Position numbers and translations under genes: made by a program. Below, piece after piece: positions 1 to 34,293 of a stretch of DNA of 34,293 bases (position 1 is its first letter; the number at the start of each line of letters is the position of its first letter). The stretch is from a virus: the IMG/VR virus record IMGVR_UViG_3300021964_000249, positions 1-34,293 of that record, one strand, 5' to 3'. The notes under the pieces are model-generated. The model was not told the DNA's origin. It was given only the letters and a program-made list of their open reading frames with translations, and did not search any database.

Positions 1-112
1 CTGCATTTCTTTTTAAACCTGTTAATTGATTCTTAACATTTGCAGATTGTTCATGGCCATCTTCACCTATTACAATTTGTTTATATGATTCTGTTAATGT
101 TCTATATTTCAT
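1..112 (-). CDS. Partial protein with capsid-targeting-like N-terminus
   Basis: Only the first 37 codons are in the window; the gene runs off the left edge. Its ATG overlaps the TGA of the upstream gene (ATGA), which fixes the start. The protein begins MKYRTLTES, so residues 6-8 read LTE, followed by Ser. The next three complete genes upstream that start this way have LTE, LAE or LNE at the same place. In T4, internal head proteins begin with a ten-residue capsid-targeting peptide (MKTYQEFIAE) cut by the prohead protease after (L/I)xE. By analogy this product may be a packaged head protein. The remainder of the visible sequence is hydrophilic and unrecognised. Confidence 0.6.
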   Translation of the reverse strand, partial: MKYRTLTESYKQIVIGEDGHEQSANVKNQLTGLKRNA

Positions 113-720
113 GAAAAATCAACTCCAAGTCTTTTTGAATGTTTCTTTAACAAGTCTTTGACTTTCATATTTTTGTTTTTTGGATTTGCAAATTCATCTG
201 CTAATTCATCGTCTGACAATATGTCGTAATCCAATTTATCATCAAAGTCTTGACCTTCTTTGGAACCTACTTTCTTATTACCAATTTTCTTTAACATTAC
301 TTTCAGTTGTGCTTGTGCTTTTGCCCTTTCTTTTGGGTCTCTATCTTTAATACCAATAGCCATTGTACCTTCATTAACTGATTCATTAGCCAATTTTAAG
401 GCTTGTTGTACCATTGGGTCTTTAGATAAACCTTTTTTAAATGCCTCAATTCTTTTATAGGCTCCGGTCATATTACCACCCATTGACAAAGCAATATCTA
501 CTCCCTTGGTAATTTCAGCAGATTTAAATTTACTTCTGTATTTTTCTCTTAGTTCTTTAAATTTCATTTTATCCTCTTTTAATTTTCCTCCAGCATCTGT
601 ATATGCTGCAATTGCCATTTTTACAATCTCTTCCTTTGTTTTTCCTTTAAACTGTGGAGCATCAGACTTCATAAAGTCCTTAATCCACGCACTCAAACCA
701 TCAGAAACACTTAGTGGCAT
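109..720 (-). CDS. Conserved marine T4-like phage protein, possibly virion-associated
   Basis: A 203-residue, lysine-rich soluble protein without membrane segments. The N-terminal stretch (residues 1-45) contains DGLSAWIKDF, SDAPQFKGKT and MAIAAYTDAG. I associate this kind of segment with conserved hypothetical proteins of T4-like cyanophages and pelagiphages, but cannot assign a function. The C-terminal third is acidic then basic (DDKLDYDILSDDELADEF). The start is set by a TAATG overlap with the stop of the adenylyltransferase-like gene, and the stop overlaps the next gene as ATGA. Tight coupling to genes with head-targeting-like N-termini suggests a virion role, though this protein lacks the LxE leader. 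Confidence 0.75.
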   Translation of the reverse strand: MPLSVSDGLSAWIKDFMKSDAPQFKGKTKEEIVKMAIAAYTDAGGKLKEDKMKFKELREKYRSKFKSAEITKGVDIALSMGGNMTGAYKRIEAFKKGLSKDPMVQQALKLANESVNEGTMAIGIKDRDPKERAKAQAQLKVMLKKIGNKKVGSKEGQDFDDKLDYDILSDDELADEFANPKNKNMKVKDLLKKHSKRLGVDFS

Positions 721-2102
721 TATACTTTGGCAGCAAGGTCTTTATCTGCCTTACCCCATGTTCCTTTTGATTTAGTTACAAAGGAATTAACTCTTGCTAA
801 TCCCCATTGAACTGCAGTAGTACCTGGACGATGTCCTGATTTCCATGCTGCAACTCCTCTATCGAAAACTTTTCTTAATATACCTAAAGGCATACCAGAC
901 TTATCAGCTTTCTTTTTAAGTGCCTTTTCTGAATTTTCACACATAAAATCTTCGAATGTTATATGTTCTGCCATCTCGCCGAACATTGCTTTAAATTTCT
1001 GTGTATGTTTTGATGGCTTTGTTTTTGCCGTAGCATCACCAGGTGCAGGTTTTGTTGTTTTCTTTTTAAAATGTGCTGCACGTTTTGCTTTTGTACTCTT
1101 TGCCATTTCTTTACCAGAGGCATCTTTTGCATAATAACCTTTAGGCTGAGTACCTTTTCTGTCTTTTATATCTGGGTCCTGAGGTCCCATTTTTTCTTTG
1201 AATGCTTTAAATTCTTGGCCTGGAGTGTCGTTTAAATATCTTTTTAATCCTTTGGCTGTTCCCCAATCTCCAGCTCCACCTTCCTCAAAAATTTCAACTG
1301 CATCTAACCAAAATCTTTTCTTTACAGTTTCAGTTTGAACCATTACATAATTGGAACCACAAACAACAATTTCGCCTACTTCTTGTGATTCTTTTACTTT
1401 TACTATATCACCTTTTTTGTATAGGTTACCATCAATATAATCTTCTCTTGTTTCAGATATGGGTGGCAATTCTATGTGTTTACGGAATGATTCTTTCTTT
1501 AATCCCATGCCTTTTCTGATGGCATAGTATAATGTTTGTATTCCGTCGCCTGGAACTTCTAATGAATTATCTGCAAATCCTTGTAGGTCACCAGCCGCAA
1601 CAAATGCTCTTAATTTACTTGCTGACATACCTTTCACGCCTTCTGCCTCTGGGTCTCTCTCTCCAGCAGATAGTACTCTAATTCCATCTTGGAAATTATA
1701 TAAGCCGTGTCTTGATTCTACACCATTATATTTGTTTAATAATATTTCAAACTCTTTGATTCTATCTGACCCAGCAACCATAGTTATCTTTGTGAAACCT
1801 TGGTCATATAACTTAGTAGCTATATCTAAAACAGTTCTTACATCTGGGTCTGCCATAATGTTTCTTGCATGCTTAGGAAACATTTTACGCATAAATTTAA
1901 TTTTGTCTTTAAATGGTAATGGATTCTTTTTAGGGTCAACTGATTTAGAAGAGTATATGCGATATACACCACCCCTTGATAATTTTTTAAGTTGATCGAA
2001 TAATTTTTCGTGCCCTTCTGTGGGTGGATTGAATCTTCCGAATACGAAAGTTACATCTTTCGATGATTCGGTTAAGTATTCACTAAATGATTGTATTGAC
2101 AT
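720..2102 (-). CDS. NMN adenylyltransferase-like protein with head-targeting leader and DUF5872-like C-terminus
   Basis: A 460-residue multidomain protein. Residues 1-12 (MSIQSFSEYLTE) look like a T4 capsid-targeting peptide ending in a prohead-protease site. Residues 15-200 form a nucleotidyltransferase domain of the nicotinamide-nucleotide adenylyltransferase type. It has GRFNPPTEGH (22-31, the HxGH-type site as TEGH), NPLPFKDKIKFM, VAGSDR and the late motif GMSASKLRAF. Around residues 220-275 is a small beta-rich segment (GDIVKVKESQEVGEIV) resembling an SH3/KOW fold. A Lys-rich linker follows, then a C-terminal domain with DRGVAAWKSGHRPGTT and WGLARVNSFV, as in phage DUF5872 proteins. The expected reaction is NMN + ATP to NAD+ + PPi, but the substrate is inferred. 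A GAGG Shine-Dalgarno precedes the ATG. If packaged, it could act on host NAD pools immediately after injection. Confidence 0.8.
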   Translation of the reverse strand: MSIQSFSEYLTESSKDVTFVFGRFNPPTEGHEKLFDQLKKLSRGGVYRIYSSKSVDPKKNPLPFKDKIKFMRKMFPKHARNIMADPDVRTVLDIATKLYDQGFTKITMVAGSDRIKEFEILLNKYNGVESRHGLYNFQDGIRVLSAGERDPEAEGVKGMSASKLRAFVAAGDLQGFADNSLEVPGDGIQTLYYAIRKGMGLKKESFRKHIELPPISETREDYIDGNLYKKGDIVKVKESQEVGEIVVCGSNYVMVQTETVKKRFWLDAVEIFEEGGAGDWGTAKGLKRYLNDTPGQEFKAFKEKMGPQDPDIKDRKGTQPKGYYAKDASGKEMAKSTKAKRAAHFKKKTTKPAPGDATAKTKPSKHTQKFKAMFGEMAEHITFEDFMCENSEKALKKKADKSGMPLGILRKVFDRGVAAWKSGHRPGTTAVQWGLARVNSFVTKSKGTWGKADKDLAAKV

Positions 2103-2121
2103 TTATATCCTCGGTATCCCA

Positions 2122-3357
2122 TTAGCCTGGATTATCCCAGCCTTTTATTATATCTTTGCTGAAGTTATTAGTTGAAAATTCCATTCGGTCAACTAACTTA
2201 ACAGCTCCACCTTCCATTCGATCTATTGCAACAAAACCTTCGGGGTTGGTTACTTTAAATCCGGATTTAGTTTTTAAAAACGTACCAATTTTACTTAGTT
2301 TGTTTAGTTTATTTATAATAATTAATTTACTATCTATGACAAAATTCTGTAAAATAAATATATTTTCTAAATTTTTTAGGTTTTTTGTAGAGAAAAACGA
2401 TAATAATGCATCTCTTTTATCAATTTGCACTTTTTTTCCTTTATCGGTACTTCTTTTGTCTATTTCCTTTGCATATCTATCAGTTACAAATTTAATTAAA
2501 CCTCTTGCATGCTTCTTGGTATTTGATATTCTTTGCCCTTTTCTTACCATGGTATTATTATATATGTTAATTACTAAGTTTAATTCTTTATTCTGTTCTA
2601 TTTCTCTAAGGGTGTTACTACTAATGGTACGAAATATTTTACCAGCACTTGATAGGTTAGTAGATAATTGTAAGCTATCTTCTTTTGTTAATGTCGCAGT
2701 GCCGGATAAATCTTTCATTGTTGCATCTTGCATCCATACCTTCCTGGATGGCTTAATTTTTGATACTATATCTTGTCCAAACTCTGCGGTCATGGTTTCA
2801 AATGTTGAACCTGAATATGTTGTATGCCATACTATACCAACCTTTGCTGCTTTTATTTCATTTGCTAATTTCGTATCATTAGGTATAGCATAAACAATAG
2901 TATTAGGGTGGAAAGTAATATGCTTAACTCCATCTATGTCCTCCGTTTTTATATCCTCTTTGTCAAACATAAAATCGCCTTGTATAACATCTTTAATGCC
3001 CAAGTCTTTTAAATTATCAAAAGCTAATTTAAGTTTCTTATTTAAATCACCAGAGGTATCATCATCAATATCATCATGACTTTTATATACCTTTGGATTT
3101 TTAGCGAAAATGCCTTTCTTTGCCACAAAGAATTGACCATCAGATGGGTCCTCTCCAGCAAATAAGGCGGGTGCACCGTCCCACTTAACCGTAACGTCCA
3201 TTGGTGCTTTTGCGTTACCGTTCAACATATCCCTCAGTGATCTAAGCGCTAGGATAGCTTGGCGTGCACCCTTGACTCCTCCGTCAAGGATTAAATCTTC
3301 AATGTGAGTCATATGTGTATTTTTTGACTCAGCAAGATAGTTTTTTAATGATTTCAT
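2122..3357 (-). CDS. KxDG nucleotidyltransferase / RNA-ligase-like protein with head-targeting leader
   Basis: A 411-residue protein starting MKSLKNYLAES. The start is chosen at 3357 because it forms a TAATG overlap with the upstream stop and places LAE at residues 8-10, like the neighbouring genes. Motifs of the covalent nucleotidyltransferase superfamily (ATP-dependent DNA and RNA ligases) can be picked out. They are KWDG (58-61, candidate adenylated Lys58, motif I), IQGDF (125-129, motif III-like with Asp in place of Glu), EGFV (373-376, motif IV) and AVKLVDR (385-391, motif V with Lys387). The gap of about 310 residues between motifs I and IV is longer than in T4 Rnl2, so there is a large insertion (140-360) or a divergent fold. 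The assignment rests on motifs only. No C-terminal OB fold is evident. Confidence 0.6.
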   Translation of the reverse strand: MKSLKNYLAESKNTHMTHIEDLILDGGVKGARQAILALRSLRDMLNGNAKAPMDVTVKWDGAPALFAGEDPSDGQFFVAKKGIFAKNPKVYKSHDDIDDDTSGDLNKKLKLAFDNLKDLGIKDVIQGDFMFDKEDIKTEDIDGVKHITFHPNTIVYAIPNDTKLANEIKAAKVGIVWHTTYSGSTFETMTAEFGQDIVSKIKPSRKVWMQDATMKDLSGTATLTKEDSLQLSTNLSSAGKIFRTISSNTLREIEQNKELNLVINIYNNTMVRKGQRISNTKKHARGLIKFVTDRYAKEIDKRSTDKGKKVQIDKRDALLSFFSTKNLKNLENIFILQNFVIDSKLIIINKLNKLSKIGTFLKTKSGFKVTNPEGFVAIDRMEGGAVKLVDRMEFSTNNFSKDIIKGWDNPG

Positions 3358-4841
3358 TATTGTAGTTTTGCGTGCGCTGCTGACCAATCTGACATGCTTT
3401 TTGCAAATTTTATAAGTCCTGCAGCTAAGTTATTTTGTTGTTCTAGTGGCATTTTATTTAATAACCACACCATTTCTATTGTTTGGAATCTAGAGTTAAT
3501 CATGGATTTACCTTGATTTTCCTTCCATGGGACATAAGCATCTTTATTACCAGGTTTTGGTTTTCCTTTATTTAATTCCTCTAAAAAACCAACAACACCT
3601 TTTGCAAATGCTCTTTCGTATTGAGCTAAATTAGAGCCTCTTTTGTATTTTATGTTTCTCCATCTTCTCATTTTTTTCCATTTCTTTTCAACACTCTTAA
3701 ATTTTTTCAAGCCATTTGGAGTTAATTCATACTCTTTTTTGCTACTGTCCCATTTAAGAATATTTGGACCACCAGCATTTTTAATACGTTCTGCATATTT
3801 ACCACCTGATAATATATCTAACATCTCAAGTTTTACCTTTCCTTGCATAGCATTTTTACCAGTCCCTTCGCCTCTTATTGTATCAGTATCAGTTGCCTGG
3901 AAAATTCTAAAATATAAACTGAAATCTGGTGGTATTCCATCACCTAAAAATTCCATATCCACACCAAGTGTAAAGTTTTTACCAAATTGAGATTTAATAT
4001 TATTAACTTTAATCTCTGGATTTTCTCCTGCATTTATATATGATAATTTACCGGTTCCTTTTTTAAGAGAAACACCTACGATTCCTTGTTTTTTTATTAC
4101 TGAATCATATAAGTATTTATTTAAATCATCTATATTATCATGGTTTGGAAGGTCCTCATAATATATCCATATGTCTGCAGGATTCCATTTATCTTTATCT
4201 GGATTTTTACCACCCCAAGCATCTTCTGCTTGAAATAAAGCCTTTGCTTGAGTCCAAACATCAATTGAACTTCTATCCATTTCAATTCTTTTTGGTTTTG
4301 TAAAGGCCTCTTTAAATACTTTTGTTTGTGCTAAATGAGAATCAAACCAATCATCTTTTTCTTGTAGATATGCAACCAATTCCTTTGCCTTAACGATAGT
4401 AAATTCTTTACCATCTTTATCAACACACATTTTAAATGTAGTTGCCTCTTGACATTTTAATATAATAGAATCTTTATCCTTTCCTCCATTATACATTGCT
4501 GCCATGACTAGCATTAATGATTCTTCGTTTGAATCTGTTGAGGCTGAACCTCTTCCCGCAACTGGATTGGAAAGTGTTACACTCATTGATTTACCATCTA
4601 AATCAAATGAAAACATATCATATGCAGATGATTTATTATTTCCTGTGTTTGGAGCAACAACCTCTACATCACTATCTGCCACTTTTGATACTAATTTTTT
4701 AAATTCAGCACTTGACATACCACCAGTATTGGTGACCCTTTTAGGGTTTGAATGTTTATCAATTCTTGTATCTAAACCAACCAACTTCTTTTGAAGTTCG
4801 GCTTGTGACATTTCATTTAAGTGTTTTGTAAATCTCTTCAT
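3357..4841 (-). CDS. Unknown protein with head-targeting-like leader and WNPADIW motif
   Basis: A 494-residue protein, unrecognised as a family. The N-terminus MKRFTKHLNEMS carries an LNE site at residues 8-10, matching the LxE leaders of the next genes. Around residue 220 lies KWNPADIWIYYED. A conserved Asp with an adjacent W/I-rich strand can occur in restriction-like nuclease folds, but I see no full catalytic set and do not assign one. The C-terminal third is basic (KKWKKMRRWRNIKYKRG), which could bind nucleic acid or scaffold. It is the first gene of the left cassette. It has an AGGAAG ribosome site and lies directly downstream of overlapping early and late promoters, fitting a protein made for new heads. 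Confidence 0.7.
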   Translation of the reverse strand: MKRFTKHLNEMSQAELQKKLVGLDTRIDKHSNPKRVTNTGGMSSAEFKKLVSKVADSDVEVVAPNTGNNKSSAYDMFSFDLDGKSMSVTLSNPVAGRGSASTDSNEESLMLVMAAMYNGGKDKDSIILKCQEATTFKMCVDKDGKEFTIVKAKELVAYLQEKDDWFDSHLAQTKVFKEAFTKPKRIEMDRSSIDVWTQAKALFQAEDAWGGKNPDKDKWNPADIWIYYEDLPNHDNIDDLNKYLYDSVIKKQGIVGVSLKKGTGKLSYINAGENPEIKVNNIKSQFGKNFTLGVDMEFLGDGIPPDFSLYFRIFQATDTDTIRGEGTGKNAMQGKVKLEMLDILSGGKYAERIKNAGGPNILKWDSSKKEYELTPNGLKKFKSVEKKWKKMRRWRNIKYKRGSNLAQYERAFAKGVVGFLEELNKGKPKPGNKDAYVPWKENQGKSMINSRFQTIEMVWLLNKMPLEQQNNLAAGLIKFAKSMSDWSAAHAKLQ

Positions 4842-4853
4842 AATACTTCCTAT

Positions 4854-4882
4854 ATTATAACACTATTTATAACATTTGTAAA
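4854..4882 (-). promoter_or_regulatory. Early sigma70-type promoter for the packaged-protein cassette
   Basis: On the minus strand TTTACA (4877-4882) and TATAAT (4854-4859) are separated by 17 bp, both matching the host-type consensus. It lies directly before the 4841 start codon, with AGGAAG between. The late element TATAAATA sits inside its spacer. Confidence 0.75.
4864..4871 (-). promoter_or_regulatory. Late promoter TATAAATA
   Basis: An exact T4-type late promoter (minus strand TATAAATA), read by gp55-RNA polymerase in T4. It lies about 22 bp upstream of the start codon at 4841. It shares DNA with the early promoter, so the cassette could be transcribed both early and late or switched between them. 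Confidence 0.7.
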
Positions 4883-4890
4883 GTGAAGAG

Positions 4891-5061
4891 CTACTTATCA
4901 AAGAATTTATTAGGTTTAATGTTTCCTTTAGTATCGAATCGAATGATTCCGTGGGTGTGTAGTTTATCTACTGTCCTAGATGCTCCTTCTTTAATGCCAG
5001 ATTGATATGACTGCCAAGAAGCACCTATTAAACAGATTGCGAATACAATTATTTCAATCAC
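4891..5061 (-). CDS. Small predicted membrane-anchored protein
   Basis: A 56-residue product starting with GTG, which overlaps the TGA of the previous gene as GTGA. The N-terminus IEIIVFAICLIGAS is hydrophobic and could be a membrane anchor or signal. The rest is hydrophilic and basic (GIKEGASRTVDKL, then NIKPNKFFDK at the end). It is not recognised. It ends the run of small early genes that begins at the 6459-6487 promoter. Support is the open frame, the overlap-coupled start and the sensible composition. Confidence 0.55.
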   Translation of the reverse strand: MIEIIVFAICLIGASWQSYQSGIKEGASRTVDKLHTHGIIRFDTKGNIKPNKFFDK

Positions 5062-5210
5062 AATAGGACTCTTTTCAGATTAGTTTCATAGCCTTTTTTC
5101 TTTAGACCAACCTGAAATAGAATTGCCTCTTGTATTTTTGCGAATGTATATTCAATTTGTTTTACATTTTTATCAGTAAATGTTACTTTAAATGCTGGTA
5201 TTTTATTCAT
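5058..5210 (-). CDS. Small hypothetical protein
   Basis: A 50-residue protein beginning MNKIPAFKVTFTDKN and ending KRVLL, rich in Lys, with alternating beta-type and helical stretches (FAKIQEAILFQVGLKKKGYE). Its ATG overlaps the stop of the 88-residue gene as TAATG, and its TGA overlaps the next GTG start. It lies in a tightly coupled chain of short early genes. I recognise no family. Confidence 0.6.
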   Translation of the reverse strand: MNKIPAFKVTFTDKNVKQIEYTFAKIQEAILFQVGLKKKGYETNLKRVLL

Positions 5211-5476
5211 TATGCCTCCAATAACTCTAAAAAGTCATCGAACACACCTGGATTATCGCCACAGACTCTTACGATATTTCTTTTAATTGTTGATACATCA
5301 TCTTCGTATCCAGCTTGTCTGCGGTCTTCGATTCTTTGTTTTACAACATCGAAATCAAATTTAAATGGGTCATTATATATTTTAGGTTGCCATTTAATAT
5401 GTTGTAAGGTATCAATTCCAATACCTTTATATTTTGTTCTACATTTTGTTTTTTTCACGATTCTAAAATCAGCCAT
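5210..5476 (-). CDS. Hypothetical protein
   Basis: An 88-residue soluble protein starting MADFRIVKKTKCRTKYKG. I chose the ATG at 5476 because GGAG lies just upstream and the preceding small gene stops three bases before it (TAATATG). An ATG 15 codons further upstream lacks a ribosome site and would overlap that small gene. The C-terminus is acidic (NPGVFDDFLELLEA). Nothing in it identifies a function. It is coupled on both sides to other short early genes. Confidence 0.7.
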   Translation of the reverse strand: MADFRIVKKTKCRTKYKGIGIDTLQHIKWQPKIYNDPFKFDFDVVKQRIEDRRQAGYEDDVSTIKRNIVRVCGDNPGVFDDFLELLEA

Positions 5477-5477
5477 A

Positions 5478-5585
5478 TTATACTCCAAATAAATTAATAA
5501 AAATGTTGGTGGACTTTTCATTCCACCTTGTATGTTCGGCCATAAACCCCAGTCGCTTTAATACAGCCGCTGGTGCCGTAATCAT
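5478..5585 (-). CDS. Small hypothetical protein, 35 residues
   Basis: A short frame starting MITAPAAVLKRLGFMAEH and ending NIFINLFGV. It exactly fills the gap between its two neighbours. Its ATG follows the upstream TAA as TAATATG, and its own TAA is followed by ATG in the same TAATATG arrangement. That spacing recurs between confirmed genes in this window. An internal ATG at residue 15 is an alternative start. No family recognised. Confidence 0.5.
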   Translation of the reverse strand: MITAPAAVLKRLGFMAEHTRWNEKSTNIFINLFGV

Positions 5586-5586
5586 A

Positions 5587-6120
5587 TTAGAAAACAATTT
5601 CTCTTGTGATTTTAGATTCCACAGCCGGTGTATTGGCCTCTAACCACTTACTTAGGCCTTTTGGACCATAAACAAAGTCGCCATCTTCCATAAGATATTC
5701 GTCTGTGTATTCCTTACGCTTGGTTTCAGATGACATATCGCCAACCCAAGCTTCGATTCTCTCTAAGATTTCTTTACGCATCCAACCATCTTCACGGTTG
5801 TCAGTAACTTTCATAAAGCTAGGTGAGCCATCCTCGTTAAGGAAATGAAATTCTGTAACTGTTTCTCCTGCTGGGATATTTATCTCTGACCTTTCCACAA
5901 CATCAAAATCAATGATGTATTCCTCACAGCCGCCATTGGACTCTTCGAAAGATGTACAAATAAAAGGCCTTACCCTAGCAACTAGAGTTGCGACCTCATT
6001 CTCGTTAAGGTCACCACAGTTAGGTAAAATAAAAGTGTTACCACCCTTGAACTTCATATATGGGTCAAGCCTATCGCCGTAGTTTTCCATATACTGGGTG
6101 TTTATAACTAAATTTTTCAT
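5587..6120 (-). CDS. Hypothetical protein
   Basis: A 177-residue acidic soluble protein beginning MKNLVINTQYMENYG. It has no membrane segments, few cysteines and no nucleotide-binding loop. The middle is beta-rich (EEYIIDFDVVERSEI, TVTEFHFLNEDGSPSF) and the C-terminal part helical with many charged residues. Its ATG overlaps the upstream stop as TAATG. It is the second gene of the small-gene operon driven from 6459-6487. The family is unknown to me. Position among early genes suggests host takeover, but that is inference only. Confidence 0.75.
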   Translation of the reverse strand: MKNLVINTQYMENYGDRLDPYMKFKGGNTFILPNCGDLNENEVATLVARVRPFICTSFEESNGGCEEYIIDFDVVERSEINIPAGETVTEFHFLNEDGSPSFMKVTDNREDGWMRKEILERIEAWVGDMSSETKRKEYTDEYLMEDGDFVYGPKGLSKWLEANTPAVESKITREIVF

Positions 6121-6422
6121 TACTTTACCTCCGCGTAACCAGCAGCTTTTCCATAAAAGCCTAATGATTCTAATTTTAAAACAATTTCATTGAATGTAGC
6201 ACCTTTGCTATTCTGTGGATAAATACCAACTGTCATTGGGTCGTTGATAAATAATTGACATCCTTCCCATGTAGGATTGTTAGCAATATAATCATTGACG
6301 ATTTTTTTGCCTTTTGTGAAAAGAGATTCATCTCTTGTTCTTACTTCGAAATCTACGATTTCGTATCCATCCATCGTTAGTGATGGTTCTGGTTGGTTGC
6401 CTAGTATTCTTGCATTTAACAT
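6120..6422 (-). CDS. Hypothetical early protein
   Basis: A 100-residue protein beginning MLNARILGNQPEPS. The start at 6422 is chosen over one 16 codons upstream because AGGAG lies at proper distance and the longer version would reach into the promoter. Visible features are DGYEIVDFEVRTRDE near the N-terminus and a Gly-rich end (GFYGKAAGYAEVK). It has no recognised domain. It is the first gene of a tightly coupled early operon that runs to 4891. Confidence 0.75.
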   Translation of the reverse strand: MLNARILGNQPEPSLTMDGYEIVDFEVRTRDESLFTKGKKIVNDYIANNPTWEGCQLFINDPMTVGIYPQNSKGATFNEIVLKLESLGFYGKAAGYAEVK

Positions 6423-6458
6423 ATTTAACTCCTTATCATTAATTTTAAATATAGGTAT

Positions 6459-6487
6459 ATTATACACCATCTAGGAGCAAATGTAAA
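6459..6487 (-). promoter_or_regulatory. Early promoter
   Basis: Minus-strand TTTACA (6482-6487), 17 bp spacer, TATAAT (6459-6464), preceded by GCGTG as at other early promoters here. It drives the small-gene operon starting at 6422, with a leader of about 30 bases. Confidence 0.85.
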
Positions 6488-6539
6488 CACGCTAATGAAA
6501 ATAAAGTATATAAATTTTATATATATTTTGTGGGGATAT

Positions 6540-6564
6540 AAAAAGGGGACTTTGAAAGTCCCCC
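6540..6564 (-). terminator. Rho-independent terminator
   Basis: On the minus strand GGGGACT and AGTCCCC form a GC-rich stem around a short loop, followed at once by TTTTT. It follows the small membrane protein gene (ending 6590) and closes the uvsX-gp41 transcription unit before the next promoter. The adjoining 6488-6540 is AT-rich with no gene seen. Confidence 0.85.
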
Positions 6565-6589
6565 ATGAATTGTCATAATTAAAAGGTTA

Positions 6590-6772
6590 TTATACTTCTT
6601 TTGCAATAAAAGTGTAAACACCATAAGCTAGGGCTACCCAAGCTACTAAGTCAACAAGTCCACCTAGTAATAGGTAGGATAATGATAGGCCGACAATAAG
6701 TCCACCGTCCCAAGATGTGCGTTCTGCCCATCGGTCCATTAACCATGCTTTTGCTGTATTTAACATATTCAT
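6590..6772 (-). CDS. Small membrane protein
   Basis: A 60-residue protein. The first 22 residues are amphipathic (TAKAWLMDRWAERTSWDGG). Residues 24-57 are strongly hydrophobic (LIVGLSLSYLLLGG, VDLVAWVALAYGVYTF), enough for two short membrane spans or one long hairpin, and a short Lys/Glu tail follows. GGAG precedes the first ATG at good spacing; a second ATG two codons later is possible. It follows gp41 closely and is followed by a strong terminator. Similar tiny membrane proteins are common in marine T4-like phages, but no function is known to me. Confidence 0.75.
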   Translation of the reverse strand: MNMLNTAKAWLMDRWAERTSWDGGLIVGLSLSYLLLGGLVDLVAWVALAYGVYTFIAKEV

Positions 6773-6783
6773 ATAGTTCTCCT

Positions 6784-8175
6784 TTATATTTTAAAGTTGG
6801 CAAAGGTATCTTCCGAATCTCTATCGCCAAATTTATTTATTGGTTTATCGGGAATTGGGTCTGACATAATATCTGCCTGAGCCGATTCCTCCACATCATA
6901 TAGTTTCATGCGGGAACGGTCCACACCAATCACAAATCTTTTGTATTTGGTAGGATCGTTATAACGATTTTTCAATTGTTTTACCAACATTTGGCCAAGT
7001 TCCTCTAGTTCCTCTGTTGAAATAAGAGCGAACATAAGGTCTGCCGTAGCTGGTAACCCAAATGATTCAGATGTATCCTCTAGTCCGACATCGGTATTTG
7101 AATACCCAGACCTTGTAGTCTGTGTTGCCGATACTATTGGAACATTGAATTCCACAGCCAAGCCACGCAATTCCTCTGCGATAGCTTTTATGTATGAATA
7201 ACTATTTATACTCCCTCCAAGCCCACGCATGCGGCTAGAGGCACAAATATTTAAATAGTCGATATATATCATATCTGGCTTAAATGCTTTTTTAAGTTTT
7301 AATTCGTTTAGTAATGCTCTGAAATGTCCGGTATGAGCAGAGCCTGTAGGATATTCCTTAATGATTAGTTTACCTATAGAGGCTTGAGCGATTTTCTGTA
7401 TTTTACTATCAAAGGCATGTTTACCAATTCTCTGTAATTGTTCAATAGGTAAATCCATTAGGTTTGCATCGATACGCTCTGCGATTCTTTCTTCTGCCAT
7501 TTCCATGGTAATATATAAAACATTTTTGCCTTGCTGTAGGACTGATGCAGCACAGTGACACATAAATAACGATTTACCGACACCAGTCCCTGCAAGAGCA
7601 ATATTTAAAGTTTTATTAGGTAATCCACCCTTTGTTATTTTATTGAAATAATCCAAATCAAAAGGGGTCCTAGATTCTTTTTTGTTATAGAAATCAAATC
7701 GTTCATCAGAATCATCAATATAATCATGACCTATTTGTTGGTCAAATGAAACACCGAGTGCTTCTGATAGTATTTCTGGTATGGAACCTTCTGTTCGTTC
7801 ACCATCTCTACCATCAATAATACCAATTGAATCCATTATAGCATTATGGACTGCTCTATCGCGACACCACTTTTCAGATTCTCTGATTAGATATTCTGTA
7901 TCGATATCTGATTTGATAGCGATTTCATTGATTAATGTAGAAGCATTATTTAATACATCATCTGGTGCACTTACCTTTCGTAACTCTAATTGTAATACCT
8001 TAGAAGTAGGTAAAATATTATGCTGATGTACAAATTTAGTTATAAGGTCAAATACAACCTTATGTGTACCTTCAAAGTATTCTTTCTTTAAATATGGTAC
8101 AACTCTTCTGCAATAATCCTCATTGTTGAGGAGATGATTCAGTATGTGTGTCTGTAGATGATTCGTTATTTCCAA
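6784..8175 (-). CDS. 41: Replicative DNA helicase (gp41, DnaB family)
   Basis: About 463 residues. The hexameric helicase unwinds DNA ahead of the phage polymerase and acts with a primase. An N-terminal helical DnaB-type domain (NNEDYCRRVVPYLKKEYF) precedes the RecA-like motor. The motor has Walker A ALAGTGVGKSLF, Walker B MIYIDYLN and VPIVSATQTTRSG. No ATG is available upstream of the conserved region. In-frame TTG codons at 8181 and 8175 are the candidates, the latter about seven bases after AAGGA, so I choose TTG 8175. The gene overlaps the 3' end of the upstream small gene by some 55 bases. Order uvsX, small gene, gp41 follows T4. Confidence 0.93.
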   Translation of the reverse strand: MEITNHLQTHILNHLLNNEDYCRRVVPYLKKEYFEGTHKVVFDLITKFVHQHNILPTSKVLQLELRKVSAPDDVLNNASTLINEIAIKSDIDTEYLIRESEKWCRDRAVHNAIMDSIGIIDGRDGERTEGSIPEILSEALGVSFDQQIGHDYIDDSDERFDFYNKKESRTPFDLDYFNKITKGGLPNKTLNIALAGTGVGKSLFMCHCAASVLQQGKNVLYITMEMAEERIAERIDANLMDLPIEQLQRIGKHAFDSKIQKIAQASIGKLIIKEYPTGSAHTGHFRALLNELKLKKAFKPDMIYIDYLNICASSRMRGLGGSINSYSYIKAIAEELRGLAVEFNVPIVSATQTTRSGYSNTDVGLEDTSESFGLPATADLMFALISTEELEELGQMLVKQLKNRYNDPTKYKRFVIGVDRSRMKLYDVEESAQADIMSDPIPDKPINKFGDRDSEDTFANFKI

Positions 8176-8485
8176 TTCCAATCCTTGCTAATTTATTATC
8201 TTGTCCCCATTCTAAACTGTCGGTAATAATATGTTGTAATACAGCGCCCAGATAATTTTTAAACTCTTCTGATTCATTGAGTTTATCAAAATCATGGTCG
8301 CCGGGGTCTTGTATATTAAATGTAAACCCAAGTGTCGCCATATCAAGTTCCGGGGATTCTTTTATTGATACAGTTCCATAAACAACTATTGCCTCTTTAT
8401 AAATTCCTGTTTTTAATAAAACACCATGGAATTCTGAGTTAGGATTCTCTACAATAGAATAATCCTCATTAGTTATATTATACAC
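8120..8485 (-). CDS. Conserved small protein between uvsX and gp41
   Basis: A 121-residue acidic protein starting with GTG. The Shine-Dalgarno GAGGAG comes from the last codons of uvsX. The sequence has a beta-rich core (GVLLKTGIYKEAIVVYGTVSIKE, split by short loops) followed by a helix (NYLGAVLQHIITDSL) and a Ser/Thr-rich tail. T4-like cyanophages have a comparable small unknown gene at this spot. T4 has gene 40 there, but I see no clear similarity to gp40. Its 3' end overlaps the gp41 start, implying translational coupling, so a role in loading or controlling the helicase is conceivable but unproven. Confidence 0.75.
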   Translation of the reverse strand: MYNITNEDYSIVENPNSEFHGVLLKTGIYKEAIVVYGTVSIKESPELDMATLGFTFNIQDPGDHDFDKLNESEEFKNYLGAVLQHIITDSLEWGQDNKLARIGIGNNESSTDTHTESSPQQ

Positions 8486-8505
8486 TATTCTACTCCTCTT
8501 GTAAA
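8477..8505 (-). promoter_or_regulatory. Probable internal early promoter at the uvsX end
   Basis: Minus-strand TTTACA (8500-8505) within the last uvsX codons, 17 bp spacer, TATAAT (8477-8482). It matches the other early promoters. The -10 box overlaps codons 2-3 of the GTG-started gene, so transcripts from it would serve gp41 and downstream genes rather than that gene. It could be chance. Confidence 0.5.
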
Positions 8506-9545
8506 GTGCTTTCCAAATCTATTTCAAGCATTGGTTTGTGACCAATTGAATAGAATGATTTTACAAACTCTTTAAAGTCTGTGTTTTCAAAGATAGGAGT
8601 CCAGAAAGCTTCTGTAACAGTATCTTTTTCTCTGACCTTAGGGTCGATTATTTCACCAGTGGCTTTGTCCACTGCAGCATACCAGCCCATTGTCGGTTTT
8701 ACTACATAGCCACCAGCCATTGCTACCTCTAACAGTCCAGAGTATTCTGCGATACCACCTTCCCAGGTTACAGAAATAGGTACCTTAGATTTTTCTTTTA
8801 CAAATCTTGATTTTTCTACATTGATTACAAAGTCATAACCTTGAACATTGGTACCTTTTTTCACTTGTCTCCTACCAATAATCCAAATGTTATCAGCAGA
8901 GTAATAGATACCTGTTCCACCTGAAACAATAGCTTTTGGAAATAATCCAATCTCTTGATAGGTATGATTAACAGCAAGTAAAGGGATATTCTTCATAGTA
9001 AGATAAGGAGTGACCATTCTGAATAATCCCTTTAATGCTTTAGCTCTTGACATATCTGCAACTGATTTTTCATTCAGTGCATCTTCTAGTTCTTTTTTCG
9101 ATGCGAGGTTACCAATTGAATCAATCACTACAACAACTTTATCGTCGCGCTCTAGGTTATCCAATTGACCAACCAAATCAAATTTTAGTTGTTCAACATC
9201 AACAATAGGAGTATGTAATACTCTTGAAGTGTCAATACCAAATGATTCAAAATAAGATTGGGGTGAGCCAAACTCTGAATCATAAAATAATAATACAGCA
9301 TCTTCATGTTCCTTTAAATAAGCACCAGCCATTAATAAAGCGAATGATGTTTTGAAATGTTTACTTGGACCAGCCAATACTGTAAGACCAGAGGTTAAAC
9401 CACCATCAACATCACCAGATAAGGCGACATTAATCATAGGTACATCAGTTGTTACTACATCTTTTTGTGTAAAAAATTCTGATTTATCTAGTGTATTTGT
9501 AAATTTGATTTTGCTGTTTTTCTTCAGTTTGTCCATTACTGACAT
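8490..9545 (-). CDS. uvsX: RecA-like recombinase UvsX
   Basis: A 351-residue strand-exchange protein that coats single-stranded DNA and drives recombination-dependent replication. Walker A is GPSKHFKT in LAGPSKHFKTSFALL near residue 60, the phage-type variant. Walker B is VVVVIDSIGN. Later AVNHTYQEIG and VSGGTGIYYSADNIW match UvsX proteins. Length is close to T4 UvsX (about 390). The ribosome site AGGAGGAGA is made from the poly-Arg codons ending the bS21 gene. The stop codon region supplies the Shine-Dalgarno of the next gene. Confidence 0.97.
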   Translation of the reverse strand: MSVMDKLKKNSKIKFTNTLDKSEFFTQKDVVTTDVPMINVALSGDVDGGLTSGLTVLAGPSKHFKTSFALLMAGAYLKEHEDAVLLFYDSEFGSPQSYFESFGIDTSRVLHTPIVDVEQLKFDLVGQLDNLERDDKVVVVIDSIGNLASKKELEDALNEKSVADMSRAKALKGLFRMVTPYLTMKNIPLLAVNHTYQEIGLFPKAIVSGGTGIYYSADNIWIIGRRQVKKGTNVQGYDFVINVEKSRFVKEKSKVPISVTWEGGIAEYSGLLEVAMAGGYVVKPTMGWYAAVDKATGEIIDPKVREKDTVTEAFWTPIFENTDFKEFVKSFYSIGHKPMLEIDLESTLQEE

Positions 9546-9546
9546 A

Positions 9547-9804
9547 TTATCTCCTCCTTCTAGGATTATTCATTGCTTGTTCTTGCATTCTTAATTTTCT
9601 TGTACGGCCTATAGCTTCAGCCTTCTTGCGTTTTCTTTTTGCAGTAGGTTTTTCATAGAATTCTCTCATACGAACCTCTTGCACAATACCTGCTTTATCG
9701 CAGGCTTTACGAAACTTTCTTAAACCAACATCAAACGGCATTGGTTTGGGTGGTTTCCTATCCTTCGGATGTCTATTCCGTGGTGTTAAATCGATACTTG
9801 GCAT
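9547..9804 (-). CDS. rpsU: Ribosomal protein bS21 homologue
   Basis: An 85-residue basic protein. Residues 22-65 match bacterial bS21: [18 protein letters not shown], then [21 protein letters not shown]. bS21 sits near the anti-Shine-Dalgarno end of 16S rRNA on the 30S subunit. Phage copies are known in marine viruses including pelagiphages and may bias ribosomes to phage mRNA. Compared with a typical bS21 (about 70 residues), this one has an extra N-terminal Pro/Lys-rich segment ([14 protein letters not shown]) and an Arg tail. Start: TAATG overlap with the upstream gene plus GGAG. The final Arg codons AGG AGG AGA form the Shine-Dalgarno of uvsX. Confidence 0.93.
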
Positions 9805-10226
9805 TATATTTCTCCTTTTATTACTCTTTTTCTCAAATCACTTGTAGAGAATCTGTGTTCTCTTTTATTAAAATAGAATTCGATTCCTCTTTTCTGGCAT
9901 ATATCTTTACCAGTGAAATCAATATCTCTATACTCTTGTCCCATAATTTTTACATCAATATCGTACATTGATAAAATATCTCTTAGTTCATCTTCTGTAT
10001 TATATACTAATATTTCGTCCACATATCTGATTGCATATAGTTGTGCTTGTCGCTCGACAATATTCTGAATGGGTTTGTTTTTCTCTGGTCTGTCAACCGA
10101 TGGGTCATTCTGTAATGCACAAATTAAATAATCACATGCAGTTTTTGCTTCTCTTAACATGGCAACATGACCTGAGTGTAAAAGGTCAAATGTTGAAGCC
10201 GTAATTCCTACTTTTGGATTTTTCAT
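9804..10226 (-). CDS. Cytidylyltransferase (glycerol-3-phosphate type)
   Basis: A 140-residue nucleotidyltransferase. It has the HxGH site as FDLLHSGHV (14-22, His17 and His20) and the late motif [10 protein letters not shown] near residues 126-135, equivalent to the RTxGISTT element of TagD-type enzymes. [11 protein letters not shown] resembles their substrate loop. Family members transfer CMP from CTP to glycerol-3-phosphate or a sugar phosphate, giving a CDP-activated precursor; the acceptor here is unknown. The start overlaps the upstream stop as TAATG. It may feed surface-polymer or nucleotide-sugar chemistry along with the dehydrogenase and epimerase further upstream. Confidence 0.85.
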
Positions 10227-10915
10227 TACGAATAAAAGTCCTCAATAAACTTAAATGCAGTTTCCTTATCTTCTATTCCTATTTGGAAATGATTCCTAAC
10301 ACCAACTTCTTCGATATCGGTAATGCCTAATTGTTCACAGAAGGTATATAATTGTTCCTTTCTAGTTTCCAATACCTCGTCTCTTGCGTGTATTTGAACC
10401 TTTAGTGATACTTCATCATCAGTTGTAATCTCTAAAACTGGTTGCATTTTATGCGATGTATTAAACTCTAAAAGATGATGATGTGATTTTACAACAAAGA
10501 CATTTAATCTGCCTTTAAATATATCATAATTTTCCACATACCAATCTGGTAATACCTCGAAATTATCATGTTGACTTCTTTCGAATTCATTAAATAGTTC
10601 ACTCATTTTTGCCATAATAAAACACTCCTTATAATGTCCAGAGACTGAGTTATCTCTTGGGTTGTTATTTGATATTAAATATGATTCAAGTAGAAAAGAT
10701 TGCCAATCCTTTTTCTCTCCAAACCGTTCAAGGTTTCTAGCAATAATGTATAGGTTATCAGTATCGTATTCTTTACTACCGACATGGGAGAGAGCTCTGT
10801 TGCCATTACCCTTTCCAATATATACAAAATTGCCATCTTCCATATAACCATACACATATTGCCCTAAGGTTTCCCAAAAGGCTCCAGGTATAGCGTTATA
10901 ATCATTTTTAAACAT
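10226..10915 (-). CDS. GIY-YIG-like nuclease family protein (LEM-3-like)
   Basis: A 229-residue protein. The N-terminal 90 residues resemble GIY-YIG domains of the LEM-3-like type. VYGY (21-24) stands for GIY, followed by VYIGKGNGNRALSH with YIG at 32-34 and candidate Arg40. LLESYLISNNNP supplies the expected catalytic Glu near residue 77. The remaining 140 residues are of unknown fold (NVFVVKSHHHLLEF, ITTDDEVSLKVQIHARDE). It heads the transcription unit toward uvsX. The ATG is only about two bases from the predicted transcription start, with no ribosome site, so the mRNA looks leaderless. The Gly-Ile-Tyr motif is degenerate, so activity is uncertain. Confidence 0.7.
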   Translation of the reverse strand: MFKNDYNAIPGAFWETLGQYVYGYMEDGNFVYIGKGNGNRALSHVGSKEYDTDNLYIIARNLERFGEKKDWQSFLLESYLISNNNPRDNSVSGHYKECFIMAKMSELFNEFERSQHDNFEVLPDWYVENYDIFKGRLNVFVVKSHHHLLEFNTSHKMQPVLEITTDDEVSLKVQIHARDEVLETRKEQLYTFCEQLGITDIEEVGVRNHFQIGIEDKETAFKFIEDFYS

Positions 10916-10923
10916 ATGTGCCT

Positions 10924-10952
10924 ATTATACCATAAAGCGGACCAAATGTAAA
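10924..10952 (-). promoter_or_regulatory. Early promoter
   Basis: Minus-strand TTTACA (10947-10952), 17 bp spacer, TATAAT (10924-10929), with ACGTG before the -35. The start codon at 10915 falls eight bases after the -10 box. Confidence 0.85.
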
Positions 10953-10956
10953 CACG

Positions 10957-11418
10957 TTATTTAATATATTTTATTCCTTTTTCGTTTAAAGCTGCTCTAT
11001 TCCACATATGACCTTGCTTTGTATCGTCCTTGGATTGCCCAAGATATGGAACGGCGTGGTGGTTATCAATCATCATTTGATTGACATTACCGGCGGCATT
11101 ATTCATTAACCCTTCGTCTAATGTGTATGGGTCTGCAATGAATATTTCTCCTAATATTCTTCCAAACTTACCTTTATCATGTGATACCAAATAGATATCT
11201 CTATACCTTTTTGAACCGGTTAAAAGATTTTTAAGAAATGCTTTTGATTGTAAACCATAAAACTTTTCTTCTAAATCACGAGTCCTAGATTCAGGAGTAT
11301 CAATACCCATCATTCTAACTCTTTGTTTTTTATATATCATACCAAAACCTAAATCGATATCAACATCAACTGTGTCTCCATCGACAATTCTTGTTACATG
11401 AACTTTATATTTGTACAT
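10957..11418 (-). CDS. Staphylococcal-nuclease-like thermonuclease
   Basis: A 153-residue SNase-fold protein. It contains VDGDTVDVDIDLGF (12-25) and QRVRMMGIDTPESR (32-45), then KGKFGRILGEI (82-92). Arg35, Asp40, Thr41, Glu43 and Arg87 fall at the same spacing as the catalytic and calcium-binding residues of S. aureus nuclease, so it is probably active. No signal peptide is seen, so it should act in the cytoplasm, perhaps degrading host DNA or RNA. The start overlaps the GroES-like stop as TAATG. It is the last gene of the operon from 14249. Confidence 0.9.
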   Translation of the reverse strand: MYKYKVHVTRIVDGDTVDVDIDLGFGMIYKKQRVRMMGIDTPESRTRDLEEKFYGLQSKAFLKNLLTGSKRYRDIYLVSHDKGKFGRILGEIFIADPYTLDEGLMNNAAGNVNQMMIDNHHAVPYLGQSKDDTKQGHMWNRAALNEKGIKYIK

Positions 11419-11681
11419 TATTCTTCTCCTATTATTGCTCTAATGTATTCTGATTTTATAATAACTGCAGCCTTTCCGTCCACATTTACAGGCATAGCTT
11501 TATCCCACTCAAGGAAAACTCTTTGACCTCGTGCGATTGAACCATTTGCTCCTGACCCAACTGATAAGACCAAACCAGGTTTGCTTGCATTATCTATTGA
11601 TTCTGTTAATATAATTCCACCAGCTGATTGTGTTTCAGTTGGTACTTCTGTTATTAAGACATTGTCTGCTAACATTTTCAT
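11418..11681 (-). CDS. GroES-like cochaperonin (gp31 analogue)
   Basis: An 87-residue Cpn10-type protein: MKMLADNVLITEVP, then SAGGIILTES (mobile-loop region), GLVLSVGSGA and AAVIIKSEYIRAIIGEE. In T4, gp31 replaces host GroES so that GroEL can fold the major capsid protein. This protein is closer to cellular GroES in sequence but could play the same part. The start at 11681 is chosen because AAGGAG lies just upstream; a longer frame beginning at 11717 would overlap the hydrolase gene and lacks family similarity. Located between the SleB-type hydrolase and the thermonuclease. Confidence 0.9.
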   Translation of the reverse strand: MKMLADNVLITEVPTETQSAGGIILTESIDNASKPGLVLSVGSGANGSIARGQRVFLEWDKAMPVNVDGKAAVIIKSEYIRAIIGEE

Positions 11682-11691
11682 AGTATTCTCC

Positions 11692-12234
11692 TTACTTATA
11701 AAATAAATGATTATCAATTAAAACTGTATGCTCTAATTGACTTGTCCAATAAGGATAAACCTTATCACTGTGATACCAAAGTGAACCTTCAGTAATGTCT
11801 GGGTATTCGCCAGACAATACCATATCTGCTACTCTGATTGAATTTAACCATGTAATTGAATCAACAGGTTCATCTGATTTACCATCACAGAACCAACTAA
11901 ATTGACATTGATGTCGAACTGGAACCTCAGTTCCTTTCCAATTGATTCTAGTTTTTGCCTGATATATTACGCCACATATTGTATTGGGAAATTGTAAATC
12001 CTCAACTCTATTTATCACTACATGACTCACAGCTATTTGACCAGCAAATGCTTGGTTTTGTGATTCAAAATATATGTTTTGTGCTAAACAATATCTACTT
12101 TCATCGTATTCTGACTCACTTGCTTTTAATGTTGATGGTAATAATAATATAAACATTAATAATCCACCAAATAACATTCCACCTAAAAATGTTCTAAATA
12201 ATTTTAACCCACCTGGATTTTCTATTTTATTCAC
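11692..12234 (-). CDS. SleB-type cell wall hydrolase (Hydrolase_2 family)
   Basis: A 180-residue protein. Residues 16-33 (FLGGMLFGGLLMFILLLP) form a membrane span or signal peptide, with a possible cleavage site after TLKA at residue 38. The mature part has CLAQNIYFESQNQAFAG and VSHVVINRV, typical of SleB/CwlJ-type hydrolases with the catalytic Glu in YFES (Glu58). It also has CQFSWFCDG and SLWYHSDKVYPYW. Likely peptidoglycan hydrolysis, so an endolysin candidate exported or membrane-tethered by its own N-terminus. It starts with GTG, with GGAG eight bases upstream, and overlaps the epimerase gene by eight bases. No holin is recognised nearby. Confidence 0.88.
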   Translation of the reverse strand: MNKIENPGGLKLFRTFLGGMLFGGLLMFILLLPSTLKASESEYDESRYCLAQNIYFESQNQAFAGQIAVSHVVINRVEDLQFPNTICGVIYQAKTRINWKGTEVPVRHQCQFSWFCDGKSDEPVDSITWLNSIRVADMVLSGEYPDITEGSLWYHSDKVYPYWTSQLEHTVLIDNHLFYK

Positions 12235-13096
12235 TTAACTTCTCCTTTATATATTCTGGTAATTTTCTTTTGGCTGACCAACCTAACTCTTTTAGTTTTT
12301 CTGTTTTCAGTTCGCCATTCATTCTGTTACCTGGTACTGATGGTATTGGATTTGCCAAAACACCTAGCATATCAACTAGTTCTAGTATTGAATATTTATC
12401 ATCAGAACCAATACCATAATTATCTCCACTACCTTCGAATCCGGCCAATATTAACCCATCGATTATATCATCAATGTGTGTAAAGTTTCTTAGCTGTGTT
12501 CCTGGAAATGTAACAGGTAAACTTGCATTTCCTTCTTTGACCATATTAAGGAATTTAGCAACCACTGTTGCGTATTTACCTGAACCTATTTCATTATCTC
12601 CATACACATTATAAAAATATACGATAGTGTAATCCAATCCATACCATTCAGAATAATTTTTTAGTAATTCTGTATTCTGTGCTTTTGTAAATGCATAAGG
12701 GCTCATATTTCTACCACCACCTTCAGCGAATTTGGTCGAGGAACCAGAGTAGATTAATTTAGCGTCCTGGTGTTTTGCAAAGTCCAATACATAAGGAAAA
12801 CATTTTAGGTTTGAATCAATAACAGTATCCCAATCTGAATATGATTGTTCAACTCTTGCATATTCTCCTAAATGAAATATGTAATCAAATGTTGATTTGT
12901 GATGCTGTAAAGTTCCCATTAAGTCTCTTGGTGTGCCATAATAGTAATGACAGCCTTCATGTTCATTGTCATGCGAACCAGTGGAATAATTGTCCATCGA
13001 TATAACATCATGCCCTTGTTCCAATAGTTTCTTAATTAGATTAGAACCGACAAATCCTGCACCACCGATAACTAATATTCTTTTAGTTGTCTCCAT
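12227..13096 (-). CDS. NAD-dependent nucleotide-sugar epimerase/dehydratase (GalE-like)
   Basis: A 289-residue extended short-chain dehydrogenase. It has GGAGFVGS (11-18, NAD-binding Rossmann loop), MDNYSTG, a catalytic YxxxK as YAFTK (Tyr134, Lys138) with SGSS (117-120), and FPGTQLRNFTHIDD, where the family binds the nucleotide sugar. UDP-glucose 4-epimerase or a UDP-glucuronate epimerase/decarboxylase fits the neighbouring UDP-glucose dehydrogenase. The exact substrate cannot be read. GAGGG precedes the ATG and the gene overlaps the upstream one by 14 bases. At 289 residues it is shorter than typical GalE (about 340), mostly at the C-terminus. Confidence 0.88.
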   Translation of the reverse strand: METTKRILVIGGAGFVGSNLIKKLLEQGHDVISMDNYSTGSHDNEHEGCHYYYGTPRDLMGTLQHHKSTFDYIFHLGEYARVEQSYSDWDTVIDSNLKCFPYVLDFAKHQDAKLIYSGSSTKFAEGGGRNMSPYAFTKAQNTELLKNYSEWYGLDYTIVYFYNVYGDNEIGSGKYATVVAKFLNMVKEGNASLPVTFPGTQLRNFTHIDDIIDGLILAGFEGSGDNYGIGSDDKYSILELVDMLGVLANPIPSVPGNRMNGELKTEKLKELGWSAKRKLPEYIKEKLSE

Positions 13097-14249
13097 ATAT
13101 ATCCCTCGTATAGACCTTTTCTTCTACATCTGTAATATTATCATCGAGCCTATTAGCAACAATAACATCACTTAATTTCTTAAATTTATTTAGTTCAGTT
13201 TCAACCACACAGCCTAGGAACTCTTCGTCCTTACACATTGGCTCATATATAACCACTTTGACCTGTGTAGATAATCGTTCAATAATACCCTCGATTGCAG
13301 AACTTCTAAAGTTATCAGAACCAGATTTCATAGCCATCCTGTATATACCAACAACATTTGGATTTCTTCTTAGTATTTGATTTGCAATCCAATCCTTTCT
13401 GACCTCATTGGAATATACAACTGAACCAACCAAGCGATTTGGTATTCTGTTCTCTTTATAGTTAGCCAATAATTGTTTTGTATCCTTAGGGAAACAATAA
13501 CCACCATAACCAAAACTTGGATTATTATATCCTTGGCCTATCCTATCATCATAACACATACCATCAATAATATCTTTTGAATTTAATTTATGATATTCTG
13601 AATATGTATCTACTTCATTAAAATAAGCAACTCTCATAGCTAGGTAATCATTGGCAAAGAGTTTTATTGCCTCTGCTTCGGTCCAATGTGTTAATATTAC
13701 TGGTGATTCTTTTATTGCAGCATTTGATAAGAGTTGTGCAAATGATTTAGCTACTTTTGGTTTACCACCAACAACAATCCTCGTAGGATTTAAACAATCA
13801 AATAATGCTCTGCCTTCTCTTAAAAACTCTGGACTGAATAATATCCTATCGGTTTCAAACTTTTCATTCATTCGTTTTGTAAACCCAACAGGGACAGTCG
13901 ATTTAATTATAATATGACCTTTACATTTTTCCAATGCATCTCGTATTACAGATTCAACTGAATCAGTATTGAAATAATTTTGTATAGGGCAATAATCAGT
14001 CGGAGTAGCAACAATAACATAATCAGCATTTTCGTATGCCGTTTCTTTATTTGTAGAAGCAGTAAGCGTTAACTCTTCTGATTTTAAAAATTCTGTAATG
14101 AGTTTGTCCTCTATTGGCGATATATTATTTCTGATTTGATTTACCCTTTCAGAATTAATATCCAATATAATAACATTGTTGTGCTGTGATAAAGCAACTC
14201 CATTTGCCATACCGACATAACCAGAACCTACTACTGTTATTTTTTTCAT
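13083..14249 (-). CDS. ugd: UDP-glucose 6-dehydrogenase
   Basis: A 388-residue protein that should oxidise UDP-glucose to UDP-glucuronate with two NAD+. Visible motifs are GSGYVGMANG (8-17, Rossmann loop), STVPVGFT, SPEFLREGRA (substrate binding), EAIKLFAND and the catalytic cysteine in GYGGYCFPKDT (Cys252). Length fits the family. The ATG begins exactly where transcription is predicted to start from the promoter immediately upstream, so its mRNA looks leaderless. Product UDP-glucuronate could be used by the next gene, an epimerase, and then by a glycosyltransferase. Confidence 0.95.
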   Translation of the reverse strand: MKKITVVGSGYVGMANGVALSQHNNVIILDINSERVNQIRNNISPIEDKLITEFLKSEELTLTASTNKETAYENADYVIVATPTDYCPIQNYFNTDSVESVIRDALEKCKGHIIIKSTVPVGFTKRMNEKFETDRILFSPEFLREGRALFDCLNPTRIVVGGKPKVAKSFAQLLSNAAIKESPVILTHWTEAEAIKLFANDYLAMRVAYFNEVDTYSEYHKLNSKDIIDGMCYDDRIGQGYNNPSFGYGGYCFPKDTKQLLANYKENRIPNRLVGSVVYSNEVRKDWIANQILRRNPNVVGIYRMAMKSGSDNFRSSAIEGIIERLSTQVKVVIYEPMCKDEEFLGCVVETELNKFKKLSDVIVANRLDDNITDVEEKVYTRDIYGDN

Positions 14250-14255
14250 TGTTAT

Positions 14256-14284
14256 ATTATACCATTAAAATTGATTTTTGTAAA
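14256..14284 (-). promoter_or_regulatory. Early promoter for ugd operon
   Basis: Minus-strand TTTACA (14279-14284), 17 bp spacer, TATAAT (14256-14261). Six bases separate the -10 box from the ugd ATG. The -35 lies in the end of the upstream gene. Confidence 0.85.
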
Positions 14285-15194
14285 CATATTCCAAAGCTCT
14301 TTCGGCTTCTTTATCAAGTGGTCGTTTTGCATACCAGTTACCAGTATCAATATCCAATTCGCGACACAAATAAGTAATTTCAGATGCTGTAATTGGATAA
14401 TTATTTTTAATTGCATTACCGGCAAGAGCGACCATGATTTGATACATTTTATGATACCAACCAGAACCAGAGATTGTGCGATAATCCTGTTCTAATTGTT
14501 TTGGAAAATAAGGACAGTCTCTATAACCAGTCCATTTGACTTCTGTATTGGTTAATTTATCCTTCATATGTTGCATCATTGCTTCTTGCATTTTCTTTGG
14601 TAACCTATCAAACATAGTATTACCAGAGCTTTCCACATATTCATGTTTTGACATTATATCATCTGGGTCCATAACATTACCCTTAGATGTAAATATAAAA
14701 TTAAATGCATTTTTATAGTCACCAGGAATATAGTACATACGAGATAAATCCTTAGTTTGAATATCACCTACCTCACCTAGTTCTTTATTGAGAGCAAACC
14801 AAAAATGTTTAATATTATCTCTTTGAACATGTTTTGTGAGTGGAAATACCAATCTGAATTTCGGTTGGTTTTCTGTAGATGAGGCAGTGGAGTAACAAAC
14901 AAAATAATGATTATTACATTTGTTTTGAATCCATTCTTCTAAATTGTCAATTGTTCCTTCATAATCATCAACATCAACTGCACACCAGCCACCCCAAGCA
15001 GTAACATTATCATTAGACCTAGTTGTACCAGGTTTATAAATTGCAGGTGACATTAATTCAGCATCTTTTTTATGCTTACGGTCTTTATCAGATAATTTAT
15101 ATAGAACTTTTTCAAAATGATTGAAAGTAGGTAATGAAATACCTTTATCTGTTTTATTATCAAATATAGATTTAAATAGTGTTCCGACAATCAT
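14265..15194 (-). CDS. Primase-polymerase-like (AEP-type) protein
   Basis: A 309-residue protein with features of archaeo-eukaryotic primase/PrimPol proteins. WCAVDVDDYEG (70-80) gives an hDhDD acidic motif. FVCYSTASSTENQPKFRLVFPL (98-119, quoted in part) resembles the strand with motif II followed by a conserved Arg, although the usual His is replaced by Ser. DLSRMYYIPGD (149-159) matches the usual late motif. The C-terminal third (GSGWYHKMYQ, then RPLDKEAERALEYV) resembles PriCT-type helical domains. T4 uses the unrelated DnaG-type gp61, which is not seen in this window; this protein may supply primers for gp41/gp43. Its ATG is one base from the predicted transcript start. Confidence 0.6.
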   Translation of the reverse strand: MIVGTLFKSIFDNKTDKGISLPTFNHFEKVLYKLSDKDRKHKKDAELMSPAIYKPGTTRSNDNVTAWGGWCAVDVDDYEGTIDNLEEWIQNKCNNHYFVCYSTASSTENQPKFRLVFPLTKHVQRDNIKHFWFALNKELGEVGDIQTKDLSRMYYIPGDYKNAFNFIFTSKGNVMDPDDIMSKHEYVESSGNTMFDRLPKKMQEAMMQHMKDKLTNTEVKWTGYRDCPYFPKQLEQDYRTISGSGWYHKMYQIMVALAGNAIKNNYPITASEITYLCRELDIDTGNWYAKRPLDKEAERALEYVYKNQF

Positions 15195-15201
15195 ATGGTA
15201 T

Positions 15202-15230
15202 ATTATAACACAAAACGGTTAAAATGTAAA
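15202..15230 (-). promoter_or_regulatory. Early promoter
   Basis: Minus-strand TTTACA (15225-15230), 17 bp spacer, TATAAT (15202-15207). The start codon at 15194 follows the -10 box by seven bases. Confidence 0.85.
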
Positions 15231-15233
15231 CCC

Positions 15234-16022
15234 CTATTTTTTCCAAAGAGTTGGTTTGTTATTGAATAGTCCTGTTTTGACTTGGTTATAGCCTAGTTCT
15301 CTTAGTTTATTATTAAAGACTCTGCTGATTTTACTTTGGTCCACAGGTACGCCATGGTTTTCATATGTTTCAAAATGACCTATTGACCATGTATTAAATG
15401 CGTTCGCGATTACAAAGTATTTAGGATTAATATGTTTCACTATATGTTCGACATGCATTATTGGGTCTAGGAAGTGTTCAAAGTATTCTGAAGCAAACAC
15501 CAATCCATCAGTGACTGCAATGTCCTTTACATCTTCGACCATATTAAAGTTATATCTTTTACCCATTTCACTAGCGAATTTCCATTGGTCGGTACCTTTT
15601 AAATTTGTACCAAAGGTAATTTTACCTGGATACAATTGAGATAATATAGCAGTTGAATATCCTATACCATTTCCTACATCAACAATAGATGAAGCATCGT
15701 TTGTAAATTCAGTTAATGGCTGTGGTATTAATTTAGTAGATTTACTAAGTGCTCTTAGATAAGCTCTTGCGTATACTCTAAAGCAATTAAATTGGTCAGT
15801 AAGATAATGTTCATCTGAATAAACCTCATATGCTTTATCCACGCCTTCAGCCTCTAACCATTCATACCATTTTTCAGTAAGGTAATCAAACCTTTCATTT
15901 GATTTAATGTATTCTCTAGTTTGTTCTAAGAAAGCATCATCAACATCACAGATGTTTTTATAATCATTTAAGAAAGTATCTAATAACTTTTTACCTTTTT
16001 GTTCTATTAAAAATTGACTCAT
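15234..16022 (-). CDS. Class I SAM-dependent methyltransferase-like protein
   Basis: A 262-residue protein. A helical N-terminal region (1-105) precedes a Rossmann-type methyltransferase core with SAM-binding loop SIVDVGNGIGYSTA (112-125; motif I with Asn in place of the usual Gly/Cys) and ASEYFEHFLDPIMHVEHI, similar to the post-IV region of Methyltransf_11/23 proteins. There is no PC or DPPY motif, so it does not look like a standard DNA cytosine or adenine methylase; a sugar or base-derivative methylase is possible. It is coupled (TAATG) to the 108-residue protein and the glycosyltransferase, suggesting one modification pathway. Confidence 0.75.
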   Translation of the reverse strand: MSQFLIEQKGKKLLDTFLNDYKNICDVDDAFLEQTREYIKSNERFDYLTEKWYEWLEAEGVDKAYEVYSDEHYLTDQFNCFRVYARAYLRALSKSTKLIPQPLTEFTNDASSIVDVGNGIGYSTAILSQLYPGKITFGTNLKGTDQWKFASEMGKRYNFNMVEDVKDIAVTDGLVFASEYFEHFLDPIMHVEHIVKHINPKYFVIANAFNTWSIGHFETYENHGVPVDQSKISRVFNNKLRELGYNQVKTGLFNNKPTLWKK

Positions 16023-16348
16023 TATTCTTCTATTATCTCCTGGACATTATCATCTGAGATTTGACCTTCGTCCATATAGCGAAGTAAACTGTTAGCAAAT
16101 TTATCTGCTGGTGGATACCATATACCTTTTGTTTTTAAAGTAATATTTGTTTGGTCAATTGTTTCGGCAAAGTTTCTTAAATCCTCTTCGTTACGAAATC
16201 TTACTTTTAACACTTTCCAAGCTTCTGCTTCTGGTTGGTTAAATTCAGGCATTCCGTCCCAATCGTAAGGTGTTTGTTCCTCTTCTTGACCTGTCATAAC
16301 AAATAGATTTTCAGGTTGATAATTTAAAGTTTTATTATTTCTTGACAT
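16022..16348 (-). CDS. Small companion protein of the glycosyltransferase
   Basis: A 108-residue acidic protein. The core AWKVLKVRFRNEEDLRNFAE, followed by a segment ending TLKTKGIWYP, is a compact alpha/beta unit. I believe similar small proteins occur in phage DNA-processing or modification neighbourhoods, but I cannot name a function. AGGAG lies before the ATG, and the gene overlaps its upstream neighbour by 14 bases and its downstream one as TAATG. Its position between a glycosyltransferase and a methyltransferase suggests a shared job, perhaps an adaptor. Confidence 0.7.
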   Translation of the reverse strand: MSRNNKTLNYQPENLFVMTGQEEEQTPYDWDGMPEFNQPEAEAWKVLKVRFRNEEDLRNFAETIDQTNITLKTKGIWYPPADKFANSLLRYMDEGQISDDNVQEIIEE

Positions 16349-17279
16349 TTTCTTTCTCCTTAAGTCTTACTAATTTGAGTCCATAATTATTTGGACCTTT
16401 AGGTATATTTAGACCATCTTTTAATGTTGGTTTGATACCTTTTTGAAATTCCCTATAATCGACATGATGGTGGAATCTACCCCATTTTTGAGTCACATGA
16501 ACTACATCTGGGTGTTGGTCTCTAAGCGATTCAGCAAAGGTTTTTCTATTATCAAAGCCTTCACTACCTGCTCTTGCTTCAACGCCACCCACTTTATCGA
16601 TGTTGTATATCTCTTCAGTATTACCACCTTTCATGGCCATACTTGCAACCTTACCACATAAGAAAGCATTAAATAACAATGTATGATAACCTGATTTCAT
16701 TACTCTTAATGATAAATCAGTATCCTCGTTGTATCTACCTCTCCAATATAGGTCTGGGTATATATCATTTGATAAACATATACAGCTGTAAACTCTAGTG
16801 TTATGATAATACGGTGGTCGTTTAGTAGTTGAAGGAGCAAAGAATGCATAGTTCATACCAAACATTTTTACATCTGTATATCGGTCTGCAAAATCCTCAC
16901 ATGCTCTAAACCCTGTTGGTGTAGTCATCTGCACTTTTTTGTTTTTATGTAAACGATAAAAGTGTTGCATGTTATCATCTAGTATCCAATGTCTTTTATG
17001 ACCTTCATTAATCGAATGTTCCCATACCCAGTTACGAACTGGTATTGAACCACCTAAAAGTCCTGTAACCTCACATTTTCTAGACCAATTTGGATTGTCT
17101 CTAAAATTGGTTGGTAATGTAAGTATGTTTTGCTTTGGAATGACTGCCGCATAATCATCATATTCTGATTCCTCAATAACAATACGATACATTGCCCCAA
17201 TCTCTTCCATAGATTTAACGGTTAGCCTAGAGTCGGCTCTACCTTTACTGATAATGTATATTGGGTATTTTGACTGCAT
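16335..17279 (-). CDS. TET-associated-type glycosyltransferase (TAGT/GREB1-like)
   Basis: A 314-residue glycosyltransferase. YPIYIISKGRADSRLT (5-20), ESEYDDYAAVIP (37-48), GSIPVRNWVWEHSI (77-90) and GHKRHWILDDNMQHFYRL (93-110) are characteristic of the TET/JBP-associated glycosyltransferase family, with Asp101-Asp102 as the metal-binding DxD-like pair. RYNEDTDLSLRV (182-193) supplies the second acidic site. In phages the family was proposed and partly shown to glycosylate oxidised 5-methylcytosine in DNA. No TET dioxygenase or cytosine methylase is in this window, so the acceptor is unproven. UDP-glucuronate or a derivative from the ugd/epimerase genes could be the donor. Confidence 0.8.
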   Translation of the reverse strand: MQSKYPIYIISKGRADSRLTVKSMEEIGAMYRIVIEESEYDDYAAVIPKQNILTLPTNFRDNPNWSRKCEVTGLLGGSIPVRNWVWEHSINEGHKRHWILDDNMQHFYRLHKNKKVQMTTPTGFRACEDFADRYTDVKMFGMNYAFFAPSTTKRPPYYHNTRVYSCICLSNDIYPDLYWRGRYNEDTDLSLRVMKSGYHTLLFNAFLCGKVASMAMKGGNTEEIYNIDKVGGVEARAGSEGFDNRKTFAESLRDQHPDVVHVTQKWGRFHHHVDYREFQKGIKPTLKDGLNIPKGPNNYGLKLVRLKEKENVKK

Positions 17280-17557
17280 TATACTACGATTTTACTTCCA
17301 GTGTTAGCTACAATCCCTGAATCCATTTGTCTGACTTGGTCGACCATTTCATTGGCTGGTTCCACAACAAACATTATGAATCTTTTATCGATTGTAACAC
17401 CTTCACTTGCTTTGGTATAAGCCATAAAAGGCATAAACCCAATTCGGCCTTCCCCTGCAGGTAGCAGAGAATAACCATCTTTAATAGTAATTGAATCACC
17501 ATTATCGGTAACCTTTCCTATCACTTCCTCGCCTGAGGATAATCTAATTAATTCCAT
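17279..17557 (-). CDS. Sm-like (LSm-type) small phage protein
   Basis: A 92-residue beta-rich protein: MELIRLSSGEEVIGKVTDNG, then SITIKDGYSL, GRIGFMPFMAYT and KRFIMFVVEPANEMVDQV. The pattern of a GEEVIGK turn followed by strands resembles Sm-fold proteins, many copies of which occur in T4-like cyanophages. Sm proteins usually form rings that bind RNA, but RNA binding is not shown here. The gene at 32562-32942 is a relative. The start at 17557 is chosen because GGAG lies seven bases upstream; the ATG at 17569 overlaps that ribosome site. Confidence 0.7.
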   Translation of the reverse strand: MELIRLSSGEEVIGKVTDNGDSITIKDGYSLLPAGEGRIGFMPFMAYTKASEGVTIDKRFIMFVVEPANEMVDQVRQMDSGIVANTGSKIVV

Positions 17558-17577
17558 TTTTTTCTCCATGTTGGTAT

Positions 17578-17606
17578 ATTATACTATATTTAGACATATT
17601 TGTAAA
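17578..17606 (-). promoter_or_regulatory. Early promoter
   Basis: Minus-strand TTTACA (17601-17606), 17 bp spacer, TATAAT (17578-17583). It drives the Sm-like, glycosyltransferase, companion and methyltransferase genes. Confidence 0.85.
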
Positions 17607-17610
17607 CCCC

Positions 17611-20112
17611 TTATCCAAAAAAATCTTCCAAAGATTGAACTTCTTCTGAGGACCAACCTACAGCCTTGAGTATATGCTCAATAGGGTCCAGGAAGGTTTT
17701 TTGAAATTGTGTTTCATAATCTATATAGTTATTTAGTCCGAATTCTATCGGTAGATATTGAGTAAATCCAATTACATTTTCATGTATAGGATTTGGTTTT
17801 TTAAGATAGACAAATTTAGTTTTGTCTCCATTCTTAATTGGTTCATATTTTCTAGTCAGTCCATGTAACTTGAGTTGATGATTATGTAATAGAGCAGCAC
17901 GGACATGGATTGGGCTACCTTTGCGATATATCCTTTCCTTGTCTCTATATTCAGACACACTAGATACGCCACGAGGAAAAGCAACCTCATGCGGTGGTAG
18001 TGTACAAAAATATGTTTTAAATTGTTCAATTGCAATTTGTGTTTGTCTTTCACTACCTTGCATTATAACTTTAAATAATTCCTTAAGAGCATCGCGACAC
18101 ATAGCAGGAGTTGAAGATTTAATAGCCTCGATACCCATAATTTTTAATTTAGGTTCTGCATATCTCACGCCCTCGTTATCATGCACATTGAGAATATATC
18201 TCTTTTTAGCAGTCCAGATTGCGCGGTCGCCAATAGCCTCTCGCTTCATAACCATACGATTTTCAATGCCACCCATTAGAGTATATAGTTTGTCATATGC
18301 TTTTTGTAATACTGGTTCCAATTTATCCTGGCAAACTTTATCCATAAAATTAATTGGGTCATCTGGGTTAACTGCTTTAACCAATTCGTCAAGTGAAACA
18401 TATAGTGAATCAGTATCGATTGCAATCACATAATCCTTATTATCTGTTTTTAATATAGTATTTAGATACTTGTTAATCGCAACCTCTGCCCATCGAATTG
18501 TTAGCTGACCTGATAATGTAATTGCCTCTGCAATTCTTTGGTCGAAGAAGCGGAAGTACCTATTACCTAAAGCACCATATAAACTGTTTAAAAGAATTTT
18601 AATTGCCATCTGTTCATTTTCAGCAACTGATATCCTTCGTTCAACATCCCATAGTTTTTGTTTATCGGTTTTGTCAATTGTTTGTAGTTCTTTTTGTGCA
18701 GAAATCATGTTTTGTTTGATTGTCACACGGTCACTATACATGGTATCCACAAGTTTTGGCATTACACCTTTTGTATCTGTATGAAAACATTGTCCATTAC
18801 CACCAAGTGAATATCCCCTGTTATTAATTTGTTGTCCTTCTAGTATTTTTTCCACATCAATATTTGCCACAACACCTTCAGCAATTGTTTCGGTCGACAT
18901 ATTGTATTGCATAATGAGTGATGGATATAGAGAATTTAAATCAAAGGATACTACATTATCATGCATTCCAACCATAGGGTCTTTGACATATCCACCAGGA
19001 TATGATGATTTAATTTTATCCTCGTAAAATGGTATTGCGATTTTTTGTTCATATAAATGACGATATATAATTGTTTCCCATATCGCTGTGACTCCAAATG
19101 TGTCTGAATAGTTTACACCACCTTTATATGCCATGGTCATCATCAGTGTGATAAGACCCATTTTTTCTTCTAATCGGTCAACCAATTCCACGTCCTTGAT
19201 ATTATAATCAATAAACTTTTGGTAATCATTTTTATATAAATCAAACAAAGAACCATGTTCCTCGTATGAGAGCTTTTTATCGCCAAGTATTACATTTGCA
19301 ATATGGTCAAGTCGATATGATTCCTGAGCAGTGTAAGTATATTTTTGGAAGAGCTCTAGGTAATCAGCAGTGTTAATGCCTTTTAGGTCATACACGGCTT
19401 CTGTTCTGTTGATTCTACGGACTGAACCTGGTTCAATCATATTCCAGGGACTGAATTTTTTAGTTAGGTCCTCACCTAGTATTTTAATTGACCTATTGAT
19501 AATATATGGTATATCAAAGAATCGAACATTCCAACCGGTAATAACATCTGGATAATTACTAGGAGTAGACCAATGTGTTAGGAATAATTGAAATAATTCC
19601 AATTCTGATTCGCACTTTTTATATACGACGCGATTACTTTTCATTACTGATTCTGATACATTATAATCGCCACAACCCCAAACATAATATGTATTATCAA
19701 TATTATTTTTAATACAGATAGCAGTTACCGGATAACTTGCTGTGTCTGGGTGTGGAAAGCCTTCGTCTGATTGAACCTCAATATCAATTGTAGTTACATT
19801 GATTTGGTTTCTGTTGTATTCTATTGGGCCGGGAAACTCTTCATTGATATATGCAGGTATATATCGATCATTGCCAAAGATTTGGCGACCTGCTGTGTGT
19901 TTGTTTTCATCAATCCAGTTTTTTGCATCACGCATGCTGTCAAGTTTAATTGGCGCGCATTGCACACCATCGATGGATTTCCAATCACCTTTTGGTGTGG
20001 AAACAAAAACCGTGGGTTGATATTTAATTCGTTTGGATATCTTTTTCCCATTTTCGTAGCCTCGATAGAGGAGGGAATTGCCATAACGAGAGATGTTTGT
20101 ATAAAATTTCAT
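17611..20112 (-). CDS. 43: Family B DNA polymerase gp43
   Basis: An 833-residue replicative polymerase with 3'-5' exonuclease. Exonuclease motifs are TIDIE (108-112), GWNVRFFD (193-200) and YNIKD (303-307). Polymerase motifs are DLNSLYPS (391-398), KILLNSLYG (505-513) and IDTDS (565-569). All catalytic acids are present, and length is near T4 gp43 (898). An N-terminal segment of about 100 residues matches the phage-type N-terminal domain. There is no Shine-Dalgarno; the ATG is one base past the predicted transcription start. The order clamp, clamp loader, RegA, polymerase is kept as in T4, with hsp20 and a small membrane gene inserted before it. Confidence 0.98.
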
Positions 20113-20119
20113 AATGTAT

Positions 20120-20148
20120 ATTATATCACATTTTCAGTATAATGTAAA
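20120..20148 (-). promoter_or_regulatory. Early promoter for gp43
   Basis: Minus-strand TTTACA (20143-20148), 17 bp spacer, TATAAT (20120-20125). Seven bases separate the -10 box from the gp43 ATG. Confidence 0.85.
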
Positions 20149-20154
20149 TAGGTT

Positions 20155-20174
20155 GGGGGAAATTTCTTTCCCCC
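20155..20174 (-). terminator. Hairpin terminator before gp43 promoter
   Basis: On the minus strand GGGGGAAA and TTTCCCCC close a GAAA tetraloop, a very stable stem. It follows the small membrane protein gene and abuts the gp43 promoter. The trailing sequence AACCTATTT is only weakly U-rich, so termination may be partial, or the stem may protect RNA ends. Confidence 0.6.
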
Positions 20175-20195
20175 GCATGATTATGTCAATGAGAC

Positions 20196-20336
20196 TTAAA
20201 AATTAGATGCCTGAGCTATCATTAACGCTGGTGCTAATCCTAAGATTAGTCCGGTTGTTAATAATGCAATTGCAGTATTTTTTAAGGCCTCGGCAACGTC
20301 TTCATACTTATCCATAAGATGGATTATATGTTTCAT
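20196..20336 (-). CDS. Small membrane protein, 46 residues
   Basis: Begins MKHIIHLMDKYEDVAEALKN, an amphipathic charged segment, then one hydrophobic stretch TAIALLTTGLILGLAP and ALMIAQASNF at the end. A single membrane span with the N-terminus inside is likely. GGAG lies seven bases before the ATG, and a stable hairpin follows the stop. It lies downstream of hsp20 and may share its late transcript. Not recognised as a family; holin-like size, but one span only and no supporting context. Confidence 0.65.
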   Translation of the reverse strand: MKHIIHLMDKYEDVAEALKNTAIALLTTGLILGLAPALMIAQASNF

Positions 20337-20393
20337 GTTGTTCTCCAGTAAATGTGTTTATTACATATCTACTGAGTGTCGCTGCTTGCCAGT

Positions 20394-20852
20394 CTATCCT
20401 TTTAGATATTCTTTCTTCTTTGATGCCCCAGCAGACCCTAATTCGATCTTCCTAGGACGCTTTTCTTCCGGAAGTTCTACTCTGGCATAAACCACTAGTA
20501 TCCCATCCTTCAAATCAGCACCGTCTATTACTACAAATTCTGAGAGTCGGAAGCTCTTCTCAAATTTGCGGCTAGAAATGCCTTTATATGCATATTCACG
20601 CTCATCTTTATCCACTTCTCCAGAGACTTTAAGAATACCGTCCTTAAGTTCGATATTAATATCATCTTCTGCGAACCCAGCCACTGCTAATTCAATAAGG
20701 AATTTTTCCTCATCAATTTTAACAACGTTATGGGGTGGATAATTATTATTACTAGACCTAGCACTTGAATGAATCCTTTCCAGGTCCTCAAACAATGTAT
20801 CAAATCCAACAAATAGTGAACGCGGTACGTTCAAGTTATTTCTTACTACCAT
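20394..20852 (-). CDS. Small heat shock protein Hsp20
   Basis: A 152-residue alpha-crystallin domain protein. An N-terminal arm (MVVRNNLNVPRSLFVGFDTL) precedes the core EKFLIELAVAGFAEDDINIE, ILKVSGEVDKDE, YKGISSRKFEKSFRL and GILVVYARVELPEE. This ATP-independent holdase keeps unfolding proteins soluble; marine T4-like phages commonly carry one. The start at 20852 is chosen because a perfect AGGAGG lies just upstream; a longer frame has no ribosome site. The only promoter seen ahead of it is the late element at 20916-20923, which suggests a role in head and tail assembly. Confidence 0.95.
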   Translation of the reverse strand: MVVRNNLNVPRSLFVGFDTLFEDLERIHSSARSSNNNYPPHNVVKIDEEKFLIELAVAGFAEDDINIELKDGILKVSGEVDKDEREYAYKGISSRKFEKSFRLSEFVVIDGADLKDGILVVYARVELPEEKRPRKIELGSAGASKKKEYLKG

Positions 20853-20915
20853 TTTGTTTCCTCCTATATGTTTAGCAAGGTTAATTTGGAATCCCCTAAT
20901 GGGCAATTCCGTTGT

Positions 20916-20923
20916 TATTTATA
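20916..20923 (-). promoter_or_regulatory. Late promoter for hsp20
   Basis: Minus-strand TATAAATA in CTATTTGTATAAATAAC, an exact T4-type late element, about 63 bp upstream of the hsp20 start. A second late element on the opposite strand begins 20 bp away. Confidence 0.7.
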
Positions 20924-20943
20924 CAAATAGTTTACCTAGTCTG

Positions 20944-20951
20944 TATAAATA
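20944..20951 (+). promoter_or_regulatory. Plus-strand late promoter, divergent from hsp20
   Basis: TATAAATA on the plus strand, the only exact copy I found in that orientation. Transcription would start near 20957, at the ATG of a tiny frame, and then run antisense through regA and gp62. Confidence 0.5.
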
Positions 20952-20956
20952 ATAAT

Positions 20957-21046
20957 ATGAATTTAATAAAAAACTATTTTAAAAAATTTCATAAATTTAT
21001 GAAATCTGGTAGATTAAACAAGGTTGTTAAGAAAACAATAGCTTAA
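20957..21046 (+). CDS. Possible 29-residue basic peptide on the plus strand
   Basis: A short frame beginning MNLIKNYFKKFHKFMKSGRL and ending VVKKTIA. It is strongly cationic with aromatic residues every three or four positions, compatible with an amphipathic helix. It starts six bases after the plus-strand late element, so it would be leaderless, and stops inside the last codons of the convergent regA gene. A 20 bp palindrome lies within it. It may instead be only the 5' part of a non-coding antisense RNA. Low confidence. Confidence 0.3.
   Translation: MNLIKNYFKKFHKFMKSGRLNKVVKKTIA
20986..21005. repeat. Perfect 20 bp palindrome
   Basis: ATTTCATAAA followed directly by its reverse complement TTTATGAAAT, between hsp20 and regA. 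It could be a protein-binding site or an RNA stem in transcripts of either strand. AT-richness makes chance palindromes more likely, but 20 exact bases is long. Confidence 0.6.
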
Positions 21047-21423
21047 TCTTTATTTGTGTTACCAATATTATATTTTGGACACAATTCCCATTGACTCTTT
21101 TCCTTAAATGGAATTACTTTAATTTGTCTTAACGGAGCCAATGGCTTTGCTTGAGCTGAGTTTATTATGGTAACTAAACCCCAATCAGCAAGCAATGTTG
21201 CAATTGTATTCCTTCTCTCCAAATCATTAGTTACCAAGTTACTTGGTTTACCATCTAGTAAAAAGAGTTCTTTAAAATGTACGATGAAGTATCTACCTTG
21301 TTTATGTAATATATGACAAGATTGATACAGTCTTTGGTCTTTGCGTGATGCGACTCCAATACGTGTTAATGTTTCACGTATTTTTAAAAAGTCGTCTGGT
21401 TCATTGAGTGTGACTTCCAACAT
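21043..21423 (-). CDS. regA: Translational repressor RegA
   Basis: A 126-residue RNA-binding repressor of early phage mRNAs. MLEVTLNEPDDFLKIRETLT, LYQSCHILHKQGRYFIVHFK, ATLLADWGL and WELCPKYNIGN track T4 RegA (122 residues) almost end to end. I choose ATG 21423 because it aligns with the T4 N-terminus. A GTG at 21468 inside the gp62 end would add 15 residues (NENKEITNWQPTD) and has a nearby GGA; it cannot be excluded. The gene follows gp62 as in T4. A divergent late promoter at 20944 points antisense into its 3' end. Confidence 0.93.
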   Translation of the reverse strand: MLEVTLNEPDDFLKIRETLTRIGVASRKDQRLYQSCHILHKQGRYFIVHFKELFLLDGKPSNLVTNDLERRNTIATLLADWGLVTIINSAQAKPLAPLRQIKVIPFKEKSQWELCPKYNIGNTNKD

Positions 21424-21451
21424 ATCAGTTGGTTGCCAATTTGTGATTTCT

Positions 21452-21832
21452 TTATTTTCGTTTTCCACCTTTGTAAATCCTTTGTTTCAAATCAGCGATT
21501 TGTTCTGCACTGAATAATGATAAAACAGATTTAGCTTTTTCATTGCTATATCCATAATATTCTTTAATTAGTTCAATATTAGTGACCTCTTGTGGTTTAA
21601 TCCACTTCGACCACCTTTTGTTCTTTCTAATTATATTTATAAAAAAATCGTACTGAAGCCGATGGTCTAGATTATGATGTATATTCATCTCATTAGCAAA
21701 GAGAATAGTATCTGGGTACATAGAGAGTCCACGATTAATGATAAATGCATTATATTCTTTTTCTGCAATATCATCAACCATGATACCTTTTTTGCCATAG
21801 GTAATATCGTTTATATAATCAAATGGACTCAT
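21452..21832 (-). CDS. 62: Clamp loader small subunit gp62
   Basis: A 126-residue protein: MSPFDYINDITYGKKGIM, NRGLSMYPDTILFANEMN, LQYDFFINIIRKNKRW and a basic end. The sequence and its place between the large clamp loader subunit and RegA match T4 gp62 (187 residues), of which this is a shorter version. With four gp44 subunits it loads the gp45 clamp. Start overlaps the upstream gene as ATGA. The final GGTGGA codons may contribute to the RegA ribosome site. Confidence 0.88.
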   Translation of the reverse strand: MSPFDYINDITYGKKGIMVDDIAEKEYNAFIINRGLSMYPDTILFANEMNIHHNLDHRLQYDFFINIIRKNKRWSKWIKPQEVTNIELIKEYYGYSNEKAKSVLSLFSAEQIADLKQRIYKGGKRK

Positions 21833-22035
21833 GATTGTTGAGAGATATAAGCCTCTGCCATTTCTTTTGTATTAAAAGTTCTTTCAGCAATAATAACTTT
21901 AGTGGTGTTATATTGAACTGCTCTATACTTTTTATCCTCTCCACTGTAATGTATTTCAACCACGTTCCAAGTTGGGTCTGTATCTTCGAGGATTGTTTCC
22001 TCTCCTGTAATTGGATTAATTATATATTTTTTCAT
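21829..22035 (-). CDS. Small unknown protein inside the clamp loader operon
   Basis: A 68-residue protein beginning MKKYIINPITGEETILEDTD, with beta-rich middle (WNVVEIHYSGEDKKYRAVQY) and a helical end (NTKEMAEAYISQQS). It sits between gp44 and gp62 with ATGA overlaps on both sides, so it is co-translated with both clamp loader subunits. T4 has no gene here. I do not recognise it; a link to clamp loading is suggested only by position. Confidence 0.75.
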   Translation of the reverse strand: MKKYIINPITGEETILEDTDPTWNVVEIHYSGEDKKYRAVQYNTTKVIIAERTFNTKEMAEAYISQQS

Positions 22036-22967
22036 TTAAATTTCACTCCTGCCATAATTTCAGTACAACATGCAACCATATTTAATTCATGGTCTGCCAC
22101 AAAACTATTCTTGTATTGATAATCAGCCAATATAAGCACTAGTTGTGGAATACTTTGTGGGTCCACATGTTCGTACATATTGTCATATATCTTTCTGAAT
22201 AGAGCAGCAGGTTCAACATCAATGTTATCGGTTACCCATTGTCTCATTTGTTTAAAATTTTTATCCTTCATCGCTGCCATTAGATTGTTTAGCGATACCT
22301 CTTGTATATTAACCAATATACCTGAATCAATATTACCAGATAAAGAATACCTTTGTAGTTCGTTAAGAACACGTCTCCAGTCTGGCATATGCTTCATAAT
22401 GAGCTCTGCGATAACAGGCTCATCGTACCCGCACTGTTCTGTGTTAAGGATAGTGGTTACACGGGCCATAAACGATGAACACAGTTCAGCTAGGTCGTTC
22501 TTTTTGACATTAAATTCAACAACCGAACACCTAGAATGTAATGGCTCAATGATTCTATTCTTAAAATTACAGGTCATTATGAACCTACAATTGTTACTAA
22601 ACTCTTCAATGAATCCTCTAAGTGCGGGTTGGGTGGACTGGGGGTTTAGATAGTCTGCTTCATCTAAAATCACCACCTTGTATCCACCCTGTAAACTTAC
22701 AGTTGATGCAAATTGTTTAATTTTGTGCCTAAGTGTATCAATGTTACCTTCTTCAGAACCATTGATTAATAAGTAATCCAAATCTAATTCATTACATATT
22801 GCCTTAGCGACTGTTGTTTTACCTACCCCTGCAGTACCAGTGAATAACAAATTTGGTAATTCTTTATTCTCTAGTATCTGTCTGAATGTATCCTTTAAGG
22901 CTACAGGTAGTATTGTGTCCTCTATTGTCTGAGGTCTGTATTTTTCAACCCATAAATATTCATTCAT
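22032..22967 (-). CDS. 44: Clamp loader large subunit gp44 (AAA+ ATPase)
   Basis: A 311-residue AAA+ protein. LWVEKYRPQTIEDTIL opens the domain, then Walker A GTAGVGKT (44-51), Walker B VVILDEADYL near residue 100, sensor ITC in FIMTCNFKNRI and the SRC arginine-finger motif in LHSRCSV. The C-terminal helical collar completes a length close to T4 gp44 (319). It loads the gp45 ring on primed DNA with gp62. The start overlaps the DUF2693-like stop as ATGA. Confidence 0.97.
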   Translation of the reverse strand: MNEYLWVEKYRPQTIEDTILPVALKDTFRQILENKELPNLLFTGTAGVGKTTVAKAICNELDLDYLLINGSEEGNIDTLRHKIKQFASTVSLQGGYKVVILDEADYLNPQSTQPALRGFIEEFSNNCRFIMTCNFKNRIIEPLHSRCSVVEFNVKKNDLAELCSSFMARVTTILNTEQCGYDEPVIAELIMKHMPDWRRVLNELQRYSLSGNIDSGILVNIQEVSLNNLMAAMKDKNFKQMRQWVTDNIDVEPAALFRKIYDNMYEHVDPQSIPQLVLILADYQYKNSFVADHELNMVACCTEIMAGVKFK

Positions 22968-23284
22968 ACCATTTTACCTGTTTCCATATCAACTCCAGCA
23001 TCATCTACGACTCTGAATTGACTTGGTGAATTAGTATCCCATTGAACAACTGTGTCCAACCTGAAACTTCTCCATGCATTTTTGTCTAATGACCATACCG
23101 GAAATGCTTCCATTCCTGTTGCTGAATAATCTATTGATATTGTGACACCAGCCTCTTGTAGAGTTTCTGGTTTTAGAGTACATGGCATTATTCTTAATTC
23201 GCCTGTATCTATTTTTTTGAATGTTACTGTGACATGCCCTGTTTGTAAAGCCTCGAGCAATTTGGCTTTTTCATTTGTTTCCAT
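22964..23284 (-). CDS. DUF2693 / WYL_2-like Sm-fold protein
   Basis: A 106-residue protein starting METNEKAKLLEALQTGHVTV. The segment VTVTFKKIDTGELRIMPCTL matches phage proteins of the DUF2693 type, described as an Sm-like SH3 beta-barrel. Further on come FPVWSLDKNAWRSFRLDTV and a polar end. Function is unknown; nucleic-acid or ligand binding is possible for the fold. The ATG at 23284 is chosen because GGATAT precedes it; an upstream start 15 codons earlier lies in the intergenic hairpin. Confidence 0.75.
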   Translation of the reverse strand: METNEKAKLLEALQTGHVTVTFKKIDTGELRIMPCTLKPETLQEAGVTISIDYSATGMEAFPVWSLDKNAWRSFRLDTVVQWDTNSPSQFRVVDDAGVDMETGKMV

Positions 23285-23308
23285 AATATATCCTATAATG
23301 TAAAAGTA

Positions 23309-23326
23309 GGGAGACAGAAGCCTCCC
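23309..23326 (-). terminator. Weak hairpin terminator
   Basis: On the minus strand GGGAGGC and GTCTCCC pair (one G-U) around TTCT, between the 83-residue gene and the DUF2693-like gene. The sequence after it, TACTTTTACATT, is only moderately U-rich, so it may attenuate rather than stop transcription. Confidence 0.5.
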
Positions 23327-23332
23327 CATAAT

Positions 23333-23584
23333 TTATTCTGCTGAATCTTCTTCAACAGCTTCAACTTCAGGTACTTGACCCTCAGGTGTTTCGCCATTTT
23401 TAGATGCCGCGTTGAGGAAAGTAACTATTCTGTTCCTTAATCCACCAACTGCTTCTAGTTCTGGTCCTTCAAATCCACCTCTTTTAGAACAAATATCAAT
23501 TATTTGTACCATAGTAGCGATGTCTTGTAAAGACAACTGAACTGCTTCTGTTTCAGCGTTTTCATTTTTCACTTCTTCTGCCAT
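23333..23584 (-). CDS. Small acidic protein near the sliding clamp
   Basis: An 83-residue acidic protein: MAEEVKNENAETEAVQLSLQ, a helical middle (DIATMVQIIDICSKRGGFEG, then LEAVGGLRNRIVTFL) and an acidic tail (VPEVEAVEEDSAE). The start at 23584 has AAAGGAG seven bases upstream, better than one six codons earlier. It resembles short conserved proteins found beside gp45 in T4-like cyanophages, of unknown function. It stands between two hairpins, so it may be separately regulated. Confidence 0.75.
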   Translation of the reverse strand: MAEEVKNENAETEAVQLSLQDIATMVQIIDICSKRGGFEGPELEAVGGLRNRIVTFLNAASKNGETPEGQVPEVEAVEEDSAE

Positions 23585-23618
23585 TTTGTTTCTCCTTTGC
23601 AAAGATAGTTAACAAAAT

Positions 23619-23643
23619 AAAAAGACCCTTTCGGCATCTTTTT
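23619..23643 (-). terminator. Terminator after the sliding clamp gene
   Basis: Minus-strand AAAAAGATGCC, GAAA loop, GGGTCTTTTT folds into a stem with a U-tract; it lies just after the gp45 stop codon. The stem has a bulge and G-U pairs. It may let clamp mRNA accumulate above the downstream genes. Confidence 0.65.
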
Positions 23644-23656
23644 ATTACTCACAATG

Positions 23657-23664
23657 TATTTATA
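23657..23664 (-). promoter_or_regulatory. Possible late promoter at the gp45 stop codon
   Basis: Minus-strand TATAAATA includes the gp45 stop (GTA TAA). It is an exact late element, but the hairpin 15 bp downstream would stop most transcripts, so it may be chance or a regulated start for the 83-residue gene. Confidence 0.3.
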
Positions 23665-24328
23665 CACCAAATGAACTTGATTTTTCTAAAGCGATAAAAT
23701 AAGATATTGGTTTGTTCTTATTAGTCCACTTTGAAATCAATTTAGATGATATTTGTACATCGTACTCTCCGTCAATGATTTTCATATTAGATATGTTCAT
23801 CACGAACGAAAACTTATGACCAGTTGTATTTGGTCCTAATTCGGTTTCAAAAGTATTGGCACTAGAATCTTTAGTGTCAAATACCTTCACAGATATTGAT
23901 TCATCGTCTCCTATAATGGCGACATCAGTGTGTCCCAATACAGAAGCAGCCTTTTTAGTTTTGGATAACATCTCTTCTGTTAGAACGACATTAACCTCAC
24001 AGCTAGGCATTGTGATATCTTTATCTGGTGTTGTCAGAATACTTGGTTCTGCAAAATAAAATTTTACCTTATTGGTATTATTTTTAATTTGAACCGAGTT
24101 ATCCTCGAACACTAGTGTTGCGTCATCAACCAATGAATAGGTAGATAAAAATTCATTTAAATCATATATACCCATATCAGCAGGAAAATCCTCTACAATA
24201 TCAGCCACAGCCAGAATGTTTTTAGCTTCAGATATAGTCTTTAGCTGTTGTCCTGGTCTGAGGACGATATTGGAATTGATACTTCCAAAGTTAGTTAATA
24301 CCGCGATGGTATCTTGCGATAATTGCAT
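23660..24328 (-). CDS. 45: Sliding clamp gp45
   Basis: A 222-residue clamp protein, matching T4 gp45 (228) in length and pattern: MQLSQDTIAVLTNFGSINSN, LSTYSLVDDATLVFED, VKFYFAEPSIL and KWTNKNKPISYFIALEKSSS. As a trimer it tethers the polymerase, and in T4 it also activates late transcription with gp55. The start at 24328 follows GGAG at good spacing; the ATG four codons upstream overlaps that ribosome site. First gene of the replication operon, with its own early promoter. Confidence 0.95.
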   Translation of the reverse strand: MQLSQDTIAVLTNFGSINSNIVLRPGQQLKTISEAKNILAVADIVEDFPADMGIYDLNEFLSTYSLVDDATLVFEDNSVQIKNNTNKVKFYFAEPSILTTPDKDITMPSCEVNVVLTEEMLSKTKKAASVLGHTDVAIIGDDESISVKVFDTKDSSANTFETELGPNTTGHKFSFVMNISNMKIIDGEYDVQISSKLISKWTNKNKPISYFIALEKSSSFGV

Positions 24329-24354
24329 ATTATTCTCCATAGTTAATAGTTACT

Positions 24355-24383
24355 ATTATATCATAAAAAGAGGTCATTGTAAA
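24355..24383 (-). promoter_or_regulatory. Early promoter for gp45
   Basis: Minus-strand TTTACA (24378-24383), 17 bp spacer, TATAAT (24355-24360). The -35 box lies in the last codons of the DUF3310-like gene. Confidence 0.85.
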
Positions 24384-24676
24384 CCCTCTTTTTCATTTTT
24401 ATCATGTACGTGTAATGCGATAAGGGCATAATGTAGTATTTTCAATAAGTCAGCCCTATTGTATCCTTGTTTTTTGCCATACCTCTGTGCGTATTTTAGT
24501 ACATTCCCTAAAGCAAAACCCATACCATGGTCACAGTCAATTATAAATTCCGTTGATTGAAATTTGTTTTTACTGTAATGACCATCATAGGTTTTACTTA
24601 CATAATTCAGGAGCTCTTCAATCAGAGCTCCCTCGTTAAATTTAAAATCTGGTTTTTGTTTCTTTTTACTAAACAT
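24374..24676 (-). CDS. DUF3310-like protein
   Basis: A 100-residue protein. The second half, GMGFALGNVLKYAQRYGKK followed by RADLLKILHYALIAL, matches the helical GF..GN..KY..R..K...DL.K pattern of phage DUF3310 proteins. These are sometimes labelled nucleotide kinase without direct proof. The N-terminus is Lys-rich (MFSKKKQKPDFKF). It is the last gene of the operon from 26269 and follows the GIY-YIG gene by four bases. Confidence 0.7.
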   Translation of the reverse strand: MFSKKKQKPDFKFNEGALIEELLNYVSKTYDGHYSKNKFQSTEFIIDCDHGMGFALGNVLKYAQRYGKKQGYNRADLLKILHYALIALHVHDKNEKEGLQ

Positions 24677-24680
24677 ATTA

Positions 24681-25130
24681 CTAATTATTTAATATTGGTT
24701 TATACTCTTCTATAGCTCGTGTTTCATAGGCACATATAGTTGCCTCATCATCTTCTGAAATATAAAAAATTGATATTGTTATTTCTGATAATTCGCATTT
24801 TTCCATAAACTCTTTTAATTTTTTCCCAGTTGCTTCTCTAGTAGACTCTTGATTTCTAAACGTATTAAAATGAGAAGATTGTCTATGCGAAATAGAAGAG
24901 CCTGGTTTTTCTGATTTACCAATATAAATTACTCTATTATCAACCTTCCACCAATAAATGCCACGCGAAGAAGCCGCTCCAGTAGTATTATTACCTGTGA
25001 GTGATTGAACACTAAGTGTATCAAGAGTTAATTTTTTCATACCAAATAAAGTACCTTCATTATTAAAATCATTTCTAATAGGAAGTTTTTTTATTGTTGA
25101 TTTAAGTTTTCTACATGATTTAATAGCCAT
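24681..25130 (-). CDS. GIY-YIG endonuclease family protein
   Basis: A 149-residue protein with a full GIY-YIG core. GIYWWK (57-62) and VIYIGKSEKPGSS (67-79, YIG at 69-71) are followed by SHRQSSHF, where the catalytic Arg is expected. YETRAIEEYKPILNN at the end contains the metal-binding Glu and the closing asparagine common to UvrC- and Seg-type domains. The N-terminal 50 residues (RKLKSTIKKLPIRN) are basic and may help DNA binding. Likely a free-standing nuclease, perhaps a homing endonuclease. The start overlaps the AAA+ gene stop as TAATG, unusual integration for a recent homing insertion. Confidence 0.82.
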   Translation of the reverse strand: MAIKSCRKLKSTIKKLPIRNDFNNEGTLFGMKKLTLDTLSVQSLTGNNTTGAASSRGIYWWKVDNRVIYIGKSEKPGSSISHRQSSHFNTFRNQESTREATGKKLKEFMEKCELSEITISIFYISEDDEATICAYETRAIEEYKPILNN

Positions 25131-26269
25131 TACACTACCTCCTCTTCAGAATATTCGCCTAATGCATCTTCGTCAACCTTTGTGTAAAGATCTAAGAAAG
25201 CTGATTTGGTATCATCATCAAACCTTGAGATACATAGGTCAATTGCCTTGTCTCTCTTGTTAAATATTGAGAAGGTTTGAACAATATGGCAAAGCCTTCT
25301 TGTTGAAATGACTTCGTCCACACCATCATCGTAAAAAGTTTTTCTGATAATGTCAGCCCATATAACCAATTTATCTGCAAAGTCATCATCAGTTGCACCG
25401 AACTTTTCCATATGTTTCAATACGATTTTCTTTTCGACACCCATACCAGGGAATTGTTGGTCAACTGAAATGGTAAACCTTTCAAGGAAAGCTTCATCGA
25501 TAATTGAAGCAGCAGTAAATCTGCCATCCTCAGAACCTTTACCTTTTGTATTGGCAGTAGCGATAACATTAAACCCTTCAGCAGGTTTTACAATTTCACC
25601 AGTCTTTTTAACAAGAACAGGTTTACCTTCAAGGATACCTTGGAGACACATAATTTTATTTGTTGCTCTATCGATTTCGTCCAGAAGTAATATTGCACCG
25701 TTCTCCATTGCTTTTAAGACAGGGCCTTTTGCGAAGACAGTTTCTCCATTGATTAATCTAAAACCACCTAACAAATCATCTTCGTCAGTTTCAGGGTTGA
25801 TTTGAACTCTGATGAATTCTTTTTTAACTTTAGCACAAGCCTGTTCTACCATAAATGTTTTACCATTCCCTGATAAGCCAGAGATATATGTAGGGTAAAA
25901 CATATTTGATTTAATTATTTTAACGATGTCATGGAAAGCACCCCATGCGATAAATGTTGGGTCCTCAGAAGCGAAGGTTTTTTCTTCGTTAACGATGGAT
26001 TGCATCTGCGCTGCATCTGCAGGCATTGTTGGATTCACAACAGATGAATTCAGAACCTCAGCTCTGATTGGTTCGATAAGAGCCGATAGGTCATATGTAC
26101 CTATTTTAACTCTATTGTCTTTAGTTAGAATTGGGTCCCAGTCCTTACCAGTATATCCAAGAGCTTTACCAGCATCTACGATTGTAGATTTTCTGAAGTG
26201 CTCTTGGTCCGGATATCTAGATACCAGGTCCTTAAGTAATATAGTAGTTGAAGTTTTCAAGTTTTGCAT
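25130..26269 (-). CDS. MoxR/CobS-type AAA+ ATPase
   Basis: A 379-residue protein. The N-terminal 100 residues are unassigned. The AAA+ module has Walker A GLSGNGKT (131-138), NPETDEDDLLGGF (158-170), Walker B ILLLDEID (193-200), sensor IATANTKGKG and a RFT arginine-finger region. It belongs to the MoxR/CobS group; homologues in T4-like cyanophages are labelled CobS. MoxR ATPases typically partner with VWA proteins to remodel targets, and the VWA gene is immediately upstream. Strong ribosome site AAGGAG and its own early promoter. Cobalt insertion into cobalamin is unlikely, as no other pathway gene is present. Confidence 0.92.
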   Translation of the reverse strand: MQNLKTSTTILLKDLVSRYPDQEHFRKSTIVDAGKALGYTGKDWDPILTKDNRVKIGTYDLSALIEPIRAEVLNSSVVNPTMPADAAQMQSIVNEEKTFASEDPTFIAWGAFHDIVKIIKSNMFYPTYISGLSGNGKTFMVEQACAKVKKEFIRVQINPETDEDDLLGGFRLINGETVFAKGPVLKAMENGAILLLDEIDRATNKIMCLQGILEGKPVLVKKTGEIVKPAEGFNVIATANTKGKGSEDGRFTAASIIDEAFLERFTISVDQQFPGMGVEKKIVLKHMEKFGATDDDFADKLVIWADIIRKTFYDDGVDEVISTRRLCHIVQTFSIFNKRDKAIDLCISRFDDDTKSAFLDLYTKVDEDALGEYSEEEVV

Positions 26270-26303
26270 AATATAGTCTCCTTATCAATTTATTATGTGT
26301 ACC

Positions 26304-26332
26304 ATTATACTACACTTTAGGTATAATGTAAA
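26304..26332 (-). promoter_or_regulatory. Early promoter for the AAA+ ATPase operon
   Basis: Minus-strand TTTACA (26327-26332), 17 bp spacer, TATAAT (26304-26309), preceded by GCGTG. It lies just downstream of the first phased GTWAC array. Confidence 0.85.
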
Positions 26333-26348
26333 CACGCTATTATAAAAA

Positions 26349-26386
26349 GTTACAAAAATGTTACACAAATGTAACACTCCTGTAAC
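26349..26386. repeat. Phased GTWAC array 1, also a possible terminator hairpin
   Basis: Plus strand GTTAC, GTTAC, GTAAC, GTAAC begin at 26349, 26360, 26371 and 26382, exactly 11 bp apart, starting two bases after the VWA stop codon. The arrangement is symmetric, so on the minus strand TGTTACA-TTTG-TGTAACA forms a hairpin, with an outer GTTAC/GTAAC pairing and TTTTT further on. It can act as a terminator, as a set of protein sites on one DNA face, or both. Confidence 0.75.
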
Positions 26387-26387
26387 A

Positions 26388-28589
26388 TTAGGCCACGGCC
26401 TTTCCAAAATTTGTAAGTAAAGTTTTGTTATTTTTCTTAGACTTACTGTATTTCTTAAACTGTGATTGTATTTGACCCTTTGTTGCATCTTCGGCAACAT
26501 CGAATCCATCGTCCTCAGTATTTAAGAACTTACCATTTTTAACAATATAGTACTCGTTATATCCAAGAGTATCTTGAAAAGTAACACATTTGTATTTTGC
26601 ATATTGTCTGTTATATGGCTTACGGTCATCATTGTCATACATTCCATATCCTTCGCCATCAACTCTGGCGTCTGATATTTTGTACCAGAAATTAGATGAA
26701 CCATCAGCAATAAAGAAACCAAGAGTTTTAACTCCATATCTCTTTTGAATATTTTCCAAAAGAGCTTTAGTTCCTCGTCTGCCTCTATCAGGTAAATTAA
26801 CCTTTTGGCCGTCAATGTTAATTAAACATTTGCCATAATTAGCACTATCAATATATTTAATTTTAGATGATTTTGCAATTTGGCATCTGTTTGCATCGCC
26901 GTCTGATAAAATAACCAGGTTCATTTTGTCAACTGCATTCTTATTTTTAAATGTTTTAATAAGGCTGTGAGTTTTAACAAGAGCCTCGTTTAATGGAGTT
27001 GAACCATATTCCTCAAACTTAGAAAGAATTGCTCTTTCGTCATATGAATATTCACTAGTACAAAGAACCTTTCTGAGATAAATGTGGAATAACGCATCTT
27101 CGTAATCATTCTTTTTTAGCTTAGAGTTGATAATCTGAGGCATTGATAATCCACCGTGATGTAATTCACTCTCTCTTGTATCAGGTCCAGTATAATCATC
27201 GGCCGCATAACCCCAACCATCTCTGCCTAGATTGACATTAGTAGAAGTAAACCCATAAACATCGAATGGTATGTTAACTGTTTTACAGAAAACAACCAAA
27301 TGTAATAATTGGTCCATGACCTGAGCCATTGTGTTTGACATTGAGCCAGAGTAATCAATTAACATCATCATGCCATGGTTTTTAGCATCAGCCAATTTAG
27401 TAACTCTTGCAAAGATATCATCATTGGTTTTATATGACCATAATCTGTTAACATCGATTGAACCAGTTTTTGCAGTTTGAGCTCTGGTATATCTGTAAGC
27501 TGCTTTTCTCATTTCGAACTCTTTAACAGCATAATTAGTATTTCTTTTAACTTCTTTTAAATATGACTTAAACTCTGCTCTGTAGTTTTCATAGTTTTTA
27601 ATATCAGTTTTTGCCTTTCTGTCAGCGGCCAACTCTTCGTATGATATAACAATTCTGTCAGATATTTCTTTTCTGAATTCATTACCAATAGAGATTTGCT
27701 CACCTCTTTCGTCTTTATCTAAGAGAGTGTGTTCTTTTCTTCTGAACGTTTCATCAGTTTCAGAAACATCTTCTTCCATCGGAGTTTGATTTTCGACATT
27801 CCCTTGGTATTGCTCATCATCACTTTCATCTCCTGCAGTAGATTGATTTTCGGTAGCTCCTGATTCCTCGGTATCTGTTTCTTGGTTAGAAGCTTCTGTC
27901 TTAGTATCTTGTTCGGCATTTGATTCCTCCTTATCATAATCATCATGACCACTTGGTCCAGTTTGTTCTTGTTCTTGTTTTCCAGGAGTTTCTTCTTTTG
28001 AAGATTGTGGCTCAGGTCGTTTAATTAGTTCTTCTTGATTTTCTTTAGTATATGCAAGAACATCTCTAACCAAATCCAATACCTCAGCAAAGGTTTGTGT
28101 TTTCATTGCTCTTTGGTAATATACAATTTCCTCAGAATTAAAAGGTACATCTAGTAAATTACCAACTTTAGCCTTTAGGTTAATTTTATCGATTAATTTA
28201 ACATTATTCCAATCTGTGTTAACAATATCATCTCCAAAGAAACCATCATCAAATAATTTTTTATATCCTCTGGACATAGGGCCAACAAGACCGGCATAAT
28301 TTTCTTTTATGTGTCTTTCGATCCTGGCGTCTTCGATAACATTAATATATGACCTAGGGCAACCCTCTAGTTTTTCAGGGCTGTCATGCCAACCTTCGAA
28401 TGGAGTGTATAATGCATGACCAACTTCGTGACCAATTAATAGGTCAGCAACATCATTACCCATATCTTTCCATTGAGGTAATCCTAATACTCTATCTTTA
28501 ATATCGAACCACGCTGTGTGATAGTTACCATATTGAACAGTAATATCTTCTTTGGCCATTAGTTTTGCTAGTATTGATTTATGTTTCAT
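26388..28589 (-). CDS. VWA-domain protein with N-terminal zincin motif (CobT-like partner of MoxR ATPase)
   Basis: A 733-residue protein. Residues 50-60 carry LLIGHEVGHAL, an HExxH zinc-protease motif (His54, Glu55, His58), with NVIEDARIE (83-91) supplying a probable third ligand (Glu86). A long acidic, Gln/Glu-rich linker (about 192-280) follows. From about residue 405 a von Willebrand A domain begins with MMMLIDYSGSMS (MIDAS Asp412, Ser414, Ser416), then SDGDANRCQI. The layout resembles CobT-type partners of CobS/MoxR ATPases. The start at 28589 forms TAATG with a 32-residue upstream gene; only a weak AGGG is seen, so coupling probably drives translation. Likely a metal-dependent remodelling or protease complex with the next gene; target unknown. 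Confidence 0.88.
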   Translation of the reverse strand: MKHKSILAKLMAKEDITVQYGNYHTAWFDIKDRVLGLPQWKDMGNDVADLLIGHEVGHALYTPFEGWHDSPEKLEGCPRSYINVIEDARIERHIKENYAGLVGPMSRGYKKLFDDGFFGDDIVNTDWNNVKLIDKINLKAKVGNLLDVPFNSEEIVYYQRAMKTQTFAEVLDLVRDVLAYTKENQEELIKRPEPQSSKEETPGKQEQEQTGPSGHDDYDKEESNAEQDTKTEASNQETDTEESGATENQSTAGDESDDEQYQGNVENQTPMEEDVSETDETFRRKEHTLLDKDERGEQISIGNEFRKEISDRIVISYEELAADRKAKTDIKNYENYRAEFKSYLKEVKRNTNYAVKEFEMRKAAYRYTRAQTAKTGSIDVNRLWSYKTNDDIFARVTKLADAKNHGMMMLIDYSGSMSNTMAQVMDQLLHLVVFCKTVNIPFDVYGFTSTNVNLGRDGWGYAADDYTGPDTRESELHHGGLSMPQIINSKLKKNDYEDALFHIYLRKVLCTSEYSYDERAILSKFEEYGSTPLNEALVKTHSLIKTFKNKNAVDKMNLVILSDGDANRCQIAKSSKIKYIDSANYGKCLINIDGQKVNLPDRGRRGTKALLENIQKRYGVKTLGFFIADGSSNFWYKISDARVDGEGYGMYDNDDRKPYNRQYAKYKCVTFQDTLGYNEYYIVKNGKFLNTEDDGFDVAEDATKGQIQSQFKKYSKSKKNNKTLLTNFGKAVA

Positions 28590-28687
28590 TATACAATTTG
28601 CCCTAAAGTGATTAATAGTAAAAGACCACCAAAAGTTGAAACGAAGTCCCAATCTAAGAGTCCTAATTGTTGTAGTTTATGTATCAT
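28589..28687 (-). CDS. 32-residue hydrophobic leader-like peptide coupled to the VWA gene
   Basis: Begins MIHKLQQLGLLDWDFVSTF and ends GGLLLLITLGQIV, giving one predicted membrane span at the C-terminus. AAGGAG stands at ideal distance before its ATG, while the following VWA gene lacks a good ribosome site and starts inside its stop codon (TAATG). It may therefore be a coupling peptide, a real membrane microprotein of the MoxR-VWA complex, or both. Not recognised as a family. Confidence 0.6.
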   Translation of the reverse strand: MIHKLQQLGLLDWDFVSTFGGLLLLITLGQIV

Positions 28688-28718
28688 AATTCACTCCTTA
28701 TCATTAAATTATGGTACT

Positions 28719-28746
28719 ATTATACCATAGCTAGAGCAAATGTAAA
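28719..28746 (-). promoter_or_regulatory. Early promoter for the VWA operon
   Basis: Minus-strand TTTACA (28741-28746), 16 bp spacer (one shorter than the others), TATAAT (28719-28724). It is followed by AAGGAG and the 32-residue gene. Confidence 0.8.
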
Positions 28747-28761
28747 CACTTTTTTGTAAAA

Positions 28762-28799
28762 GTAACAAGATTGTAACATAGTTGTTACACAAATGTAAC
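28762..28799. repeat. Phased GTWAC array 2
   Basis: Plus strand GTAAC, GTAAC, GTTAC, GTAAC begin at 28762, 28773, 28784 and 28795, again exactly 11 bp apart. The last two share GTTACACAAATGTAAC with array 1. It lies between the tRNA gene and the VWA promoter. Here no T-tract directly follows the hairpin on the minus strand, which argues for a DNA-binding role beyond termination. Confidence 0.75.
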
Positions 28800-28811
28800 A
28801 AAACTTTGAAA

Positions 28812-28887
28812 TGGTGGAGCTAGAGGGAATCGAACCCACGACCTATTGGTTGCAAACCAATCGCTCTCCCTACTGAGCTATAGCCCC
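28812..28887 (-). tRNA. tRNA-Ala (anticodon UGC)
   Basis: A 76-base cloverleaf with the 3' CCA encoded. Acceptor arms GGGGCTA and TAGCTCC pair (one G-U); the D-arm contains AGCTCAGTAGGGAGAGC; the anticodon stem ATTGG/CCAAT holds loop TTTGCAA, giving UGC; the T-arm has GGTTCGATTCC. It follows gp46 by four bases and probably rides on that transcript. It would read GCA and related Ala codons, frequent in an AT-rich phage. The only tRNA seen in this window. Confidence 0.95.
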
Positions 28888-28891
28888 ACGA

Positions 28892-30607
28892 CTATTTAAT
28901 TTTAGAGAAATTCTTTTGTTTAAAGAACTCTATTTTTGACCTAAACTTATTCTCTAATATTTCTCCTTTATGAGATATAATAAAGACATTAGTACCATCT
29001 TCTAATGTAGTTAGAATTTTGGTAAGGTTTTCGATACCATCGTGGTCCAAAGAACTGTCAAAGGTTTCATCGAGTATCAGCAGATTAGTTGCTGCACTAT
29101 TCTTGAGTTTGGCTATTTGCCTCCAAGTAAACAACAACGATAAATCGATTCTTTGTTTTTCACCTTCACTAAATGAGGCGTAGTTAAATGAATCACGATG
29201 GCGTGACCTAATGGTTTCATTAAAGTTTTCATCTAAGTGAAATGCTACAAAGAAATCCAAAATCTGTAAATATGAATTAATTAACCTATTCATAACAGGT
29301 AAATATTGTTTGATAACTTTAGTTTTAATACCAGTATCTTTTAACATTTCTCCTATTACTTCGTTATAAGTTCTTTCTTCAATATATTCTAATTTATTTT
29401 CTGTTGCTTTCTCTTTACCTTTTCTCAGACCAGATAGTTCTTTTTTGGCTTTACCTGAATCACCAGTCTGTGTAGTAAGTGAATTAATCTCTTTTTGAAC
29501 TTTATCTATTTCTCTTTGTAAGAGAGCAATCTTTTCATTGTTTGCATTTATTTTTTGTTGTCTTTGTCTGAGTTCATTGAGGTGGTTGGCAATTGTTTGG
29601 CCTTCTTGTTCAGTTGTTCTAATTTCTTTTCTAAGATTTTCCATCTCACTTTGAACATCAGCAGCATTGCTTTTAATTTTAGATATTTTATCATCTTTGA
29701 TTACCTCAGTTATTGGTTGGTCACAAGATGGACATTGGTCATTTTCTTCATAGAACTTAGCATCATGCACTAATGATTTAATTTTATTATTCAATTCATT
29801 GTCCAGTGATTTAACCTCTGACATTTTCTCTAAATGGTATTTATTTCTTTTTTCCTCTTCAGTAATAAGTGCTGATAAATTTTTACCAAGTTCCTTTGAT
29901 TCTTCAAATATACCATCAATATCCTGTTTATGGGTTTTAATAGATTCTCTTTTACCATCAATTTGGTCCTGGTTTAAAGCCTCTAAACTCTTAATGTATT
30001 TAGATTGTGAATCAATCTTTGTATTTAATAAATCAATTTGGTGGTTAATATCAGTCAGTTGGTCTTTGATTTTAACATTACGCTCTTTTAAAAGTGTATT
30101 CATTTTAGAGAATATATTAATATCCAATAAGTCCTCTATGACTGCTCTTCTTGACCATGCTGGTAGTTGCATAAATGGAATAAAAGAACTACTTCCTAAT
30201 ACAACAACCTGGTGAAATGATTTATGATTTAATTTTAATATATTGGTTTCAAGGAATTTTTGATAATCACGCATATTAGAAGCCTGATTAGTCATATTAC
30301 CATTCTGCCATATTTCAAACCTATTAGGTTTTATACCACGAACGATTTTAAATTCTTGGTTACCAATTGTAAATTCTACTTCAACAAGAGTTTTCTTGCC
30401 ATTAATAGAGTTAACTAATTGCATTTTACCAATATCTCTATGGGGTTTACCAAAGAGACCAAATGATAAAGCGTCTAATAAAGTTGATTTACCTGCACCG
30501 TTTTGTCCTACGATGAGTGTTGAAGGGGTCCTATCCAATTGTATTGTAATAGGGTCATTACCAGTGGACAGAAAATTCTGCCATGTACATGATTTAAAGT
30601 TTATCAT
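28892..30607 (-). CDS. 46: Recombination endonuclease ATPase subunit gp46 (SbcC/Rad50-like)
   Basis: A 571-residue SMC-type ATPase, near T4 gp46 (560). Walker A is VGQNGAGKST (33-42). Long coiled coils (about 165-400) flank the zinc hook QCPSCDQ (Cys292, Cys295). The signature SFSEGEKQRIDLSLLF and Walker B LLILDETFDSSLD lie near the C-terminus. With gp47 it resects DNA ends for recombination-dependent replication and host DNA breakdown. The start overlaps the gp47 stop as ATGA with GAGG upstream. Confidence 0.97.
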   Translation of the reverse strand: MINFKSCTWQNFLSTGNDPITIQLDRTPSTLIVGQNGAGKSTLLDALSFGLFGKPHRDIGKMQLVNSINGKKTLVEVEFTIGNQEFKIVRGIKPNRFEIWQNGNMTNQASNMRDYQKFLETNILKLNHKSFHQVVVLGSSSFIPFMQLPAWSRRAVIEDLLDINIFSKMNTLLKERNVKIKDQLTDINHQIDLLNTKIDSQSKYIKSLEALNQDQIDGKRESIKTHKQDIDGIFEESKELGKNLSALITEEEKRNKYHLEKMSEVKSLDNELNNKIKSLVHDAKFYEENDQCPSCDQPITEVIKDDKISKIKSNAADVQSEMENLRKEIRTTEQEGQTIANHLNELRQRQQKINANNEKIALLQREIDKVQKEINSLTTQTGDSGKAKKELSGLRKGKEKATENKLEYIEERTYNEVIGEMLKDTGIKTKVIKQYLPVMNRLINSYLQILDFFVAFHLDENFNETIRSRHRDSFNYASFSEGEKQRIDLSLLFTWRQIAKLKNSAATNLLILDETFDSSLDHDGIENLTKILTTLEDGTNVFIISHKGEILENKFRSKIEFFKQKNFSKIK

Positions 30608-31668
30608 ACTACCTCGAGGTTTTGTGCCTCCGTATAGAGTTTTCTCAATTCAACCTTTAAATGGTCTTTGTCCAAGTCAGTTTCCACTGCATCAACATAT
30701 GAATCCAAAAGTGTGGTAGTATCTTCAAGGGATATTTTCTCGTCTTCCACGCTTTCTCCCAGATACTCTTCAAAAGATTCTGCAATCTTTAGTTCATATG
30801 TTTCAATACTTTGTAATCTATCCACAAATTGGTCAAACATATAAAGGTCATTTTTATTTATAACAATTAATTTAATGAACTTGCGTTCGAATTGTTTTAC
30901 ATCTATTTTACTATAGTCTGTTTTGGTATCATCATATATTACCTTTTTAAACATAGTGATGGGATTTCTGACTGGTGTAATTTCTCTTGTTTCTGTGTCC
31001 AATACATGGAAGTATTTTGGGTCATCAACATCTGCCCAAGTGAATTCCATTTGTGAACCTAGATAGTGAACATTATCTCTACTTGATTTTGTGTGAAAGT
31101 GTCCAGATAGAACCATTTCAAACCTTGAAAAAGCATCTGATGGGTCCATACCGTGAGGGTTAGGTATTCCAGCCATCATTTCAAAACCTTTTAACTCTAA
31201 ATGAGCTCCAAGTATCGGTGCTTTACATTGAGCAATCCAATTCATATATTCATTATAATTTTGATTATTAATCCACGGCACAACACCAACACCAAGACCA
31301 TCATAATCAAGCACTGTTGGCTTCATAACGATATTGACATTAGATGTAAAATACCCTAATAACTCTTTAAGAGAACATAGTTCATTTGTGTTTTTAAAGT
31401 ATACATCATGGTTACCTGGAATAATATCCATAGTAATACCTGAATCTCTTAATGGTTCTAAGAAGTGTTTCCTATTTGCATTAAGTGCTTTAAAGTTAAC
31501 AAATTTACGATGTTCATAATAATCACCTAAGTGAAGTATTTGTGATATATTGTGTTCTTTTAAATAAGGGAAAAATATCTCTTCGTAAAAGCGTTCTTGA
31601 TATTTAAGAAAGATATCAGATGAATTTCTTACCCCACAATGGGTATCATTAAGAATTGCTACTTTCAC
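30604..31668 (-). CDS. 47: Recombination endonuclease nuclease subunit gp47 (SbcD/Mre11-like)
   Basis: A 354-residue metallophosphoesterase with LNDTHCG (6-12), LHLGDYYEHRK, IPGNHDVYF and LSGHFHTKS, the five-site metal-binding pattern of Mre11-type nucleases. Length is close to T4 gp47 (339). It starts with GTG, with GAGG about eight bases upstream, inside the end of the small basic gene (20-base overlap). It forms the nuclease core with gp46. Confidence 0.97.
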   Translation of the reverse strand: MKVAILNDTHCGVRNSSDIFLKYQERFYEEIFFPYLKEHNISQILHLGDYYEHRKFVNFKALNANRKHFLEPLRDSGITMDIIPGNHDVYFKNTNELCSLKELLGYFTSNVNIVMKPTVLDYDGLGVGVVPWINNQNYNEYMNWIAQCKAPILGAHLELKGFEMMAGIPNPHGMDPSDAFSRFEMVLSGHFHTKSSRDNVHYLGSQMEFTWADVDDPKYFHVLDTETREITPVRNPITMFKKVIYDDTKTDYSKIDVKQFERKFIKLIVINKNDLYMFDQFVDRLQSIETYELKIAESFEEYLGESVEDEKISLEDTTTLLDSYVDAVETDLDKDHLKVELRKLYTEAQNLEVV

Positions 31669-31855
31669 GGGCCATCCTCATTTGTTCTTTTACCATTCTT
31701 CTCTGTAGTTTACCTATCCTTCTGGCCGCTATTTTGACCCTTTGTTCTTGTAAATTAATCACTTTTCTTTTTGCTTTTCTTTTTAGGTTTTTAGCTGTTC
31801 TGCTTTTGGTTAACCTAATACCTCTTTGTCTTTGTTTTTCGCTTAAATGTTTCAT
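31649..31855 (-). CDS. Very basic 68-residue protein
   Basis: Begins MKHLSEKQRQRGIRLTKSRT and is Lys/Arg-rich along most of its length (KNLKRKAKRK, RRIGKLQRRM), entirely helix-compatible, with no hydrophobic core. Such composition suits binding to DNA or RNA or a polymerase surface. It lies between gp55 and gp47 with an ATGA overlap upstream and a 20-base overlap downstream. Marine T4-like phages often have a small gene in this spot, but I do not recognise a function. A transcription co-factor is a guess from its gp55 neighbour. Confidence 0.7.
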   Translation of the reverse strand: MKHLSEKQRQRGIRLTKSRTAKNLKRKAKRKVINLQEQRVKIAARRIGKLQRRMVKEQMRMARESSNS

Positions 31856-32421
31856 GACATGAATAACTCCAGTTTTTTAGCTTTCTTTTCCTTTTTAGCA
31901 AATTCTTTTATTGCTGTATCTTTTTGCCTTACGGTACTAATTCTTTGACGAAGTGTATCTACATAAGCCATTGTTTGTTCGGCTCCTTCATTGTCCATAC
32001 CCATTTGTACAAAATCTTCAATACCCATTTTCTCTATGAATCTAAATTTAATGTCTTGTTGCTTCTTCTCCTTGGTAATCCTACGGATAAATGCAAAATA
32101 ACATATTTGAGTAAAATACGAAAACGCATTAGGTTTTCCTGTCCGAGTTGAGGCTTCGATATTATAATTACCTATTGCCCTAAGACAATTTTCTACAGCA
32201 TCCATAACCATTTCTTCTCTATAAGTATATCGTACAAAGTTTGGCCTATGTGATAAACCCTCTGCGATTCTTATAAAACATTTAGCTATATAATCATCTA
32301 CTGTAGGTGGTTTTATATCTTTTGCTTTTGCCTTTTGAGCTCTAGTTGCATAGTCCATAACGGCTTCAGAAAAGTCTCTATTGTTAACGTAATGTGGTTT
32401 TGCTTTCGCTTTAGCTGACAT
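31852..32421 (-). CDS. 55: Late transcription sigma factor gp55
   Basis: A 189-residue protein, near T4 gp55 (185). The conserved core YREEMVMDAVENCLRAIGNY, then FSYFTQICYFAFIRRITKEK, resembles sigma region 2, which melts the late promoter TATAAATA. The N-terminus is basic (MSAKAKAKPHYV) and the C-terminus Lys-rich with hydrophobic LELFMS, a region that in T4 contacts the gp45 clamp. GGAG precedes the ATG and it has its own early promoter. Its presence supports the late promoters called in this window. No gp33 is seen here. Confidence 0.95.
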   Translation of the reverse strand: MSAKAKAKPHYVNNRDFSEAVMDYATRAQKAKAKDIKPPTVDDYIAKCFIRIAEGLSHRPNFVRYTYREEMVMDAVENCLRAIGNYNIEASTRTGKPNAFSYFTQICYFAFIRRITKEKKQQDIKFRFIEKMGIEDFVQMGMDNEGAEQTMAYVDTLRQRISTVRQKDTAIKEFAKKEKKAKKLELFMS

Positions 32422-32445
32422 TTTATTTTTTCTCCATAATGTTAT

Positions 32446-32474
32446 ATTATATCATACTTTCAATCAAAAGTAAA
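32446..32474 (-). promoter_or_regulatory. Early promoter for gp55
   Basis: Minus-strand TTTACT (32469-32474, one mismatch), 17 bp spacer, TATAAT (32446-32451). It is back-to-back with a plus-strand promoter whose -35 begins 24 bp away. Confidence 0.8.
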
Positions 32475-32497
32475 CATAAAAAGTTTTAACCTGCGTG

Positions 32498-32526
32498 TTT
32501 ACATTTCCCCAGTTTTGTGATATAAT
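32498..32526 (+). promoter_or_regulatory. Plus-strand early promoter, antisense to all genes
   Basis: TTTACA (32498-32503), 17 bp spacer, TATAAT (32521-32526) on the plus strand, preceded by GCGTG like other early promoters in the window. Transcription would begin near 32533 and run antisense through the Sm-like gene toward uvsW. The first 30 bases can form a small stem (TGGC/GCCA). No convincing plus-strand gene follows. Confidence 0.7.
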
Positions 32527-32561
32527 AATATAGTATTGGCAGGGGCCAGAGGTATACTAAA

Positions 32562-32942
32562 CTAATGTATTGTTTCCTTGGGTTCTGGTACATCCAGGTA
32601 GTCTTCTATCAATTCCCTCTCTCTAGTAACCATATCTTGTACTGCTTCATTCATGGTCTGAAGTTTGTATTCTGGTCTCTGTGTATTCAAGACGAAATCA
32701 ATGTATGTTTTGTGTAAGTACTCATCTATAGGAACATGATGTACCACACGGTTTTTATATAACTTAAATACCTTTTGAGACGATAATGGAAACCAATGAG
32801 CAAATTGCATATTCCCTAGTAAATTAGGTAGCAATACGACTGGTCTTTCTATTATATAGTTATTATCATTCTTTACATTCAGAACACCAATAACATCTTC
32901 TCCATTAATAAGTTTAAATTGTCTTATATTTAAGTTATCCAT
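32562..32942 (-). CDS. Sm-like phage protein, larger relative of the 17279 gene
   Basis: A 126-residue protein. IRQFKLINGEDVIGVLNVK, ERPVVLLPNLLG, FPLSSQKVFKLYKNRVV and KTYIDFVLNTQRP follow the strand order of the Sm-like family also seen at 17279-17557, where the turn reads GEEVIGK. The C-terminal 30 residues are acidic and helical. The ATG follows the uvsW stop as TAATATG. The antisense transcript from 32498 would cover the whole gene. RNA binding is possible for the fold but unproven. Confidence 0.7.
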   Translation of the reverse strand: MDNLNIRQFKLINGEDVIGVLNVKNDNNYIIERPVVLLPNLLGNMQFAHWFPLSSQKVFKLYKNRVVHHVPIDEYLHKTYIDFVLNTQRPEYKLQTMNEAVQDMVTRERELIEDYLDVPEPKETIH

Positions 32943-32943
32943 A

Positions 32944-34293
32944 TTATATATTTATATCGTATAGTTTGTATTTAAATTTTTCTTTGGAATAAATTTTTAT
33001 TCTTTCAGCAGCATGCTGAAGGGTATAGTTCTTATTACTCTTCCAATGTAAATCATCTGCGATGTCATATAACTTTGTATCTCTTCCATCTTCTGATTTT
33101 CTTAATCCTCTTCCTATCGATTGAAGGACTCTAATTTGACTTTTACTTGGAGAAGCAAAGATAATGTTATGTAAATTCCTAATGTTAATACCAGTGCTAA
33201 AAGTTCCAATGGAAGCAACAATAATGGCGTTCTTTTCTTTTTCAGTAATCTCACGGACTGATTCTCTTGTGTCGACATCTGTTTCTCCTGATACATAAAA
33301 TAGTTTCCTATCCTTATCTATTTTATCTTGTAATAACCTGTGTAATGGTTTACCATGTTTTTCTACATAATTAAAAAGTACTAATGTATTACCCTTTTGG
33401 TCTCTAGCCAAGTTCGCGATGAATTGGTTCCTTGGGTCATATCCTACAATAAAATCAAGCTCCTGTTGATAACTATTCTTAATATGTGCTTTACATAAAT
33501 TATCATGGTATTTTAAAATCAATACAGATATATCTAATTGACTTAATGAACCTCTATCCATTAATTCTTTTGAAGTAGTTACCTTATAAACAGGACCAAA
33601 CAAACCTTCTAGTACTAATTGATGTGTTTGTGTTCCATCAAGTGTTCCTGTAGTTCCCATACGAAGTTCTGCATTTACACATTTTTCTAATATTGATGTT
33701 AATGATTTAGCTTTAAATTGATGAGCTTCGTCTCCTATTACCATACCATAATCTTGGAACCAATCTAATTTTTCCTTATAAATGGATTGCCATGTTGTAA
33801 TAATAACTCTTTTGTTTATGTTATATTTTTCCCTACCAGAATATATCCTATGACATTCATTTTCATGATTCCATTCATCTGTTTGTGAATAATCGCCAAA
33901 GTCTGAATACATTTGCTCTACTAAAGATGTTGTTGGTACTATTAAGAGAGCATTAGAATCATTAGAATCAAGGAATGACCTTATCGCCATGTATATAATA
34001 AGTGATTTACCTGAAGCTGTAGGAGATAATAATAGGCTTTTACGATTGGATAATGCATGGTCCAAAGCTTCTATCTGATAATCTCTAGGTGTGATTGGGT
34101 TACCACCAGCTGTAAGTGATAAACCATCGGTTATATATTTTGTATCTATTTGATGTTTGGTTTCTGGGTTACCATTTTTATCATCTATAATAATATGGTA
34201 ATTACGAGGTTCACAAAACTCTTTTAAGTATTTGTATAAACCTGTATATAGTGTCTTTTTTCTTTGGTCGAATAACCTAATTTTGCCATCCCA
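32944..34293 (-). CDS. uvsW: DNA/RNA helicase UvsW (5' end beyond window)
   Basis: The frame is open to the window edge, so the N-terminus is missing; 449 codons are visible. It begins in the N-terminal domain (WDGKIRLFDQRKKTLYTG) and continues through RDYQIEALDHAL (Q motif region), Walker A SPTASGKS, DEAH box IGDEAHQF, TGTLDG and motif VI QSIGRGLRKS of superfamily 2. T4 UvsW (587 residues total with its small domain) unwinds branched DNA and R-loops, switching replication from origin to recombination mode. A TTG inside the frame near 34065 is not the start, since homology continues upstream. Confidence 0.95.
   Translation of the reverse strand, partial: WDGKIRLFDQRKKTLYTGLYKYLKEFCEPRNYHIIIDDKNGNPETKHQIDTKYITDGLSLTAGGNPITPRDYQIEALDHALSNRKSLLLSPTASGKSLIIYMAIRSFLDSNDSNALLIVPTTSLVEQMYSDFGDYSQTDEWNHENECHRIYSGREKYNINKRVIITTWQSIYKEKLDWFQDYGMVIGDEAHQFKAKSLTSILEKCVNAELRMGTTGTLDGTQTHQLVLEGLFGPVYKVTTSKELMDRGSLSQLDISVLILKYHDNLCKAHIKNSYQQELDFIVGYDPRNQFIANLARDQKGNTLVLFNYVEKHGKPLHRLLQDKIDKDRKLFYVSGETDVDTRESVREITEKEKNAIIVASIGTFSTGINIRNLHNIIFASPSKSQIRVLQSIGRGLRKSEDGRDTKLYDIADDLHWKSNKNYTLQHAAERIKIYSKEKFKYKLYDINI
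32949..32956 (-). promoter_or_regulatory. Possible late element at the uvsW stop
   Basis: Minus-strand TATAAATA within the final uvsW codons, seven bases before the Sm-like ATG. If used, the transcript would start at the ATG itself. AT-rich codons could produce this by chance. Confidence 0.3.

Follow-up and report, generated by a model that had tools for sequence, protein, structure and literature searches.

T4-like phages abound in the ocean, and no function is known for most of their genes. The left end of a 34,293-nucleotide fragment of viral DNA (IMG/VR record IMGVR_UViG_3300021964_000249; this whole stretch is referred to here as the window) raises the question whether such a phage carries enzymes in its head and delivers them together with its DNA. 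A sequence-only reading had claimed that four of the five leftmost gene products open with a leader ending in LxE, like those of the T4 internal proteins, and that the bodies behind these leaders include two predicted enzymes. Our analysis suggests that the left end of the fragment is likely a head-cargo operon of a marine T4-like phage; the closest named relative of the window phage is Phage C48C1 of the Kyanoviridae.

A T4-type capsid-targeting leader on three adjacent genes

LxE by itself is weak evidence for a leader because [LI]xE has a density of about 1.1% per residue at internal positions and also occurs early in other window genes, e.g. MSQFLIE and MVDDIAE; the plain motif was rejected as evidence for this reason. 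We scored the extended pattern [FYL]xx[FYH][LIV]xE, requiring its E to fall within the first 14 residues. Exactly 3 of the 46 window genes match it, and all three are adjacent (4841-720, minus strand; p=0.003 for contiguity of a random trio of window genes). The three sequences (Table 1) fit the leader MKTYQEFIAE of T4 IPII/IPIII, with MSIQSFSEYLTE offset by two residues relative to the standard positions. As in T4 IPI, IPII and IPIII, the leader has 10 residues, with large residues at positions 4 and 7, L/I/V at position 8 and E at position 10; in IPIII, residues 4 and 7 govern targeting and residues 8 and 10 govern processing (PMC9026906). Related loci contain 183 N-terminal matches among 1,448 distinct proteins compared to a mean of 3.5 and a maximum of 9 in shuffled N-termini, i.e. 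an excess of ~50-fold, although these counts are not independent because the loci were collected with DUF6267 as bait. The E of the pattern is residue 10 in 121 of the 183 leaders, and one leader type is common to many unrelated protein bodies. In total, the T4-type capsid-targeting leader on three window genes is confirmed.

The fourth proposed leader, MKYRTLTE, belongs to a small gene that is cut by the window edge, falls outside the full pattern and is doubtful as a capsid-targeting sequence. The sole relative of this gene, in locus L019, reads MNLTETYRKLIAEDGHEQSANV and was aligned to ...SYKQIVIGEDGHEQSANV in the window; this alignment places the likely site at IGE17 instead of LTE8. The earlier reading is therefore retained for three leaders but not for MKYRTLTE. 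It had also implied that the fifth gene (720-109) is leaderless, and we find no leader there; L079 17570, with which its product has SDAPQFKGK in common, bears the leader MQGFKKHLEE.

The ATG of the first cassette gene is preceded, at a distance of 23 nt, by the T4-type late promoter element TATAAATA. In the related loci, this element precedes 23 of the 34 leader genes that have their own upstream gap versus 48 of 611 others (p=3e-16). Only this position-specific association was used because the element is not enriched window-wide (9 observed versus 7.4 expected). From the consensus match to the T4 late promoter, we suggest that the cassette is expressed late.

Table 1. Features at the left end of the window
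Feature	Coordinates	Strand	Remarks
Late promoter element TATAAATA	4864..4871	minus	consensus match
494-aa protein, KWNPADIW family	3357..4841	minus	25 homologues
Leader MKRFTKHLNE of 494-aa protein	4841-4812	minus	
411-aa DUF6267 protein	2122..3357	minus	PF19782, E=9e-100
Leader MKSLKNYLAE of DUF6267 protein	3357-3328	minus	
460-aa NMNAT/cytidylyltransferase-like domain + DUF5824 fusion	720..2102	minus	PF01467 and PF19141 above curated cut-offs
Leader MSIQSFSEYLTE of the fusion	2102-2067	minus	
Internal leader-like remnant FEDFMCE, junction to DUF5824	936..956	minus	comparison with stand-alone DUF5824
203-aa protein, leaderless	109..720	minus	SDAPQFKGK in common with L079 17570
Edge-cut small gene, MKYRTLTE (doubtful leader)	2..112	minus	outside full pattern

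Predicted functions of the tagged proteins

The DUF6267 protein matches PF19782 with 335 bits (curated cut-off 27). Its mechanically called reading frame begins at a TTG at 3387 and the leader requires an internal ATG at 3357; most homologues start at the equivalent position, and we take this ATG to be the true start. Four motifs of the ligase type (I, III, IV and V), assigned by eye, follow in order as K58-W-D-G, QGD126-128, E373-G and K387 and are invariant in 46 homologues, and on these motifs the proposal of a KxDG nucleotidyltransferase-like protein holds as a prediction. The predicted structure has a pLDDT of 89.5 with the leader at low confidence; among PDB entries, DNA ligases match best, at E of only 0.2-3, and a sequence-profile search of the PDB gave nothing useful. 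We suggest that the protein is a putative ligase-superfamily-like nucleotidyltransferase; no paper naming DUF6267 was found in the open-access literature.

The NMN adenylyltransferase-like call likewise survives as a prediction, with PF01467 at 26 bits versus a curated cut-off of 21. The nucleotide-binding signature GRFNPPTEGH (GRFNPPTxGH) and the SASK motif that are conserved in NMNAT-like proteins are present, and a PDB profile search with an alignment of NMNAT-like proteins gave nothing useful. The FEDFMCE remnant spans residues 383-389 of this predicted NMNAT-like adenylyltransferase; stand-alone DUF5824 proteins have an N-terminal leader at the matching place, and an internal [LIVM]xE is kept in many fusions.

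E106, W219, P221, D223, SLK258-260 and K492 are invariant among the 25 homologues of the 494-aa protein. This protein has a weak match to PHROG 1462 and no recognisable enzyme fold in a structure search. The protein was not assigned to the PD-(D/E)XK nucleases, for which E106, PxD 221-223 and SLK 258-260 are suggestive: the structure search was uninformative, and fold, Pfam and PDB comparisons gave no support. Two of the three tagged payloads are probable enzymes.

Leader conservation and published virion proteomes

Virion detection was taken from published mass spectrometry of the relatives S-SM1, S-CREM2, S-SZBM1 and S-SCSM1. A cytidylyltransferase was detected in virions of S-SM1, S-CREM2 and S-SZBM1 and an NMNAT-like protein in those of S-SCSM1, and the cytidylyltransferase of S-SZBM1 and S-CREM2 bears the leader. 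These virion proteins (T4-GC190) share gene family and genome neighbourhood with the window protein; unlike in these cyanophages, the leader in the window's clade is also on the neighbouring DUF6267 protein and the protein upstream of it. Neither a leader nor their targeting to the head is addressed in the proteome papers, and for S-CREM2 and S-SCSM1 the authors concede that co-purification is possible. Our literature search found no virion proteome for the window phage or for any phage with a leader-bearing DUF6267; isolates of the latter kind are Methylophilales phage Melnitz (MINFSKYITE) and Stenotrophomonas phage DLP6 (MMKFTQFLAE).

In S-SZBM1, the tagged cytidylyltransferase is on the virion list and the leaderless DUF6267 protein and its upstream neighbour are not; two small proteins that do have the tag, 191 and 192, are missing from it as well, and S-SZBM1 taken by itself shows no significant association of leader and virion detection (2x2 table). 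In S-CREM2, 4 of 6 tagged genes code for proteins detected in the virion, compared with 52 of the 219 genes in total (p=0.029), a modest association that holds for the strict pattern with annotated starts and is not significant with wider patterns. Both the SAM lyase and the APH-like kinase of S-CREM2 are leader-bearing virion proteins; leaders of the cytidylyltransferase, the SAM lyase and the kinase in these cyanophages end in FLTE or FIIE.

The earlier reading had named homologues without the leader in related phages as an observation that would refute it, and this applies in part. In the sampled cyanophage loci, homologues of the DUF6267 protein and of the upstream protein do lack it (0/48, 0/42 and 0/29), but the cytidylyltransferase has kept it (46/47 and 39/39, i.e. 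85 of 86 distinct sequences). A gp21-type protease and a capsid protein of the LxE-cleaved type are present in the relatives C48C1, S-CREM2 and S-SZBM1, and the major capsid protein of relatives has GGFLTE, resembling GSFLTE in T4; the window is a fragment without head genes.

A model for head cargo and its alternatives

Head targeting of the leader proteins is well supported by the combination of the position match to T4 IPIII, the unrelated bodies behind the leader, the late promoters and the published virion mass spectrometry. In the model that we favor, (i) a late promoter would drive several unrelated proteins, each with a capsid-targeting sequence of 10-12 residues of the T4 internal protein type, (ii) by analogy to T4, the leader would dock each protein onto the scaffold core of the prohead, (iii) the gp21-type protease of the phage would, as in T4, cut after [LIV]xE, and (iv) the freed protein would remain in the head and most likely exit together with the DNA when a cell is infected. 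As its cargo, the operon would provide the DUF6267 ligase-superfamily-like nucleotidyltransferase, the NMNAT-like adenylyltransferase/DUF5824 fusion and the 494-aa protein. The proposal that this phage packs and injects enzymes holds in part, namely for head targeting and, as predictions, for the two enzyme calls, with one of its four leaders doubtful: the window phage very likely carries tagged proteins in its head, and these are probably injected with the DNA.

Alternatively, the tagged proteins could enter the prohead core and serve in head assembly without being injected, their enzyme-like folds assisting assembly or being relics. A reported role of T4 IPIII in head morphogenesis, the exact nature of which is open (PMC9026906), and the 494-aa protein without a recognisable enzyme fold are in line with this scenario. 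We regard it as unlikely given that the catalytic-type DUF6267 motifs are invariant, that the NMNAT-like protein retains its nucleotide-binding signature, and that the payloads, including a SAM lyase and kinases, vary widely across phages, which fits effectors better than scaffolding. Less probable still is that the leaders are a common N-terminal feature with another purpose, such as binding of a phage partner or regulation of translation, and that virion detection in relatives reflects contamination: two of the proteomics papers do not exclude co-purification, but the pattern preserves precisely those residues on which targeting and cleavage of T4 IPIII depend, leader presence and virion detection concur in S-SZBM1 and S-CREM2, and the leader genes sit under late promoters. 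Chance or compositional matches to LxE, of which MKYRTLTE may be one given how common the plain motif is, have a negligible probability overall; where the three full leaders are concerned, the confinement of the extended pattern to adjacent genes and its excess over shuffles refute them.

Under the head-cargo model, the DUF6267 and NMNAT-like proteins could form one delivered module in which a ligase-type nucleotidyltransferase is paired with regeneration of NAD+ from NMN. With the kinase-like or phosphatase-like tagged protein that some relatives have as well, this would amount to a kit for nucleic-acid end-repair or for restoring NAD+ at entry, before phage transcription. A functional link between DUF6267 and the NMNAT-like domain is supported by their fusion in S-PM2; we nevertheless consider this specific module speculative and rather improbable. 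NARP1 and related phage systems reconstitute NAD+ by means of a nicotinamide-nucleotide-type transferase (PMC12774641). Such a transferase is predicted in the window, and we identified no NARP partner gene.

The cassette parallels the T4 internal proteins in having a single leader ahead of unrelated bodies and a T4-type late promoter element upstream. It differs from them in that the T4 proteins are small and basic whereas the window bodies, putative enzymes of 411-494 aa, are large, in that the marine cassette is a conserved operon downstream of the gp41 helicase gene, and in that some marine payloads are fusions with internal leader-like sites. The ADP-ribosyltransferase Alt is an enzyme in the T4 head that is processed by gp21 (PMC9026906); the window would share with Alt the principle of an enzyme as head cargo and has other predicted enzyme classes, several per operon. 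In the open-access literature, we found no capsid-targeting sequence tied to marine T4-like phages, which is weak evidence for novelty. Leader and late promoter together provide a simple sequence rule for predicting which proteins ride in the head and probably act first. The long-open question of what enzymes are delivered by a marine phage, and of their action during the first minutes, thereby becomes testable. The leader offers an explanation for the repeated finding of NMNAT-like proteins in cyanophage virion proteomes, where contamination was not excluded by the authors, and the same rule flags the SAM lyase and the kinase of S-CREM2 as further likely cargo.

Probable capsid-targeting leaders and late promoter elements

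Three neighbouring window genes start with MKRFTKHLNE, MKSLKNYLAE and MSIQSFSEYLTE; in the T4 record, MKTYQEFIAEA starts IPII and IPIII and MKTFKEF starts IPI. In T4 IPIII, residues 4 and 7 are the main targeting determinants and residues 8 and 10 act in processing (PMC9026906); two window leaders have large residues exactly at the mapped positions, whereas the third is shifted by two. Because plain LxE is common, we adopted the stricter pattern [FYL]xx[FYH][LIV]xE with the E at or before residue 14. This pattern, chosen after the relatives had been inspected, matches 3 of the 46 window genes, i.e. only the three leader genes, and a broader, earlier version picks out the same three. MKYRTLTE, proposed as a fourth leader in the sequence-only reading, should be dropped or its site relocated to IGE17.

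Among 1,448 distinct proteins from reference loci and 80 related loci fetched with DUF6267 as bait, a sample that is biased towards the cassette and in which kinship is left in the counts, the strict pattern occurs at 183 N-termini compared to a mean of 3.5 in shuffles, with E at residue 10 in 121 of the 183. The leader, with the approximate consensus M-K-S-F-K-x-Y/F-L/I-x-E, precedes unrelated bodies: DUF6267, the NMNAT-like protein, stand-alone DUF5824, HAD phosphatase-like proteins, a P-loop kinase (AAA_33/Zeta_toxin-like), a DUF6321 protein and several basic or unknown proteins. This distribution is not due to chance and, with the three neighbouring window genes, bears out the earlier observation of a T4-like leader cassette. 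The leader is found in 0/129 genes called in the C48C1 genome beyond the 41-kb region that surrounds the cassette; within this region there are five leader genes, plus the cytidylyltransferase if read from an upstream GTG that is missed by the annotated start. Some DUF5824 proteins stand alone and start with a leader (MKSFNNFIKEDATSTALKKKAEKSG), others follow the NMNAT-like domain in a fusion, and many fusion junctions retain a leader-like stretch with [LIVM]xE, e.g. FEDFIITEGKSDAALKKKADKSG; the window junction reads FEDFMCENSEKALKKKADKSG. This retained stretch suggests that the fusion may also be cut between its modules.

The T4 late promoter element TATAAATA, which precedes the cassette, is not enriched over the window as a whole. 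Among genes of the related loci with an upstream gap of at least 40 nt, and with kinship left in, it lies within 70 nt upstream of 23/34 leader genes vs 48/611 other genes (Fisher p=3e-16), an association that fits synthesis of the leader proteins together with the head.

Probable head cargo in relatives

Published proteomics detected the cytidylyltransferase in virions of S-SM1 (PMC3037559), S-CREM2 (PMC10665884) and S-SZBM1 (PMC9146016), and an NMNAT-like protein in those of S-SCSM1 (PMC9602691), with co-purification allowed for by the authors of the S-CREM2 and S-SCSM1 papers. In S-SZBM1, the detected protein starts with the leader MRFRQFIIEA; DUF6267 (MAKNTHLEHL) and gene 142, the immediate upstream neighbours of its gene, lack a leader and are absent from the virion list. 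Leader proteins detected in S-CREM2 virions are a SAM lyase (MKDFDSFLEE, PF23780), an APH-like kinase (MKRFDAFLTE, from GTG), the cytidylyltransferase (MKNFSSFLTE) and gp13 (MKDLHSFLTE). Over all 219 S-CREM2 genes, 4/6 strict leader genes were detected vs 52/219 (p=0.029), an association that weakens under wider patterns and rests on published lists that are shallow. Residues 18-26 of the S-CREM2 virion protein labelled Cas9 form a relaxed leader, RFASFMAEA; the protein matches zero Pfam families at E 0.01 and its name therefore looks doubtful.

In the sampled cyanophage loci, 46/47 and 39/39 distinct cytidylyltransferase sequences have the leader, the former figure being biased in that the leader itself was one search pattern and the latter being free of that bias. 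Leaderless homologues, named beforehand as evidence against packaging, are found for cyanophage DUF6267 (leader in 0/48 and 0/42 distinct sequences) and the family upstream of it (0/29), but not for the cytidylyltransferase. Within the clade of the window, the leader is often present on DUF6267 and the upstream protein as well. Since cyanophages keep the leader on the cytidylyltransferase and not on its neighbours, the NMNAT-like protein appears to be the constant cargo, and either the window's clade spread the tag to the neighbours or cyanophages lost it. The central idea of T4-type head cargo is well supported, with the leader pattern, late promoters and virion data from relatives all pointing to head targeting; packaging, cleavage, ejection and catalysis in the window phage are predicted steps. 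Unlike in the known T4 scheme, the cargo would consist of large putative enzymes from a conserved late operon, which is what is new here.

Small tagged proteins 191 and 192 of S-SZBM1 (MKSFKSFLSES, MKTFKQYITEA), form a second tagged group apart from the main cassette; their absence from the published virion list limits the virion evidence.

Predicted activities of the cargo

DUF6267 contains K-W-D-G, Q-G-D, E-G-F-V and K387, with key residues invariant in 46 homologues; by eye and from general knowledge of the superfamily, we take this order to be that of ligase-superfamily motifs I, III, IV and V. The structure model is confident (pLDDT 89.5), and in it the leader is a low-confidence tail. 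DNA ligases top the PDB matches at E 0.2-3 and the ligase-type fold thus remains a prediction. The best BFVD match (TM 0.90) is an S-PM2 protein in which DUF6267 is joined to a cytidylyltransferase-like domain, which argues for joint action of the two proteins. NAD+-using nucleotidyltransferases release NMN, which NMNAT converts back into NAD+; a putative NAD+-using DUF6267 whose NMNAT-like partner regenerates NAD+ is an attractive scheme, as is putative NAD+ restoration by the cargo against host defences. In the 494-aa protein, WxPxD and SLK are invariant, a set for which fold searches gave no support. Tagged kinase-like and phosphatase-like proteins of related cassettes would, with the ligase-like protein, resemble an end-healing and sealing kit.

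Genomic setting

The record (34,293 bases, IMG/VR) stems from a T4-like phage and is apparently a genome fragment. By comparison with annotated relatives, its minus strand encodes gp43-like polymerase, RecA/UvsX-like and gp41-like helicase proteins, clamp, clamp loader, gp46/47-like proteins and Hsp20; the window also encodes tRNA-Ala. Judged by cassette proteins, Phage C48C1, Methylophilales phage Melnitz, Pelagibacter phage HTVC008M and Stenotrophomonas phage DLP6 are the nearest named relatives. Downstream of the gp41-like helicase gene comes the cassette, whose gene order (variable protein, DUF6267, cytidylyltransferase-like protein) recurs in Melnitz, HTVC008M, syn9 and S-SZBM1.

Positions of features in the window and in related loci
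Record	Position	Strand	Feature	Remark
Window	4864-4871	minus	T4 late promoter element	23 nt before first cassette ATG
Window	9804-10226		Cytidylyltransferase-like protein, PF01467	140 aa, no leader
Window	10957-11418		Staphylococcal-nuclease-like protein	Neighbour of Cpn10 gene
Window	11418-11681		GroES-like co-chaperonin (Cpn10)	E=3e-13
Window	11692-12234		Cell-wall hydrolase, PF07486	Neighbour of Cpn10 gene
Window	25130-28652		MoxR/CobS-like AAA ATPase and adjoining protein	Adjoining protein 733-754 aa, no Pfam match
C48C1 (L001)	about 21622-21688		Cytidylyltransferase leader from upstream GTG	MIKNFSQYLLEEEREVYFTFGRMNPPT
L069 (related cassette)	884-1540		Tagged kinase-like/phosphatase-like proteins	P-loop (AAA_33/Zeta_toxin), HAD
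L048 (related cassette)	9384-10004		As for L069
L054 (related cassette)	6330-6947		As for L069
S-CREM2 (L094)	7704-10313		'CRISPR-Cas9 nuclease'	Virion protein
S-SZBM1 (L100)	122311-123125		Small tagged proteins 191 and 192	Adjacent to virion protein 190, in the interval from terminase to neck genes

The second cytidylyltransferase-like protein of the window lacks a leader and is therefore probably a cytoplasmic enzyme. The window also has a phage-encoded co-chaperonin gene. At the position corresponding to the 733-754 aa protein, HTVC008M has a 'peptidase' beside CobS, and the CobS label of the window ATPase may conceal a different machine.
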